Positions 1 through 64,000 of a stretch of DNA of 64,000 nt are shown one piece after another. Every line of letters starts with the position of its first letter. Position 1 is the first letter of the stretch. A program made the position numbers and the translations under genes. This DNA comes from Solidesulfovibrio magneticus RS-1 (GTDB lineage: Bacteria; Desulfobacterota; Desulfovibrionia; Desulfovibrionales; Desulfovibrionaceae): positions 1,054,001 through 1,118,000 of the forward strand of contig NC_012796.1 in assembly GCF_000010665.1 (NCBI RefSeq), given 5' to 3'. The notes under the pieces were generated by a model. It was not told the DNA's origin. It did not search any database and was given only the letters and a program-made list of their open reading frames with translations.

Positions 1-382
1 GCAGAGAACTGGCCGGGACTTCGGCCACAGCGGCGTCGCGCCGTGGGGATGCGAGCTTTTTGGCGCTCACGTCCCGGCGCAATCCCCGCAAGGCGGCGGC
101 CTGGGCTTTTCCCCGGCCTTCGGCCATGGCCTCGGCGAAGTTGGCGAAGAGTACGGTCGCCCACAGCCAGGCTGCGACGGCGGCCACGAAGCCGACCGGG
201 GCTTCGCCATGGCCAAGTATCGCTTGGACGGCCAGGACCGTGGTCAGGATGCTGCCGACGTAGACCGTGAACATGACGGGATTGCGCGCCTGCCGGGCCG
301 GTGCGAGCTTGCGCAAACAGTCGAGGCCGGCTTGGCGAACAATGGAGGGATCAAAAAGCGGACGTTTGGTATGCTTGGTCAT
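1..382 (-). CDS. kdpB: KdpB, N-terminal part (runs off the window)
   Basis: This is the first 127 residues of the P-type ATPase subunit of the KdpFABC high-affinity K+ uptake complex in the inner membrane; it hydrolyses ATP to drive K+ through KdpA. The visible part has the usual basic N-terminus (MTKHTKRPLFDPSIV) and the first two hydrophobic segments, including NPVMFTVYVGSILTT and FVAAVAAWLWATVLFANFAEA. The phosphorylation motif DKTGT lies beyond the left edge. The start follows the kdpA stop by 10 bases, so the genes are in one operon. The base composition is GC-rich, unlike everything to the right of 2.4 kb. Confidence 0.93.
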   Translation of the reverse strand, partial: MTKHTKRPLFDPSIVRQAGLDCLRKLAPARQARNPVMFTVYVGSILTTVLAVQAILGHGEAPVGFVAAVAAWLWATVLFANFAEAMAEGRGKAQAAALRGLRRDVSAKKLASPRRDAAVAEVPASSL

Positions 383-392
383 GGCGAAACCT

Positions 393-2141
393 CTACTGGA
401 ATAGGGCAAGTTGTTCGGCAATCGGCCCCAGCGCCAGAGCGGGTACAAAGGTCAGCGCCCCAACCACCAAAACCACGATGATGAGCAGGGCGACGAAAAT
501 GCCCCCGTGGGTCGGCAGGGTGCCGGGGCCTTGGGCCAGGCGCTTTTTCCCGGCAAGCGATCCCGCCAGGGCCAGGACCGGGACGATGAGCCAGTAGCGG
601 GACACGAACATGGCCACGGCTCCGGCAATGGTCCAGAAGGGCGATGTGGCGGTTAGGCCGGCAAAGGCGCTGCCGTTGTTGTTGCCCATGGAGGAAAAGG
701 CGTAGAGCATCTGGGAGAAGCCGTGCGGTCCCGGGTTGGACACGGCGTCGGCCGGTCCGATCACGGCGGCCAGCGCCGTCCCCGCCAGGCAAAGAAACGG
801 CGGAATCAGGATGACGAGTGCGGCCATCTTCGTTTCGAATGGTTCGATTTTCTTGCCGCAGTATTCCGGTGTGCGTCCGACCATGAGCCCGGCCACGAAA
901 ACCGTGACCACGGCGAAGACCAGCATGCCGTAAAGCCCCGACCCCACGCCGCCGTACACCACCTCGCCAAGCTGCATGAGGAGCATGGGCCACATGCCGC
1001 CAAGGGGCGAGAAACTGTCGTGCATGGCATTTACTGATCCATTAGAGGCGGCGGTAGTGGCTGCGGCCCACAAGGCCGATCCGGCCGTGCCGAAGCGGAC
1101 TTCCTTGCCTTCCAAGCTGGGAACGGCCGGTACGCCGATGCCGGACAGGGTCGGATTGGGGACCGATTCGGCGGCGAGTGTCAGTGCGGCAAACCCAGCG
1201 AAGAGGATGGTCATGGCTGCCAGGATGGCCAAACCCTGCCTCCTGTCGCCAATCATGACACCAAAGGTGTGACACAGGGCCGCCGGGATGAGCAGGATGG
1301 CCAACATCTCCAGGAGATTGGTCAGGGGCGTCGGGTTTTCGAGGGGATGGGCAGAGTTGACGTTGAAATAGCCGCCGCCGTTGGTGCCGAGTTGCTTGAT
1401 CGCCACCTGCGAGGCCACGGGGCCAAGGACGATGGTTTGTTTGGCCGGGGGCTGGTCGGTTGACGGCGTGTCGGGCGAAATGGACTCGGCCACATGGGGG
1501 GCGGGATCGAGCCAGTCGGCTTCGACCTGTCCCGTGAACGTCTGGGGCACGCCCTGCCAGACAAGGAGAAGAGCCAGTACGAAGGAGAGCGGCAGCAGGA
1601 TGTACAGGACGGATCGCGTGAGGTCCTGCCAGAAGTTGCCCAGGTGGGTGGTCTCCCGACGGGCAAGGCCACGGATGAGGGCCACAGCCACGGCCATGCC
1701 GGTTGCGGCGGAGAGGAAGTTCTGGACAGCGAGCCCCAGCATCTGGGTGAGGATGCTCATGGTGGATTCGCCGGCGTAGGCCTGCCAGTTGGTATTGGTG
1801 GCGAAGCTTACGGCCGTGTTGACGGCCACGAACGGGTCCACACCGGGAAGGTGCAGAGGATTGAGCGGGAGCCCCCCTTGGAGCCGCTCCAGGACGTAGA
1901 CGAAGACCATGCCGAAGGCGTTGAGGCCGAGCATTACCAGGGCATAGATTTTCCAGTCCATTTCCCGGGAAGCGTCGACGCCGCTGATCCGGTAGAGCAG
2001 GCGTTCAAGAGGTCCGAGTATTTTGTCCATGACGCAGGGCTGTCCCTGGTAGACGCGGGCGGCATAGAGTCCCAGAGGCCAGGACAACACAAGCAGAACG
2101 GATAGGAAAAACAAGAGTTGCACGAGGTTGATTGGGTTCAT
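393..2141 (-). CDS. kdpA: KdpA, K+-transporting ATPase potassium-binding subunit
   Basis: This 582-residue membrane protein is the K+ channel-like subunit of KdpFABC. It has about ten hydrophobic segments and recognisable selectivity-filter loops: TNTNWQAYAGE, the GTNGGGYFNVNSAHP loop, a third loop near TTAASNGSVN and SSMGNNNGSAFAGL near the C-terminus. The length is normal (E. coli KdpA is about 557). Its ATG overlaps the kdpF stop by 4 bases (ATGA), implying translational coupling. The family identity is very secure. Confidence 0.96.
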   Translation of the reverse strand: MNPINLVQLLFFLSVLLVLSWPLGLYAARVYQGQPCVMDKILGPLERLLYRISGVDASREMDWKIYALVMLGLNAFGMVFVYVLERLQGGLPLNPLHLPGVDPFVAVNTAVSFATNTNWQAYAGESTMSILTQMLGLAVQNFLSAATGMAVAVALIRGLARRETTHLGNFWQDLTRSVLYILLPLSFVLALLLVWQGVPQTFTGQVEADWLDPAPHVAESISPDTPSTDQPPAKQTIVLGPVASQVAIKQLGTNGGGYFNVNSAHPLENPTPLTNLLEMLAILLIPAALCHTFGVMIGDRRQGLAILAAMTILFAGFAALTLAAESVPNPTLSGIGVPAVPSLEGKEVRFGTAGSALWAAATTAASNGSVNAMHDSFSPLGGMWPMLLMQLGEVVYGGVGSGLYGMLVFAVVTVFVAGLMVGRTPEYCGKKIEPFETKMAALVILIPPFLCLAGTALAAVIGPADAVSNPGPHGFSQMLYAFSSMGNNNGSAFAGLTATSPFWTIAGAVAMFVSRYWLIVPVLALAGSLAGKKRLAQGPGTLPTHGGIFVALLIIVVLVVGALTFVPALALGPIAEQLALFQ

Positions 2142-2221
2142 TCAAACCACTCCGGTTTGCACAGGGCGGCGAGCAGGTAGACGAAAAGCGCCATTGCGAC
2201 GATCAGGACGGCACCGTCCAT
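2138..2221 (-). CDS. kdpF: KdpF small membrane subunit
   Basis: A 27-codon reading frame (MDGAVLIVAMALFVYLLAAL, then CKPEWFE) lies directly upstream of kdpA and overlaps its start by 4 bases. It is one transmembrane helix with a short polar tail, as expected for KdpF, the peptide that stabilises the Kdp complex. The identification rests on position, length and hydrophobic pattern. Confidence 0.88.
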   Translation of the reverse strand: MDGAVLIVAMALFVYLLAALCKPEWFE

Positions 2222-2223
2222 AT

Positions 2224-2313
2224 TCAGCTCCTATCCAGGTGGTCCAGTAATTCGATCAATGCCAGAAGCCCGAAAATGCAGACCAGGGTACCCACGACGA
2301 AAAGGATGTCCAT
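2224..2313 (-). CDS. Short membrane peptide upstream of kdpF
   Basis: A 29-codon frame (MDILFVVGTLVCIFGLLALI, then ELLDHLDRS) is preceded by a good ribosome-binding site (GGAGG, 6 bases before ATG) and ends 2 bases before kdpF. It is a single predicted transmembrane helix with an acidic end. It is probably the first gene of the kdp operon, perhaps a second KdpF-like peptide; no function can be claimed. Confidence 0.6.
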   Translation of the reverse strand: MDILFVVGTLVCIFGLLALIELLDHLDRS

Positions 2314-2446
2314 CGAAAACCTCCTTCAAGCGGCAATCGATGGCTAGGGTATAGGCCCAGGCATGTATACGAGGCGTAAAACAACTGGAAGGTCGCGTAA
2401 ATTTTTATTTACGTATCAAGAACGGTTGTGAAGTCGTGGCACTCTG

Positions 2447-2658
2447 AAGCTGATGCAGATGGCCGAGAAGTTTTATAAGATAGAAGGGATGGAGACCCGG
2501 GCGGTTTCTGGGACGTCAAGTTTGGGACTACCGGTCTCCGTTTGTCCCCAACCCTGCTCACCAACTACGGGTTCAGCCAGGGTGATGAGTTCAAGGTGTC
2601 GTGTCTGGAAGAGGGGAAGATTGTTCTTGAAAAGAAGCAGCTTGTTTCGGTAAAATAA
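2447..2658 (+). pseudogene. 3' remnant of an HTH/AbrB-like regulator gene
   Basis: This stretch matches the second half of the intact gene at 57934-58254. It opens with codons for LMQMAEKFYKIEGMETRAVS; a one-base loss then shifts the frame to VKFGTTGLRLSPTLLTNYGF, followed by the GDEF and EEGKIVL motifs. The 5' half is missing, and the original stop (AAG TAG in the intact gene) is CAG here. The following terminator hairpin is also shared with the intact copy. Its position between kdp and the cheW-MCP pair parallels the intact gene lying before the kinase-CheV-MCP cluster. Confidence 0.8.
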
Positions 2659-2660
2659 GT

Positions 2661-2703
2661 GAAAGCCCACGTTTTCCATTTTGGTGGATCGCGTGGGCTT
2701 CTT
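2661..2703 (+). terminator. Hairpin after the AbrB-like remnant
   Basis: Arms AAGCCCACG and CGTGGGCTT flank a loop of about 20 bases. The same hairpin follows the intact regulator gene at 58276-58318. It may also serve cheW, which ends 20 bases to the right on the other strand. Confidence 0.6.
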
Positions 2704-2722
2704 CGTGTAGATATTGTGAGGG

Positions 2723-3193
2723 TTAAGTTCGAGTTAACTCTTCAATAGGGATAAGTTTGTCCAGATCGAGAAGGATAAGTAGTCGGTTGTCAAGTTTTCC
2801 TACACCCTTGATGTACTCCGATTCGATTCCAGAAACAACTGGTGGTGGAGGTTCGACTGTGTTTGATTGAATGCGAAGTACTTCAGACACTTCATCAACT
2901 ACGAAGCCAGTTATCATGGCATGAAGATCTACAACTATGATACGGGTCTGGCTATCATGGACATGATAATCAAGGCCAAATCGGCTTCGAAGGTCAATGA
3001 CAGGGATCACCTTTCCTCGTAGGTTAATAACACCTTCGACGTAAGGAGGAGCATTTGGAACTTTAGTAATGTCCATAATACGGATAATTTCTTGAACTTT
3101 CAGGATGTCAATTCCGAACTCTTCTTCGCCAATGCCGAAGGTCACAAGCTGGAGAAGTTCATTCTCCTGGTTGGTCATAATTGGTTCGCTCAT
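2723..3193 (-). CDS. cheW: CheW-type chemotaxis coupling protein
   Basis: This 156-residue soluble adaptor should link chemoreceptors to the CheA kinase. It is a single CheW fold with the family signatures EEEFGIDILKVQEIIR, VEGVINLRGKVIPVIDLR and the C-terminal LLILLDLDKLI. The ATG overlaps the stop of the upstream MCP (TAATG), and GAGAGG just inside the MCP end serves as ribosome-binding site, so the pair is translationally coupled and the protein probably serves that receptor. No CheA is present in the window, so it must work with host kinases. Confidence 0.94.
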   Translation of the reverse strand: MSEPIMTNQENELLQLVTFGIGEEEFGIDILKVQEIIRIMDITKVPNAPPYVEGVINLRGKVIPVIDLRSRFGLDYHVHDSQTRIIVVDLHAMITGFVVDEVSEVLRIQSNTVEPPPPVVSGIESEYIKGVGKLDNRLLILLDLDKLIPIEELTRT

Positions 3194-5661
3194 TAACCTC
3201 TCCCGAGAGCAAGGATTTTTTTTCCAGAGGGGAGGGCGGTGGATGATGATCCGCCGTCAGATTTCATCTCGTCAATGAGTCGCTTAAGGACTTGAGCTTG
3301 GTCAGCTAACTCGGTTACTGCCTGCGCAGATTGTCTCATGCCATCAGCTGTTTCGGATGAAATTCGATTCACAGATTCAATGCTACGATTGATTTCTTCG
3401 CTCGTAGCCGATTGCTGTTCAGAAGCTGTAGCAATTGAACGGACTTGATCTGTAGTTTTTTCAGCCAAAGTGACAATTTGTCGTAAGGCGTCACCGGAGT
3501 TTGTCGCAAGACTTGTGACCTCTTCGATGTTTTTCCCGGTGCGCTCCACGTTTTCAATGTTCTTCTTAGTGCCATCCTGGATGCCGCGGATTGCGCTCCC
3601 GACTTCCTTAGTCGCGGTCATAGTTTTCTCCGCCAGTTTCCTGACCTCGTCAGCGACAACTGCGAATCCTCGTCCGGCGTCACCAGCCCGGGCCGCTTCA
3701 ATAGCTGCATTAAGAGCCAAAAGGTTAGTTTGGTCAGCAATGTCCGATATGACATTAAGAATCTGTCCGATTCCCTCGGCTTGCTTGCCCAGGTTGTCCA
3801 TGTCAATTTTCATTTCTTGGGATTGGTTTTGGACTTGACCAATGCCCTTAACAACTTGACTTACCGCCCGTGCTCCTTCTTCAGCTTTGGTTTTTGCCTG
3901 ATCAGCTGTACCAGCAGCGTTCGAAGCATTTTTAGCTACTTCAAGTACTGTTGCGTTCATTTCTTCCATCGCTGTCGCGGTTTCTGAGATGCTTCGCGCT
4001 TGTTCTTCTGAACCTCTGCTTGATTGTTCAATCTGAGCAGATAATTGTTCAGACGCGGAAGTCACGATCTCTACAACACTTTCAAGCTGTTGTGCGGCTT
4101 GAAGCATGCCTTCAGCTTTTGCTCTTTCTGCTAATTTCTGCTGAAGTACAACTTCTGTTACGTCGTTAAATAATGTTATCCCTGCTACAACATTATGGTT
4201 GTAGTCGTAAATAGGAGAAGCATCAACGTTGACAATTTTTTCTTTGCCAGTCGTTGTCTTCATTTCGACGCGATCCATCTTGATAATGCGCTTTTCTTCT
4301 AGGGCTTGTTGGGTAATGGTTTTTTTGTTTTTGTCATTGTAGGCAAAGAAGCCCATGCTGGTTCCGACAAAATCTTTTGGGGAACCATTCTTTTCAAAGA
4401 AATCTATGACAGGTTGGTTGGCGAGTAGGATGTTGCCAGATGAGTCGCCAATCACACACGGAACGGTTATGCCATTTATGACGCCATCGGCGTACTCGAT
4501 TTTATTTTTAAGCTCTTTGACCATGGTTCTTAACGCATCAGCTAAAACACCAATTTCGTCTTTTTGGTTAATGTCAAGGGTCTGGTTGAAATCACCTTCT
4601 GCGACAGCCTTGGCAAACGTGACGCCCTTGATTATTGGTCTGCTAATTATGGACGCTAGCAAAAATGCGATAGCTAGTCCCAGAGCTATTGCGGTTGCAA
4701 TTGTTGACATGATTATCGTGTCAGCTTCCGAGCTTGTAGCTTGAGCTGCTTTTTTTGCATCTTCAAGTTTCTTGTAGCCTGCCTCTTCTGCTGCTTGTGC
4801 CTGTTTTATAACATTCAATCCCATAGTTGACATCGATTGTAAGATGAAATTTAAGCCGTCATCGTTTTTGATCCATGAAGCTGCTGCTTTTTCATAAATC
4901 AGCGTAGCTGTTCTGGCATCTTTGATGAGTTGTGTCTCGCTGGGGTCGGTGGTTATCTTTTCCAGTTTGTTGTAGAGCTCCATTAACTCCGGGAGCATCT
5001 TTTGCATCGATGCGTATGCTTTTCTGTCTTTATAGTTCACTTCCTCTTTTTCGGCGCGCATGATTTTGAGAGCAAGCTCATATATATTTGTAGTAATTAT
5101 GTAACGCTGTACGTATTTGTCGAGAGTAGCTGGGTCTGCACCGTCTTTTTGAGCCTTGGTGTAAGCTGATACCTGCATCGACAAAAACTTAGCGGCTGCA
5201 TCTCCGACAATATTGCCGGTGCGAACCATTTCTTTTACTGCATCACGATTTTCTTTAATTGATTTTACTCCTTCTCTATATTTTTCAGCATATTTTGCTG
5301 TTTCAGATCGAGCAATCTTGGACTTTTCTAAGAGAGTGTCGATGTTGTTTGAACGCGCAATTTCATCAACTTTGTCAAGAAATGAATTAAGCTCTTTGAC
5401 GTTTTGTTCGGCCCGTAGATGTGCTTCATCCGATTGACTGATAAGATAATTTTTTTCCTCCATGATAGTATTGAGGGCCATGCGCTCGACACCAGTAGCG
5501 TATTCTACCGCTTTGGCGTCACGGTCGGTTATTCCTAAAAGGGCAGAGGATACTTTTCCGATATATATATAGGCTAGGCCGCCAAGCGTAACAGTTATAA
5601 GTACAAGCGCTAACGCCCCCGTCATGATCTTCGTTTTGATTTTCAAGTCACTGAAGCGCAT
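3193..5661 (-). CDS. Methyl-accepting chemotaxis protein with helical-bundle sensor and PAS (left-flank copy)
   Basis: This is an 822-residue receptor. In order: TM1 (about 12-35), a long helical periplasmic domain of HBM/four-helix type (about 40-310), TM2 (about 315-338, ending in the HAMP-like ISRPIIKGV), HAMP (to about 390), a PAS domain (about 395-510, starting [20 protein letters not shown]), and the cytoplasmic signalling hairpin with the conserved tip [20 protein letters not shown] near 640-660. No C-terminal NWETF-type tether is visible. It is nearly identical to 34790-37258. A GGCGATAA box at 5853-5860 (minus strand) resembles a sigma28 -10 element, but no TAAA is correctly spaced upstream of it. 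Confidence 0.95.
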
Positions 5662-6104
5662 ATCAACTCTCCTGTTGTAGTAGTGGTGAATTTCATACGG
5701 CGCTTTGTTGAGTCAACTTCCATGACTGTCATATTATATGGTTCTGTCGGATTGTCACGATTTTCAGAAAAAATATAATACTTGCCTGGAAGTGAGGTGG
5801 CGTTTAAATTCACAGAAGTAACGGCTACCCCCATAGTCTCAGATGGAAAATTTTATCGCCAACTGTTTGGATAAGCTCATTATCTTGTTTGGTCTGATTT
5901 AAACTTTTCCCGAAATGAGGTGGGCGGTTTGGGGGTTTTTTCACGAGCGCAGGTTCCTGCATGAGGGTGTCATGCTGATATTCTTACGTAACATGTTGAA
6001 GTAATTGAGAATTATTTATTTGTTTCCCCGGGCTGTATGTTTCTCCTCCATCCCCACGATAATTTCCCCTTGACCTCCCCGGCCAGAAACCGTACTTACC
6101 CACC
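5662..6104. other. Leader region upstream of the MCP, no gene
   Basis: About 440 bases with no convincing gene, closely matched at 37259-37700. A 63-codon minus-strand frame overlaps the MCP start, but nearly all differences between its two copies change the amino acid, so it is judged non-coding. A P2-like GCAGGTTCCTGC lies near 5950. The MCP promoter should lie here. Confidence 0.5.
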
Positions 6105-6226
6105 TCGCCAACACGGTGCCAACAAGCGCCAACGGGTTGGTCCCCGAAAAAATCTGGGAAACGGAAATTTCGGGTTGACTTGGGGAAGAGTTCTGAGTAA
6201 ATAAACCCTTCCCTGATTTTGAATCT

Positions 6227-6287
6227 AGGAGCGTAGCTCAGGGGGAGAGCACTTGCTTGACACGCCAAAAGCGTGATTTAACCTCCT
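6227..6287 (+). pseudogene. tRNA-Val(GAC) 5' fragment / tRNA-like sequence, copy 1
   Basis: Bases 6228-6265 read like the 5' half of a bacterial tRNA-Val: an acceptor-like start GGAGCG, D-arm GCTCAGGGGGAGAGC, anticodon stem CTTGC and loop TTGACAC (anticodon GAC). After two bases of the 3' anticodon stem the match stops; there is no T-arm. Instead CACGC-CAAAA-GCGTG forms a new dyad, and CTCCT (6283-6287) can pair with the initial AGGAG. It is not a working tRNA. It is probably the imprint of integration into a tRNA gene anticodon loop. Confidence 0.7.
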
Positions 6288-6321
6288 AAAATCTTTAAAG
6301 AAACCCCTTTCAAAAAGTGAT

Positions 6322-6357
6322 CTCGTTGGCGAGTTGCCAACGGGATTTTTTGTTTTT
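6322..6357 (+). terminator. Rho-independent terminator after the tRNA-like fragment
   Basis: A 7-bp stem CGTTGGC/GCCAACG with loop GAGTT is followed by GGGATTTTTTG. It is conserved at 37918-37955, where only the loop has changed. It may be the terminator of the ancestral tRNA gene. The stem contains both orientations of the GCCAAC hexamer. Confidence 0.75.
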
Positions 6358-6582
6358 TATAGGTCTGTTTTCGACCTGGTTGGCGCATCTGTGGTCGGAC
6401 TGTGGCGGGTCAGCCAACTCGGGTTTCACTTCCTTCCTGCTTTCTCCAGATCCGTCCCGATTCTCTTGGTCCATATCGTATCCAGCTGGTCAAATACGAA
6501 ATTTCTTTCGTTTTTGACATTGCTTTTAGGTTGAAATGCTTGCAATATATAGTTGAAATAAAGCAATTTTGAAGGAAAAATT

Positions 6583-6786
6583 ATGTCAAAAAATTGCATA
6601 GATATTAAGCCCATAGGCGTAAAATGCAGCAACTGCGGAAATATCTACACGACTAGACCATCACCGTATGGTGATAAGGGGCAATGGCGCGTCCCTGGCT
6701 GTCCACAATGTGGCCACGGTGAAGAGTATTTTATGCCAAATAACGATGATAACCGATCGCCATGTCTCAGTGATACAAAAAAATAG
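6583..6786 (+). CDS. Small zinc-ribbon protein (variable cassette, unit 1 only)
   Basis: A 67-residue protein with two CxxC pairs, CSNCGN and CPQCGH, spaced like a zinc ribbon, so it probably binds one Zn2+; the partner is unknown. The start has AAGGAA 6-7 bases upstream. It is preceded by a P3 palindrome at about 6492-6518 (ACGAAATTTCTTTCGT core), so it looks like an inserted cassette. Unit 2 has a response-regulator cassette in this place. Confidence 0.6.
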   Translation: MSKNCIDIKPIGVKCSNCGNIYTTRPSPYGDKGQWRVPGCPQCGHGEEYFMPNNDDNRSPCLSDTKK

Positions 6787-6972
6787 ACGGCAGTATATTC
6801 GTAACTATCCCAAAAGAGGTGTTTTAGAAAACTAAACATCTAGTGTAATGACAGGGCCTTGTGCCTAGCTGTTTCAGATAACGTCACCATTATTTCAGCT
6901 GTCATCAAGATACGTGAGTTTGTTGCAGTACGGCACGAGAGCGCAAGCAAAGTCAGCTGACATAGGCCGTAT

Positions 6973-7194
6973 CTATCCTAGGCCTGTGCCTTTGTCACGA
7001 ATACGACTGTCATATGTTCTTCTCAAATTTCTTAGCGACTCTTCACAGCTCAAGACTATAACAAGTTCTAGGCTATGGCGTGAAGTGTCAAATATGCTCC
7101 ATGGTTCGTTTTGTTCGTATTGCTTCAATGTCATCCAGAAGCGCTTGCAAATCTGCGGACTATAGCATTCTTGCTTGATCTGGTCTTTATTCAT
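6973..7194 (-). CDS. Conserved 73-residue protein downstream of the diguanylate cyclase
   Basis: Not recognised. The start is an ATG with AAAGGAAA upstream, 19 bases after the stop of the GGDEF gene, so the two are likely co-transcribed. The protein has two cysteines, aromatic and basic residues (ICKRFWMTLKQYEQNEPWSI) and ends in a basic tail. The unit 2 copy (39266-39487) has the same length and close to 90% identical residues, supporting a real gene. It may be a partner of the cyclase, but that is inference. Confidence 0.65.
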   Translation of the reverse strand: MNKDQIKQECYSPQICKRFWMTLKQYEQNEPWSIFDTSRHSLELVIVLSCEESLRNLRRTYDSRIRDKGTGLG

Positions 7195-7213
7195 GTTTTC
7201 CTTTGGCTGCCGA

Positions 7214-9103
7214 CTAATTGCTAGATTTTAGGGGTTTCAGAGGAGTCGTTTGGTCGTTGGCACAAAACACCATATTCCTGCCATTGGCCTTTGCTGTGTA
7301 AAGTGCGTCATCTGAAATTTTTGTTAAATCGTTGATTGTCGTGTTTGTATTTGGATTGAACTGTGCAATGCCAATGCTAACTGTGATGCTCAGAAGGTCA
7401 TTTTCGTACTCAAACCTTGTCGATTCTACAATTTTTCTAAATCGTTCAGAAGCGAGTATCGCTTCCTCTTTGTCTGTTTCTGGCATAATCACTGCAAATT
7501 CTTCACCACCGATGCGCCCGATAATGTCCGATGAACGAAAACAATTGAGAGCTAGTTTGCTGAGTTCTCGCAAAACTAGATCACCTGCTTCGTGGCCCCA
7601 GGTGTCATTTACTTGTTTGAAGTGATCTATGTCGAATAACGCTATTGACAAGTTTGCTTTATGTCGTTTGGCCATTTCGAAAAGGATGCTACTGTGTTCC
7701 AAGAAGTGCTGTCTATTGTTTAATCCGGTCAAACTGTCAGTGGTTGCCATTTCTTTAAGTCTTTCTTCCATTATCTTTCTTTCTGTTATGTCGCGTGCTG
7801 CGGCAAATATACCGGTTGAGATTCCGGTTTCGTCCTTGAAAACAGAAAAATTAAAAATAGCATGAGTGTTTTTCCCGTTTATATTCGTAAACTCTAGTTC
7901 GTGATTTTTGATTGAAGAATATAAAAGAGTGTCCTGAAGCCCTTGGTCAGCTTTTTGGTCATTAGTAAATAACGAGCTAAATTTTCTCCCGATTAGTTCC
8001 GTGCGGCTTAGTCCAGTTATTGTTTCTGTGGATTTGTTGGCGTCTGTTATGACTCCTTCTCGGTCAATTGCCATGATAGGGTCTGTGTTGATTTCAAAAA
8101 GACTTCTGTTGTAATTGTTCGCCTGTTTTAAAAGTTCTCTAGCTGCTACCTTTTCTTCTACTTCACGTTTCAAATTTCTATTTTTCCAGAAAATGATGCC
8201 AAAGATCAAGAGTGCAAACCCTGTTAACTTCAGCGCCCATTGTAGAACGTGATATGGATTTGTAAGGCTGGAGTACTCGAGTCGGAGCCATTTTTGTCTT
8301 ATTAAATTCTCTTCCTCTGGTGTAATTGAGTCTAGTCCTTTTTGGAGGATTCTTTTAAGTATTGGCATACTGTTAGGAGTTGCCATGGCTAATTTGTTAT
8401 CACCCCAAGGTGTTGGCGCTGCTACTTTAAGATTTGATAACCCTCGTTTGTTTATTAAGTATGATGCAACTGCAAGATCAACGATACAAGCTTGGGCTTT
8501 TCCTAAAGAAACGGCTTCTAGCATAGACTCGGTGTCTTGTTCGAATTGGTAGTCTAAGGTTACTTCTGGGAACTCATTTTTTACTTTGCTATATGTTGAT
8601 AGCGTTTTTACTTCGGCAACTTTCAGGCCGTTTAAATCTTTTACAGAACCTATAAAAGGACCGTCGCTCCGGCTAATTATGACTAAAGGGTAGGACAGAT
8701 ACGGACTGGTGTATGATAAAAAATCTGCCCGCTCTGGTGTCCAGGAAATGCAAGGGAATACATCAATCTTGCCCTCTCGTCCTAGTTCTAGAGCCCTGTC
8801 AAATGTAATGTTGAAAACTGGTTCGAAAGTAACTCCAAGTCGTTTTTCTAAGAGGCGTATTGTGTCAGCAGCTATTCCTTTGAATTCAAAGCCTCTGTAG
8901 CTGTTCTCGACAAATTGAAAAGGAGGGAAAGCAATTCCTACTCCCATCGAAAGCTTGGGATGCTCAATTAGAAATTGTTTTTCTTCTTGTGTCAGCTTTA
9001 GAGTCTGTATTTCAGTTCCATGTGCTATTTCTCTCAATGTAGTTGCAGAAAAAGTAGTCGCAATTAGCAGCGTTAATGTGAAAAAGTGAACTTTTTTGAA
9101 CAT
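7214..9103 (-). CDS. Membrane diguanylate cyclase with periplasmic solute-binding (SBP_bac_3) sensor and PAS
   Basis: A 629-residue sensor enzyme expected to make c-di-GMP from two GTP. In order: signal peptide (1-25), periplasmic amino-acid-binding-protein-like domain (about 45-280, with SMGVGIAFPPFQFVEN and GREGKIDVFPCISWTPERAD), one TM (about 290-308), PAS (about 330-450) and GGDEF (about 460-615). The active-site motif is GGEEF near 531. RSSD five residues before it is a product-inhibition I-site, so an active, feedback-controlled cyclase is expected. The copy at 39541-41394 is about 97% identical but has a shorter C-terminal tail. Confidence 0.93.
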   Translation of the reverse strand: MFKKVHFFTLTLLIATTFSATTLREIAHGTEIQTLKLTQEEKQFLIEHPKLSMGVGIAFPPFQFVENSYRGFEFKGIAADTIRLLEKRLGVTFEPVFNITFDRALELGREGKIDVFPCISWTPERADFLSYTSPYLSYPLVIISRSDGPFIGSVKDLNGLKVAEVKTLSTYSKVKNEFPEVTLDYQFEQDTESMLEAVSLGKAQACIVDLAVASYLINKRGLSNLKVAAPTPWGDNKLAMATPNSMPILKRILQKGLDSITPEEENLIRQKWLRLEYSSLTNPYHVLQWALKLTGFALLIFGIIFWKNRNLKREVEEKVAARELLKQANNYNRSLFEINTDPIMAIDREGVITDANKSTETITGLSRTELIGRKFSSLFTNDQKADQGLQDTLLYSSIKNHELEFTNINGKNTHAIFNFSVFKDETGISTGIFAAARDITERKIMEERLKEMATTDSLTGLNNRQHFLEHSSILFEMAKRHKANLSIALFDIDHFKQVNDTWGHEAGDLVLRELSKLALNCFRSSDIIGRIGGEEFAVIMPETDKEEAILASERFRKIVESTRFEYENDLLSITVSIGIAQFNPNTNTTINDLTKISDDALYTAKANGRNMVFCANDQTTPLKPLKSSN

Positions 9104-9139
9104 AATTAAAGGCTATGACGCCATTGTGTTTTGTTAAAG

Positions 9140-9535
9140 TGTTGAGTCTTTAGACTTTTTGAGGACCTTCGGCGTGTCCATCCACAACAGGAGCGGGTAG
9201 GACTCGCAGGATCCTGCGATTTTCAGCGCCGAGAAAACGGCAAATTCCTGGATTTTCAAAAGTCCAGTAAACTAGAATTCTAGGGCATCGGCCTCACGGT
9301 GAGTTTCATGGCAACTGCACTGGACTCTTGTCCAAAGTAATTCTTGAACTTTTTCTACCCCAGCAGCAACACCAAGCAAACTTCCCAAGCTGTAGCCGAT
9401 GGGATACACTCACCACACTGACCCAACGGACGGCACTGGGACCACCTGGGACTGATCATGGCCCAGCATACCACGCCGTTAAAAAAAGGTGAACCACTTG
9501 GGCAGGGCGGTCCACCTTTGGACTAAAAATTAAAC
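9140..9535 (-). repeat. Type-B cassette-junction module (Q-P1-P2)
   Basis: Read on the minus strand this spacer has the conserved Q segment (9370-9408), P1 (9263-9276, one mismatch) and the P2 palindrome CGCAGGATCCTGCG (9205-9218), between the Zn-finger-like gene and the GGDEF gene. Unit 2 has two such modules here (41437-41915 and 43165-43660) with a histidine kinase between them. A hairpin with T-run just after the small gene (about 9490-9515) is probably its terminator. Confidence 0.75.
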
Positions 9536-9542
9536 AAAGCGG

Positions 9543-9818
9543 TTACACAAGACCGTTTTCAAACAAATCCAATTTTACAAGGGTATCTAATCCCAGTTTT
9601 TCGACAACCCATGCTTCCCCTAAGTTCCATTCTCGTTCAGAAGTTAGTTTTCTTTGTTCTTTGATTAAGTCGATGTTGTCTTTGAATTCTGTTGGAGTGA
9701 AAAGTCCACGATATTTTGAGTAAATCTCTTTGTTGCGTTTTTCACATAAGAAACGGCAAGGGTGTTTATGCTTCTTAAAGCTGGGATGTGATTTGTCCCA
9801 TAGGCATTTACGTGACAT
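9543..9818 (-). CDS. Small Cys/His-rich protein (Zn-finger-like), degenerate pair
   Basis: A 91-residue protein of unknown function beginning MSRKCLWDKSHPSFKKHKHP. The pattern C-x-WD-x-SH followed about 15 residues on by LCxxC recurs in the neighbouring genes and suggests a Zn site. In this copy the second pair reads CEKR, while unit 2 (43668-43943) keeps CEQC, so one ligand has been lost here. The C-terminal half is helical. Its own perfect terminator hairpin (9852-9890) lies upstream and separates it from the next gene. Confidence 0.65.
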   Translation of the reverse strand: MSRKCLWDKSHPSFKKHKHPCRFLCEKRNKEIYSKYRGLFTPTEFKDNIDLIKEQRKLTSEREWNLGEAWVVEKLGLDTLVKLDLFENGLV

Positions 9819-9851
9819 AGTATTTATTCTCCAGTTTGTTCTTTGACAAAT

Positions 9852-9890
9852 GAAAGACGAGGAGTCTGTGCTAGAGATTCCTCGTCTTTC
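9852..9890 (-). terminator. Strong hairpin between the two Zn-finger-like genes
   Basis: A perfect 12-bp stem, GAAAGACGAGGA and its reverse complement, with a 15-base loop, conserved at 43977-44015. It follows the stop of 9922-10389 on the minus strand. Confidence 0.75.
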
Positions 9891-9921
9891 TATAAGGGGC
9901 TAGTTTTATGTTGTTTTTGGT

Positions 9922-10389
9922 TTAGCTTTCTTTTGCAATTTCAATCAATTTTTCCATGAGTTGTTCGGTCGTGTTAAATACTTTCTTAAGATCAAGTATA
10001 AGGTCTTTGATTTCTTTTGAACTTCGAGAGAGCTTAAGTGGGAAATAGTATTTATGGGCACAGCTTCCGCATAGATAACGATAGTGGTCGGCTGGGGTCA
10101 CTTTATATTTACCGTCGCATATCAAGCAATGTCTTTCAGCTTCTTCTTCGTCGTTCTTTGTCGAGGCGAGCTTCATGATATTGTTTTTGTAAAATTTGTC
10201 TAAGGCACTTACGAATTTAAATGCTGATTTTGCTTCTTCAATTTTATCTATAAAATCATCCCATTTGGTAATGTTTTTAAAAATGTCAATAAAAATATTG
10301 TGGTAGCACGTTGGACAAAGTTTACGATAAGCATCGCCTTCGTCTTCAAATTCGTGGGATTGATCCCATAAGCACTTCTTGATAGACAT
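9922..10389 (-). CDS. Two-module Zn-finger-like protein
   Basis: A 155-residue protein with two copies of a Cys motif: CLWDQSH...LCPTC (about 6-30) and CLICDGKY...YLCGSC (about 88-112), each followed by an aromatic helix. This is a duplicated form of the motif in 9543-9818. The start has AAGGAAAG 2-3 bases upstream. The positional equivalent in unit 2 (44039-44512) keeps the Cys frame but only weak similarity elsewhere, so these genes diverge faster than the backbone. Nucleic-acid binding is plausible because of the Zn-finger-like Cys pattern and adjacent recombinases; it is not shown. Confidence 0.65.
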   Translation of the reverse strand: MSIKKCLWDQSHEFEDEGDAYRKLCPTCYHNIFIDIFKNITKWDDFIDKIEEAKSAFKFVSALDKFYKNNIMKLASTKNDEEEAERHCLICDGKYKVTPADHYRYLCGSCAHKYYFPLKLSRSSKEIKDLILDLKKVFNTTEQLMEKLIEIAKES

Positions 10390-10425
10390 AACTTTCCTTT
10401 TGTTTTTTGTTCGTTCGAAAAAATA

Positions 10426-10463
10426 GAAAGACGGAGAATCTTCTTCAAGACGCTCCGTCTTTC
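10426..10463 (-). terminator. Terminator of the long recombinase gene
   Basis: An 11-bp stem GAAAGACGGAG with its exact reverse complement, starting 5 bases past the recombinase stop. Conserved with changes at 44549-44586. Confidence 0.7.
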
Positions 10464-10467
10464 TGGA

Positions 10468-11616
10468 CTATGCCACTTCTAATGCAGGTAACAGGTTGAC
10501 TGCTCTTTCCTTTTCTCCTTCCATGTAGTGGTAATAGGTGTCTGCCGTCATCTTCACCGTGGAATGACCCATCATTTTGGAAACGGCAGCTAAGTCAGCA
10601 CCTTTGCGAAGTAAGGTGGTCGCAAACAGGTGCCGAAGATCGTACATACGAGTCTGGTAGGTGATACCAGCCCGTTTGCATGCGTTTTTGAATGCTTTCC
10701 GAATCGTAGTCAGCTTCCGGCCCATGTACTCGATGACATATCCGGTCTGGGACTCTGCCTGCTCCTTCTCCAAACGTTTCAGGAACTCAGGGTTGATCGG
10801 AACTGTCCGGTATGTCTTGGTTTTACTCGCATAAATGCGAACAGTGCTGGCTTTGAAATCAATGTCTTCCCACTTGAGGGAAAGAAGTTCAGATTCACCA
10901 GGACGAGTACCCAGGTTGAAACAAACTTCCATCGCCCACTTCAAATGAGGCTCGGCATTGACCATGATCTTCTTCGCATCGTCCAAGGTGAGTTTCATGT
11001 CCCAGGGCTGGACCTTGGGTTTCTTCCAATTCTTCAGGGGATTAACGGAGGTAAAGCCGTTGTCTATCCCGAAGTTGAAGATGAAACTCAAGTAATCACA
11101 GTATTTATTTACCGTGTACTGGGACCGAACCTTTCCCGTTCTGCTGCTGACTCCTTGAAAGTGCAGGATGAACGGAATCATATCTTCTTGATATGTCAAA
11201 GAATCCACGGGTTTGTCGCCGAGGACTGGGATAAACACATGGTGGACCAAGTGCTCGATGTTCCGAATGTGCTTCTCCGTCCGGCCTGATGCCTTCATAT
11301 GGGCCAGATACTTCGATCCAAGCTCTGACAGGAGCATCCCCGGCTGATCGTGACCGTGGACCTGGTTGGTTGGCCCAGACGCCGCTGTAGCGGGATTATC
11401 CGCTATCCCAGTGGCCGGTGCTGGAACTTGGACCGATGCAGTCACCGTTTCGGGATCAGGAACCGGTAACCCCTGGTCGAGTGCATCACGAACAGCGTGA
11501 TCAAACTTTTCAGCTTTAGCTTGAGCAAGTTCGCCACGTCCAAACGATTTGTCATGTCTTTTGCCGTTGACATGCCAATAGACCATCCATCGGCTATCAC
11601 GAGTATAGACGCCCAT
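10468..11616 (-). CDS. Tyrosine recombinase / integrase (full length)
   Basis: A 382-residue site-specific recombinase. It has a short N-terminal arm-binding-like domain (MGVYTRDSRWMVYWHVNGKR), a variable Pro/Ala-rich linker (about 55-95), an SAM-like core-binding domain (about 98-200) and the catalytic domain. Catalytic residues appear in GTRPGESELL (Arg about 236), DLRHLFATTLL (His/Arg about 325-328), MMGHSTVKMT and the tyrosine in ADTYYHY (about 363). It is about 95% identical to 44591-45739 except in the linker. It is the likely enzyme for excision and integration of the unit. Confidence 0.95.
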   Translation of the reverse strand: MGVYTRDSRWMVYWHVNGKRHDKSFGRGELAQAKAEKFDHAVRDALDQGLPVPDPETVTASVQVPAPATGIADNPATAASGPTNQVHGHDQPGMLLSELGSKYLAHMKASGRTEKHIRNIEHLVHHVFIPVLGDKPVDSLTYQEDMIPFILHFQGVSSRTGKVRSQYTVNKYCDYLSFIFNFGIDNGFTSVNPLKNWKKPKVQPWDMKLTLDDAKKIMVNAEPHLKWAMEVCFNLGTRPGESELLSLKWEDIDFKASTVRIYASKTKTYRTVPINPEFLKRLEKEQAESQTGYVIEYMGRKLTTIRKAFKNACKRAGITYQTRMYDLRHLFATTLLRKGADLAAVSKMMGHSTVKMTADTYYHYMEGEKERAVNLLPALEVA

Positions 11617-11720
11617 AAGAAACCTCTTCTTTTCAGGTTGATGTTCGAATTGAATGCCTAAGATAAGTGCAGGATGGAAAGATATGCAAATAAAGGGGAG
11701 GTGAGTCCCCTTGCTAAAAG

Positions 11721-12278
11721 TTAGATAGATTTCATCAAAACTTCTTCGACTTCTTCCTCCTTAACGCCGATGTATCTTCTTGTGATACTTGGGCTGCTGT
11801 GGTTAAGTCTTTTAGCAATGACTTCCCACGAAGTGCCGTGAGTCTTCCTCTGGTGATAGCACCAGGTTTTTCTCAGCGTGTGCGCTCCATAGTTCCCTGG
11901 GAGGTTTATTGCATCACACCATTGCTGCACGTACATAGTCACTGCATACGTGGTTAAAGGATAATTCTTGCCCTTGCGGCTCTTGAACAGAAACAGTTCT
12001 TCCTTGGCCTCAATGGTGCTCAAATAGTCGTCAAGAGCCTCCTTGATTTCTTTATTGATCATGAGGACGTTCTCTTTACTCGTCTTCTTTTCACGGATGA
12101 CAATGCGGTCGCCGACATTGGCGTGCTTTACATCCGATATTTTGAGTGCAAGGATATCCTGTACACGGAGCCCAGTGTTAACGCCCATAATGAACAAGAG
12201 TTTGTTCCGTGGTGAATCATGCAAAAGCTTTTTAATGCTTTTGATGTACTTCACATCCGAGATCGGCTCGACTTTCAT
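11721..12278 (-). CDS. Short tyrosine recombinase (catalytic domain only)
   Basis: A 185-residue protein made only of the catalytic domain of the tyrosine recombinase family. Motifs: NTGLRVQDIL (Arg I about 41), HTLRKTWCYHQ (about 136-140), LNHSSPSITRRYIG with the candidate nucleophile Tyr. All catalytic positions are present. I chose the ATG at MKVEP because it sits 8 bases after GGAGG. The close match at 45845-46402 (about 80% identical) shows it is maintained. It could assist the long recombinase, resolve dimers or act at cassette junctions. Confidence 0.9.
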   Translation of the reverse strand: MKVEPISDVKYIKSIKKLLHDSPRNKLLFIMGVNTGLRVQDILALKISDVKHANVGDRIVIREKKTSKENVLMINKEIKEALDDYLSTIEAKEELFLFKSRKGKNYPLTTYAVTMYVQQWCDAINLPGNYGAHTLRKTWCYHQRKTHGTSWEVIAKRLNHSSPSITRRYIGVKEEEVEEVLMKSI

Positions 12279-12592
12279 AAAATCCTCCAATTGGGTTTTT
12301 CAATTTTGGGAGGTTGGAAAGAAACATTGAAAATTGCCCCCTTCACACTGGGCCTTGAAAAGTGCCAGATAACAGATTGTAGTCCTTGCAGTTATTGTTT
12401 TTGCTTGGCCCAATTTACGATATTAGATAAAACCGTTCTTTCCTTTAAATACTCATATCTGTAAATTTGTGGCTAAAATCGCAAATACAATGCGAAGGAT
12501 GATTGGCTCAGTTGCTGACGATAGCTTGCCGATGATCGTTCCGTTGCAGATGAAATCATTGCACTGCTGAAGAAGCACAATAGCTATATTTG
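12279..12592. other. Spacer upstream of the short recombinase, no gene seen
   Basis: About 310 bases between the short recombinase and the regulator terminator. The copy at 46403-46734 is only partly similar; a shared short block is AATCGCAAAT. No open frame is conserved. It presumably contains the promoter of the recombinase genes. Confidence 0.4.
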
Positions 12593-12638
12593 CGTTAAAA
12601 AGAAGAAATGCCACGCAGACGTATCCGCATGACATTTC
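12593..12638 (-). terminator. Terminator of the HTH/AbrB-like gene
   Basis: Arms GAAATG...CATTTC with further pairing inside (TGCGGA/TCTGCG type), followed on the minus strand by TTCTTTTTAA. Conserved at 46735-46782. Confidence 0.7.
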
Positions 12639-12648
12639 GGTTGGAGGG

Positions 12649-13029
12649 TTATGGGAGAATCTTGGTTAAGATGATCTTCCCGTCACTGGCCTCGACAGCG
12701 AACTCGTCATCTTCATTGATTTCGAGATCACCGAGATCATAGGCCTTCAGGTTGATCTTCAAGATGCCTTGCTGATTCACCTTCGCTCTCTTTGAGCCTT
12801 TCAGGTACAACCCCTTGACCTCATAGAGCACGCGATCAGTACTGATCAGCTTTCCGACATGTTGCTTGAGTGTTTGGCGGTGCCTTATCTGCATCCGCTC
12901 CATTATCGTAGCAGCATCCAGACCTTCTTTGATAAGTACGCGAAGAGTCTTCGGATCGTACTTCGATTCGATCTTCTTCTTCGACGCCTTTTCTTGGATT
13001 TCCGTAGTGGTGCCATTCTTTGCTCCCAT
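12649..13029 (-). CDS. HTH plus AbrB-like DNA-binding regulator
   Basis: A 126-residue protein. It has an N-terminal helix-turn-helix-like segment (LRVLIKEGLDAATIMERMQI, then a second helix TLKQHVGKL) and a C-terminal half with the swapped-hairpin pattern of AbrB/SpoVT proteins (KVNQQGILKINLKAYDLGDL, ending EVNEDDEF-like and GKIILTKILP). The start at MGAKNG is chosen because AAAGGAGG precedes it; an upstream in-frame extension lacks a ribosome-binding site. The paralogue at 57934-58254 and the relic at 2447-2658 share the layout. It probably represses recombinase or replication genes of the unit; this is inference from position. Confidence 0.75.
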   Translation of the reverse strand: MGAKNGTTTEIQEKASKKKIESKYDPKTLRVLIKEGLDAATIMERMQIRHRQTLKQHVGKLISTDRVLYEVKGLYLKGSKRAKVNQQGILKINLKAYDLGDLEINEDDEFAVEASDGKIILTKILP

Positions 13030-13319
13030 AACGCCTCCTTTGCATAGAAATGTTACTTTACTTGGTATATCTCTATGAATTGCTGAAAAACGCGGTAAAA
13101 CGCGCATTTGTTGGGTCAAAATGCATCAGATTTCTCGTCTTTCTGGGATGAAAATCGTAATTTGGCCCTAGGGGGCTGTTTCTGGGGTTTTTGCTGTCTG
13201 GGGATGCCAAGCCATAGGCCAAGCCCCGAAAGCCCAGGAGACGGGATTTTACGGGGGGTGTCCCCAGTACTGGGCCGAGGATGTCCCGGACCCATGAAGG
13301 AGTGGGGAAAACTGCCGCC

Positions 13320-13358
13320 GTTTCAAAAAGAAAAGGTCTCCAACGAGTGAAGACCTTT
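13320..13358 (-). terminator. Minus-strand terminator at the end of the structured non-coding region
   Basis: Stem AAAGGTCT/AGACCTTT, followed on the minus strand by TTTTCTTTTTG. The counterpart in unit 2 (47485-47524) has a different stem (AAAGGC/GCCTTT) in the same place with the same T-run. Pairing is thus kept while sequence changes, which supports a real terminator for a transcript coming from the right. Confidence 0.7.
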
Positions 13359-13359
13359 C

Positions 13360-14290
13360 TATGCAAATTACTTTGCAATTTACGGAGCTAAACTTCTATC
13401 TAGATGAACCAGATAGAAGCAGCACTCCTTTAGAGTCGAAAGGAACAATTTCTTGTCCTAGCACTCCAAGTATCTGTACAAGCGGTTTTCCCGCATACAG
13501 CTACGTCGTTTGGTATTCGATGCCTCATAAGTGTCTAATATTTTTAAGTAGCTTTTAATGACGCTGTACTACTAATGAACAGCGGCTTCGAGTTTATACC
13601 CAAAGCAATGGTTTTTGTTGTTTTTGTTAAAGGCATTTCAAATTTTCAGCATCGAATACCAATCGATAGTTTCTTACAAACCTCAGTCACCCTTGGAGGA
13701 ATTAGCTTCCATCTCCATGGAATCTTCCCAGAAGGGCTTCCTTTGGTCAATTTTGATCCTTTTGAATCCATCCCGTGTCTAACCGCATCTATGTATCAAA
13801 ATCATGGTTGACTTGATTTGTCATGATTTCGAAAGAGTCTATACAGACTAACGAACTTCAGTTTGCCATGAACCTCGTTCGATACATAGGCCACCGTGAC
13901 TTCTGCATTTTATGCATACGGGCTAGCTTCCGTCTCAACCTCTCCCCTGTCTGAATTACTTCATAAAACAGGTTGGTCATCCTTGGTGAATTGATTCGAG
14001 GAGAAGCGATCAATTAGTTTAATCCAAGTAATGTTTATTGTTTGACTTGCTGTCATTCAAGTATGACTAGCTCCTAGCTAAACGTGCTAGGATAGGATTT
14101 AAAATCTACAAAGCGCCCATGGCGTTTATAAATTGCAAAGTTTTGTCTCTATAGCTTATTTGCCAGGTATTAATATCTCTAGGAGTTTAATCAATACAAC
14201 TTGCTAGAACTGGGTAGAGGATGTCCCTAGTGATGACAGTCGTCCTGAGAGTAGTTGAGGGCTGGCAATCGCTGTGCTAAAAATGCCCTG
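13360..14290 (-). ncRNA. Large structured non-coding RNA candidate (about 0.85-0.95 kb), copy 1
   Basis: About 930 bases without a supportable gene but packed with hairpins. Examples: CTTCTATCT/AGATAGAAG (13393-13419), TTGGTATTCGATG (13510-13522) pairing over 130 bases with 13650-13662, AATTGAT/ATCAATT nested in CTTGG/CCAAG (13982-14028), TCCTAGC/GCTAGGA (14072-14092). The copy at 47525-48460 keeps the stems, some with compensated bases. The minus strand is favoured because a terminator closes that side (13320-13358) and some variants give G-U pairs only on that strand, but other stems favour the plus strand. A structured replication or transfer site is the main alternative. Confidence 0.6.
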
Positions 14291-14298
14291 GAATCGTT

Positions 14299-16296
14299 AT
14301 GAACTACTCCTGGGATGAGATTTACCTACTGATCCAACGGGCCGATCAGCTTGACGCTGGTGGGCGGCTCACGATTTTTGAATTTCTGGCCCAGACGCTA
14401 TCCCTTATACCCCTGCGCGATGGATTTCCAACCCCGGCCGAGATCAAAGCATATGGTCTCACGAAGGCAGCCAAGAAGTACAAGGGCCCGGTTGAGAATG
14501 GGTGGCAGCGGTGGTGCCGAGAGAAGCGTCCCTTTGACCAAGCGAATTTCAGCACTGACCGAGCCGGGATCGCCTGTGGGCCAGCCAGCGGTGTCCTGGT
14601 TCTCGATGTCGATAATCACCATCTATTTGAAGCATGGATACAAGAGAAGCATCCAGATGAACCGCTGCCCGTGACATTGAAGGTGAAAACTGGCGGTCAC
14701 GGTGAAAGATTTCATTACTATTTCCAGTATCCATCCGGGGATGAACAATATTCTTGCCGTTCGGTGAAGGGAATCTTCGAAATACGTGGCATCGGTGGCC
14801 AAATCCTTTGTCCTGGTTCGTTGCATCCCGAAACACGAAAGCCCTATATCTTCGTTGAAATAGCTCCCATTATGCCTGCCCCGTTGTGGCTTTTAGAGAT
14901 GAGCAAAAAATCCTATGGCCGCAAGAAAGATCACGACGAACAAAGTCCTCCCGAAGGTATAAGAAAAAAACATATTCTGGAGATTGATCTTGTAGATACT
15001 TTTTTGTCTAATTTTAATCTGTCAGATGATACGAAACAAAAAATCCTCACAACATTTCCTCTAGGACAAAGGTCAGAACCATCCTGGTCCGTTCTTTTGG
15101 GGTTGCTAAATGCCAACGTTGATGAAAAGACTATCCGTCGTATTTATCAAAGCTATCCTGTCGGAGAAAAGGCTAGAGAAAGGCCTGATTGGTTTGAACG
15201 GGAAATTGAAGCAGCTAAGAAAACTATAGCTCAGAATCCAATAGGGGTTCATATGCAACTTGGTTTCTCTTCTGGGGCTAATGCTTCTTCTTCAGATTCT
15301 GAGTATGGTATTGTCAATGCGTTTGATGTGTTAACGGCGCAAACAAACTTTGAGTTTCTTATAGATAATTTTTGGCCAAAAGATGAGCCGCTGCTAATTA
15401 CAGGGTATGGCGGTGCTGGCAAGTCAGTCTTGACCCTGCAAATAGCAATTGATTTGGTTTTTCCTCCAGGTAATGGATTCTTGGATAAATTCAAAGTGCT
15501 TCATGGAAGGCATCGTATTCTTTTTGTCCAGTCAGAAAATTCTTTAGTTGGAATGAAGCGAAGGCTTGAACTTATTCGCGGCGCTTACGCTGTCCCAGAT
15601 CACGTTATTCAGCAAAGTGTATTTTTTCTTGGTAGAAAGAATGATATTCGTGCTACTGGCGACCTCGATAGTCAAAAGTTCCAAGACGTAATCAAGAAGC
15701 AGCATGATTCTGTAGGATTTGACATCCTGGTTGTTGACCCACTTATAAGCTTTCATAATAAGGATGAAAATTCGAATGACGAAATGCGTAGACTCTTGGA
15801 CAATTTTTCAGAATTTTGTGAAAGTCTCAAGGTCTCGCCGTTAATCATACATCATCATGGAAAATTTAAGCAAGAAAGAGGAGTTGGTGGCGGACGCGGT
15901 GCAAGTGCTATCGGTGACTGGTCTCCGAATACCTGGGAGTTGGAGTACAAGGAAAAAGACAAGAAATTCAAATTCATTCATAAAAAAGCTAGAAACTTCA
16001 TGCTAAACGATGATCTTGCACTTGAGTTGCGAAATTTAAGATTTTCTAGCAATGTTCAGCAGAGTGGTTCAAAAAAAGATACTTCTTACTATGTCATTAA
16101 AGCTTTGCAAAACTTAAACGGTGTTGCTTCGACGCAAACTATTTTAAAAAATGAAATAGTCAAGGTCTACTTAACAGATAATCCAGGCAAGAGCATCAGT
16201 GCCGTGACTGCTGTCAAGTATATCCAAGATACCGTTGGCAAGAATGCTATTAAGACCATCCCTGGTTCGAAAGGGTCAATATCCTATCAAATTTGA
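14299..16296 (+). CDS. Bifunctional primase-polymerase / RecA-like helicase replication protein, unit 1
   Basis: A 665-residue probable replication initiator. The N-terminal archaeo-eukaryotic primase (Prim-Pol) domain (about 30-205) has GIACGPASGVLVLDVDNH with the metal-binding LDVD, and the later GERFHYYFQ. A central linker (about 215-330) precedes a RecA/RepA-type ATPase (about 345-560) with Walker A GYGGAGKS (about 369-376), Walker B DILVVDPLISF (about 474) and IIHHHGK...GGGRGASAIGD. The C-terminal about 95 residues, probably a winged helix for origin binding, differ completely from unit 2, whereas the first about 130 residues are almost identical. Iterons follow directly downstream. Confidence 0.92.
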   Translation: MNYSWDEIYLLIQRADQLDAGGRLTIFEFLAQTLSLIPLRDGFPTPAEIKAYGLTKAAKKYKGPVENGWQRWCREKRPFDQANFSTDRAGIACGPASGVLVLDVDNHHLFEAWIQEKHPDEPLPVTLKVKTGGHGERFHYYFQYPSGDEQYSCRSVKGIFEIRGIGGQILCPGSLHPETRKPYIFVEIAPIMPAPLWLLEMSKKSYGRKKDHDEQSPPEGIRKKHILEIDLVDTFLSNFNLSDDTKQKILTTFPLGQRSEPSWSVLLGLLNANVDEKTIRRIYQSYPVGEKARERPDWFEREIEAAKKTIAQNPIGVHMQLGFSSGANASSSDSEYGIVNAFDVLTAQTNFEFLIDNFWPKDEPLLITGYGGAGKSVLTLQIAIDLVFPPGNGFLDKFKVLHGRHRILFVQSENSLVGMKRRLELIRGAYAVPDHVIQQSVFFLGRKNDIRATGDLDSQKFQDVIKKQHDSVGFDILVVDPLISFHNKDENSNDEMRRLLDNFSEFCESLKVSPLIIHHHGKFKQERGVGGGRGASAIGDWSPNTWELEYKEKDKKFKFIHKKARNFMLNDDLALELRNLRFSSNVQQSGSKKDTSYYVIKALQNLNGVASTQTILKNEIVKVYLTDNPGKSISAVTAVKYIQDTVGKNAIKTIPGSKGSISYQI

Positions 16297-16535
16297 CCCA
16301 GTATAATGACAAACCACCTGCAAGTTTTGTTGGGTTGCAACGGTTGCAACTTTCGACAGAATTCAGATTTGCAACAAAAAATCGAAAGATTTTAGATTGT
16401 TACTGCTGTTTTTCAGCTGCAACTGCAAGTTTGCGATTTGCAACTGTAACCCGTTAAAATCTTTCAGGTTCAACTGCAAAAAAAGGGTATATATATTAGA
16501 GGGGGGTTGCTTACGCACCCCCTCCTGTCTCACAA
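16297..16535 (+). other. Candidate replication origin with TTGCAAC iterons, unit 1
   Basis: TTGCAAC occurs at 16335, 16344, 16369 and 16438, CTGCAAC at 16417, and ACTGCAA at 16422 and 16473. They are followed by an AT-rich tract (GGGTATATATATTAGA) and a large hairpin, GAGGGGG with CCCCCTC (about 16500-16524). The unit 2 counterpart keeps the AT tract, the hairpin and the block CTGTAACCCGTTAAAATCTT but has a different iteron (GTCAAA). Iterons next to an initiator gene plus an AT-rich segment are the hallmark of iteron origins. Confidence 0.7.
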
Positions 16536-17500
16536 TAGTTTAGCAGTGTTGCAGAAGCAGAAGCTTTTCCCGCAAAAGGAACAAAAGGAACTTTTAGCTA
16601 CTTTTAAAACAAGATTTGCTAATTTTCTCCAATTCTCAAAGAATTGTTTCGAAAACAAGGAATTAGCAAAGTCCAAAGAAATGGGTCAGAAGTTTTTTTT
16701 GAAGCTGTTCTTTTGACTGCTTATAATTTTTAACCGACTTGCTCGGCTTGAGCTCTTTGCTAATCCTATATCGGATCCATATAGCATACAAATGAGTGTT
16801 TTTAGTTGGCTTCCAAGCCGCTTAAATTCCTTCTTGGTTACAAAATATGTAACCGATATATTTGCTGGGTTTGGCGACTTGGCTTGACAGAGCTTTTTCT
16901 GCTAATGGCGGTGTTATAGATATTATTTGCACACTGTTTTTCATTTTAAATACGAGGGATGAGGGGTAGCCAAGCCTTTTTCTTTTTAATCTCTTTTTCC
17001 CTATCCCAAGTGATGGCGCAGGGTGGCCGGGGAAGATGAGGGTTGTCTCGTGGATGATCCTGGGCTAGAGCGAGTATGGGAGCTACTGATCCAGGTGGTG
17101 CTGACGGAATGCCACTGGTTGGCTTTGAAACGGACGTAGATACAAAGGTCCTGGCCGTTACTGACAATGCCAAGGGGTAGAAAGAGGGACACCCGTGACT
17201 ACCTGCTTAAATCGCTCCGTTATCCTGAGGCATTTTCTCGATCTAATTGTTGCTGGCTGCCGAACCTGAAGACGGTTCTCTCTGATCTCTTTTTTGACCT
17301 CTTCTTCAAAACTGGCAGGAGATGGTAAAAACGTTGTATCAATATGATATCACTAAAAATAAATGTGAAAATTGTCTAGGGCGTCAATTTGGACACCGCA
17401 AATGGCATAATCCTGCCATTTGAGACCAATGAAAATGGAAGATTTGCTGGATTAGCACCAAAATTTGCCATATATCGCTGAATCTCCTAGCTATTATAAC
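16536..17500. other. Conserved non-coding region downstream of the origin, copy 1
   Basis: About 0.96 kb with no supportable gene. Apparent frames in it (for example at 16507-16716) survive in unit 2 only through compensating frame changes. The block 17060-17400 is nearly identical to 51270-51600, which is striking for non-coding DNA. It includes a P2-like palindrome AAATGGCATAATCCTGCCAT near 17399-17418. It may be part of the origin, a transfer or packaging site, or an RNA. Confidence 0.5.
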
Positions 17501-17534
17501 AAAAGGGCGGACGTTAGAAACGCCCACCCTTTTA
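17501..17534 (-). terminator. Terminator of the transglycosylase-like gene
   Basis: On the minus strand AAAGGGTGGGCG pairs with CGTCCGCCCTTT around a short loop, followed by TTGTT. Conserved at 51710-51743. A second small hairpin CCCTCC/GGAGGG lies just upstream. Confidence 0.65.
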
Positions 17535-17567
17535 CCCTCCTTAGATGGAGGGATACTGCCGTTACAC

Positions 17568-18476
17568 TCACTCTGGCAGAACAAATCCGAGCAAACGTTG
17601 TTGCTCTTCGATCTTTTTCTCAAGCTGGCAGTAATATAACATGTTCGCCACTGCGCGGTTCAAGTCCGCTTCTTCACCCATCATGTCCGCCAAGGTGAAG
17701 TTCAGGTTCGATCCAAGGTATTCCTCGAAATCCTTGAGGTAATCGTAATCACGGTAGTAGATGCATCCCGTCGGTGTTTTGGCATCCTGATACTTCGGGA
17801 AGTGAATCTTATCCGTCTTGTCGAAACGCATGTCATTTTTTGGATTCCAAAACAACAGAACCCCAATACTCGGGTACTTTGACCAAGAACTCGAGTCACA
17901 AGACCAGATGGGAAGTTTGGCCATGAGCCGGTATTCACTGCTCCCGAAGAAATGAATCTTGGCCCCGGCTTGGTGCAGCTTGTTGATAACGGGTTCAACG
18001 TTCTTGATTACCGTGCGCCCTTCGCATTGACCAATGGCGACAGTTTTATGTTCCGGCAGACCTCGACTGAGGATCTTGTCAACATCGTCGTTGTAAATGT
18101 TGTGGATGACAGAAACAACAGGGATGCTTGCCTGCTCCAGATCTATTTGGAATTCCAAGTTCTTGTCGTAGGAATCCAAACCAAAGTGCAGATCAAAGTT
18201 GAAGATCAAATCCCATGCTGAGGTGTTGTACTGGGCAAATGTTTTAAACTTCGGGTACAGTTCTTCTGGCGTCTGCTGAGCTCCAGGTTTTTGCAAGCTG
18301 AAGACGCCACTATCCAGGATAAGGCTCTGAAATAAGGAGCGGTTCTTGCCGATAAAGTGAGGTAAGTCATTCCCCAGTAATGCATATGACAATAAAACGT
18401 TTGGTTTCGCGGTGGGGTGACGTTTAGCAAATTCACGAAGATGCCGGATTGTCATGGAAGATTGGTAGATGCGCAT
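17568..18476 (-). CDS. TIM-barrel transglycosylase-like protein (TGT/DpdA-like)
   Basis: A 302-residue soluble protein that I read as a distant member of the tRNA-guanine transglycosylase superfamily, in the phage/DpdA-like branch that inserts 7-deazaguanines into DNA. Supporting motifs in family order: LILDSGVFS (Asp55, base-recognition type Asp), FNFDLHFG (Asp95, candidate nucleophile), PVVSVIHN (119-126), VAIGQCEGR (146-154), IHFFGSS (174-180) and SCDSSSW (192-198). A C-terminal helical tail (245-300) is extra. GGAG precedes the start. Unit 2 has a 302-residue copy about 90% identical with all these motifs. No queuosine-precursor genes are in the window, so the substrate is unknown. Confidence 0.55.
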   Translation of the reverse strand: MRIYQSSMTIRHLREFAKRHPTAKPNVLLSYALLGNDLPHFIGKNRSLFQSLILDSGVFSLQKPGAQQTPEELYPKFKTFAQYNTSAWDLIFNFDLHFGLDSYDKNLEFQIDLEQASIPVVSVIHNIYNDDVDKILSRGLPEHKTVAIGQCEGRTVIKNVEPVINKLHQAGAKIHFFGSSEYRLMAKLPIWSCDSSSWSKYPSIGVLLFWNPKNDMRFDKTDKIHFPKYQDAKTPTGCIYYRDYDYLKDFEEYLGSNLNFTLADMMGEEADLNRAVANMLYYCQLEKKIEEQQRLLGFVLPE

Positions 18477-18537
18477 AATATTTCTCCAATGGGCACTCCC
18501 CCATGTTTAATGAAGGAATGCCCATGGTTGAAGGTAG

Positions 18538-19638
18538 TTAGGCAGTGCAACGTGCAATCAGGTTGTTAACAGCGGTGCTCAAAGCTTCCAGATGGGTCAG
18601 GTCAAGCTTTTTCAAGTCAGCCTTATCTTCCAACAGATGTTCAATGAAGCTCTTCAGCTTCACCGTTTCAGCGTTGATATACTTGATAGGCTTTTTGGGG
18701 GAATTCGTGTCACTGGCACCGTTAGGACGCGTCCCGTTGTTGGCAATGACCTCCTCCATATATCCCTGGGGAGAAAGGCCATGTTCCTTACGATCAAGCA
18801 TGACAGCGATATCAACGGCAGTTACTGAGCCCGCAACCTTATTAAAGTCTGTAGATACGCGGACATCAACGTCGAGATCTTTTTGTAAGAGCTTTTGGCG
18901 CGTGATGGCCCCCTTGATCATGGGCGTCAAGTGGCCCTTTTCGATCTGTGCATAGTTGATTGTTATGCCACTGCGCGTAAACAGATCGCCGATGGGATCT
19001 TCCTTGGACAACATATGCTTGATCGGTTTGATCGCCTGGATGACCAGTTCCGCAGCGTCAACACCAATGTCGGCATGCTTCAGAATGCCAGAGGTGTTTG
19101 CAAGATTCATGCACTTCTCTCGCGTGCGCCGTGACATTTCAGGAAATTCACGAGAAATGTAGTCGCCCCAGTTCTCGTTTCCTTCGGCCATCACAAGTTT
19201 TTTGAGGTGTACGAGAAGGCATCCAATAACGTACCCGATGTTTACCATCTTAGCACGAGCTGAGCCAAATACACCTTCCGCAGCCATGTTCTGTTCTTTC
19301 AACTGCAGAAGTGTTTGCTCTTTGTTGAGTTTTTCAATTTGACCAGTCATGGTGCTCGTTACCCGCTGTAACGTCGCAATTGGAATAGGTTTTCCTGCTT
19401 CAATATGAACATCCTGTTCAGGCTTACCACCCATGGCCCCGGTGGCCCCTTGGAAGTGCATCACCAAGTGGCGCATTGTTTCGTCGTTTTCGTCTAGATG
19501 CGGGGGGGTGATCGTGGCGTCTTCTGTGGTAGTGATGGGAAGGCCAGGAAGGCCAGGGCCGCCCGTTTTCCCGATGCTACCGATCCCGCCGGTTGCACCG
19601 GCAGCCAACTTTGATTTTTGATCATTATCAGCTGACAT
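18538..19638 (-). CDS. DUF3102-like protein with collagen-like N-terminus
   Basis: A 366-residue protein. The N-terminus carries seven perfect Gly-X-Y triplets (residues 14-34, including GKTGGPGLPGLP), and GATGAMGGK follows near 65. The middle resembles DUF3102/Kfr-type plasmid and phage proteins: VIGCLLVHLKKLVMAEGNEN, WGDYISREFPEMSRRTREKC, MNLANTSGIL. The C-terminus is helical. Such proteins are linked to plasmid maintenance, but the function is not settled. It is almost identical to 52747-53847. A hairpin with ATGGGCA/TGCCCAT arms lies between its stop and the next gene. A sigma54-like promoter lies about 100 bases upstream. Confidence 0.7.
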   Translation of the reverse strand: MSADNDQKSKLAAGATGGIGSIGKTGGPGLPGLPITTTEDATITPPHLDENDETMRHLVMHFQGATGAMGGKPEQDVHIEAGKPIPIATLQRVTSTMTGQIEKLNKEQTLLQLKEQNMAAEGVFGSARAKMVNIGYVIGCLLVHLKKLVMAEGNENWGDYISREFPEMSRRTREKCMNLANTSGILKHADIGVDAAELVIQAIKPIKHMLSKEDPIGDLFTRSGITINYAQIEKGHLTPMIKGAITRQKLLQKDLDVDVRVSTDFNKVAGSVTAVDIAVMLDRKEHGLSPQGYMEEVIANNGTRPNGASDTNSPKKPIKYINAETVKLKSFIEHLLEDKADLKKLDLTHLEALSTAVNNLIARCTA

Positions 19639-19734
19639 GTCTTACTCCTTGATATTCCCAGTTAAGGGAGATGGTGTCGCTTTGAAACTACTTCCCGGTG
19701 AAGTTGTTCGCTGCGCCGTTCTGCTTCTTATAGT

Positions 19735-19750
19735 ATCAAGGAGCGTGCCA
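19735..19750 (-). promoter_or_regulatory. sigma54-like (-24/-12) promoter candidate for the DUF3102-like gene
   Basis: The minus strand reads TGGCACGCTCCTTGAT; the consensus is TGGCACG-N4-TTGCW. All positions match except the -12 C, which is A. It is unchanged in unit 2 (53944-53959). Confidence 0.45.
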
Positions 19751-19953
19751 GAAGATGGTGGCAGCTAACAGCATGAAATAACACAAATATTGTTTCGTTG
19801 GTTTTCGAATCGTTGAATTTTCCCGTCTTATTAAACGGAAGTCCGTCGCATTTGACGGTTTTATTGGTCTCGAGTAAACGCTAAATTCGTAGGTGAGAGA
19901 GGCTTCTTGGCGCGGCGGGTGGGCGGCATCGAGTCCCTGAGGCAGAATTTTTT

Positions 19954-19983
19954 TTGCCAAACTGAAAGGATTTATGGTATGCT
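19954..19983 (+). promoter_or_regulatory. sigma70-like promoter of the activator gene
   Basis: -35 TTGCCA (19954-19959), 18-base spacer and extended -10 TGGTATGCT (-10 at 19978-19983), about 58 bases before the ATG. The same arrangement is at 54162-54191. Confidence 0.5.
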
Positions 19984-20041
19984 GGCCTAGTCTGTCGGCC
20001 TTAAAAAAAGATTTTTCTCCAGTTGGATATGTGGAGTAATT

Positions 20042-21856
20042 ATGGTTGGGCGTGAGTGGTTAGTTCTTCCCGGAATGACTCAAGTTTTTCTCCGTTATTT
20101 ATCGATGGTGAAAGAATATTTGTCTGGAAAATCAGCGATTCACAATAAACCATTGATGATAATTGGTGATTCTGGTGTTGGTAAAGGACTATTTATCGAC
20201 TGTGCTCGGCAGATTTTTGAAGGTGCTGATTCAAGTTCCTCTTCTCAGCTAAAAAAACAATCAAAACCATTCTTGAGAATAAATTGTGCTTCATTTACAA
20301 AAGAATTGGCCGACTCAGAGATATTCGGACATGAAAAAGGTGCTTTTACCAGTGCAACTGGGAAGAAGATAGGAATAGTTGAAGAGGCCAATGGTGGGTT
20401 GTTGGTTTTAGATGAAATTGGCGAGCTTCCAGAAGTTGTACAAGCAAAGATCCTTATTTTTATCGAAGAAGGAGAATTTAGGCGAGTTGGCTCTAACGAA
20501 ATACAACGTTCAGACGTCTTTATTATAGGTACTACGAATCAGAAACAAGGTAAGTTCAGGCCTGATTTTTGGTATAGATTTTTCCCGGTGTTTGTTCCGG
20601 CACTGTATGAGCGTAGGCTTGATGTTCTCTACTATATTGCCCTCAAGTATCCACAAATATTCAATAGATTGACGCCGCAGCACGCTTTGAGTTTGTTGGC
20701 ACATAATTGGCCCGGGAATATTCGTGAGCTCGAAAGAGTTATATCGATAATAATGTCCGAAGATTTGATGCGTGAATCACAGCTCACATCGGATACTGAT
20801 GTTGAAAATAAATCTATGCCCTTGGTCTTTCCCGTGGACACAAGGCAAACCTCTTTGGCTGAAATGTATCTTAGTCGCTTTTGTAGTGACTTGTTGGCTG
20901 CTAATTTCAATATTAAGTCATTCAATTCAATAGTGTCAAGCTATGGATTGCAAATCCCGTACTCCTTTGCTTCCGCAAATGAGTTTGAAGAGATTAAGAA
21001 ACTTTATGTACAATTAAGCGATCAGCATTACTATTTTTGTGACAATTCGACAAGTGCAGATGGTGGAAATAATAAAAAGGAAAAGTATTGCGATATATTT
21101 TATACAAAACAAAACAGTTTCTTTGATTTTTTCCCCTCGCTGGCTGACGAAAAGGTTTTCGCAGACTTTTGCAAACCATCTGAAAGTTCTCGCGGCACTG
21201 GTGCTTTGTTGGTTACTATACAGCAAATGCAAAACGCCATGAACAGCGAATCTAACTTTTATTCGAAAACAACAATTGATCGTGAGGATTGTACGCAGCG
21301 TGTAGGTGATTTAAAAAATACTTATCTTGTTTTTAGGGATGGTAGAATTGAAAATATCGGCGTATGTTTTTTGTGTATCTGTGATATTTTTTTAAAAAAT
21401 AGTATGTCTTCTTTGAATGTTTTTGATAAATCAGATGTTCATCTGGCCAGTGGAAGCCCTTTCGGCAAGGTTCGAAATTCTATAATGACAAGATTTGGAA
21501 AAGCAAGGTTGATTTCTAAGTCGCTTGAATACGCCTTGGGCAAAAAGTTGATTTTTGATAAAGAGTATCGCGTTGAAGTAGACTGGGGTGACTATGTCAA
21601 ATCTGTGCTCATGAATAATGACATGCATTCTGGTGATGTTGAAATCGATTCTTCGGCCCAAAGTTTAAATGAGTGTGAATCAGTTTTATATAAAGTTACC
21701 GAGGAAGAATTATTGGCTTCTTATTATAAGTATCTACGGTCTAAGTACTCAAAAGTTGTTCAGGTTTGTAAGCATGCAGGTCTTAACAACTCAACATGTC
21801 GCAATAGGCTTAGAGGATATGGGCTGCTGCCAAGTCAAATGAAGGAAGATGACTAA
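20042..21856 (+). CDS. sigma54-type AAA+ transcription activator with C-terminal HTH
   Basis: A 604-residue protein. The AAA+ domain is at the very N-terminus (about 1-250): Walker A GDSGVGKG (43-50), EIFGHEKGAFTSA (the sigma54 contact loop, normally GAFTGA, here with Ser at position 104), Walker B GGLLVLDEIGELP (118-130) and NWPGNIRELERV. There is no N-terminal receiver. A 300-residue middle region (about 260-555) has no recognised fold. The C-terminus (about 555-600) is a Fis-like helix-turn-helix (VVQVCKHAGLNNSTCRNRL). GGAG lies 5 bases before the ATG. It is expected to open sigma54-RNA polymerase complexes; the middle region may sense an unknown signal. Confidence 0.85.
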   Translation: MVGREWLVLPGMTQVFLRYLSMVKEYLSGKSAIHNKPLMIIGDSGVGKGLFIDCARQIFEGADSSSSSQLKKQSKPFLRINCASFTKELADSEIFGHEKGAFTSATGKKIGIVEEANGGLLVLDEIGELPEVVQAKILIFIEEGEFRRVGSNEIQRSDVFIIGTTNQKQGKFRPDFWYRFFPVFVPALYERRLDVLYYIALKYPQIFNRLTPQHALSLLAHNWPGNIRELERVISIIMSEDLMRESQLTSDTDVENKSMPLVFPVDTRQTSLAEMYLSRFCSDLLAANFNIKSFNSIVSSYGLQIPYSFASANEFEEIKKLYVQLSDQHYYFCDNSTSADGGNNKKEKYCDIFYTKQNSFFDFFPSLADEKVFADFCKPSESSRGTGALLVTIQQMQNAMNSESNFYSKTTIDREDCTQRVGDLKNTYLVFRDGRIENIGVCFLCICDIFLKNSMSSLNVFDKSDVHLASGSPFGKVRNSIMTRFGKARLISKSLEYALGKKLIFDKEYRVEVDWGDYVKSVLMNNDMHSGDVEIDSSAQSLNECESVLYKVTEEELLASYYKYLRSKYSKVVQVCKHAGLNNSTCRNRLRGYGLLPSQMKEDD

Positions 21857-22241
21857 TGGTTGAGATGATGATATATCAAGAATTAAAGAACACTTTTTCT
21901 TAACTGCTAAATTCCAAAATGGTTATTTCAACTCGCAGGATCCTGTGAATTTCCAGGGTCACATTTAAGCTGGATTCAGCGATTTCCCACTTTTTCCCCT
22001 GTTTTGACCATGCAGTGCTCTATAACGCGGGCTGAGACTTTTTGGTTTCCCACCAGCTGGCAATTTCTAGCTCTTCCGTATCGATCTTTCACCACTTTGG
22101 TTTGAAACGGCGCGCAGCTATTTCATCTGAAAATCGTATGGAATTCGTGCGGTTCGAATCGAATAATGTTCTATAAATTGCCGATTTTTAATAGATATTT
22201 TTCCCGTAGCCGGTAATGCCCCGTTCTGGTAAATCTACACC
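21857..22241. other. Conserved spacer with one P2 palindrome
   Basis: About 385 bases without a gene. A P2 element, GCAGGATCCTG, lies at about 21937-21947. The segment to 22240 is nearly identical at 56140-56449 and leads into the short membrane-peptide gene. Confidence 0.45.
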
Positions 22242-22418
22242 ATGGAATGGATCATAAGATCAGCCCTGGTCATGGGTATAATCGTCGCAATACTCGGGCT
22301 GTTTCTTGGCAACAAGAAAGGGCATAAGAAACGCTCCGTTCCTGGATTCTTCAGTTTTGACCAATACAAAGAGCGAGAACTTTCCCAACGTGGCGTTTTC
22401 GATAAGATGAAATGGTGA
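22242..22418 (+). CDS. 58-residue single-helix membrane peptide
   Basis: The short frame starts MEWIIRSALVMGIIVAILGL and continues FLGNKKGHKKRSVPGFFSFD to end in KMKW. One transmembrane helix (about 3-24) is followed by a basic stretch and a soluble tail. In unit 2 (56450-56623) the frame is kept despite a net one-codon deletion inside the helix, and many differences are silent, which supports coding. It ends 15 bases from the convergent DUF6573-like gene. Function unknown. Confidence 0.65.
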   Translation: MEWIIRSALVMGIIVAILGLFLGNKKGHKKRSVPGFFSFDQYKERELSQRGVFDKMKW

Positions 22419-22433
22419 GTTTAATAACTTCGC

Positions 22434-22826
22434 TCAGTCGTCCTCGGGCAGCATGATCGTAAGGACTGGCTCAGCATTGTCACCAGGGCCGATATGGGCG
22501 ATAACTTGGACGGTTTCAGTTCGTCCTGGCTCCATCAGGGAATCCACTTTGAAATACACCCGATCTGTCCCTTTGCTGGCGCGGGCAGCGAACATAGCCA
22601 GGGTCAGGACATCATGGAGCCGGCCATCCCTGGATTGCCCATAGCTCCTATCAAGTCCTGACGGCACTTCAACGTATTGGCGGTAAAGATTATCAGTGAC
22701 GACGGTGTGGACGTTGAACCCGTGAGTTTTGGCAGTGTCGGTGACGTCGATGAGGACGCCGTCGGCGATGGCCTGTGCCCTGGTGTAGCTGTAGATGAGG
22801 TTTCCAAAAGCGTTGTCGGTGGTCAT
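22434..22826 (-). CDS. DUF6573-like protein
   Basis: A 130-residue protein starting MTTDNAFGNLIYSYTRAQAI. The SYTRAQAIADGVLIDVTD segment and the TLAMFAARA and VYFKVD stretches resemble the DUF6573 family of plasmid, phage and integrated-element proteins of unknown function. The ATG is chosen because GGAGG lies 8 bases upstream and the same start is used in unit 2; a TTG five codons earlier lies within that site. Its start overlaps the end of the upstream small gene. Confidence 0.75.
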   Translation of the reverse strand: MTTDNAFGNLIYSYTRAQAIADGVLIDVTDTAKTHGFNVHTVVTDNLYRQYVEVPSGLDRSYGQSRDGRLHDVLTLAMFAARASKGTDRVYFKVDSLMEPGRTETVQVIAHIGPGDNAEPVLTIMLPEDD

Positions 22827-23040
22827 TTTGATTGCCTCCAAATTTTGCAGTTAAAATAGTATCAAGCTTTTGACGGAAACTTTGACACAGTGTGATCCCA
22901 ACGTCGGCGTATGAGCGCGTTAGTTGCCTGTATATCTCGACTGAACTTGTATTCATTATTTTGAAAAGCTGTTCAATTGGACGAAAAGCATTGAATATTT
23001 CGTCCTTTGTTTGAAGAAGATCATGATCTTTCTGACCCAT
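22693..23040 (-). CDS. Small helical protein overlapping the DUF6573-like gene (stop lost in unit 1)
   Basis: The N-terminal 75 residues (MGQKDHDLLQTKDEIFNAFR, then a helical stretch ending GGNQNDHR) match the 75-residue gene at 57021-57248. There the frame stops at TAA; here the codon is CAA, so translation would run 40 residues further through the DUF6573-like gene in another frame. GGAG lies upstream of the start. Heavily helical; function unknown. The functional unit is probably the first 75 residues. Confidence 0.55.
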   Translation of the reverse strand: MGQKDHDLLQTKDEIFNAFRPIEQLFKIMNTSSVEIYRQLTRSYADVGITLCQSFRQKLDTILTAKFGGNQNDHRQRFWKPHLQLHQGTGHRRRRPHRRHRHCQNSRVQRPHRRH

Positions 23041-23080
23041 ATGGGCTCCTTTGCTTTTTAAGCAGAAGGATAGCCTGGAC

Positions 23081-23730
23081 CAGTGGGGCGGTCACGGGAG
23101 TCTGGGAAGTTTAAGCTGGACAAAGCCCTATGGAAATCGGACGTTGGGTGTAGGACGCGATTTCCTGGGATTTTGGCCCAGGGGGAGTCCATTGGGGGAG
23201 CTTTAGGAAAAAGGCCCAGGAATGGCCCGGTAGAGAGCGGGGGAGGTTTGTCCGAGGAGAAACCCAACCCCAGATTTCCCCCAGGGAAGAGCTTCAGCTG
23301 TTTGCGGAGAGAAAAGCTACGAGAATATAGGTAATTGAAAAGTCCAGTTTACTGGAACTTTAGATTTGCAGCTGATCGTAAAAATTATGCTTTTCTGAAC
23401 TGGATACGCGCTAACGGTGGTGGGATGGCATTTAGGACCAGAAACGATGGTGTCGGATCGCAGGATCCTGTGAATTTTTAGCACCATAATCCCGCTACCG
23501 TGACTGAAATTGTCCGGTCCCTAGCAGCCCGTTGAAAAACGCGATTTTCAGTCATTTTTAGGCGTCTAAGATGTTGAAATTGCAGGGCCGAGTTAGCATC
23601 AAAATGATTTTTTCAACAGCCTGCTAGTCCTAGAGTGGAAAAGCGCGGCGTCGTAGCGTTAACAGTTAGTAATAAAGTGGTTTTTCTAAATACGAAATTT
23701 CCTTCGTTTTTGACTGGACCAAAATTTGAC
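23081..23730 (+). repeat. Type-A cassette-junction module (S1-S2-P1-P2-P3) with an inserted MITE
   Basis: S1 (CTGGACAAAGCCCTATGG at 23112) and GC-rich S2 lead to P1 TCCAGTTTACTGGA (23343-23356), P2 (CAGGATCCTG near 23461) and P3 (ACGAAATTTCCTTCGT core, about 23690-23708). It is homologous to modules at 28409, 28876, 29776, 33832 and 57294. A 107-bp element with terminal inverted repeats (23521-23627) interrupts it between P2 and P3. Confidence 0.8.
23521..23627. mobile_element. MITE-like element of 107 bp
   Basis: Left end CTAGCAGCCCGTTGAAAAA and right end, read inverted, CTAGCAGGCTGTTGAAAAAA are imperfect terminal inverted repeats; there is no coding capacity. The palindromic CTAG at both tips may be the target duplication. 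It splits a type-A module that is uninterrupted elsewhere. Confidence 0.65.
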
Positions 23731-24151
23731 AATTTACCAGTAAAGCACCTTTTGCCGTTCATCACTGACTGTGTTTGCACGGTGCTTTTCAAAGTGCGGA
23801 TTATCTTTGGTTTGTTGCACTCTTATCTGTATTTACGCAAAATCTAGATTGGCATATGTACCGAAACAACTGTTTCGTTTTCTTTTTCGATACTGGGAAT
23901 CCCTGTTATTAGCCAACGGGGATGACTGTGAAAGTCCCAGAAACAGGCCCGCGGGCACGAATTAGTGGGGATTCCGAGTGAAAGCCCAACCCCAAAGTTT
24001 CCCAAAAGAAAGTTTTTTTTGCTAGGAGAATAAGTGCTAAGTCCAACTGGTTGTATTATAACCGGACTTTTGGCATTTAACTTTTCAAATTCGATACTCG
24101 GGTGGCTTTAAAACTGTTCTGGCAACGTTCAATCTTACGGTAGACAATGGT
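23731..24151 (+). repeat. Degenerate second module before the hybrid kinase
   Basis: About 420 bases without a gene. S2-like blocks (AAGTCCCAGAAACAGGCCCG, GTGAAAGCCCAACCCCAAAG) and a P1-like inverted repeat (AAGTCC...GGACTT, 24041-24068) show that this is a decayed junction module. The kinase promoter should lie in its 3' part. Confidence 0.5.
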
Positions 24152-27100
24152 ATGTATAAACTTAAGCATTTTGGTAGTTCACTTGGCATCGGTTTTGTGC
24201 AAAAGCGTGCGTCTGCTATTTGCTATGGTCTTGCTGGAGCAATTGTTTTGTTGTTAGTCGCAGCAACAAGTTACAAATGTATCGATGAGAAGCGTTTGGA
24301 GATTGAGTCTGCTTTTAGAGATACAGGGAACGTCGCGCGTGCTGTTGAGGAACACGCAATTAGGACTTTTGAGCAAGCTAGTCTATTGGCAATATTTATA
24401 AAATCGCGATATGAGCATGATGATAGTTTAGATCTGAATTCTTTGATTAGTATTGACAAAAAAGCTATGGGTATATTTCAGCAGTTGTCAATCATAGATA
24501 AGAATGGGATACTTTCTGCAAGTAGTATCCCTGGTTTTGCGCGTGTAGATCTTACGGATCGGGAGCACTTTAAAGTTCATTCGGGAGTTAAAGAAGAACA
24601 GCTTTTTGTAAGTAAACCCGTGCTTGGGAAGGCGTCGGGAAAGTGGTCAATCCAATTGACTACTCGGCTCAGCAAAAGTGATAAATCATTTGCTGGAGTC
24701 GTTGTTGTGTCTCTTGATCCTTTTTATCTTTCATCTTTTTATGCGGACATCAACATCGGTCGATCAGGCCGTATTGCCTTAATTGGTAATGATGGCGTTG
24801 TACGAGCGCAAAAAGATATGGTTGAAACAACTGTAGGTCAAAGAATTAACGATGAAATGGTAGACTGGCTCCAAAAAGAATCTTGGAGCGAGGCCAATTA
24901 TGAATTACTGGATAAAGATGTTGGATCAACGCGGCTTTATAGCTTCCGAAACGTAGATGGGTTCCCATTGTCTGTATTGGTTAGTGTGTCTGAAGATGAA
25001 GCTTTGTCCGGTTTTTATTTAAGGCGTAATGGTTATATTGGGTTTGCTAGCTTTGTTTCACTTATGGTTGTTGCATTATCAGCAATAATGGTAAGGATGC
25101 TTAACGAATTGCGAGAAAGTGATAGTCGCCATAGAATAATGTTTGAAAATTCTCCACTCGGTATTGTTTACCTTAAAGATGATGGGACAATAATAAATTG
25201 TAACGATAAATTTGTAGAGCAAATGGGTTCCACAAAAGATAAAATCATAGGTTTTAATCAAGCGAAACAGAGTGGAATTAATTTGCAGGAGAAAGTTAAA
25301 AATGCATTGGCTGGAGATTTGTCGGTATTTGAAGATGTTTACACGTCGATCACTGGGGCTAAGACTAGCTTTTTGCACATAATTTTTAATCCAATAAATC
25401 CTGGTAAGAACCCAACAGAAGTTATTGCAACAATTGAAGATATAACGGATCGTAAGGAATCGGAACAGGCCCTGGCTAGGGAGGCTGAGGATCGTCGTAT
25501 CTTGCTAGATACTATTCCGACCCAAGTATGGTACCAGCCTGATGAATATTCTTATGGAGTTGTAAATAAAGCTCACGCCTCATTTGTTGGCATACAGGAA
25601 GACCAGCTGGCTTTTAAAAAACTATCCGAAGTCTATCCGCCCGACGTGGTGAGTGTTTGTATTCAAAGCAGTTCAGAAGTTTTTCGAAATGGAAAAACTA
25701 TTGTTACAGAAGAGTGGGTGCCCAACGCATCGGGTGAAGCACGGCTTCTTTTAATTACTAAGTCACCAAAAAAACGAGAAAATGGGACAGTAGAGTATAT
25801 TGTTTTTGCAGCAGAAGATATTACAGAACAACGGCGAAGCGTGGACAGTCTTGCGGATTATGCCAATAGAATGGAATTGACTAACAAACAACTTAATATT
25901 GCATTGGCAAGAGCTGATGAAGCTGCGAAAGCTAAGGGTGATTTTTTAGCTAATATGAGTCATGAAATCCGGACGCCAATGAATGGTGTAATAGGAATGG
26001 CTGGGTTGCTGCTGGATACTTCGCTTACCGATGAGCAGCAACGATTTGCTGAGACTATTCGTTCAAGTGGTGAATTGCTTCTTTTGTTAGTAAATGATAT
26101 TTTGGATTTTTCAAAAATCGAAGCGGGTAAGCTTGAACTCGAAATAGTTGATTTTGATTTAGTACAAATTTTAGATGATGTTATGGATAGTATGGCTGTT
26201 GGGTCTCATTCGAAAGGGCTCGAATTGCTTTGCGCTACAGATCCAAGTGTGCCGTATCAGTTGCAAGGTGATCCGGCTCGATTGCGTCAAATTCTAAGCA
26301 ATTTGGTTGGGAATGCTATAAAGTTTACTGTCCAAGGTCAAGTATCGGTCCGTGTGTCTATCGTAAATGAGAAAGAGTCTGACTGTATCCTTAAATTTTC
26401 AGTCAGTGACACCGGTATCGGAATCCAAAGTGATAAACAGGTGCTTATTTTTGAACAATTCAATCAAGTTGATGCTTCAACTACGAGAAAGTTTGGCGGT
26501 ACAGGTCTCGGATTGGCTATTTCTAAACGATTAGTTGAAATGATGGGAGGTACGATAGGAGTTGAAAGTAATCTCGGGGAGGGGGCTAGTTTTTGGTTCA
26601 CGGCATGTTTAAAAAAGCGGGACTCTATCACAGAAGAAAGCAGTGTATGTCTATCGTCATTTTTTCAGGGGCGTGTCCTTGTAGTGGATGATAATGTTAC
26701 AAGTTGTGAGAATTTATTCACACAGCTTAATTCGTGGGGACTGAAAACAGAAATTGCTATGGATGGTCCAAGTGCACTTCAAGCTCTTTATAAAGTCATA
26801 AATGTTGAAGATTTTTATAAGGTAGTCATAATTGATGTTCATCTTCCAGGTATGGATGGAGTGGCGCTGGGACAAACAATCCGGTCTGATCATCGATTCG
26901 ATAGTGTTAAAATAATATTCATGACATCTCTTGGCGGAAACTGTCGCCAATATTGTCATGACGTTTCTAATGCTGATTGTCTCTCGAAGCCTGTCCATTA
27001 TCGCGATTTGCGTAGTATGCTTGGCCGGTTTTTTGAAGTAAATTCCTGCCAAAATAGGCAGACTGAGAATTTGCACGGCTCAAACAATGAGCATGCCTTC

Positions 27101-27898
27101 CAGTTTAGTTCTGAATGGCGAATTCTTCTTGCCGAAGATAATATTACTAACCAGCAAGTAGCTAAAGGTATACTAAATAAATTTGGATTAAACGTTGATG
27201 TTGTTTCTAACGGATTAGAAGCTGTGGTAGCCCTTGAATCCGAGGCCTACGATCTGGTTCTTATGGATATGCACATGCCAACTTTGGATGGAGTTGCTGC
27301 AACTAGACGCATTCTGGATGGATCTTCAAAAGTTATAAACCGCAATATACCAATTATAGCGATGACTGCTAATGTGTTGGAAGCTGATCGCGAAAAATGT
27401 TTTGCAGCAGGAATGGTCGATTATGTTTCAAAACCAGTCGTTCCACAAGTGCTGGCTGATAAAATTGCAAAATGGCTCCCGAAAGATCCCCGAAAACAAG
27501 AGCTTTATCAAGACACGCTAACTAAATTAAATCGAAAAATTAATAAGGATGATTCATCGTTAAAGATATTTGACGAATATGGCATGGTCGAGAGGTTGAT
27601 GAATGATAAAGATCTGGTTCGAATGGTTTTGAATGATTTCATTAATGATATTCCGACAAGGATAGAAGCATTGAAACAAGCGATGATATCAGGTGATCAT
27701 ATTTTAGTCGAGCGTCATGCGCATACAATCAATGGTGCTGCAACTAGTGTTGGAGGTGAAGATTTTGGTCAAATCGCTAAGCGCATAGAAGAGTATGGGA
27801 GGGCAAAAGATTTAACATCAGCTGTATCGCAAATGGGTTTCCTTGAGGAGAAGTTTATTGTTTTGAAAAGTGTGTTAAACAATTATTTGGCTGAATAA
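24152..27898 (+). CDS. Tripartite hybrid histidine kinase (Cache-PAS-PAS-HisKA-HATPase-REC-REC-Hpt)
   Basis: A 1248-residue membrane sensor. In order: TM1 (about 23-42), periplasmic Cache/PDC domain (about 45-285), TM2 (about 292-313), two PAS domains (about 325-435 and 445-570), HisKA with phospho-acceptor His604 ([15 protein letters not shown]), HATPase (about 665-825, with [13 protein letters not shown]), receiver 1 (Asp895 in [11 protein letters not shown]), receiver 2 (Asp1039 in [11 protein letters not shown]) and Hpt (His1191 in HAHTINGAA). A full phosphorelay is possible within it. The CheY-like gene 37 bases downstream may be its output. The ribosome-binding site is weak. Confidence 0.95.
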
Positions 27899-27935
27899 TT
27901 TTTGTTCACCAGGATTAATAGGATCGGAGCTCTTT

Positions 27936-28355
27936 ATGGAAAAAGATCTTGAAAAATACAAAAAAATATTTAATGAATATCACGTGCTTATTGTCGATGA
28001 TGCCGTTCCCATGCGTAATATGATAAAATTCATGTTAAAAAAGATTGGATTCAATACCCTTTCTGAAGCAGAAAACGGTTCTGAGGCTTTTGGTTTGTTA
28101 AAGAAACTTACAATTGATCTAGTTGTAGCCGATTGGAATATGCCAAAGTTGAATGGATATCAATTGTTAGAAAAAATTCGTGCTGATGAAAGTCTTAAAT
28201 ATCTGCCTGTAATTATAGTTAGTGGTGAAGGTGATAAGGAACATATTGTTAGCATTATCCGTGCAGGGGCTTCTGACTATGTTTTAAAGCCAATACCAGC
28301 TGATATTTTTTTGAAAAAAGTTATTAAATATGCAATACGATCTGTCGCCCATTAG
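27936..28355 (+). CDS. CheY-like response regulator
   Basis: A 139-residue stand-alone receiver. It has the acidic pair (LIVDDAVPMRNMI), phospho-acceptor Asp66 in ADWNMPKLNG, the switch residue in VIIVSGEGD and the conserved Lys in VLKPI. GGAG lies 6 bases before the ATG. With no output domain it may act on the flagellar motor, be a phosphate sink, or act through protein contact. It probably shares a transcript with the upstream hybrid kinase. Confidence 0.92.
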   Translation: MEKDLEKYKKIFNEYHVLIVDDAVPMRNMIKFMLKKIGFNTLSEAENGSEAFGLLKKLTIDLVVADWNMPKLNGYQLLEKIRADESLKYLPVIIVSGEGDKEHIVSIIRAGASDYVLKPIPADIFLKKVIKYAIRSVAH

Positions 28356-28408
28356 GACGACACTTCCTGTGCATCCTCCTCTTTTGACAGAAGTAGATCA
28401 TTTAAGAC

Positions 28409-28571
28409 TGGACAGAGCCCTATGGAAAAAGGACGTTGGGTGTAGGGCGCGATTTCCTGGGATTTGGCCAGGAGGGAACCCCAAGGCCCCGGCCACGGGA
28501 AAAATCCCAGGACAGGCCTGGTAGAGAGGGTTGGAGAGGGGTGTCCGGGTGGGCAGGCCAAGGGGGGGGGC
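28409..28571 (+). repeat. Truncated type-A module (S1-S2 only)
   Basis: It starts CTGGACAGAGCCCTATGG and has the GC-rich S2 blocks, but stops at a run of nine G just before the next gene. P1, P2 and P3 are absent, so the following small gene has replaced the 3' half of the module. Confidence 0.7.
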
Positions 28572-28579
28572 GAGCACGG

Positions 28580-28819
28580 ATGCAATCTCAAGCTTTAGCG
28601 ACAGAAGATGATATTGCACTTTTGAGAAGTTTAATAAAGCATGGTCGTACTGACATAGTCACTGGGCCTGAAGAGATTTCTATAGATGATGCCAACTTTG
28701 CATATTTTATTCTTGAGGGGCTAGTTTTGAGTCCAACTGACTTGTTTCAAGTTCTGCAATGTAGGCGAAGTCTGGGAAGAATGAATTATAGATTCATCGT
28801 CGATGCGTTAACGATGTAA
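28580..28819 (+). CDS. 79-residue hypothetical cassette protein
   Basis: Not recognised. The frame is open upstream through the repeat, but the likely start is MQSQALATEDDIALLRSLIK just after the module; no strong ribosome-binding site is visible. The protein is helical, with an acidic centre and SPTDLFQVLQCRRSLGRMNY near the end. It is a separate cassette between two modules. Confidence 0.5.
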   Translation: MQSQALATEDDIALLRSLIKHGRTDIVTGPEEISIDDANFAYFILEGLVLSPTDLFQVLQCRRSLGRMNYRFIVDALTM

Positions 28820-28875
28820 AAGAATATCTTTGTGGCACGTGTTTGTGTAGAGCATTTAGTGTAGGTTGATGTTTT

Positions 28876-29240
28876 CTAATATTTTGACCCTGGGGGAACC
28901 ACAAGACCCCGGCGATTGAAAAAGCCCAACCTCAGATTTCCCCAGGGAGGGGCTTGGGCTGTTCGCTGAGAGAAAAACTATGTCATTACTGATAGTTGAA
29001 AAGTTCCAGTTTACTGGAACTTTTGATTTTCAGCTGATGGCCGGCTGGATGACATTTTAGAACAAAAACACGCGTGTTCGATGGCAGGATCCTGCGATTT
29101 GTCAGCCCGGATTGGTGGCTATCGTAACTGAAATTGGCCTGCACCTAGTCCAGAAGCATAGTAGTTTAGTGTTTTCGATGTTAATACTTTGCAATGATAA
29201 TTTTTTTCAAATTCCATTTCCTTTCGCTATTAGCTCACCC
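28876..29240 (+). repeat. Type-A module lacking S1, with P1 and P2
   Basis: S2 blocks from about 28886, P1 as a 12-bp perfect inverted repeat (AAAAGTTCCAGT at 28999-29010 and its complement at 29013-29024), P2 GGCAGGATCCTGCG (29083-29096) and a decayed P3 (TTCCATTTCCTTTCGC near 29211). It separates two cargo genes. Confidence 0.75.
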
Positions 29241-29331
29241 TGCTCCAGTGAGTCTGGACAATGTTTTATGAAAATGTGATATTAGAATGATACTGGGGGA
29301 CACTGATTTCTTGGCCCAGGAGGAGGCGCAA

Positions 29332-29748
29332 GTGAGAGTGTTGGTGGTCGATGATGAAGTCGCGAGCCAGATAATTATGAAAAGTATTTTGAATAGCCAT
29401 TGCTGCGTAGATGTTGCGTCTAATGGCTTAGAAGCCGTTGAGTTCTTCGTCCAGTCGTTGAATGACAAAAGACCCTATGATCTGATTTTCATGGATATTA
29501 TAATGCCTGAAATGGATGGACAGGAAGCGCTTAGAAGTATTCGCAGAATAGAAAAAGAAAACAAAATAGACAAACTAAAAGAGACTGCCGTTGTGATGCT
29601 TACGATTCTCGATGACCCTAAGAGTGTGGTCGAAGCTTACCATTCCGGTGGAGCTATTTTTTATTTGACAAAGCCAGCTACAAGGCAAGTTATTGAGGAA
29701 GTCGTTAACGACCTAGGAAGTACTAACAAGTTTAAGCTTGTGTTGTAG
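29332..29748 (+). CDS. CheY-like response regulator
   Basis: A 138-residue stand-alone receiver. I chose the GTG at 29332 because AGGAGG sits 6 bases upstream and the protein then begins directly at RVLVVDDEVASQ; an ATG 15 codons earlier lacks a good site. Phospho-acceptor Asp55 is in FMDIIMPEMDG, the switch Thr in VVMLTILDD, and the Lys in YLTKPAT. The pairing kinase may be one of the orphan kinases of the array. Confidence 0.88.
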   Translation: MRVLVVDDEVASQIIMKSILNSHCCVDVASNGLEAVEFFVQSLNDKRPYDLIFMDIIMPEMDGQEALRSIRRIEKENKIDKLKETAVVMLTILDDPKSVVEAYHSGGAIFYLTKPATRQVIEEVVNDLGSTNKFKLVL

Positions 29749-29775
29749 AAGATGTGGGATGGGTTGGGAATTGGA

Positions 29776-30275
29776 CTGGACAGAGCCTTATGGAAATCGG
29801 ACATTGGGTGTAAGACGCTATTTCCTAGGATTTTGGCCCAGGAGGGAACCCCAAGGCCCCGGACACGAGAAAAACCCCAGGACAGGCCCGGTAGAGAGCA
29901 GGGAAGGGGTGTCCGTGGGAAAAGCCCAAGCCCAGATTTCCCTAATGTTGGGGCTTCAGCTATTTGCTACGAAGAAATCTGCGACATCGACGACTTTTGA
30001 AAGGTCCAGTTTACTGGAATTTTTGGTTTGTAGCGGAGGGGTATAAATTTTGCCTGTTGGAGCTGGATCAATGACAACGGCGGTGGATGCTTCTTCGGAC
30101 CAGAAAAAGGCAATGCTGATTCGCAAGACTCTGCGATTTTTAAGTCCCGTGATGGTGCTAACGTCACTGAAACTGGCCTGTCCCTGGTCCTGGAGCATTT
30201 GGTAGGGCAGTATAGTAACGCTAACAAGCCGTAATGCTACTTCTTTTTCAAATACGAAATTTCTTTCGTTTTTTG
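29776..30275 (+). repeat. Complete type-A cassette-junction module
   Basis: A complete about 500-bp copy: S1 (CTGGACAGAGCCTTATGG), S2, P1 TCCAGTTTACTGGA (30005-30018), P2 variant GCAAGACTCTGC (about 30122-30133) and P3 (ACGAAATTTCTTTCGTTTTT, about 30254-30273). It is very similar to 57294-57815, including ATTTCCCTAATGTTGGGGCT, so the two probably derive from a recent exchange. Confidence 0.82.
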
Positions 30276-30306
30276 ATTGGTCATAAGAATGTAAAGGATG
30301 GTTCTG

Positions 30307-31377
30307 ATGGCAGAATCTTGCCCTCGTGATAAGTGTAAAATACAGAATGTCTGTTCTGAAATCCATAAAATTGGATATGGAGATGATCCTGCGTGGTTAG
30401 CGATTGTATTGATTGTAAGAAATTTGTTGACAAAATTTTCTTGTTTTACGGAATCCCAGAAGACTCTTTTGAAGAGCTACGTATTTTATGAATTAAAGAA
30501 GAAAGATGACTCAGATGAACATTTGGGTGCAGTAATCCAGCGTCTGGAGCATTTCTTTGAGGACAACAAGAAGTCGAAGGATTTAAAAAATCAATTTCTT
30601 CTCCAGAATAAAATTATAGGTGCCATGACTGGTGCTATTGATGATTTTTTACGAGAATTATTCTTTTCTGAGTCTTTTCGGAGTAATCTAGTCGCTAGGT
30701 ATGGTAACGAGTCGCTTGAAGTTCTAAATAAAGATGACGACCCAGCGTGGATTGTGAAGAAAATGAAAGTCATGGTTACAGAAATGCTGGCTGAGTATCA
30801 GCGAGAAGCAGAAGAGTGGGAGCATAAAGCTAAAAATTTAGAACAGGTGGTTAACGTAGATTCGTTACTTGCGCCGTTACATAATCGAGGAGCCCTTGAA
30901 AATCATTTACGCACTGAAATTGCTAATTGTCAGTCAACTGGCTGTAAACTATCTGTATTGATGATGGACATTGATGATTTTAAAGAAATTAATGACGGAT
31001 ATGGTCATCAGGTCGGCGACGATATCCTTAGGACTTTGGCAAAGATAGTTCATAGTCATGCTTCAATGTATGGATGGTATGCGGCTCGTTACGGGGGAGA
31101 TGAGCTTGTAATCGTTTGTAATTCTTCAGCAGATGAAGTTCTACTTCATGCAGATGCAATTAGAATTGCTGTGCAAAATTATGATTTTTATCCGAGAAAA
31201 GATGGGAAAGTTCAGGGGAGTAGCGTTAAGTTTACGGTCTCCATCGGTGTTGGTGAATATATTCAGGGAATGACTTCTGATGATTTAGTTGATGCTGCGG
31301 ACAAAGCTATGTATAAGGTAAAGGTGGCTGGGAAAAATGATGTCGCTAAATTCGAACCAGCTGAAAATATTTCTTAA
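30307..31377 (+). CDS. Soluble diguanylate cyclase (GGDEF protein)
   Basis: A 356-residue cytoplasmic protein. A helical N-terminal region (about 1-180) of unknown type contains a Cys cluster (CPRDKCKIQNVC near the start). A GGDEF domain (about 190-350) follows, with MMDIDDFKEINDGYGHQVGD and active-site RYGGDELVIV (about 261-270). No RxxD inhibitory site precedes it, so product inhibition may be absent. The second ATG (30307) is preferred because AAGGA is correctly spaced. The P3 palindrome ends 32 bases upstream. Confidence 0.9.
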   Translation: MAESCPRDKCKIQNVCSEIHKIGYGDDPAWLAIVLIVRNLLTKFSCFTESQKTLLKSYVFYELKKKDDSDEHLGAVIQRLEHFFEDNKKSKDLKNQFLLQNKIIGAMTGAIDDFLRELFFSESFRSNLVARYGNESLEVLNKDDDPAWIVKKMKVMVTEMLAEYQREAEEWEHKAKNLEQVVNVDSLLAPLHNRGALENHLRTEIANCQSTGCKLSVLMMDIDDFKEINDGYGHQVGDDILRTLAKIVHSHASMYGWYAARYGGDELVIVCNSSADEVLLHADAIRIAVQNYDFYPRKDGKVQGSSVKFTVSIGVGEYIQGMTSDDLVDAADKAMYKVKVAGKNDVAKFEPAENIS

Positions 31378-31446
31378 TGTAGTTGCTGCGTGTTCAGTTT
31401 GCGAAGGAAAAGTGTGGGTTGACAGTAGCCCTGTGAAGATCATCTG

Positions 31447-31725
31447 TTAAGCAGCAAAGTTATTCCTTGTCTTGTTGTCGAGGTGGGCTGCATGGTGTTT
31501 CGATGGGTTTGAGCTTGAAAAATTGGCATGGCTTATGATGCATTGATTTTTGAGTCTCAGTTGTAGCTGTGTATCATATTTTTTGACGATAGATTGTGCA
31601 GACATAATGCTTTCCAATCCACACCTCGGCCCAAATCGGAGACAAATGTTTTGGGAATTGTCTAGGTAAACTTGGCAGTTGCATTGTTCTCGGAGATGTC
31701 TCAGAGGGTCGAAATAGTCTTTCAT
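31447..31725 (-). CDS. 92-residue hypothetical protein
   Basis: Not recognised. Support comes from a strong ribosome-binding site (AAGGAGG, 8 bases before ATG) and a protein-like composition: MKDYFDPLRHLREQCNCQVY, then a helix around AQSIVKKYDTQLQLRLK. It is convergent with the GGDEF gene. The CxC and later Cys residues might bind metal. Confidence 0.5.
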   Translation of the reverse strand: MKDYFDPLRHLREQCNCQVYLDNSQNICLRFGPRCGLESIMSAQSIVKKYDTQLQLRLKNQCIISHANFSSSNPSKHHAAHLDNKTRNNFAA

Positions 31726-32073
31726 CGAAGGGACCTCCTTAGGATTGCCTTTTCTCTTTACACGACTGAGTCCGTTGTGCCAAGGTTTACTTGGGTAAAT
31801 TTCACTTTAATCGAAATTGTAATTATAGTTATTTGCTCAGATACGAGAAAGTAGAGCCCGTTCTTGGGTTTCCTTATTAAAAACAGCTAATTGAAAACCA
31901 AATTAATTCCTGCGAATTAAATTTGAAGAAATCTAGAGGATAAAGACAGCTTTATAAGTTCAGTTAGATGGCGTAGATTAATCCTTTGAAGTCCCAAAGT
32001 CACTGAGCAACGATTTAAACTCTGAATTTATGCCGTTAAAATTACAAAAGGGTTTTACTAATAAGGTTGCGAT
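31726..32073. other. Spacer before the Cache histidine kinase
   Basis: About 350 AT-rich bases. I see no junction module, palindrome P1-P3 or conserved frame here, unlike the other cargo spacers. It presumably contains divergent promoters. Confidence 0.4.
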
Positions 32074-33831
32074 ATGCGTTATGTACTCCATGGACTAATC
32101 GCTAGCCTGCTAGTTGTTGCTAGCTTTTTTGTTTTGTTTTCTGCGTACAATGATATAAAAACACAGGCTGTCGAAAATCTTAATACGCAGCAAAGAATTC
32201 TCGCAAAATCTGCAGCTAAAGGGATAGAATCTTACTTTGCAACAAAGAAAGATTTACTGCAATTAATGGGATCTATGCCAGAAGTGATTGATATGAATGA
32301 AGAAGGGAAAAGGATTTTAAAGAACTTTTTTCAGCAATATACTAATGAATATCATGCGATAAGTCGAGTAGATGAACGTGGTGAAATTATCTATAGTTAT
32401 CCAGATGAGGATCAAGTTGGATCTGATATTTCTAGCCAACAACATGTGCAAAAAATTTTATCTTCGCATGAGCCAGTGCTTAGCAGTGTTTTCAAATCAA
32501 ATCAAGGTTTAGACGTAATAGCACTTCATGTGCCGGTTTTTGAAGCTGAACGATTCGTAGGATCAGTTGCAGTGTTGCTTCCATTTGATCGTATCGCGAA
32601 AGACTTTGTTTCAGATATAAAGATTGGAAAATCAGGGTATGCTTTGTTGCTTTCGCAAGAAGGGGTCGAATTGTATTGTCCTTTTCCAGGGCATGTTGGT
32701 GAACAAATTTCGAATACAGGCGAAGAGTACCCATCTATTTTGGCAATGGCTTCCAGAATGTTAAAGGGTGAAGAGGGGACTGCTGCATATGACTTTGGTA
32801 TGGATAAAGATGAAAATTTCAAAAATTTAACAAAATATGCAGTGTTTCTGCCTGTTAAGTTAGACCAGACATTCTGGTCTATCTCTGTTGTTACGCCAGA
32901 AAGAGAAGCCTTGGATTATATTGAAGGGCTTAGAACTCATTGGATTATGGCCCTAGTGCTTCTCTTTACAGCGTCTGCATATTGTGGTTTTTTAATCGTA
33001 AGAGCATACTTTGTAGTGCGGAAGAAAACATTTGAACTATCCGATGCAGCGAAAGAATTGAGTGAAGCAAATGTGCGATTGCAGGAAGTTGACAAAATTA
33101 AGTCAGTATTTATAGAATCAGTTTCGCATGAATTGCGAACGCCAATGACGTCAATCATGGGTTTTATAAAGCTTATTTCTAAGGATTTTTGGAAAAACTT
33201 CAAGCCATTTCTTGATCAGAATGAAAAACTTAAAAAAAAGACAGAAAGAATCATGGAGAATCTTCAAATTGTCGAGTTCGAAGGAGAGCGGCTGACACGG
33301 TTAATCAATGATGTCCTTGATTCTGCAAAAATCGAGTCTGGAAGGATGAAGTGGGATGATCAAATTTTCCAGATAAACGACGTATTGTGGTTGGCCGTTA
33401 GTACGATCAAGGGGCAGTTGCCAATCGGGGTCGATGTTCTTTATTCTAATGATAATTCTTCGCCGTGGGTTAAAGCAGACCCAGATCGCTTGATGCAAGT
33501 AATGATGAATCTCCTGAGTAATGCTGTAAAGTTTACGAGTAACGGATATGTCTCGGTAAGTTATGAGAGTAGCTTAAGCAATATTTTGACGGTGACTGTG
33601 AAAGATACAGGTGTTGGAATCCCTGATGGAGACTTAGAAAAAGTATTTGATAGATTTCATCAAGTTCAACAAGATAATGATAATGAAAGTAAGCCAAAAG
33701 GAACTGGGCTGGGTCTGTCTATTTGTAAGCAAGTAGTAGACCACTATGGTGGGAAAATCTGGGTAGAATCCGAGTTAGGTAAGGGCAGCTTTTTCAAATT
33801 CACATTCCCCCAGTATATTCCAGAAGGTTAG
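32074..33831 (+). CDS. Membrane histidine kinase with Cache sensor
   Basis: A 585-residue kinase. TM1 (about 7-25), an extracytoplasmic double-Cache-type domain (about 30-285, with KIGKSGYALLLSQEGV), TM2 (about 291-312), coiled linker, HisKA with His352 (VSHELRTPMTSIMGF) and HATPase (about 430-580; NLLSNAVKF, GVGIPDGDLEKVFDRF, GTGLGLSIC). There is no receiver, so it should signal to a separate regulator, perhaps one of the CheY-like cargo proteins. The TAG stop abuts the next repeat module directly. Confidence 0.94.
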   Translation: MRYVLHGLIASLLVVASFFVLFSAYNDIKTQAVENLNTQQRILAKSAAKGIESYFATKKDLLQLMGSMPEVIDMNEEGKRILKNFFQQYTNEYHAISRVDERGEIIYSYPDEDQVGSDISSQQHVQKILSSHEPVLSSVFKSNQGLDVIALHVPVFEAERFVGSVAVLLPFDRIAKDFVSDIKIGKSGYALLLSQEGVELYCPFPGHVGEQISNTGEEYPSILAMASRMLKGEEGTAAYDFGMDKDENFKNLTKYAVFLPVKLDQTFWSISVVTPEREALDYIEGLRTHWIMALVLLFTASAYCGFLIVRAYFVVRKKTFELSDAAKELSEANVRLQEVDKIKSVFIESVSHELRTPMTSIMGFIKLISKDFWKNFKPFLDQNEKLKKKTERIMENLQIVEFEGERLTRLINDVLDSAKIESGRMKWDDQIFQINDVLWLAVSTIKGQLPIGVDVLYSNDNSSPWVKADPDRLMQVMMNLLSNAVKFTSNGYVSVSYESSLSNILTVTVKDTGVGIPDGDLEKVFDRFHQVQQDNDNESKPKGTGLGLSICKQVVDHYGGKIWVESELGKGSFFKFTFPQYIPEG

Positions 33832-34290
33832 CTGGACAGAGCCCTATGGAAATAGGATGTTGGGAGTTATACTGGGAATTACGAGACTTTTGGCCCAGCG
33901 GGAACCACCGTCCCCGGCCATTGAAAAACTCCCAGGAACGGGGCCGGTAGAGAGTGGGGGAGGGGTGCCCAAGGGAAACCCAAGTCCAAAGTTATCCCAC
34001 GGGAAGGGCTTCAGTTGTTTGCTCCAAAGAAAACTGTGACATTGCCGACTTTTGAAAAGTCCAGTTTACTGGAACCTTTGATTTTCAAACCGAGATGGCG
34101 GGCCGGATGGCTTCTTGGATCAAAAAAAATGGTGTCCAATGGCAGGATCCTGCCATTTTTCCGTCCTGTTCCGTGCTATTGTCCCGTAAAACGCTCCGTT
34201 TCAGTGCAGGAGGGTTGATTAGGGCTGTATGGCATGTCTATCTGTTTAAAATAATGCAATTTATCTAAATACGAAGTTTTCTTCGTTTTT
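33832..34290 (+). repeat. Complete type-A cassette-junction module
   Basis: S1 begins at the base after the kinase stop (CTGGACAGAGCCCTATGG). P1 TCCAGTTTACTGGA is at 34060-34073, P2 is a perfect 20-base palindrome AATGGCAGGATCCTGCCATT (34139-34158), and P3 is at 34268-34291. It ends 18 bases from the convergent gene at 34309. Confidence 0.82.
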
Positions 34291-34308
34291 GAATGGATTG
34301 AAAATCAA

Positions 34309-34677
34309 CTATTGGGCGAGTCCCGATCTTTCACAAGATTTAAGCATTTCTCTTTGGTGGAGTAATTCTTCGATCTTTATAAGCCTTTCAAAAATCTGGT
34401 TCATAATGGTGTCGATTCCTGAGCCCAAGAAAAGAGAGTAAATATATTCGACAAATTTTATATCTAGATAAATTATTTCGTGCAACTTTGTTCTTCCGTG
34501 AGTTTTAAATAATTCATCAATTTCTACGAAGGTAAGTGCTAATAATTCAGAATAGTACATAATAAGTAAAACTTTCTTGTCATAGGTTGTTGTAGATATT
34601 TCACCGAGAATACTGTTTGATATAAATCTAAGGTCTTTGTATGGCATTTTTTTGTGCTGGTTGTGGGGTGAGCTCAA
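34309..34677 (-). CDS. Small helical protein downstream of an MCP
   Basis: A 122-residue protein, or 112 if it starts at MPYKDLRFISNSILGEI; both starts lack a clear ribosome-binding site. All-helical, not recognised. Over about 88 residues it aligns without gaps, at low identity, to 61671-62018, which also follows an MCP gene; shared features are N-x-x-LG near the start and YF/YY at similar spacing. It occupies the place that cheW has in the left flank. A role beside the receptor is inference. An inverted repeat, TGGGGTGAG with CTCACCCCA, lies just upstream (34663-34711). Confidence 0.55.
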   Translation of the reverse strand: MSSPHNQHKKMPYKDLRFISNSILGEISTTTYDKKVLLIMYYSELLALTFVEIDELFKTHGRTKLHEIIYLDIKFVEYIYSLFLGSGIDTIMNQIFERLIKIEELLHQREMLKSCERSGLAQ

Positions 34678-34789
34678 ATATATTTCAGGAAATATGAACT
34701 CACCCCAGTTAATCTTAGAAGACGCTTCTGCTGACGATGTGCACTAACGGATTGGACCGTAGCTTGACATAATTGAGGATTATTTCCAA

Positions 34790-37258
34790 TTACCCTCTTC
34801 CTAATGCCAGCGGCTTCTTTCCTTCAGGAAGTTCTTTAGTGCCAGAACCACCATCTGATTTCATTTCATCAATAAGACGCTTAAGGACCTGGGCCTGATT
34901 CGCCAATTCACCCACAGCTTGAGCAGATTGTCTCATGGCATCGGCAGTTTCCGAAGAAACCCGATTTACAGATTCAATGCTACGATTAATTTCTTCGCTC
35001 GTAGAAGATTGCTGTTCAGATGCAGCGGCAATCGACCTAACCTGATCCGTAGTTTTTTCAGCCAAGGTGACAATTTGTCGTAAGGCATCTCCGGAGTTTG
35101 TCGCAAGGTTTGTGACCTCTTCAATATTCTTCCCGGTGCGCTCTACGTTTTCAATGTTCTTCTTGGTACCGTCCTGGATGCCCCGGATCGCGTTCCCGAC
35201 TTCCTTGGTTGCGGTCATGGTTTTTTCCGCCAGTTTCCTGACTTCATCAGCGACAACTGCGAATCCACGTCCGGCGTCACCGGCCCGGGCAGCTTCAATG
35301 GCTGCATTAAGTGCCAAGAGGTTGGTCTGGTCAGCAATGTCAGAGATGACATTAAGAATCTGTCCGATTCCCTCGGCTTGCTTACCCAAATTGTCCATAT
35401 CAATTTTCATTTCTTGGGATTGATTTTGGACTTGACCAATGCCCTTAACAACTTGACTTACCGCCCGTGCACCTTCTTCAGCTTTGTTTTTTGCCTGATC
35501 AGCTGTACCAGCCGCGTTCGATGCATTTTTAGCTACTTCAAGCACTGTTGCGTTCATTTCTTCCATCGCTGTCGCGGTTTCTGAAATACTGCGTGCTTGT
35601 TCTTCTGATCCTCTGCTTGATTGTTCAATCTGTGCTGATAATTGTTCAGACGCGGAAGTCACGATCTCTACAACACTTTCAAGTTGTTGAGCTGCTTGAA
35701 GCATGCCTTCAGCTTTTGCTCTTTCTGCTAATTTCTGCTGAAGTACGACTTCTGTTACGTCGTTAAATAATGTTATCCCGGCTACAACATTATGGTTGTA
35801 GTCGTAAATAGGAGAAGCATCAACGTTGACAATTTTTTCTTTGCCAGTCGTTGTCTTCATTTCGACGCGATCCATCTTGATAATGCGCTTTTCTTCTAGG
35901 GCTTGTTGGGTAATGGTTTTTTTGTTTTTATCATTGTAGACAAAGAAGCCCATGCTGGTTCCGACAAAATCTTTTGGGGAGCCATTCTTTTCAAAGAAAT
36001 CTATGACAGGTTGGTTGGCGAGTAGGATGTTGCCAGATGAGTCACCAATCACACACGGAACGGTTATGCCATTTATGACGCCATCGGCGTACTCGATTTT
36101 ATTTTTCAGCTCTTTGACCATGGTTCTCAGCGCATCAGCTAAAACGCCGATTTCGTCTTTTTGATTAATATCAAGAGTTTGGTTGAAATCACCTTCTGCG
36201 ACAGCCTTGGCAAACGTGACTCCCTTAATTATTGGCCTGCTAATTATTGACGCTAACCAAAATGCGATAGCCAGCCCAAGAACTATTGCGGTTGCTATTG
36301 TTGAAATGATTATTGTGTCAGCTTCCGCGCTTGTAGCTTGAGCTGCTTTTTTCGCATCTTCAAGCTTTTTGTAGCCTGCTTCTTCTGCTGCTTGTGCCTG
36401 TTTGATAACATTTAACCCCATAGTTGACATCGATTGTAAAATCAAATTTAAGTTGTCGTCGTTTTTTATCCATGAAGCTGCTGCCTTTTCATAAATCAGC
36501 GTAGCTGTTCTGGCATCTTTGATGAGTTGTGTCTCGCTGGGGTCGGTGGTGATCTTTTCCAGTTTGTTGTAGAGCTCCATTAACTCCGGGAGCATCTTTT
36601 GCATCGATGCGTAAGATTTTCTGTCTTTATAGTTCACTTCCTCTTTTTCGGCGCGCATGATTTTGAGAGCAAGCTCGTATATGTTTGTGGTGATTATGTA
36701 GCGCTGTACGTATTTGTCAAGAGTAGCTGGATCTGCACCATCTTTTTGAGCTTTGGTATAAGCTGATACCTGCATCGACAAAAATTTAGCGGCTGCATCT
36801 CCGACGATATTGCCGGTGCGAACCATTTCTTTTACTGCATCACGATTTTCTTTAATCGATTTTACTCCTTCTCTATATTTTTCAGCGTATTTTGCTGTTT
36901 CAGACCGAGCAATCTTGGACTTTTCTAAGAGGGTGTCGATGTTGTTTGCACGTGCAATTTCATCCACTTTGTCAAGAAATGAATTAAGCTCTTTGACGTT
37001 TTGTTCGGCCCGTAGATGTGCTTCATCCGATTGACTGATAAGATAATTTTTTTCCTCCATGATAGTATTGAGGGCCATGCGCTCGACACCGGTAGCGTAT
37101 TCTACCGCTTTAGCGTCACGGTCGGTTATACCTATAAGGGCAGAGGATACTTTGCCGATATATGTATAGGCTAAGCCGCCGAATATAACGGTTATGAGTA
37201 CAAGCGCTAGCGCCCCAGTCATGATTTTCGTTTTGATTTTCAAGTCACTGAAGCGCAT
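34790..37258 (-). CDS. Methyl-accepting chemotaxis protein with helical-bundle sensor and PAS (end of unit 1)
   Basis: An 822-residue receptor with the same architecture as 3193-5661 and about 97% identical residues. Most differences are in TM2 ([20 protein letters not shown]) and the C-terminal tail ([17 protein letters not shown]). The signalling tip [20 protein letters not shown] is intact. Unlike the left-flank copy it is not coupled to cheW but is followed 112 bases later by a small helical protein. Near identity of two receptors suggests recent duplication or gene conversion rather than new specificity. Confidence 0.95.
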
Positions 37259-37700
37259 ATCTGCTCTCCTGTCGTAGTAGTGGTGGATTTCATGTGGCGC
37301 TTTGTTGAGTCAACTTCCACGGCTATCCTATTATACAGTTCTATCGGATTGTCACGATTTTCAGAAAAAATATAATACTTGCCTGGAAGTGAGGTGGCGT
37401 TTAAATTCCCAGAAGTAACAGCTATCCTCATAGTCTCAGGTGGAAAATTTTATCGCCAACTGTTTGGATAAGCTCATTATCTTGTTTGGTCTGATTTAAA
37501 CTTTTCCCGAAATGAGGTGGGCGGTTTGGGGGTTTTTTCACGAGTGCAGGTTCCTGCATGAGGGTGGCATGCTGATATTCTTGCGTAACATATTGAAATA
37601 ATTGATAATTATTTATTTGTTTCCCCGGGCTGTTTTTTTCCGTCATCCCCACGATAATTTCCCCTTGACCCCCCCGTCCATAAACCGTATTTACCCACCT
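37259..37700. other. MCP leader region, copy 2
   Basis: No gene seen. Counterpart of 5662-6104, with the same P2-like GCAGGTTCCTGC (near 37546) and AT-rich stretches. Confidence 0.45.
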
Positions 37701-37822
37701 CGCCAACACGGTGCCAACAAGCGCCAACGGGTTGGTCCCCGAAAAAATCTGGGAAACGGAAAATTCGGGGTTGACTTGGGGAAGAGTTCTGAGTATATAA
37801 ACCCTTCCCTGATTTTGAATCT

Positions 37823-37884
37823 AGGAGCGTAGCTCAGGGGGAGAGCACTTGCTTGACACGCCAATAGCGTGATTTAACCCCCTA
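37823..37884 (+). pseudogene. tRNA-Val(GAC) 5' fragment / tRNA-like sequence, copy 2
   Basis: Identical to copy 1 through the D-arm and anticodon loop TTGACAC. The 3' CTCCT that could pair with AGGAG in copy 1 is CCCCT here, so the outer stem is weakened. It marks the junction between unit 1 and unit 2. Confidence 0.7.
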
Positions 37885-37917
37885 AAATCTTTAAAGAAGC
37901 CCCTGTGAAAAAGTGAT

Positions 37918-37955
37918 CTCGTTGGCGAGCCGCCAACGGGATTTTTTGTTTTTAT
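37918..37955 (+). terminator. Rho-independent terminator after tRNA-like fragment, copy 2
   Basis: CGTTGGC/GCCAACG stem with loop GAGCC, followed by GGGATTTTTTG. Confidence 0.72.
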
Positions 37956-38227
37956 TAGGTCTACTATCGACCTCGTTGGCGCATCTGTGGCTGATCTGTG
38001 GCGGTCCAGCCAACTCGGGTTCCATTTCCTTCCTGTTTCTCCTGATCCGTGCCGATTCTCCAGGTCCATCTCCTGATCCAGCTGGTCAAAAAGTGCAGGT
38101 TCCTGCGTTTTTTATCGTCGTCTATGATGCGGGATGGCAGAGTCCTGCAAACTCACTCACACTAATTGCTTGCGCATTTTCCAGAAAATAGTAGCCTCAC
38201 ATTGAAACTGTGTGGTAAGTAAGTCCA

Positions 38228-38419
38228 ATGGAAAAGCCATTGGTGTATGCCAAAGTAGGCATAACATTTGATAAGCTAGTCTCTGATGCTTTCGATGCAA
38301 TATTAAATCGCGGAAACTATTCGCTAGCTTTTGATCTCAATGCAAGATTGACAGATACACAGTCCGGTGCAGCAGCTCTTTCGGTTTTGCTGGATTTTGT
38401 AGATATTTTCATTGAATAG
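38228..38419 (+). CDS. 63-residue hypothetical protein (variable cassette, unit 2 only)
   Basis: Not recognised. The protein begins MEKPLVYAKVGITFDKLVSD and ends in LLDFVDIFIE; it has a plausible alpha/beta pattern. The ribosome-binding site is poor (TAAGTAAG). It lies 95 bases before a response regulator in the place where unit 1 has the zinc-ribbon gene, after P2-like palindromes at about 38088-38100 and 38145-38160. Confidence 0.42.
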   Translation: MEKPLVYAKVGITFDKLVSDAFDAILNRGNYSLAFDLNARLTDTQSGAAALSVLLDFVDIFIE

Positions 38420-38514
38420 GTCAATCCTTCTGTCGGTTTCGGGCTCATGCTTTGCAATTTTAGCTGGTTTTGTTTGTTATTACAATGGTTGGAATATTCT
38501 TGGAGTGTCATAAT

Positions 38515-38904
38515 ATGGGAGATCGTTTTTATAAGATTTTGCTTGTTGATGATTCTGAGGCGAACCGAGCTCTTGTTGAAATGTATCTCGAAGATCATCC
38601 TTATTCTGTTGCTTGCACTTCAAACGGGTATGGCGCGTTAAAGTGTTTTGAAAGTGATCTTTACGATTGCATCTTGATGGATGTCGAAATGCCTGGAATG
38701 AATGGTTTTGAAGTTGTTGAAAAAATGAGGGCCATTGAGTCTCAAAATGGTGCTGGTGAAACGCCTGTAATTTTTTTGACAGCACATGATCGGTGTCAGT
38801 ACATAGACAAAATAGGTAAAGTATCTAGTTCGATATTGCTTACTAAGCCTATTCGGCGTATTGATCTGTTAAAGAATGTGCATGAAATGATTGTAAATCA
38901 CTAA
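38515..38904 (+). CDS. CheY-like response regulator
   Basis: A 129-residue stand-alone receiver beginning MGDRFYKILLVDDSEANRAL. Phospho-acceptor Asp56 is in LMDVEMPGMNG, the switch Thr in VIFLTAHD and the Lys in LLTKPIRR. I preferred the ATG at 38515 (GGAG 9-10 bases upstream) over one 15 codons earlier. It is a unit 2-specific cassette. The closest in style are receivers of hybrid kinases, so it may have been detached from one. Confidence 0.9.
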   Translation: MGDRFYKILLVDDSEANRALVEMYLEDHPYSVACTSNGYGALKCFESDLYDCILMDVEMPGMNGFEVVEKMRAIESQNGAGETPVIFLTAHDRCQYIDKIGKVSSSILLTKPIRRIDLLKNVHEMIVNH

Positions 38905-38934
38905 TGGGAAGTGCTGAGGAGTACAGTTCGCCCC

Positions 38935-39220
38935 GACTCAGTTTGGTCAAAAACGCGGTTTCCTTCGTTTTTGAGGTAGTCCCGGGGGCGGGATGGCAGA
39001 ATTCTGCCATTACCAGCGCCGAAAGAACGGCATAACATCCATTTAAAAAAGTCCAGTTTACTGGAAGTCTGGATTGTCAGTCTTGTAGTGATTTTTGTGA
39101 AAAGATTACAAGAACACCTCTACGGCTGAAATTCCTTGGTGTTCTCCTTTAACGGAAACACCAAGTAAGTTTCCCAATCTGTAGCCGATGGGGTACAAGT
39201 GCGACACAAGAGATATTTCA
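38935..39220 (-). repeat. Type-B cassette-junction module (P3-P2-P1-Q)
   Basis: P3 variant (GGTCAAAAACGCGGTTTCCT region, 38945-38973), P2 as a perfect 18-base palindrome ATGGCAGAATTCTGCCAT (38993-39010), P1 TCCAGTTTACTGGA (39052-39065) and Q (about 39158-39185). It separates the response-regulator cassette from the convergent 73-residue gene. Confidence 0.75.
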
Positions 39221-39265
39221 AGAATTTGGTGATCAAAGTCAGCACGGGCATAGGCCGTATCTGTC

Positions 39266-39487
39266 CTAGGCATCGACGGTACTTTTGTCACGGAGACGAC
39301 TGTCATATGTTCTTCTCAAATTTCTTAGCGACTCTTCACTGCTCAAAACTATGACAACTTCTAGGCTATGGCGTGAAGTATCAAATATGTTCCATGGCTC
39401 GTTTTGTTCGTATTGCTTTAATGTCATCCAGAAGCGCTTGCAAATCTGCGGACTATAACAATCTTTCTTGATCTGGTCTTTAGTCAT
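39266..39487 (-). CDS. Conserved 73-residue protein downstream of the diguanylate cyclase, copy 2
   Basis: Same length as 6973-7194 with about 88% identical residues (MTKDQIKKDCYSPQICKRFW onward); changes concentrate at the C-terminus. The start is chosen by homology; an upstream extension exists only in this copy. It follows the GGDEF gene by 53 bases. Confidence 0.65.
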   Translation of the reverse strand: MTKDQIKKDCYSPQICKRFWMTLKQYEQNEPWNIFDTSRHSLEVVIVLSSEESLRNLRRTYDSRLRDKSTVDA

Positions 39488-39540
39488 TGTTCCCTTTTTC
39501 TGCCGAATAATCGCACTTTTAGGTGTTGTAGGTTCTTCAT

Positions 39541-41394
39541 TTAGTTTTTGGCGCAAAACACCATATTGCGGCCATTGGCTTTTGCTGTGTAGAGAGCGTC
39601 GTCTGAAATTTTTGTTAAATCGTTGATTGTCGTATTTGTATTTGGATCGAACTGTGCAATACCGATGCTAACTGTGATGTTTAGGAGGTCGTTTTCATAC
39701 TCAAATTTTGTCGATTCCACCAGTTTCCTAAAACGTTCAGAAGCGAGTATCGCTTCCTCTTTGTCTGTTTCTGGCATAATCACTGCAAACTCTTCACCAC
39801 CGATGCGCCCGATAATGTCCGATGAACGAAAACAATTGAGAGCTAGTTTGCTGAGTTCTCGCAAAACTAGATCGCCTGCTTCGTGACCCCAGGTGTCGTT
39901 TACTTGTTTGAAGTGATCTATGTCGAATAATGCTATTGACAAGTTCGCTTTATGTCGTTTGGCCATTTCGAAAAGAATGCTACTGTGTTCCAAGAAGTGC
40001 TGTCTATTGTTTAGGCCAGTCAAGCTGTCGGTGGTTGCCATTTCTTTAAGTCTTTCTTCCATTATCTTTCTTTCTGTTATGTCGCGTGCTGCGGAAAATA
40101 TACCGGTTGAGATTCCGGTTTCGTCCTTGAAAACAGAAAAATTGAAAATAGCATGAGTGTTTTTCCCGTTTATATTCGTAAACTCTAGTTCGTGATTTTT
40201 GATTGAAGAATATAAAAGAGTGTCCTGAAGCCCTTGGTCAGCTTTTTGGTCATCAGTAAATAACGAGCTAAATTTTCTCCCGATTAGTTCCGTGCGGCTT
40301 AGTCCAGTTATTGTTTCTGTGGATTTGTTGGCGTCTGTTATGACTCCTTCTCGGTCAATTGCCATGATAGGGTCTGTGTTGATTTCAAAAAGACTTCTGT
40401 TGTAATTGTTCGCCTGTTTTAAAAGTTCTCTAGCTGCTACCTTTTCTTCTACTTCACGTTTCAAATTTCTATTTTTCCAGAAAATGATGCCAAAGATCAA
40501 GAGTGCAAGCCCTGTTAGCTTCAGCGCCCATTGTAGAACGTGATATGGATTTGTAAGGCTGGAGTACTCGAGTCGGAGCCATTTTTGTCTTATTAAATTT
40601 TCTTCCTCTGGTGTAATTGAGTCTAGTCCTTTTTGGAGGATTCTTTTAAGTATTGGCATACTGTTAGGAGTTGCCATGGCTAATTTGTTATCACCCCAAG
40701 GTGTTGGCGCTGCTACTTTAAGATTTGATAACCCTCGTTTGTTTATTAAGTATGATGCAACTGCAAGATCAACGATACAAGCTTGGGCTTTTCCTAAAGA
40801 AACGGCTTCTAGCATAGACTCGGTGTCTTGTTCGAATTGGTAGTCTAAGGTTACTTCTGGGAACTCATTTTTTACTTTGCTATATGTTGATAGCGTTTTT
40901 ACTTCGGCAACTTTCAGGCCGTTTAAATCTTTTACAGAACCTATAAAAGGACCGTCACTCCGGCTAATTATGACTAAAGGGTAGGACAGATACGGACTGG
41001 TGTATGATAAAAAATCTGCCCGCTCTGGTGTCCAGGAAATGCAAGGGAATACATCAATCTTGCCCTCTCGTCCTAGTTCTAGAGCCCTGTCAAATGTAAT
41101 GTTGAAAACTGGTTCGAAAGTAACTCCAAGTCGTCTTTCTAAGAGGCGTATTGTGTCAGCAGCTATTCCTTTGAATTCAAAGCCTCTGTAGCTGTTCTCG
41201 ACAAATTGAAAAGGAGGGAAAGCAATTCCTACTCCCATCGAAAGCTTGGGATGCTCAATTAGAAATTTTTTCTCCTCTTGTGTCAGGTTTAGAGTCTGTC
41301 TTTCAGTTCCATGTGCTATTTTTCTGAACGTGGTTGCAGAAAAAGTAGTCGCAATTAGCAGCGTTAAAATGAAAAAGTGAACTTTTTTGACCAT
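39541..41394 (-). CDS. Membrane diguanylate cyclase with SBP_bac_3 sensor and PAS, copy 2
   Basis: A 617-residue copy of 7214-9103 with the same signal peptide, periplasmic binding-protein-like domain, TM, PAS and GGDEF (GGEEF with an RSSD I-site). The C-terminus ends NMVFCAKN, 12 residues shorter than copy 1. The start MVKKVHFF is chosen because it aligns with copy 1; an in-frame ATG seven codons upstream is blocked by a stop in copy 1. Identity is about 97%, much higher than for the cassettes around it. Confidence 0.92.
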   Translation of the reverse strand: MVKKVHFFILTLLIATTFSATTFRKIAHGTERQTLNLTQEEKKFLIEHPKLSMGVGIAFPPFQFVENSYRGFEFKGIAADTIRLLERRLGVTFEPVFNITFDRALELGREGKIDVFPCISWTPERADFLSYTSPYLSYPLVIISRSDGPFIGSVKDLNGLKVAEVKTLSTYSKVKNEFPEVTLDYQFEQDTESMLEAVSLGKAQACIVDLAVASYLINKRGLSNLKVAAPTPWGDNKLAMATPNSMPILKRILQKGLDSITPEEENLIRQKWLRLEYSSLTNPYHVLQWALKLTGLALLIFGIIFWKNRNLKREVEEKVAARELLKQANNYNRSLFEINTDPIMAIDREGVITDANKSTETITGLSRTELIGRKFSSLFTDDQKADQGLQDTLLYSSIKNHELEFTNINGKNTHAIFNFSVFKDETGISTGIFSAARDITERKIMEERLKEMATTDSLTGLNNRQHFLEHSSILFEMAKRHKANLSIALFDIDHFKQVNDTWGHEAGDLVLRELSKLALNCFRSSDIIGRIGGEEFAVIMPETDKEEAILASERFRKLVESTKFEYENDLLNITVSIGIAQFDPNTNTTINDLTKISDDALYTAKANGRNMVFCAKN

Positions 41395-41436
41395 AATTAA
41401 AGGCCATGACGCCATTGTGTTTTGTTAAAGTGTTGA

Positions 41437-41915
41437 GTCTTTAGACTTTTTAAGGTCCTTCGGCGTGTCCATCCACAACAGGAGCGGGTAGGACTCGCAG
41501 GACTCTGCGAATTTCAACCCCGAAAAATCGCTAACTTCTGGATTTTCAAAAGTTCAGTAAACTGGAATCCTGGTGCATCGGTCTCAAGGTTTTTTTCGCG
41601 GCAACCACACAGGGACAGTTTGTCTGCTGTAATTCTTAAACTTCTCTCCGATAACGGCAACGATAACACCAAGTAAACTTCCCAAGCGGCGGCCTATTGG
41701 ATATGCTCAGCGCTACTGGCTCAACTGGGCGGCAACGACTTTGGGACCAGCCCAGGACTAATCCTGTCACAGCATACCACTCACTAAAAAAGATGTAATA
41801 TCTGGGTAGAGCGGGTAACTTTCAAGTCATGAGCTTACATCTTTTCTGATTCTTCTGGTACATCCCATTTCCAGTTGGTCAAAAACGAAATTCCTTTCGT
41901 TTTTGGGGTTGCTGA
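41437..41915 (-). repeat. Type-B module between histidine kinase and GGDEF
   Basis: Read on the minus strand: P3 as a textbook inverted repeat (AAAAACGAAA at 41881-41890, loop TTCC, complement at 41895-41904), a hairpin with arms AGATGTAA and TTACATCT (about 41790-41845), Q, P1 (near 41545) and P2 (near 41505). The part nearest the GGDEF gene matches the single module of unit 1 (9140-9535). Confidence 0.75.
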
Positions 41916-41925
41916 TTGGAATGAA

Positions 41926-43083
41926 CTATTTACCTTGGTTGCATTTCGGTATGTTTACCCAGAACACGGTTCCGTCAGGTTCCTCTGAAGTGAAGCCTAC
42001 TTTTCCACTAAGATAATTCTCTGTGAGTAGTTTTATGGAGTAGGTGCCAAGTCCACGGTCTAGTCCTTTTGTTGAAAAGGATCTTTTGAAAATCTGGACT
42101 TTGACATGGTCGGGTATGACTCTTCTACTAGCTACCCAAAATTTTGCAAAATCACCGTCATCGTCTAGTCCTAATGTTATACTACCATTTTCAGACGTGG
42201 CTTCTAATGCATTGATGACCATATTTATGATAACGCGCATGAGTAAAGTGTAGTCTGATAAGACCTGGACGTTGACGCTGTTGGGGGAAACAACTATTCT
42301 CTTCCCATATGCTTTAGGATGTGTGCGGTACTCGTTTGCTACAAGGTTGATTAGCTCGATGCCTTGTAAAGTGATCATGGAGAGACTGTATTCTTTGTTT
42401 TCAAGCGCCAGTAGTTGTTTTTGTTTCTTAATTTCTTCTACAAGGCCAAACAGTGACGCTTGGACAAGGCTCATTAACTCTTTGCTTTCTTCTGGAACTT
42501 CGTCGAACAAGGTGTCAAGTAGGGCTTTTGCTCCTCCGGCTGCATTAAGAATATCGTGAAAAAAGATTCGTTCCAGTATTTTTCTACGTTTTTCGTCTTC
42601 TATATCTACGATTGAGACAACATAATACTTTGCGTTTTCAACATCCCAAGGAGAAACAAATACTCTCAGGTCTTTTGCCGAGCTTTCATTGTTGTAGCTT
42701 ACCAGAAGTTGGCAGTCGTGTTGAACTTTAGAATTGTTAATCATGCTTTCTAATACTGCTCGGAGAGCACCACATTCACGGCAAAATGTAGAAGTGCCAC
42801 ATCCTGCTTCTTCCACGTGGGCGTAGCTACAACCCATGGCTTCACCGGGGCGAAGCCCAAGGAAATTGCCTAGGTCGTTGATGCCAAGGATGTCTAAAAA
42901 AGCTTTATTGCTGAAAACTATTTGCCGGTGACTGTTTAAAACAATCAGCGGAAGAGGAAAGAAGTCAAAGTAGCTAGAGCATATGTGCCCAGAAAGCTGT
43001 TTTCTCTCTTCCTGCACTTCAGTAATGCTTAAACGTTCAGGTGGGGCGCATTTTGTATGTAACTGATCGCTGCTCAAGTTCAT
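41926..43083 (-). CDS. Cytoplasmic histidine kinase with Cys-rich PAS (cassette present only in unit 2)
   Basis: A 385-residue soluble kinase. PAS domain (about 35-165) contains a Cys cluster, CSYAHVEEAGCGTSTFCREC (about 85-104), of the kind seen in PAS kinases of delta-proteobacteria and possibly binding metal or sensing redox. An atypical dimerisation helix holds the likely phospho-His (FFHDILNAAGGAKAL, about 175) and an HATPase follows (NMVINALEATSENG to FSTKGLDRGLGTYSIK). There is no receiver. It is flanked on both sides by junction modules, and unit 1 has a single module in its place. Confidence 0.88.
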   Translation of the reverse strand: MNLSSDQLHTKCAPPERLSITEVQEERKQLSGHICSSYFDFFPLPLIVLNSHRQIVFSNKAFLDILGINDLGNFLGLRPGEAMGCSYAHVEEAGCGTSTFCRECGALRAVLESMINNSKVQHDCQLLVSYNNESSAKDLRVFVSPWDVENAKYYVVSIVDIEDEKRRKILERIFFHDILNAAGGAKALLDTLFDEVPEESKELMSLVQASLFGLVEEIKKQKQLLALENKEYSLSMITLQGIELINLVANEYRTHPKAYGKRIVVSPNSVNVQVLSDYTLLMRVIINMVINALEATSENGSITLGLDDDGDFAKFWVASRRVIPDHVKVQIFKRSFSTKGLDRGLGTYSIKLLTENYLSGKVGFTSEEPDGTVFWVNIPKCNQGK

Positions 43084-43164
43084 ATCCTTCCGGTTGATTT
43101 AGTTGAAAATTAGAAAAGTAGTGCGTGTATTATCGGTATCTTACATCACTTTGGCCTAAATCTA

Positions 43165-43660
43165 GTCCGTTCGGTGGTCAAAAACGAAATTTCTTTTGTT
43201 TTTAAGGCTGCCTATCGGGTTTAATCGCAAAACTTTGCCATTCTGCACTTCTCTTTGTGTAAAACTCTGCATTTACGGTGTATTTTTAGCTTGTTCCCGG
43301 GATTAGCGGCGCATGGTAGGTCTGCGCTCGCAGGATCCTGCGATTTTCAGCGCCGAGAAAACGGCAAATTCCTGGATTTTCAAAAGTCCAGTAAACTGGA
43401 ATCCTGGGGCATCGGTCTCACGGTGAGTTTCATGGCAACTTCACTGGACTCTTGTCCTGAGTAATTCTTGAACTTTTTCTCCGCCAGCAGCAACACCAAG
43501 TAAACTTCCCAAGCTGCGGCTGATGGGATACACTCACCACAACTGGCCCAACGGGCGGCACTGGGACCACCTGGGACTGATCATGGCCCAGCATACCACG
43601 CCGCTAAAAAAAGGTGAACCACCGGGGCAGGGCGGTCCACCTTCTGACTAAAAATTAAAC
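43165..43660 (-). repeat. Type-B module between Zn-finger-like gene and histidine kinase
   Basis: Q (about 43494-43533), P1 TCCAGTAAACTGGA (43387-43400), P2 CGCAGGATCCTGCG (43329-43342) and P3 (GGTCAAAAACGAAATTTCTT at 43173-43192). The half next to 43668 is nearly identical to the unit 1 module. Confidence 0.75.
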
Positions 43661-43667
43661 AAAGCGG

Positions 43668-43943
43668 TTACACAAGACCGTTTTCAAACAAATCCAACTT
43701 TACAAGGGTATCTAATCCCAGTTTTTCGACAACCCATGCTTCCCCTAAGTTCCATTCTCGTTCAGAAGTTCGTTTTCTTTGTTCTTTGATCAGGTCGATG
43801 TTTTCTTTGAATTCTGTTGGGGTGAAAAGTCCACGATATTTTGAGTAAATCTCTTTGTTGCATTGTTCGCATAAGAAACGACAAGGGTGTTTATGCTTCT
43901 TAAAGCTGGGATGCGATTTATCCCACAGACATTTACGTGACAT
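43668..43943 (-). CDS. Small Cys/His-rich protein (Zn-finger-like), intact pair
   Basis: A 91-residue copy of 9543-9818, about 95% identical, but with CEQC where copy 1 has CEKR, so the candidate Zn ligands (CLWDKSH...LCEQC) are complete here. Function unknown. Confidence 0.67.
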   Translation of the reverse strand: MSRKCLWDKSHPSFKKHKHPCRFLCEQCNKEIYSKYRGLFTPTEFKENIDLIKEQRKRTSEREWNLGEAWVVEKLGLDTLVKLDLFENGLV

Positions 43944-43976
43944 AGTGTTTATTCTCCAATTTGTTCTTTGACAAAT

Positions 43977-44015
43977 GAAAGACGAGGAGTCTGTGCTAGA
44001 GATTCCTCGTCTTTC
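43977..44015 (-). terminator. Strong hairpin between the two Zn-finger-like genes, copy 2
   Basis: Same perfect 12-bp GAAAGACGAGGA stem as 9852-9890. Confidence 0.75.
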
Positions 44016-44038
44016 TATATCGAATTCAATTTATAAAC

Positions 44039-44512
44039 TTACTTTGTGTTTTCTTTGGCATTTTTGAGTACTTCTTCGAAGGCTGCATCAATGTCGCTGC
44101 CGGCTTCTTTAATTCCAGTGAGAATAGTTTCTATTTCGTTTACAGTAAAGTATGGTTTTAACGGCAGGTAGTATTTCTTAAAGCATTCTTTGCAAAGAAA
44201 TCTAAATTCTTCGTTTTCGCTGACATAATATTCTTTTCCGTCCATGAGGCATTTCATGTGGGTTTTCTTTATTTTGTTAGTTATTAAATCAAATTCAGCT
44301 TTAAAATCACAGCCTTCGTCAATCATCTCTTTAAGCTGGTGTTGGATTCTAATGGCTTTAATGTTTTTGACGAAATCGTAAAATGGATAGATGCTTTGAT
44401 AATGTTTCATGTAGATGTTGTAGTAGCAGCTTTTACAAAGCGTTTTGTATTGTTCATTTCCACTAACTTCGTACTTGTGGGAATTGTCCCACACACATTT
44501 CATAGTTGGCAT
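44039..44512 (-). CDS. Two-module Zn-finger-like protein, divergent copy
   Basis: A 157-residue protein with CVWDNSH...LCKSC (about 6-31) and CLMDGKEYY...LCKEC (about 92-117). It shares the Cys frame and the following aromatic stretch (KYYLPLKPYFTVNEIE-like) with 9922-10389, but the rest is less than 40% identical by eye while neighbouring genes are more than 90% identical. The locus is therefore hypervariable or exchanged. Confidence 0.65.
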   Translation of the reverse strand: MPTMKCVWDNSHKYEVSGNEQYKTLCKSCYYNIYMKHYQSIYPFYDFVKNIKAIRIQHQLKEMIDEGCDFKAEFDLITNKIKKTHMKCLMDGKEYYVSENEEFRFLCKECFKKYYLPLKPYFTVNEIETILTGIKEAGSDIDAAFEEVLKNAKENTK

Positions 44513-44548
44513 AAATGCTCCGTCTGGTTAGGTATTGTTCAAATAATA

Positions 44549-44586
44549 GAAAGACGGAGAATCTTTTACAAGACCCTTCGTCTTCC
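44549..44586 (-). terminator. Terminator of the long recombinase gene, copy 2
   Basis: GAAAGACGGAG pairs with CTTCGTCTTCC, with G-T pairs replacing two Watson-Crick pairs of copy 1. Confidence 0.65.
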
Positions 44587-44590
44587 TAGA

Positions 44591-45739
44591 CTATGCCACT
44601 TCTAATGCTGGTAATAGATTGACTGCTCTTTCCTTTTCTCCTTCCATGTAGTGGTAATAGGTGTCTGCCGTCATCTTCACTGTTGAATGACCCATCATCT
44701 TGGAAACGGCAGCTAAGTCAGCACCTTTGCGAAGTAAGGTGGTCGCAAACAGGTGCCGAAGATCGTACATACGAGTCTGGTAGGTGATACCAGCCCGTTT
44801 GCATGCGTTTTTGAATGCTTTCCGAATCGTGGTCAGGTTCCGGCCCATGTACTCGATTACATACCCGGTCTGGGACTCTGCCTGCTCCTTCTCCAAACGT
44901 TTCAGGAACTCCGGGTTGATCGGAACTGTCCGGTAACTCTTGGTTTTACTAGCATAAATACGAACAGTGCTAGCCTTGAAGTCAATGTCTTCCCACTTGA
45001 GTGAAAGAAGTTCTGATTCACCAGGACGAGTACCCAGGTTGAAACAAACTTCCATCGCCCACTTCAAATGTGGCTCGGCGTTGACCATGATCTTCTTCGC
45101 ATCGTCCAGGGTGAGCTTCATATCCCATGGTTGGACCTTGGGTTTCTTCCAAATCTTCAAGGGATTAACGGAGGTAAACCCGTTGTCTATCCCGAAGTTG
45201 AAGATGAAACTCAAGTAATCACAGTACTTATTCACCGTGTACTGGGACCGGACCTTTCCCGTTCTGCTGCTGACTCCTTGAAAGTGCAGGATGAACGGGA
45301 TCATATTCTCTTGGTAGGACAGGGAATCCACGGGCTTGTCGCCGAGTACCGGGATGAACACGTGGTTGACCAAGTGCTCGATGTTCCGGATGTGCTTCTC
45401 TGTCCGGCCTGATGCCTTCATATGGGCCAGATACTTCGATCCAAGCTCAGACAGGACCATCCCGCCAGGAACTCGACCAGTGACCTGGTTAAAGTCCTGG
45501 ATCGGAGCGGTAGCTGGGTTCTCCACTTGTACGGCCGCCGGCACTGGTACCAGGACCGATGCCGTCACCTTTTCGGGATCAGGAACCGGTAACCCCTGGT
45601 CGAGTGCGTCACGAACAGCGTGATCAAACTTTTCAGCTTTTGCTTGACCAAGTTCACCACGACCAAAAGATTTATCATGTCTTTTGCCGTTGGAATGCCA
45701 ATAGACCATCCACCGGCTATCTCGTTGATAGACGCCCAT
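44591..45739 (-). CDS. Tyrosine recombinase / integrase (full length), copy 2
   Basis: 382 residues with all catalytic motifs of copy 1 (GTRPGESELL, DLRHLFATTLL, MMGHSTVKMT, TYYHY). The start MGVYQRDSRW is chosen by alignment; an 11-codon upstream extension is not shared. The linker (about 58-95) is the only strongly different region. It should recognise similar sites. Confidence 0.94.
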   Translation of the reverse strand: MGVYQRDSRWMVYWHSNGKRHDKSFGRGELGQAKAEKFDHAVRDALDQGLPVPDPEKVTASVLVPVPAAVQVENPATAPIQDFNQVTGRVPGGMVLSELGSKYLAHMKASGRTEKHIRNIEHLVNHVFIPVLGDKPVDSLSYQENMIPFILHFQGVSSRTGKVRSQYTVNKYCDYLSFIFNFGIDNGFTSVNPLKIWKKPKVQPWDMKLTLDDAKKIMVNAEPHLKWAMEVCFNLGTRPGESELLSLKWEDIDFKASTVRIYASKTKSYRTVPINPEFLKRLEKEQAESQTGYVIEYMGRNLTTIRKAFKNACKRAGITYQTRMYDLRHLFATTLLRKGADLAAVSKMMGHSTVKMTADTYYHYMEGEKERAVNLLPALEVA

Positions 45740-45844
45740 AAAAACCTCTTCTGTTCTAGGTTGAAGTAACAATTTAAATTATGGACCGAGGGGGAATTAA
45801 GGCGCTCGACAAATAAAGGGGATTTTACTCCCCTTGGTAAGAGT

Positions 45845-46402
45845 TTAGATGGATTTCATCAAAACTTCTTCAACTTCTTCCTCCTTCACTCCGATATATC
45901 TTCTTGTGATACTCGGGCTGCTGTGGTTTAGTCTTTTTGCTATGACCTCCCATGAAGTGCCGTAGGTTTTCCGCTGGTGATAGCACCAAGTTTTTCTTAA
46001 CGTGTGCGCCCCATAGTTGCCAGGAAGGTGGATTGCATCGCACCATTGCTGCACGTACATTGTCACAGCGTATGTCGTAATTGCGTAGTTACTCCCTTTC
46101 CGGCTCTTAAACAGGAAATGGTCATCCTTTGCATCAATTGTCTTCAAGTAGTCGTCAAGAGCATCCTTAATGTCCTTGTTGACCATGAAAACGTTTTCTT
46201 TTTGCGTCTTCTTTTCACGCAAAACTACCCGGTCGCCTATCTTAGCATGTTTTATGTCACCAACCTTCAAGCCCAATATATCTTGAACTCGAAGACCAGT
46301 GTTGATGCCGAGAATGAAGAGTAATCTGTTGCGTGGTTGATCTGCCAAGAGCTTCTTAATGCTCTTGATGTCCTTCGCATTAGTTATGGGTTCGACCTTC
46401 AT
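45845..46402 (-). CDS. Short tyrosine recombinase (catalytic domain only), copy 2
   Basis: 185 residues. NTGLRVQDILG, HTLRKTWCYHQ and LNHSSPSITRRYIG are all present. The C-terminal 60 residues are nearly identical to copy 1, while the N-terminal half differs at about a third of positions, so divergence is concentrated away from the catalytic end. The ATG is preceded by GGAGG. Confidence 0.9.
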   Translation of the reverse strand: MKVEPITNAKDIKSIKKLLADQPRNRLLFILGINTGLRVQDILGLKVGDIKHAKIGDRVVLREKKTQKENVFMVNKDIKDALDDYLKTIDAKDDHFLFKSRKGSNYAITTYAVTMYVQQWCDAIHLPGNYGAHTLRKTWCYHQRKTYGTSWEVIAKRLNHSSPSITRRYIGVKEEEVEEVLMKSI

Positions 46403-46734
46403 AAATTCCTCCAATCTGGTTTTTGCTTTTGGGAAGACCAGAAACGAATATTGAAAACTGCTGGTCCAAGGGCTTGGCCCTGGGGCTTGCCGTTAACGCC
46501 TTGTGATTCTTTGGAATCTTCAACTTTCTAGGTCGAATGTACGTTAATAGGTAAAACCGTTCTTCGACGATGTGCAGTAGGTTTCAATTTTGAATACTTA
46601 TATCTGTAGTTTTGTGGCAATAATCGCAAATTCAAAGCGAAGGATCGTGCGTTGACGATCTGACAAATTTTGGGTGTAACTCGGAAGATAAAGTCGAAGT
46701 ATCTGAAATCTAAAAGAAGTATGAAAATCTTATC
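46403..46734. other. Spacer upstream of the short recombinase, copy 2
   Basis: About 330 bases, no gene seen; only partly similar to 12279-12592. Confidence 0.4.
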
Positions 46735-46782
46735 CAAGTTAAAAATAAGAAATGCCACACAGACGAATCTGCATGACATTTC
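46735..46782 (-). terminator. Terminator of the HTH/AbrB-like gene, copy 2
   Basis: GAAATG/CATTTC outer stem with inner pairing, followed by a T-rich tract on the minus strand. Confidence 0.68.
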
Positions 46783-46791
46783 AGTTGGAGG

Positions 46792-47172
46792 TTATGGGAG
46801 AATCTTGGTCAAGATGATCTTTCCATCGATGACTTCGATTGTGAACTCGTCGCCTTCGTTGACTTCAAGATCACCGAGATCGTGGGCTTTCAGATTGACC
46901 TTCAGGAAACCGAATTGGTTTACCTTCGGTCTCTTCGAGTCCTTGAGATAAAGTCCCTTGACCTCATACAGTACCCTGTCGGTACTGATGAGCTTCAAGA
47001 TGTACTGTTTAAGCGTTTGGCGGTGCTTTATCTGCATCCGCTCCATTATCGTAGCAGCATCCAGACCTTCTTTGATAAGTACGCGAAGAGTCTTCGGATC
47101 GTACTTCGATTCGGTTTTCTTCTTCGACGCCTTTTCTTGGATTTCCGTAGTGGTGCCATTCTTCGCTCCCAT
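46792..47172 (-). CDS. HTH plus AbrB-like DNA-binding regulator, copy 2
   Basis: 126 residues, same start context (AAAGGAGG then ATGGGAGC) as 12649-13029. The HTH half is nearly identical (LRVLIKEGLDAATIMERMQI), and the C-terminal half is more changed (VNQFGFLKVNLKAHDLGDLE). The two copies may thus recognise the same sites but differ in multimer formation. Confidence 0.75.
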   Translation of the reverse strand: MGAKNGTTTEIQEKASKKKTESKYDPKTLRVLIKEGLDAATIMERMQIKHRQTLKQYILKLISTDRVLYEVKGLYLKDSKRPKVNQFGFLKVNLKAHDLGDLEVNEGDEFTIEVIDGKIILTKILP

Positions 47173-47484
47173 AACGCCTCCTTTGCATAGAAATGTTACT
47201 TTCCTTGGTATATCTCTATGAATTGCTGAAAAACGCGGTAAAATGCGCATTTCTTGGGTCAAAATGCATCAGATTTTTCGTGTTTCTGAGGTGAAAATCG
47301 TAATTTGGCCCTAGGAGGCTGTTCCTGGGGTTTTTGCTGTCTGGGCAAGATCAACTATAGGACAGGCCCGAAAAACCCAGGAGAAGGGATTTTACGGGGG
47401 GGTGTTCCCGGGGCCAGGGCAATTTTCTCTACCCAAGCGATGTGAATTGACGCCGGGTGGTCCAGGAGATGCGTAAATTTTTCT

Positions 47485-47524
47485 GTTAGAAAAAAGAAAA
47501 AGGCCTTCACGAATGAAAGCCTTT
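47485..47524 (-). terminator. Minus-strand terminator at the end of the structured region, copy 2
   Basis: AAAGGC/GCCTTT stem followed on the minus strand by a tract of T (TTTTTCTTTTTT). Stem sequence differs from copy 1 but the position and T-run are kept. Confidence 0.68.
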
Positions 47525-48460
47525 ATAAAGAACTTACTTTGCAGTTTACAGAGTCACGATCCATCCGAATTTATTCAGATGGACACATGGCTCTAAGAGT
47601 CGAAAGGAACCGTCACCAGTCCTAGCACTCTGTTGCAACCGTACAAGCGGTTTTCCCGCATACAGCTACGTCAATTGGTATTCGATGTCTAGTAAATGTC
47701 TAATATTTTTAAGTAGCTTTCGACGAACCTGTGCTACAACGAAACAGGGGCTTCGAGTTAATACCCAAAGCAATGGTTTTTGTTGTTTTTGTTAAAGACA
47801 TTTCAAATTTTCAGCATCGAATACCAATCGATAGTTTCTTACAAACTTCAGTCGCCCTTGGGGGAATTAGCTTCCATCTCCATGGAATCTTCCCAGAAGG
47901 GCTTCCTTTGGTCAATTTTAATCCTTTTGAATCCATCCCGTGTCTAACCGCATCTAAGTATCAAAAGCATGGTTAACTTGATTTACCATGATTCCGAAAT
48001 AATCTTTTAAGACTAACGAACTTCAGTTTGCCATGAACTTCGTTCGATACATAGGCCACCGTGACTTCTGCATTTTGTGCATACGGGCTAGCTTCCGTCT
48101 CAACCTCTCCCCTGTCTGAATTACTTCATTAAACAGGTTGGTCATCCTTGGTGAATTGATTCGAGGAGAAGCGATCAATTAGTTTAATCCAAGTAATATT
48201 TAATTTTTTTTGACTTGCTGTCATTCAAGTATGACTAGCTCCTAGCTAAACGTGCTAGGATAGGATTTAAAATCTACAAAGCGCCCATAGCGTTATGTAA
48301 ATTGCAAAGTTTTGTCTCTATAGCTTATTTGCCAGGTATTAATATCTCTAGGAGTTTAATCAATACAACTTGCTGGAACAGGGTAGAGGATGTCCCTGGT
48401 GATGACAGTCGTCCTGAGAGTAGTTGAGGGCTGGCAAGCGCTGTGCTAAAAATGCCCTGG
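47525..48460 (-). ncRNA. Large structured non-coding RNA candidate, copy 2
   Basis: Counterpart of 13360-14290. The first hairpin is CCATCCGAAT/ATTCAGATGG (47561-47582), unrelated in sequence to the copy 1 hairpin at the same place. The long-range pair ATTGGTATTCGATG (47674-47687) with 47815-47828 is perfect. The stem CCTGT/ACAGG (about 47728-47748) replaces CGCTGT/ACAGCG of copy 1 with one exchanged pair. Most of the rest is over 95% identical. Confidence 0.6.
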
Positions 48461-48467
48461 AATCGTT

Positions 48468-50510
48468 ATGAACTACTCCTGTGATGAGATTTACCTACTG
48501 ATCCAGCGGGCCGATCAGCTTGACGCTGGTGGGCGGCTCACGATTTTTGAATTTCTGGCCCAAACGCTATCCCTTATACCCCTACGCGATGGATTTCCAA
48601 CCCCGGCCGAGATCAAAGCATATGGTCTCACGAAGGCAGCCAAGAAGTACAAGGGCCCGGTTGAGAATGGGTGGCAGCGGTGGTGCCGAGAGAAGCGTCC
48701 CTTTGACCAAGCGAATTTCAGCACTGACCGAGCCGGGATCGCCTGTGGGCCAGCCAGCGGTGTCCTGGTTCTGGATGTCGATAATCACCATCTATTTGAA
48801 GCATGGATACAAGAGAATCATCCAGATGAACCGCTGCCCGTGACATTGAAGGTGAAAACTGGCGGTCACGGTGAACGATTTCATTTATATTTCCAGTATC
48901 CATTAGGAGATGAGCAGTACTTTTGCCGTTCAGTAAAAGGGACCTTCGATATACGAGGTATTGGCGGACAAGTCCTTTGCCCGGGTTCTTTGCATCCAGA
49001 GACGCGAAAACCTTATGTTGTCGTTGAAAATGTTTCGATAGCTCCAGCGCCGATGTGGCTATTGGAAATGAGTAAAAAGTCCCATGGCGGCAAGAAAAAT
49101 CACTACGAACAAAATCCTCCCGAAAGTACAAGCAAAAAGCATATTTTAGAGATTGCTCCCGTAGATACTTTTTTGTCTAATTTGAATCTATCAGATGATA
49201 CGAAACAGAAAATCCTCACAAGATTTCCTCAAGGACAAAGGTCGGAGCCATCCTGGTCCGTTCTTTTGGGGTTGCTAAATACCAACGTTGATGAAAAGAC
49301 TATCCGTCTTATTTATCAAAGCTATCCTATCGGAGAAAAGTCCAGGGAAAAACCTGACTGGTTTGAACGGGAAATTGAAGCAGCTAAGAAAACTATAGCT
49401 CAGAATCCAATAGGGGTTCATATGCAACTTGGTTTTCAATCTGGAGCGAATGGCTCTTCTTCTGATTCAGAATATGGTTTCATGACTGGCCTGGATGTTT
49501 TGAGCTCTCCTCAAAATTTTGAATTTATCATTGATAACTTTTGGCCAAAGAATGAGCCATTATTGATCACTGGTCCTGGTGGGTCGGGGAAGTCAGTGAT
49601 GACTTTGCAAATTGCCATGGACCTTGTCTTTCCCCCGCAGAAAGGGTTTCTTGATAGATTTCAAGTTATGTCCAGTGATCATAGGGTGCTGTTTGTTCAG
49701 TCGGAGAATTCACTAGTTGGACTGAAACGGCGAATGGAAATTATTGCTAAGAGTCATTCCATCCCATCAGATATTGTCAGGGATAAACTCCTTTTCTTTG
49801 GAAAGAAAGGGGACGTTCGGTCCTCTGGAGATATTAACGATGCTAAGCTTAAGTATCCAATTGAACGAATTTATGGAGAAACTGGTTTTGACATTTTGAT
49901 TCTTGATCCGCTAATAAGTTTTCATGATCAAGATGAGAATTCGAACGACGCGATGCGACGTTTCTTAGATAGTTTTTTTGAATTTTGTGACAAACTCAAG
50001 GTTACACCTCTGATGATCCATCACCATGGGAAGTTTCGTGCGGAAAAAGGAGTTGGTGGTGGTCGCGGTGCTAGCGCCATCGGTGATTGGTCTGCGAATA
50101 CCTGGGAATTGGAATTTGTTGAAGAAAGAAAAGATAAGGACGGCAATCTTAAACATGTAGCACATTATCTTTTTACACAAAAAAAGGCGAGGAGCTACGA
50201 ATCAAACTCAAAGATGATGTTGCAAATGAAGGATCTGAGGTTTTATCCAATTGCGTCATCTCCTGCTGTTGGAAAAACTGCGAGAATGGATGGGAAGATG
50301 GCAATCGTTGTCGACGCGTTGCAGACTCTTGGTGGCACAGCTTCAACCCAGAAGCAATTGAAGGATGCTGTCATTGAAATATATAAGAAAAAGAAGCCAA
50401 ATGACATTCCTTCTGAAGGCACTGCTGGAAATGACATCAAACGCGCCGTTAAAGAAGGTGTCATCAAAGAAGTTACTGGTCCATCAGGCTCTAAGACCTA
50501 CACATTTTGA
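48468..50510 (+). CDS. Primase-polymerase / RecA-like helicase replication protein, unit 2
   Basis: 680 residues with the same Prim-Pol domain (GPASGVLVLDVDNH, GERFHLYFQ) and ATPase (Walker A GPGGSGKS, DILILDPLISF, MIHHHGK, GGGRGASAIGDW). The first about 130 residues are nearly identical to unit 1, the ATPase is about 65-75% identical, and the last about 100 residues are unrelated (KMAIVVDALQTLGGTASTQK to the end). The C-terminal exchange coincides with a change of iteron sequence downstream. Confidence 0.92.
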   Translation: MNYSCDEIYLLIQRADQLDAGGRLTIFEFLAQTLSLIPLRDGFPTPAEIKAYGLTKAAKKYKGPVENGWQRWCREKRPFDQANFSTDRAGIACGPASGVLVLDVDNHHLFEAWIQENHPDEPLPVTLKVKTGGHGERFHLYFQYPLGDEQYFCRSVKGTFDIRGIGGQVLCPGSLHPETRKPYVVVENVSIAPAPMWLLEMSKKSHGGKKNHYEQNPPESTSKKHILEIAPVDTFLSNLNLSDDTKQKILTRFPQGQRSEPSWSVLLGLLNTNVDEKTIRLIYQSYPIGEKSREKPDWFEREIEAAKKTIAQNPIGVHMQLGFQSGANGSSSDSEYGFMTGLDVLSSPQNFEFIIDNFWPKNEPLLITGPGGSGKSVMTLQIAMDLVFPPQKGFLDRFQVMSSDHRVLFVQSENSLVGLKRRMEIIAKSHSIPSDIVRDKLLFFGKKGDVRSSGDINDAKLKYPIERIYGETGFDILILDPLISFHDQDENSNDAMRRFLDSFFEFCDKLKVTPLMIHHHGKFRAEKGVGGGRGASAIGDWSANTWELEFVEERKDKDGNLKHVAHYLFTQKKARSYESNSKMMLQMKDLRFYPIASSPAVGKTARMDGKMAIVVDALQTLGGTASTQKQLKDAVIEIYKKKKPNDIPSEGTAGNDIKRAVKEGVIKEVTGPSGSKTYTF

Positions 50511-50745
50511 CGAAGTAGATTGATTTTCCAGTCAAAAACTTGGGGGTAGGCAAGCAGTCAATTGACGTCAAAATCAAAATTGTCTGCTGAAAATCTAAAG
50601 ATTTTGTGGGGTTAAAGCTGTTTTGGGGCAGTCAAAGTCAAAATGCGTTTGTCTGCTGTAACCCGTTAAAATCTTTTAGAAATCAAAGTCAAAAAGGGTA
50701 TATATATTAGAGGGGGGTTGCTTACGCACCCCCTCCTGTCTCACA
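50511..50745 (+). other. Candidate replication origin with GTCAAA iterons, unit 2
   Basis: GTCAAA occurs at 50531, 50567, 50631, 50637 and 50688, with near-copies at 50557 and 50574. The flanking block CTGTAACCCGTTAAAATCTT, the AT-rich GGGTATATATATTAGA and the GAGGGGG/CCCCCTC hairpin are as in unit 1, where the repeat is TTGCAAC. Confidence 0.7.
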
Positions 50746-51709
50746 ATAGTTTAGCAGTGTTGCAGAAGCAGAAGCTTTTCCAGCTAAAGGAACAAAAGAG
50801 ACATTTAGCAACTTATGAAACAAAAATTGCTACTTTTCTCAAGTTTTTCAAAGAATTGTTTCGAAGACAAGGAATTTGCAAAGTCCAAAGAAATTGGCAA
50901 GAGTTTTTGTTAAAGCTTTTCTTTTGACTGCTTCTAATTAAGAACCGACTTGCTCAGCTAGAGCTCTTTGCTAATCCTATATCGAATCCATATAGCATGC
51001 AAATGAGTATTTTTAGTTGGCTTCCAACCCGCTTGAATCCCTTCTTGGTTACAAAATCTGTAACCGATGTATTTGCTGATGCTGAAGACTGTGTTTCATT
51101 GAGCTTTTTCTGCTGATGGAAGTGTTATAGATATTATTTGCACACTGTTTTTGATTTTAAATACGAGGGATGAGGGGTATCCCGGCTTCTTCTTTTTAAT
51201 CTCTTTTTCTCAACCTCAGCTGATGGCGCAGGGTGGCCGAGTGGATGGGCGCTGACTCGTGGGCGATCCTGGGCTAGCGCAAGTATGGGAGCTACTGATC
51301 CAGGTGGTGCTGACGGAATGCCACTGGTTGGCTTTGAAACGGACGCAGATACAAGGGTCCTGGCCGTTACTGACAATGCCAAGGGGTAGAAAGAGGGACA
51401 CCCGTGACTACCTGCTTAAATCGCTCCGTTATCCTGAGGCATTTTCTCGATCTAATTGTTGCTGGCTGCCGAACCTGAAGACGGTTCTCTCTGATCTCTT
51501 TTTTGACCTCTTCTTCAAAACTGGCAGGAGATGGTAAAAACGTTGTATCAATATGATATCACTAAAAATAAATGTGAAAATTGTCTAGGGCGTCAATTTG
51601 GACACCGCAAATGGCATAATCCTGCCATTCGAGACCAATGAAAATGGCAGATTTGCTGGATTAGCACCAAAAGTTGCAATATCTTGCTGAATATCCTAGT
51701 TATTATAAC
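50746..51709. other. Conserved non-coding region downstream of the origin, copy 2
   Basis: Matches 16536-17500, strongest in 51270-51600. A tRNA-Ser/Leu-like stretch GGTGGCCGAGTGG (about 51233-51245) occurs only here and is not a tRNA gene. No gene supported. Confidence 0.5.
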
Positions 51710-51743
51710 AAAAGGGCGGACGTTAGAAACGCCCACCCTTTTA
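51710..51743 (-). terminator. Terminator of the transglycosylase-like gene, copy 2
   Basis: Same stem as 17501-17534. Confidence 0.65.
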
Positions 51744-51776
51744 CCCTCCTGGGATGGAGGGATACTGCCGTTACGC

Positions 51777-52685
51777 TCACTCTGGCAGAACAAATCCGAG
51801 CAAACGTTGTTGCTCTTCGATCTTTTTCTCAAGCTGGCAGTAATATAACATGTTCGCCACTGCGCGGTTCAAGTCCGCTTCTTCACCCATCATGTCTGCC
51901 AAGGTGAAGTTCAGGTTCGATCCAAGGTATTCCTCGAAATCCTTGAGGTAATCGTAATCACGGTAGTAGATGCATCCTGTCGGTGTTTTGGCGTCCTGAT
52001 ACTTCGGGAAGTGAATCTTGTCCGTTTTGTCGAAACGCATATCATTTTTTGGATTCCAAAACAGCAGCACCCCAATGCTCGGGTACTTCGCCCAAGAACT
52101 CGAATCACAAGACCAGATGGGAAGTTTGGCCATGAGCCGGTATTCACTGCTGCCGAAGAAATGAATCCTGGCTCCGGCATTGTGCAGCTTCATGACAACG
52201 GGCTTCACGTTCTTGAGCGTCGTCCGTCCTGCGCACTGGCCGATAGCGACCGTTTTATGCACCGGGAGCCCGCGAGCGATGATCTTGTCGGCGTCATCGT
52301 TGTAGATGTTGTGAATGACGGGGACAACGGGGGTACCTGCTTGTTCCAGGTCAATCTGGTACTCCAAATTCTTGTAGTAGGAATCCAGGCCAAAATGCAG
52401 GTCGAAGTTGAAGATCAAATCCCAAGCCCCGGGGTTGTACTGGGCAAAGGTTTTAAACTTCGGATACAACTCCTCGGGCGTCTGCCTAGCTCCAGGCTTT
52501 TGCAAGCTGAAAACACCGCTATCCAGGATCAGGCTCTGAAATAAGGAGCGGTTCTTGCCCATAAAGTGAGGCAGATCATTGGCCAGCAAGGCATAAGACA
52601 ACAAGATATTCGGCATCAGGTTGGGATAGCGCTTGGCAAATTCCCGCAGATGTCGAATCGTCATGGAAGATTGGTAAATGCGCAT
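51777..52685 (-). CDS. TIM-barrel transglycosylase-like protein (TGT/DpdA-like), copy 2
   Basis: 302 residues, about 90% identical to 17568-18476. LILDSGVFS, FNFDLHFG, VAIGQCAGR, IHFFGSS and SCDSSSW are all kept; changes cluster between about 125 and 175 and at the N-terminus. Retention of the candidate catalytic Asp residues while surroundings change argues for an active enzyme. Substrate unknown. Confidence 0.55.
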   Translation of the reverse strand: MRIYQSSMTIRHLREFAKRYPNLMPNILLSYALLANDLPHFMGKNRSLFQSLILDSGVFSLQKPGARQTPEELYPKFKTFAQYNPGAWDLIFNFDLHFGLDSYYKNLEYQIDLEQAGTPVVPVIHNIYNDDADKIIARGLPVHKTVAIGQCAGRTTLKNVKPVVMKLHNAGARIHFFGSSEYRLMAKLPIWSCDSSSWAKYPSIGVLLFWNPKNDMRFDKTDKIHFPKYQDAKTPTGCIYYRDYDYLKDFEEYLGSNLNFTLADMMGEEADLNRAVANMLYYCQLEKKIEEQQRLLGFVLPE

Positions 52686-52746
52686 AATATTTCTCCAATG
52701 GGCACTCCCCCATGTTGATTGAAGGAATGCCCATTGTTAAAGGTAG

Positions 52747-53847
52747 TTAGGCAGTGCAACGTGCAATCAGGTTATTAACAGCGGTGCTCAAGGCTTCCAG
52801 ATGGGTCAGGTCAAGCTTTTTCAAGTCAGCTTGATCTTCCAACAGATGATCAATGAAGCTCTTCAGCTTCACCGTTTCTGCGTTAATATACTTGATAGGC
52901 TTTTGGGGGGAGTTCGTGTCACTGGCATCGTTAGGACGCGTCCCGTTGTTGGCAATGACCTCCTCCATATATCCCTGGGGAGAAAGGCCATGTTCCTTAC
53001 GATCAAGCATGACAGCGATATCAACGGCAGTTACTGAGCCCGCAACCTTATTAAAGTCTGTAGATACGCGGACATCAACGTCGAGATCTTTTTGTAAGAG
53101 CTTTTGGCGCGTGATGACCCCCTTGATCATGGGCGTCAAGTGGCCCTTTTCGATCTGTGCATAGTTGATTGTTATGCCACTGCGCGCAAACAGATCGCCG
53201 ATGGGATCTTCCTTGGACAACATATGCTTGATCGGTTTGATCGCCTGGATGACCAGTTCCGCAGCGTCAACACCAATGTCGGCATGCTTCAGAATGCCAG
53301 AGGTGTTTGCGAGATTCATGCACTTCTCTCGCGTGCGCCGTGACATTTCAGGAAATTCACGAGAAATGTAGTCGCCCCAGTTCTCGTTTCCTTCGGCCAT
53401 CACAAGTTTTTTGAGGTGTACGAGAAGGCATCCAATAACGTACCCGATGTTTACCATCTTAGCACGAGCTGAGCCAAATACACCTTCCGCAGCCATGTTC
53501 TGTTCTTTCAACTGCAGAAGTGTTTGCTCTTTGTTGAGTTTTTCTATTTGACCAGTCATGGTGCTCGTTACCCGCTGTAACGTCTCAACTGGAATAGGTT
53601 TTCCTGCTTCAATATGAACATCCTGTTCAGGCTTACCACCCATGGCCCCGGTGGCCCCTTGGAAGTGCATCACCAAGTGGCGCATTGTTTCGTCGTTTTC
53701 GTCTAGATGCGGGGGGTTGATCGTGGCGTCTTCTGTGGTAGTGATGGGAAGGCCAGGAAGGCCAGGGCCGCCCGTTTTCCCGATGCTACCGATCCCGCCG
53801 GTTGCACCGGCAGCCAACTTTGATTTTTGATCATTATCAGCTGACAT
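52747..53847 (-). CDS. DUF3102-like protein with collagen-like N-terminus, copy 2
   Basis: 366 residues, about 97% identical to 18538-19638, with the same seven Gly-X-Y triplets (14-34). It is among the most conserved backbone genes between the units. Confidence 0.7.
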   Translation of the reverse strand: MSADNDQKSKLAAGATGGIGSIGKTGGPGLPGLPITTTEDATINPPHLDENDETMRHLVMHFQGATGAMGGKPEQDVHIEAGKPIPVETLQRVTSTMTGQIEKLNKEQTLLQLKEQNMAAEGVFGSARAKMVNIGYVIGCLLVHLKKLVMAEGNENWGDYISREFPEMSRRTREKCMNLANTSGILKHADIGVDAAELVIQAIKPIKHMLSKEDPIGDLFARSGITINYAQIEKGHLTPMIKGVITRQKLLQKDLDVDVRVSTDFNKVAGSVTAVDIAVMLDRKEHGLSPQGYMEEVIANNGTRPNDASDTNSPQKPIKYINAETVKLKSFIDHLLEDQADLKKLDLTHLEALSTAVNNLIARCTA

Positions 53848-53943
53848 GTCTTACTCCTTGATATTCCCAGTTAAGGGAGATGGTGTCGCTTTGAAACTAC
53901 TTCCCGGTGAAGTTGTTCGCCGCGCCGTTCTGCTTCTTATAGT

Positions 53944-53959
53944 ATCAAGGAGCGTGCCA
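53944..53959 (-). promoter_or_regulatory. sigma54-like promoter candidate, copy 2
   Basis: Minus strand TGGCACGCTCCTTGAT, identical to 19735-19750. Of the upstream dyads, CCGT-N8-ACGG is kept and the second is partly changed (CAGTC/GACGG). Confidence 0.45.
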
Positions 53960-54161
53960 GAAGATGGTGTCAGCTAACGGCATGAAATAACACAAATATT
54001 GTTTTGTTGGTTTTCGAAGCGTTGACTTTTCCCGTCTTATTAAACGGAAGCCAGTCGTATTTGACGGTTTTATTGGTCTCGAGTAAACGCTAAATTCGTA
54101 GGTGAGAGAGGCTTCTTGGCGCGGCGGGTGGGCGGCATCGAATCCCTGAGGCAGAATTTTT

Positions 54162-54191
54162 TTGCCAAACTGAAAGGATTTATGGTATGCT
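54162..54191 (+). promoter_or_regulatory. sigma70-like promoter of the activator gene, copy 2
   Basis: TTGCCA, 18-base spacer, TATGCT with extended TG; identical to copy 1. Confidence 0.5.
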
Positions 54192-54249
54192 GGCCTAGTC
54201 TGTCGGCCTTAAAAAAAGATTTTTCTCCAGTTGGGTATGTGGAGTAATT

Positions 54250-56064
54250 ATGGTTGAGCGTGAGTGGTTAGTTCTTCCCGGAATGACTCAGGTTTTTCTC
54301 CGTTATTTATCAATGGTGAAAGAATATTTGTCTGGAAAGTCAGCGATTCACAATAAACCACTGATGATAATTGGTGATTCTGGTGTTGGTAAAGGACTCT
54401 TTATCGACTGTGCTCGGCAGATTTTTGAAGGTGCTGATTCAAGTTCCTCTTCTCAGCTACAAAAACAAGCAAAACCCTTCTTGAGAATAAATTGTGCTTC
54501 ATTTACAAAAGAATTAGCCGACTCAGAGATATTCGGACATGAAAAAGGTGCTTTTACCAGTGCAACTGGGAAGAAGATAGGAATAGTTGAAGAGGCAAAT
54601 GGTGGGTTGTTGGTTCTAGATGAAATTGGCGAGCTTCCAGAAGTTGTACAGGCAAAGATCCTTATTTTTATCGAAGAAGGCGAATTTAGGCGAGTTGGCT
54701 CTAACGAAATACGACGTTCAAATGTATTTATTATAGGTACTACGAACCAGAGTCAAGATAAGTTCAGACCTGACTTTTGGTATAGATTTTTCCCGGTGTT
54801 TATTCCGGCACTGTATGAGCGTAGGCTTGATGTTCTCTACTATATTGCCCTCAAGTATCCACAAATATTCAATAGATTGACGCCTCAGCACGCTTTGAGT
54901 TTGTTGGCACATAATTGGCCCGGGAATATTCGTGAGCTCGAAAGAGTTGTATCGATAATAATGTCCGAAGATTTGATACGTGAATCACAGCTCACATCGG
55001 ATACTGATGTTGAAAATAAATCTATGCCCTTGGTCTTTCCCGTGGACACAAGGCAAACCTCTTTGGCTGAAATGTATCTTAGTCGCTTTTGTAGTGACTT
55101 GTTAGCTGCTAATTTCAATATCAAGTCATTCAATTCAATAGTGTCAAGCTATGGGTTGCAAATTCCGTACTCCTTTGCTTCCGCAGATGAGTTTGAAGAG
55201 ATTAAGAAACTTTATGTACAATTAAGCGATCAGCATTACTATATTTGTGACAATTCGACAAGTGCAGAGGGTGGAAATAATAAAAAGGAAAAGTGTTGCG
55301 ATATATTTTATACAAAACAAAACAGTTTCTTTGATTTTTTCCCCTCGCTGGCTGACGAAAAGGTTTTCGCAGACTTTTGCAAACCATCTGAAAGTTCTCG
55401 CGGCACTGGTGCTTTGTTGGTTACTATACAGCAAATGCAAAACACCATGAACAGCGAATCTAGCTTTTATTTGAAAACAAAAATTGATCGTGAGAATTGT
55501 ACGCAGCGTGTAGGCGATTTAAAAAATACTTATCTTGTTTCTAGGGATAGTAGAATTGAAAATATCGGCGTATGTTTTTTGTGTATCTGTGATATTTTTT
55601 TAAAAAATAGTATGTCTTCTTCGAATGTTTTTGATAAGGCTGATGTTCATCTGGCTGGGCGAAGTCCTTTCGGCAAAGTTCGAAATTCTATAATGGTAGC
55701 ATTCGAAAAAGCAGGCTTGATTTCAGAGTCGCTTGAATACGCCTTTGGCAAAAAGTTGGTTTTTGATAAAGAGTATCGCGTTGAAGTGGACTGGGGTGAG
55801 TATGTTAAATCTGTGCTTATAAATAATGACATTTGTTCTGGTGAGGTAGAAATAAATTCTGTGGCCCAAAGCTTAAATGAGTGTGAGTCAATTTTATATA
55901 AAGTTACTGAGGAAGAATTGTTGGTTTCTTATTATAAATATTTACGTTCTAAATACTCAAAAGTTGTTCAGGTTTGTAAGCATGCAGGTCTTAACAACTC
56001 GACATGTCGCAATCAGCTAAGGAAGTATGGACTGTTGCCAAATCAAATGAAGGAAGATGGCTAA
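54250..56064 (+). CDS. sigma54-type AAA+ transcription activator with C-terminal HTH, copy 2
   Basis: 604 residues, no length change from 20042-21856. The AAA+ core is nearly identical (GDSGVGKG, GAFTSA, NWPGNIRELERV). Differences rise in the middle and C-terminal parts (about 460-560), which may be the signal-receiving region. The HTH (VVQVCKHAGLNNSTCRNQL) is kept, so both activators probably bind the same sites and could cross-regulate. Confidence 0.85.
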   Translation: MVEREWLVLPGMTQVFLRYLSMVKEYLSGKSAIHNKPLMIIGDSGVGKGLFIDCARQIFEGADSSSSSQLQKQAKPFLRINCASFTKELADSEIFGHEKGAFTSATGKKIGIVEEANGGLLVLDEIGELPEVVQAKILIFIEEGEFRRVGSNEIRRSNVFIIGTTNQSQDKFRPDFWYRFFPVFIPALYERRLDVLYYIALKYPQIFNRLTPQHALSLLAHNWPGNIRELERVVSIIMSEDLIRESQLTSDTDVENKSMPLVFPVDTRQTSLAEMYLSRFCSDLLAANFNIKSFNSIVSSYGLQIPYSFASADEFEEIKKLYVQLSDQHYYICDNSTSAEGGNNKKEKCCDIFYTKQNSFFDFFPSLADEKVFADFCKPSESSRGTGALLVTIQQMQNTMNSESSFYLKTKIDRENCTQRVGDLKNTYLVSRDSRIENIGVCFLCICDIFLKNSMSSSNVFDKADVHLAGRSPFGKVRNSIMVAFEKAGLISESLEYAFGKKLVFDKEYRVEVDWGEYVKSVLINNDICSGEVEINSVAQSLNECESILYKVTEEELLVSYYKYLRSKYSKVVQVCKHAGLNNSTCRNQLRKYGLLPNQMKEDG

Positions 56065-56449
56065 TGGGATGAAATGATAAAAATATAGAGCTAAAGAACA
56101 CTTTTTCTTAACTGCTAAATTCCAAGATTGTTGTTTCAACTCGTAGGATCCTGTGAATTTCCAGGGTCACATTTAAGCTGGATTCAGCGATTTCCCACTT
56201 TTTCCCCTGTTTTGACCATGCAGTGCTCTATAACGCGGGCTGAGACTTTTTGGTTTCCCACCAGCTGGCAATTTCTAGCTCTTCCGTATCGATCTTTCAC
56301 CACTTTGGTTCGAAACGACACGCAGCTATTTCATCGAGAAATCGTATGAAATTCGTGCGGTTTAAATCGAATAATGTTCTATAAATTGCCGATTTTTAAT
56401 AGATATTTTTCCCGTAGCCGGTAATGCCCCGTTCTGGTAAATCTACACC
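56065..56449. other. Conserved spacer with a P2 palindrome, copy 2
   Basis: Counterpart of 21857-22241; P2 variant TAGGATCCTG near 56145. No gene seen. Confidence 0.4.
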
Positions 56450-56623
56450 ATGGAATGGATCATAAGATCAGCCCTAGTCATGGGCATAATCGTCTTGCTT
56501 GGGCTATCTCTTGGCAAGAAGAAAGAGCATAAGAAACGCTCCGTTCCTGGATTCTTCAGTTTTGACCAATACAAAGAGCGAGAACTTTCCCAGCGTGGTG
56601 TCTTCGATAAGACGAAATGGTGA
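56450..56623 (+). CDS. 57-residue single-helix membrane peptide, copy 2
   Basis: MEWIIRSALVMGIIVLLGLS followed by LGKKKEHKKRSVPGFFSF and a tail ending KTKW. One codon shorter than 22242-22418 with the frame kept. The basic segment after the helix is conserved. It is convergent with the DUF6573-like gene 15 bases away. Confidence 0.65.
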   Translation: MEWIIRSALVMGIIVLLGLSLGKKKEHKKRSVPGFFSFDQYKERELSQRGVFDKTKW

Positions 56624-56638
56624 GTTTAATAACTTCGC

Positions 56639-57034
56639 TCAGTCATCCTCGGGCAGCATGATCGTCAGGACTGGAATGGCACCATCGTCACCGGGGCCAA
56701 TATGGGCGATAACTTGGACGGTTTCAGATCGTCCTGGCTCCATCAGGAAATCCACTTTGAAGTAAACCCGATCTGTCCCTTTGCTGGCTCGGGCGGCGAA
56801 CATAGCTAGGGTCAGCAGATCATGGAGCCGGCCAGCAATGGACTGACCGAAACTCATGTCCAATCCGTCAGGAACTTCGACATACCGGTGATAAAGGTTG
56901 TCGGTGACGACGGTGTGGACTTTGAACCCGTGAGCTTTGGCCTCGTCAGTGATGTCGATCAGAACTCCGTCAGCAATGGCCTGTGCCCTGGTGTAGCTGA
57001 AGATGAGGTTCCCAAAAGCTTTATCGGTGGTCAT
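56639..57034 (-). CDS. DUF6573-like protein, copy 2
   Basis: 131 residues starting MTTDKAFGNLIFSYTRAQAI, about 85% identical to 22434-22826. GGAGG lies 8 bases before the ATG, which overlaps the 3' end of the small upstream gene by 14 bases. Confidence 0.75.
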   Translation of the reverse strand: MTTDKAFGNLIFSYTRAQAIADGVLIDITDEAKAHGFKVHTVVTDNLYHRYVEVPDGLDMSFGQSIAGRLHDLLTLAMFAARASKGTDRVYFKVDFLMEPGRSETVQVIAHIGPGDDGAIPVLTIMLPEDD

Positions 57035-57248
57035 TTTGATTGCCTCCAGATTCGGCAGTTAAAATAGCATCGAGATGTTGACGGAAGTTTTGACACAGTG
57101 TAATTCCAACATCGGCATATGAGCGCGTTAGTTGCCCGTATATCTCGACTGAACTCGTGTCCATTATTTTGAAAAGCTGTTCAATCGGACGAAACGCATT
57201 GAATATTTCGTCCTTTGTTTGAAGAAGAGCATGATCTTTTTGGTCCAT
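57021..57248 (-). CDS. 75-residue helical protein overlapping the DUF6573-like gene
   Basis: MDQKDHALLQTKDEIFNAFR onward, ending GGNQNDHR and a TAA stop inside the start region of the next gene. This intact version defines the real length of the gene that reads through at 22693-23040. GGAGG precedes the ATG. Function unknown; the overlap suggests translational coupling with the DUF6573-like protein. Confidence 0.6.
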   Translation of the reverse strand: MDQKDHALLQTKDEIFNAFRPIEQLFKIMDTSSVEIYGQLTRSYADVGITLCQNFRQHLDAILTAESGGNQNDHR

Positions 57249-57293
57249 ATGGCCTCCTTTGCTTTTTAAGCAGAAGGATACCCTGGACCAGTG

Positions 57294-57815
57294 GGGCGGT
57301 CACGGGAGTCTGGGAAGTTTAGCTGGACAGAGCCCTATGGAAATCGGACATTGGGTGTATACGGGGATTTCCTGGGTTTTTGGCCCGGGGGAAGCCCAAC
57401 CAAGGGGATGACTGGAAAAACCCCAGGAAAGGCCCGTAGAGAGGGTTGGGGAGGGGTGTCCGTGGGAAAAGGCCAAGCCCAGATTTCCCTAATGTTGGGG
57501 CTTCAGCTATTTGCTACGAAGAAATCTGTGACACCGACGACTTTTGAAAAGTCCAGTTTACTGGAACTTTTGATTTTCAGTAGATAGGTCGAAAGTTCGG
57601 CTATTTAGGGCTGAATGCCATTATGAACCCAAAACGATAGTTTCCGATGGCATAATTCTGCCATTTTCCGACCCTGCTAACGACCAAGGGCACTAAAACT
57701 AGTCTGTTCTGTTCCTGGTCCTGGAGCGTTGGGTACGCTGAACCGTGGTATTAACGCCCCGTAATAGCTAAGCTTTTTAAAATACGAAATATCCGTCGTT
57801 TTTGACCGGGCCAGA
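57294..57815 (+). repeat. Complete type-A cassette-junction module
   Basis: S1 (CTGGACAGAGCCCTATGG at 57322), S2, P1 TCCAGTTTACTGGA (57552-57565), P2 ATGGCATAATTCTGCCAT (57647-57664) and P3 (ACGAAATATCCGTCGTTTTT, about 57784-57803). The first 28 bases (GGGGCGGTCACGGGAGTCTG) are shared with the module after the same gene in unit 1, fixing the backbone-cargo junction at about 57320. Confidence 0.82.
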
Positions 57816-57933
57816 ATTTGACAATTTACCAGTGAAGCAGCCTTTTGCCGTTAATCGCTGGCTGTATTGACATCTTAACGTTTTAAGCTACTTTTTGGAA
57901 ATCAAATTAACCACTTTTTAAGGAGTACTACCC

Positions 57934-58254
57934 ATGGCTGGAAAAGAATCAAAATTTGACGCGATGAAACTTCGCACCATGATTACCGAAGGGAAGACCG
58001 CCCAGCAAATCATGGACGCTTTCGGGATTGATAAGGTGACTTTGAAAAACCATCTCCTGAAGTTGATGCAGATGGATGAAAAGTTTTATAAGATTGAAGG
58101 TATGGAAACTCGGGCGGTTTCTGGAAATGCCAAGTTCTCGAAAAACGGACTGCGTCTGTCCCCGACTCTTCTGTCAAACTATGGTTTCACCCTGGGTGAC
58201 GAATTTAAAGTCTCAAGCTTGGAAGAAGGGAAGATTGTGCTGGAGCAGAAGTAG
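57934..58254 (+). CDS. HTH plus AbrB-like regulator (cargo paralogue)
   Basis: A 106-residue protein. HTH-like half: LRTMITEGKTAQQIMDAFGI and VTLKNHLLKLMQMDE. AbrB-like half: FSKNGLRLSPTLLSNYGFTL, GDEFKV, EEGKIVLEQK. It is homologous to the backbone regulators at 12649 and 46792 (same length of both halves, modest identity) and to the left-flank relic. AAGGAG lies 8-9 bases before the ATG. A strong terminator follows. It may cross-regulate the mobile backbone. Confidence 0.78.
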   Translation: MAGKESKFDAMKLRTMITEGKTAQQIMDAFGIDKVTLKNHLLKLMQMDEKFYKIEGMETRAVSGNAKFSKNGLRLSPTLLSNYGFTLGDEFKVSSLEEGKIVLEQK

Positions 58255-58275
58255 CTTGTTTCGGTAGAAAAGATT

Positions 58276-58318
58276 GAAAGCCCACGTTCTCCAGTTTAGG
58301 TGGATTGCGTGGGCTTTG
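58276..58318 (+). terminator. Terminator after the AbrB-like regulator
   Basis: Perfect 10-bp stem AAAGCCCACG/CGTGGGCTTT with a 21-base loop. It is shared with the relic at 2661-2703. Confidence 0.78.
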
Positions 58319-58341
58319 ATTACTTGTACGGTTTGTAAAGG

Positions 58342-60669
58342 TTAAACCCCTGTGTCGTGACTGAATATTTTGTCGATGGTGTTCTTTAAGTCTTCGATTA
58401 TAATTGGTTTTGATAAGTAGCCATTCATGCCGTGAGCCAAGAATTTTTCTCGGTCTCCAGCCATAGCATGAGCGGTTAAGGCTATAATAGGTATTTTCGA
58501 AAATTTTTCGTTGGAATTTCTTATCGCTATGGTCGTTTCTACTCCATCTAAATTTGGCATCTGGATGTCCATAAGGATTAAATCGAATTCTTCGGATTGT
58601 AATAGCTTTAACGTTTCTATTCCGTCATTCGCACATAATGCAGTGTGGCCGATTCTTTTGACAAAACTAGATATGGCCAATTGGTTGACTTTGTCATCCT
58701 CTGCAATAAGTATTTTCAAATTTGAAACATTTTCGTGATTGATGTTGTAAGTGTAATCTTTTTCCTCTAAAATCGGAGGTTCAGTTGTCTTAAAAGGAAT
58801 TGCGATGCAAGTTGTAATGCCACCATCATCATTATTGTCGATAGTGATGCTTCCCCCCATAATCAGGAGTAGCTTTTTCACAATTGAAAGTCCTAGTCCA
58901 ACTCCTCCGTATTTACGCGTCAAAGATCCATCGACCTGTGTGAAAGGGACAAAAATTTCGTCTAACTTGTCTTCTGGTATTCCTATGCCAGTGTCTGAAA
59001 TTTCAATGAAAATATTAATAATATTGTTATTTATGAGCGAGGTGATCGTTAGACTTATGCAGCCCCGAGATGTGAATTTGACCGAATTACCAAATATATT
59101 GAAAATAATTTGTCTTAGCCGGCCAGAGTCGCCATAAACCAAATCGGGAATTGACTTGTCGATAGAAGTTTTGATTTCTAGATTTTTTGAAGTTAGTTCT
59201 GTAATGAAAGTATTGATAACGTCTTCAACAAGGTGATTGAGGTTGAACCCATGATTCTCTAAGGCTACATAGCCTTGTTCGATGCGTGACAAGTCCAAAA
59301 TATCAGTAATTAAACTAGTTAAGTTTCTTCCTGAATTTAACGCGATGTCGATATATTCGGTTTGTTCGCTGTCAGTGTCTGTGGATTCGAGCAACTGGAG
59401 CATTCCCATGATCCCATTTAATGGAGTTCTTATCTCGTGACTCATATTAGCTAAAAATTCACTTTTTGATTTAGAAGCTGCGAGAGCTTGTTCTTTTGCG
59501 GCAATAAGTTCAAGCTCTGATATCTTTTCGGCAGTTATGTCTTCAACGATTACCATGAATAAGTTGTCGTGAGCTTTAACTCCGTGAACGCGTATGAAAA
59601 TGTTTTTATGAGAAAAAAAAGATTCATAAGAACCTTCAGCGTGTGTTTCGCCTGTATTTATCAATTCTTCCACAGCATCTAAAAACAACTTGTCTTTAAC
59701 TGCTTCGTATAGATTGATGCCGCGATAAGTTTCCCTAGGAGAGTCAAAAATCTTTGAAAACGCGAGATTGCAATCGGTCGCCGTTCCATTTTTGTCGAGC
59801 AATAGCGTCCCTAGAGGAGAACTCTCGTAAAGAGATCTAAACCTTGCTTCATTTTCACGGCTGGTTGCTTCTGACTTCAATAAGATTTTATTAGTTTTGT
59901 CCCTAATCTTTTCATTCCTAAATAAAAAGAAAAATGTAGCAATTATAAACAGAAACCCTAGACTACCAATTGTGAGGTATTGATAGAAGGCTGATGTAAT
60001 AAGCTTGGCGAGGGATATGTCGTATTTGTCCATGGGGACTGTGACGCTAATTCCACCGCGGATGTCTCCGACTTTATATCCTTGTTTTGCATGGCATTTT
60101 AAACATGCTTTTTCAGTTGTCATTGGGCGCATATAGCGCAAAATTGGTTTGCCATCTTCTTGGGCGAATTCATAATATTCTTTGACGCCTTCTCGAAATC
60201 TTTTTAATGCTTCAGTTTCCCATGGTGATGGCGAGTTTTCAGGTCGAATTGGTGTTAAGCTTGTTATATGCCCTTTTAAACCGAACTCAAGGTCCATGAC
60301 GTCATGAACCATTCTTGTCATAAATGCAGGGTTTATTAATGTTAGTTTTTTTCCAGAATTTGTAGTCACGTCTCTGTCCGGAACATCCAAATAAGGATTG
60401 GGCTGAAGATTTTGTGAGATTTCTGCATACACGCCGCCCATTTGGGCTGCCCATCTTCTGTAAGTAATGTCTTTATTGTAAGCTATTTCTGCTTCGACTA
60501 ACGCTTGGGAATGAATGGAGTCAATGGCATTTGCTTTGTCTGATGAGTACAACCAAAACATAAGCATTAGCCAAGCAGTTGCAGTAACAAGAAAAGAAGC
60601 GTATAGTTTTTTCTCTTGAGATAGTTTTGTCATGAGGGACCTAATCATAGAAATTAGAATGTGATACAA
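58342..60669 (-). CDS. Hybrid histidine kinase with Tll0287-like (DUF3365) haem sensor
   Basis: A 775-residue membrane kinase. TM1 (about 24-42), periplasmic Tll0287-like domain (about 45-225) with a c-type haem site CLKCH (about 187-191) in [22 protein letters not shown]2 (about 230-250), PAS (about 275-385), HisKA ([16 protein letters not shown], His about 406), HATPase ([11 protein letters not shown]) and a C-terminal receiver ([11 protein letters not shown], Asp about 699). It probably senses redox state or gases. It lies 28 bases after cheV on the same strand, so MCP, small protein, CheV and kinase look like one operon. Confidence 0.93.
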
Positions 60670-60697
60670 AATAAACGTTGCTGACTACTCAACGATA

Positions 60698-61648
60698 CTA
60701 AATTATTTTGTTTGCGTATTTTTTTATAAGTAAGTGAGCTGTTAGAGGTATTTTGTGTAGATCGGGTTTTGACATTTGTTCGTCTGCGCCGACAGATAAC
60801 CCTTTGTGATATAGTTCTTCAGTGATGATTGATGAGTAAAGCAGTACAGGCAGTTTCTTTAAGCGGTCATGCTGTTTGATTTTCTTTGTCAATGTAAAGC
60901 CATCCATCTGTGGCATTTCAATGTCTGTGATGATAATATCGGCAAGTTCAGGTGTGGGTTGTAAGCTATCTGAAGTTTCGGATATCTGCTGGTTTAAATA
61001 ATTCCAACAGTCTAAGCCATTGGTAAACTCACGTACTTCGAAATTTGCTTCTTCCAAAGAATTCCTCAGCATTTCGCGTATGAGTTTCGAATCGTCAGCT
61101 ATTAAGGCTCGGTATGTATCGTCAGAAACAAAGGAGTTACTTTTCGCTTCTATCTGGACTCCTGTTAGGTCAGAAATCATATATTCTAAATCAAGTAATT
61201 GAATAATTTTGTCTTCGATTTGGACTATGCCAACTACGCAGTTTTCTTTGCTAGATGAGACAAGTTTGTCAGGAGATTCGACTTGAGTCCAGTCAAGTCG
61301 ATGAATTTCAACCACTCCAGAAACTAAGAAGCCGGCTGTTTGTTTGCTGAATTCCGTGACGATTATTATTTCATTTTTAGACTTTTTTCGGGGTATTTTA
61401 AGCCATTTTGAAAGATCTAGAATAGGCAAAATTGACCCACGTAATGAGATGACTCCCATGAAACAAGGATTGACATTGTCGTAAGTTATTTCAAGCCCTG
61501 GATTTTCAATCACTTCAACTACTTTGGCAACATTGATTCCGAACGAGTTCATTCCACTTGGTGAGTTCTCGGTTGTTTGTGATGTAATAAAAAACTCTAA
61601 AATTTCGAACTCGTTAGTTCCAGTTTCGAGAAGAATTTCTTGTGACAT
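60698..61648 (-). CDS. cheV: CheV: CheW-receiver chemotaxis adaptor
   Basis: A 316-residue protein: CheW domain (about 1-165; FGINVAKVVEVIE, GVISLRGSILPILDLSKWL, IVQIEDKIIQLLDLEYM) and receiver domain (about 180-310; ALIADDSKLIREMLRNSLEE, phospho-acceptor Asp about 238 in IITDIEMPQMDG, Lys in MSKPD). CheV couples receptors to CheA and is tuned by phosphorylation. It lies 22 bases after the small helical gene and downstream of the MCP, its likely partner. Confidence 0.94.
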   Translation of the reverse strand: MSQEILLETGTNEFEILEFFITSQTTENSPSGMNSFGINVAKVVEVIENPGLEITYDNVNPCFMGVISLRGSILPILDLSKWLKIPRKKSKNEIIIVTEFSKQTAGFLVSGVVEIHRLDWTQVESPDKLVSSSKENCVVGIVQIEDKIIQLLDLEYMISDLTGVQIEAKSNSFVSDDTYRALIADDSKLIREMLRNSLEEANFEVREFTNGLDCWNYLNQQISETSDSLQPTPELADIIITDIEMPQMDGFTLTKKIKQHDRLKKLPVLLYSSIITEELYHKGLSVGADEQMSKPDLHKIPLTAHLLIKKYANKII

Positions 61649-61670
61649 GGGTTTCCTCTTTTAGCGTATA

Positions 61671-62018
61671 CTATGAAGGTGTTGTCTTTGAGTTCAGTGT
61701 ATTAGTTGCCAAGTTTATTAAAAAGTGTGAAAGAAGACGTACAATTTGACAGAGATCATTTTCCAGAAAATTCTGCGCAATTTCTTCGAGCAAAATTTCT
61801 GAATGGTACAATGAGATTAGTATGTTTTCTTTGCCTATAGTATTGTATGCCTCAAGAAATCTTTTGTCTTCAAGGACGATTAAGTTGATAAAGTATATGG
61901 CCAAGAAACTTTTGTTTATCTGGGTCCTGTCTTTGACGTCTCCCAAAAGTTTATTCCCAACCATTTGAATAATTTCAGAAAGTTGTTTATTCGTATCTAT
62001 GGCTTGGCAAAGATTCAT
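61671..62018 (-). CDS. Small helical protein between MCP and CheV
   Basis: A 115-residue all-helical protein, not recognised (MNLCQAIDTNKQLSEIIQMV onward). It is 54 bases after the MCP and 22 before cheV. It aligns without gaps over about 88 residues with 34309-34677, also placed after an MCP. Together they may be a family of receptor-linked accessory proteins; similarity is weak. Confidence 0.6.
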   Translation of the reverse strand: MNLCQAIDTNKQLSEIIQMVGNKLLGDVKDRTQINKSFLAIYFINLIVLEDKRFLEAYNTIGKENILISLYHSEILLEEIAQNFLENDLCQIVRLLSHFLINLATNTLNSKTTPS

Positions 62019-62072
62019 CTGTGTGCTCGTTGCAAGGAGGTGGAGTGAGGCCCCACCTCCTTGCGTAACTCG

Positions 62073-64000
62073 TTAGAATTTTTCGAAGTCGGAATCTTCC
62101 ATATCCAGATCAATTTTTGCGGTAGATGTTTGTTTTCTGGTAGAGTGAACGACCCGTTGACGACCAGTAGGTAAAGCTTTGGGTATTGAACGCCTTCTGT
62201 TGCCTGTGGTGCCAACTTGGAAGAATTCAATGGTGCTCTGCAGTTGTTCAGCTTGACTTGAAAGTTCTTCGGACGTCGAAGCCATTTCCTCGGAAGCGGA
62301 GGCGTTCTGTTGGACAACCTGATCAAGTTGAGTGATGGCTTTGTTTATTTGGTCTGCACCGGAATTTTGCTCTATGCTCGACGCAGCAATTTCCTGGACA
62401 AGTTCTGCTGTCCTCTGGATGTCTGGGACCATCTTAGTTAACATTTCTCCAGCTTGCTCAGCAATTCGGACACTCGAGGTCGAAAGGTCAGAAATTTCGG
62501 ATGCTGCACTCCCACTACGCTCGGCCAGTTTCCTGACTTCTGCGGCGACAACTGCGAATCCTTTACCGTGTTCACCTGCTCTAGCCGCTTCGATAGCGGC
62601 GTTTAGTGCTAACAGGTTGGTCTGTCGTGCAATTTCTTCAATGATCGAAATTTTTTCAGCGATATTTTTCATGGCGGTCACAGCTGAAATGACAGCTTTT
62701 CCACCTTCTTGAGCGTCTTGTGCGGCTTTGACTGCAATAGACTGGGTTTGCTGGGCATTCTCAGCATTTTGTTTTATGTTTGAGGACATTTGCTCCATGG
62801 ATGAAGAAATCTCTTCAACGCTGGCCGCTTGTTCTGTTGCACCTTGAGACATGCTTTGAGCTGAAGCAGATAATTCTTCTGAACCAGAAGCAACATTCTC
62901 TGAAGCAGATTGAATTTCAGCCACAACCTCACGCAATTTTACAACCATAGTGTTCAGTGAAGCTGCCAATATACCGATTTCGTCTTTTTGATCTATTTCA
63001 AGAGTTTTGGTGAAATCTCCGTTCGACATCGCTTCGGCAAACTGAACACCTTTTTGAACTGGCCCTGTAATTGCTTTTGTTAAAACGACTGAAACGATAA
63101 TTCCAAGGAGAAGGGCGATGGAAAGTCCTACAACCATGGTAGTAGAGGCAGTTCCAAGACTGGTAACTGCTTCTTTCGAAATTTCACTGGTTTGATCCAT
63201 ACCTGCAAGGGAGGTCTGGGCGGCTGCGCTTAAAACTGCTTGGCCAATTTCTGTTCTCTTGACGTTGATTTTTTGCAATTCATTCCAGTTGGCCAAGAGA
63301 TCTGTCATCGCAGATTTATAAGCTTGCGCAGATTCAGAGATAGCTGCTAATTGTCTAAGGTTGTTTTCAACAAAAGTGATAGTTTTGATTTTTGATAAAA
63401 AATCTTCAATTTTTGGAAAGTTGCTCATTGCTGCCTCAAGTACTTTAGGTTCTCTGAGTGCTTGAGCTTTCCAAACGGAAATTCGAGTGTCGTTCCCAAT
63501 GTCAATTACGTCATTGATCAGCGAAATCTTGCTCGACCTTTCTTTCAGTTTATCTTGCGAAACTCCACTAGCAATGTCTTTAGCTAGTGCATCCTCTTGG
63601 TTTTTCAAAAATTCGTTAGCATTTTTAATATAAGCAGTTGCAGAAGTGTCGAGAATTTTTCTATCTTTATCTAAAGCTAGAATTTGGGCAACGGTTTGAT
63701 CGGCAAGTTTCGAATACTCATTAACTTTGCTTTGAGCCAATGCCACGTTTTCTCTCAGTTTTACCAAGTTTTGGTATTTATCAGCGTGGTTTTTTGCTTC
63801 CGATAAGAATTTCTGAACTTGAAAAAGTTCTTTTTTCCCCTCGTCGAGGTATGCTATTTCTTCAGATAGACTGTAGCCTCGCCATGCATACATCGTCAAA
63901 AATGAAGAGCGTTCTATATTGTTCGCAATAGCTACTTCGGGGACATACTCGTCTGATAATTTTTTTGCATTGTGCTCGACTGTGGTCATGTTAAATATGG
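62073..64000 (-). CDS. Methyl-accepting chemotaxis protein (N-terminus outside the window)
   Basis: At least 638 residues are visible; the frame stays open to the window edge, so the Met at 63989 is probably internal and TM1 lies outside. Visible order: helical HBM-like periplasmic domain with [22 protein letters not shown]2 ([20 protein letters not shown]), HAMP, signalling hairpin with [20 protein letters not shown]. There is no PAS, unlike the other two MCPs. By analogy with units 0 and 1 it would be the last gene of unit 2. Confidence 0.93.

Follow-up and report, generated by a model that had tools for sequence, protein, structure and literature searches.

What lies in a stretch of some 930 bases that carries no supportable gene and is found, in two copies, between a putative AbrB-like regulator gene and a primase gene of Solidesulfovibrio magneticus RS-1? 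The window analysed here comprises 64,000 nucleotides of the 5,248,049-base chromosome (genome 5.3 Mb) and contains two related units, whose 0.9-kb stretches share about 90% identity. A sequence-only reading had proposed a large, structured and covarying non-coding RNA of a mobile element, perhaps a member of the ROOL, GOLLD or OLE RNAs or else a new class; it had left the strand undecided, and had kept a structured origin or transfer site in play. The lack of a supportable gene is borne out: the plus-strand ORFs at 13361-13558 and 13575-13811 are not matched in unit 2 by ORFs alike in frame and extent, and a protein encoded in the region was rejected because its ORFs are not conserved between the units. 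No tRNA or tmRNA gene was found in the window.

In both units the stretch holds a non-coding RNA with covariation on the minus strand (Table 1). The RNA itself is only about 820 nt long; the 930 bases first given are non-coding as claimed, but 14142-14298 is the region upstream of the RNA. Read 5' to 3', it consists of a P0 strand, a large D1, D2-D3, a D4 with a long helix and no ORF, D5 (in unit 2, AGCUGUAUGCGGGAAAACCGCUUGUACGGUU), D6, a stem-loop (SL7), the second P0 strand and a terminator. The inverted repeats noticed earlier are present and now have their places in this plan. The 13-14-bp pair closing about 150 bases (13510-13522/13649-13661) forms the D4 stem, the nested repeats CTTGG..CCAAG (outer) and AATTGAT..ATCAATT (inner) belong to D1, and the stem thought to be replaced by another between the units is the stem-loop 3' of D6. 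The changes of CGCTGT/ACAGCG to CCTGT/ACAGG and of GGAG/CTCC to AGAG/CTCT between units are real, and a minus-strand terminator does close both copies.

Table 1. Coordinates of the RNA, its parts and the accompanying genes in the two units (window positions).
Feature	Unit 1	Unit 2	Strand	Basis or remarks
Full-length tyrosine integrase	10468-11616	44591-45772	-	Cassette linkage
Short tyrosine recombinase, 189 aa, catalytic domain only	11721-12290	45845-46414	-	Pfam Phage_integrase
Gene 1, small HTH + AbrB/MazE-like protein	12649-13119	46792-47262	-	Cassette linkage
Group II intron-like stand-alone RNA	13322-14141	47490-48310	-	Structure and covariation; ends conserved in 47 copies; 5' end near 14141, 3' end at the terminator
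P0, 5' strand	14129-14141	48298-48310	-	13 bp with 13370-13382 (unit 1)
CAUGGGCGC core, start of D1	14113-14121		-	Sequence conservation sets in sharply here
D1 + D2 + D3 region	13665-14128		-	RNAalifold (two subfamilies) and D1 core alignment; sub-boundaries approximate
D4, ORF-less	13510-13664	47675-47829	-	Closing helix of 13-14 bp
D5	13472-13502	47637-47667	-	Unit 1: AGC triad, 2-nt bulge, GAAAA (GNRNA) loop; RF00029 29.2 bits, below gathering score
D6	13433-13466	47597-47630	-	Bulged A at 13436 (unit 1)
SL7, stem-loop 3' of D6	13384-13428	47550-47594	-	Fold
P0, 3' strand	13370-13382	47536-47550	-	Partner of 14129-14141 (unit 1)
Intrinsic terminator and T tail	13322-13359	47490-47524	-	Hairpins 13331-13359 and 47499-47524
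Variable replication module, here Prim-Pol + AAA primase	14299-16296	48468-50510	+	Gene content

Upstream of the RNA, at 14167-14179 and at the matching site of unit 2, a TATTAATA palindrome is followed by a TATAG box. One subfamily conserves this arrangement, a possible promoter or operator of the RNA; a scan of unit 1 found no sigma-70 consensus promoter upstream of the RNA. Each unit has a further terminator-like inverted repeat on the plus strand, placed between gene 1 and the terminator of the RNA (13164-13189 and 47307-47332).

Folding favours the minus strand, with a minimum free energy (MFE) of -265 kcal/mol and z = -8.9 against 20 shuffles, compared with z = -6.0 for the plus strand. 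Two subfamilies of the RNA align poorly with each other and were given to RNAalifold separately; the overall plan closed by P0 was recovered in each of them, and also by the MFE fold of unit 1 alone. Covariation was assessed with our own script, which is modelled on R-scape but is not R-scape itself, against a null of alignments simulated on the tree. Of the 99 consensus pairs in an alignment of 28 sequences, 23 covary at E<0.05, and the top three covarying pairs among all column pairs fall within the structure. For D5-D6 an alignment of 44 copies, fitted to the model, has 95.8% of its cells paired, with both sides changed in 21 of the 24 pairs and G-U pairs tolerated, and gives a covariation score of 0.646 (0.245 when shuffled, at most 0.11 when slid). 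Given 14 copies aligned freely, RNAalifold finds D5 and D6 by itself, and 19 of the 24 pairs show compensatory change. The P0 sequence is wholly different between the subfamilies, yet complementarity is kept and extends up to 17 bp in one copy (L094); its mean duplex energy is -17.3 kcal/mol for cognate and -13.7 kcal/mol for non-cognate strands, the cognate value being reached in none of 10,000 permutations. The large, structured and covarying RNA was thus rightly foreseen, and its strand can now be given as minus.

By its fold, that is by D5-D6 and the order of the domains, the RNA is almost certainly a derivative of group II-type ribozymes. At gathering scores Rfam has no match in the stretch, and the RNA is not a member of ROOL, GOLLD or OLE; those are likewise large structured RNAs of mobile elements, but their folds are unlike the one seen here. 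In a permissive (E-value) scan the group II D5-D6 model matches the minus strand of units 1 and 2 with 29.2 and 28 bits (E = 0.0016 and 0.0034). RF00029 matches range from 22.9 to 39.9 bits, the gathering score being 40, and the Rfam D1-D4 models gave no match. Six domains leave one junction in canonical order, both in the RNAalifold structures of the two subfamilies and in the MFE fold of unit 1, with the assignment of D2 and D3 approximate. A class without relatives, as had been entertained, is not what this architecture describes.

The catalytic landmarks of D5 and D6 are kept. Of the 44 copies, 29 have AGC and 15 have CGC as the D5 triad, whose first pair swaps A-U for C-G; the 2-nt bulge is retained in the aligned copies, and the loop is GNAAA or near to it. 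GNRNA pentaloops fold like GNRA in other RNAs. The bulged residue of D6 is A in 44/44 aligned copies. C6-type copies have G.A and A.A mismatches at the base of D5. D1 carries CAUGGGUGC and GGCAAAC motifs, which we take to be group IIC-like, resembling O. iheyensis, and the CGC triad occurs in divergent members.

The RNA is one member of a cassette. In all 46 evaluable copies, which represent five genera, it is followed downstream on its own strand by gene 1 and the short recombinase, and a full-length integrase of about 380 aa is third in the row in 45 copies; gene 1 is unusually distant from the RNA in two loci (3.1 kb in L065 and 2.4 kb in L137). The gene 1 product has about 125 aa and belongs to no curated family. 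In its predicted structure the N-terminal part is helical (pLDDT about 90), and the best structural matches of the C-terminal hairpin, themselves weak, are AbrB and MazE; on this basis the label "AbrB-like" is reasonable but not proven. The replication gene upstream of the RNA varies in type (Prim-Pol/AAA, Cch1-like DUF927, DUF3987 neighbours). Distances among the RNAs correlate with those of gene 1 (Mantel r 0.48), the short recombinase (0.35), the integrase (0.19) and a cargo gene (0.16). The RNA is best read as integral to a family of integrative elements that combine tyrosine recombinases with a replication module. Integrase-driven islands usually end at tRNA genes, and several of these elements end beside one.

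Three elements of the family stand in a row in S. magneticus (C2:1067427, 1101591 and 1132166, all minus, spaced about 34 and 31 kb; window 2700-57500). The cargo of the two window elements includes an MCP gene (3193-5661 and 34790-37258), a GGDEF gene (7214-9103 and 39541-41415) and sigma-54 activators. An extra segment of about 1.5 kb in unit 2 (41514-43634 versus 9203-9510) contains a HATPase ORF (41926-43083), with direct repeats of about 0.3 kb on each side; ORFs related to this one are present in other elements.

With the D5-D6 covariance model we found 13 RNA copies in the S. magneticus genome, all within the cassette. The 47 copies examined in context come from ten Solidesulfovibrio genomes and seven genomes of four other genera, so that the family spans five genera of Desulfovibrionaceae. 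Exact matches to the conserved RNA motif are limited to Solidesulfovibrio/Desulfovibrio records. Elsewhere in the phylum the D5-D6 model has matches of up to about 60 bits; these were rejected as family members, the inspected ones lying outside the cassette and several being accompanied by a reverse transcriptase (RT). Four cassettes from two other genera (L096, L097, L099 and L100) have gene 1, the short recombinase and the integrase together with no RNA detectable even in unfiltered searches, and a 10.1-bit match in L100 was judged unconvincing as an RNA copy. Since these cassettes do without a detectable RNA, it is not required by every such element, which suggests that one branch of the elements gained the RNA early and has kept it stably since. 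In these four, 0.6-2.5 kb of other sequence fills the place of the RNA. Two oppositely oriented tRNA-Pro(GGG) genes, at 805-881 (+) and 10790-10866 (-), flank the L099 element.

How far, then, has this RNA moved from an intron? True group II introns of a genome of the same genus (G008) serve as an internal control: they encode group_II_RT_mat and start with GTGTG behind a terminator hairpin. They share D5/D6 and general D1 motifs with our RNA, which lacks the other three features. (Two such RT-bearing introns lie head to tail at L149 of this genome, 99.8% identical, the first directly behind a terminator hairpin.) An ordinary ORF-less group II intron, still splicing, that had inserted once in an ancestral element and been passively inherited since would account for the domain order and the bulged A. 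We nevertheless consider it quite unlikely. GTGYG (GUGYG in the RNA), the 5' splice site, is absent from the 25 nt preceding the conserved core in all 41 copies where that core could be located, and conservation of sequence starts abruptly at the core. No conserved AY 3' of D6 was seen in the alignments, judged by eye rather than by a formal count. The RNA is intergenic, has no recognisable exons and pairs its would-be exons in P0, and a terminator-like hairpin with a T run follows D5 in 47/47 copies (about 127-193 nt from the start of D5 in 46, 274 nt in one). Nor is there a maturase: the S. magneticus genome has no RVT_1 or GIIM domain, which rules out an RT supplied in trans, and no RT lies near the RNA copies in any cassette context. 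Circularly permuted group II RNAs, in which D5-D6 come first and the splice sites lie inside, are also ORF-less, non-standard RNAs of about 0.8-0.9 kb with the domains kept (PMC8637638); this identity was rejected, as here D5-D6 lie 3' of D1-D4 in canonical D1 to D6 order and there is no splice-site consensus. The position between the replication gene and the recombinase genes would suit an element acting as DNA (an origin, oriT or recombination site) through hairpins in the single strand, but the strand asymmetry of folding, the RNA-specific features of D5, the tolerated G-U pairs and the terminator make this very improbable, and the origin or transfer site suggested earlier is not needed to explain the data.

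Two readings that accept a group II fold deserve more weight. The fold may have been kept as the scaffold of a structural or regulatory RNA that binds the AbrB/HTH-like protein or the recombinase, or controls copy number, with catalysis irrelevant. The loss of the consensus 5' splice site, ends locked by P0, a fixed terminator and the closest match of RNA distances to gene 1 agree with such a role; a mere scaffold would not, however, require the triad, the 2-nt bulge, the GNRNA-type loop and the bulged A that are kept, and we regard it as rather unlikely. Liu et al., in 2024, reportedly described HYERs, hydrolytic endonucleolytic ribozymes, as RT-less group II-C ribozymes. A HYER proper, cleaving DNA by hydrolysis and riding in the elements, is possible but on balance doubtful. 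It would match the group IIC-like D1 motifs and the CGC triad of divergent members, and HYERs are reported to be ribozymes of group II-C with sequence-specific DNA cleavage (cited in PMC11127173). Both kinds are group II ribozymes without an intron-encoded protein and occur in several copies per genome (13 here). That number is, however, accounted for by the elements and not by self-movement of the RNA, which is always found in a cassette with two proteins and has ends joined by P0, a terminator and an invariant bulged A in D6. The IIC class is suggested by motifs, with the Rfam D1-D4 models unmatched. Compared by their published description, HYERs are the closest known kind, and at most the RNA works like one. 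IStrons, which combine a group I intron with a transposase, likewise join a ribozyme to a DNA-recombination element, but here the ribozyme is of group II type, the recombinases are tyrosine recombinases and no genes are enclosed by the ribozyme (PMC4227781).

The explanation that we favour, and judge probable from comparative sequence analysis, is a free-standing, RT-less group II ribozyme that is integral to tyrosine-recombinase elements, keeps its active site and probably acts in trans. Such an RNA would have arisen from a group II intron (canonical D1-D6, ORF-less D4) and would be made from the minus strand as a discrete transcript, which we infer because P0 joins its ends and it has its own terminator. 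It would retain a working group II active site and have lost self-excision; catalysis is suggested because the triad, bulge, docking loop and branch A are invariant or covarying while the rest drifts. Action in trans is likely because nothing remains to splice out, and the small AbrB/HTH-like protein and the short recombinase would be its partners. An RNA or DNA target, picked by base pairing with D1, would be cut or branched by the RNA. Because the RNA is inherited with two of the element's proteins, the step served would be the element's own maintenance, through excision, a replication intermediate or regulation.

The candidate reactions would be HYER-like hydrolysis of DNA or RNA, branching onto a substrate in trans, and a reaction of the RNA with itself at non-consensus sites. 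RNAs that branch are expected to have an invariant branch A, and its presence here leaves room for a splicing-like self-reaction that uses such sites. It is a tentative idea, to be held with some doubt, that a group II ribozyme without splicing or retrotransposition might have become the RNA part of a DNA element, acting in trans, together with the AbrB/HTH-like protein and the short recombinase, when the element is excised, integrated or replicated. We know of no precedent for an RNA-catalysed step in a tyrosine-recombinase element, and searching the literature for group II RNA connected with tyrosine recombinases brought up nothing relevant.

Group II ribozymes are familiar as introns and retroelements and as the presumed ancestors of the spliceosome. 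Here such a ribozyme is found in an unusual place and form, as a constant component of one family of integrating elements in bacteria. This RNA family has kept the catalytic core and the branch A, has parted with the RT and the consensus 5' splice site, and is locked to two proteins. It would be a naturally occurring example, in bacteria, of a group II RNA that has become a free-standing part of another machine, and since the RNA is small, multi-copy and present in a culturable genus, the trans activity of a group II RNA becomes testable in vivo.
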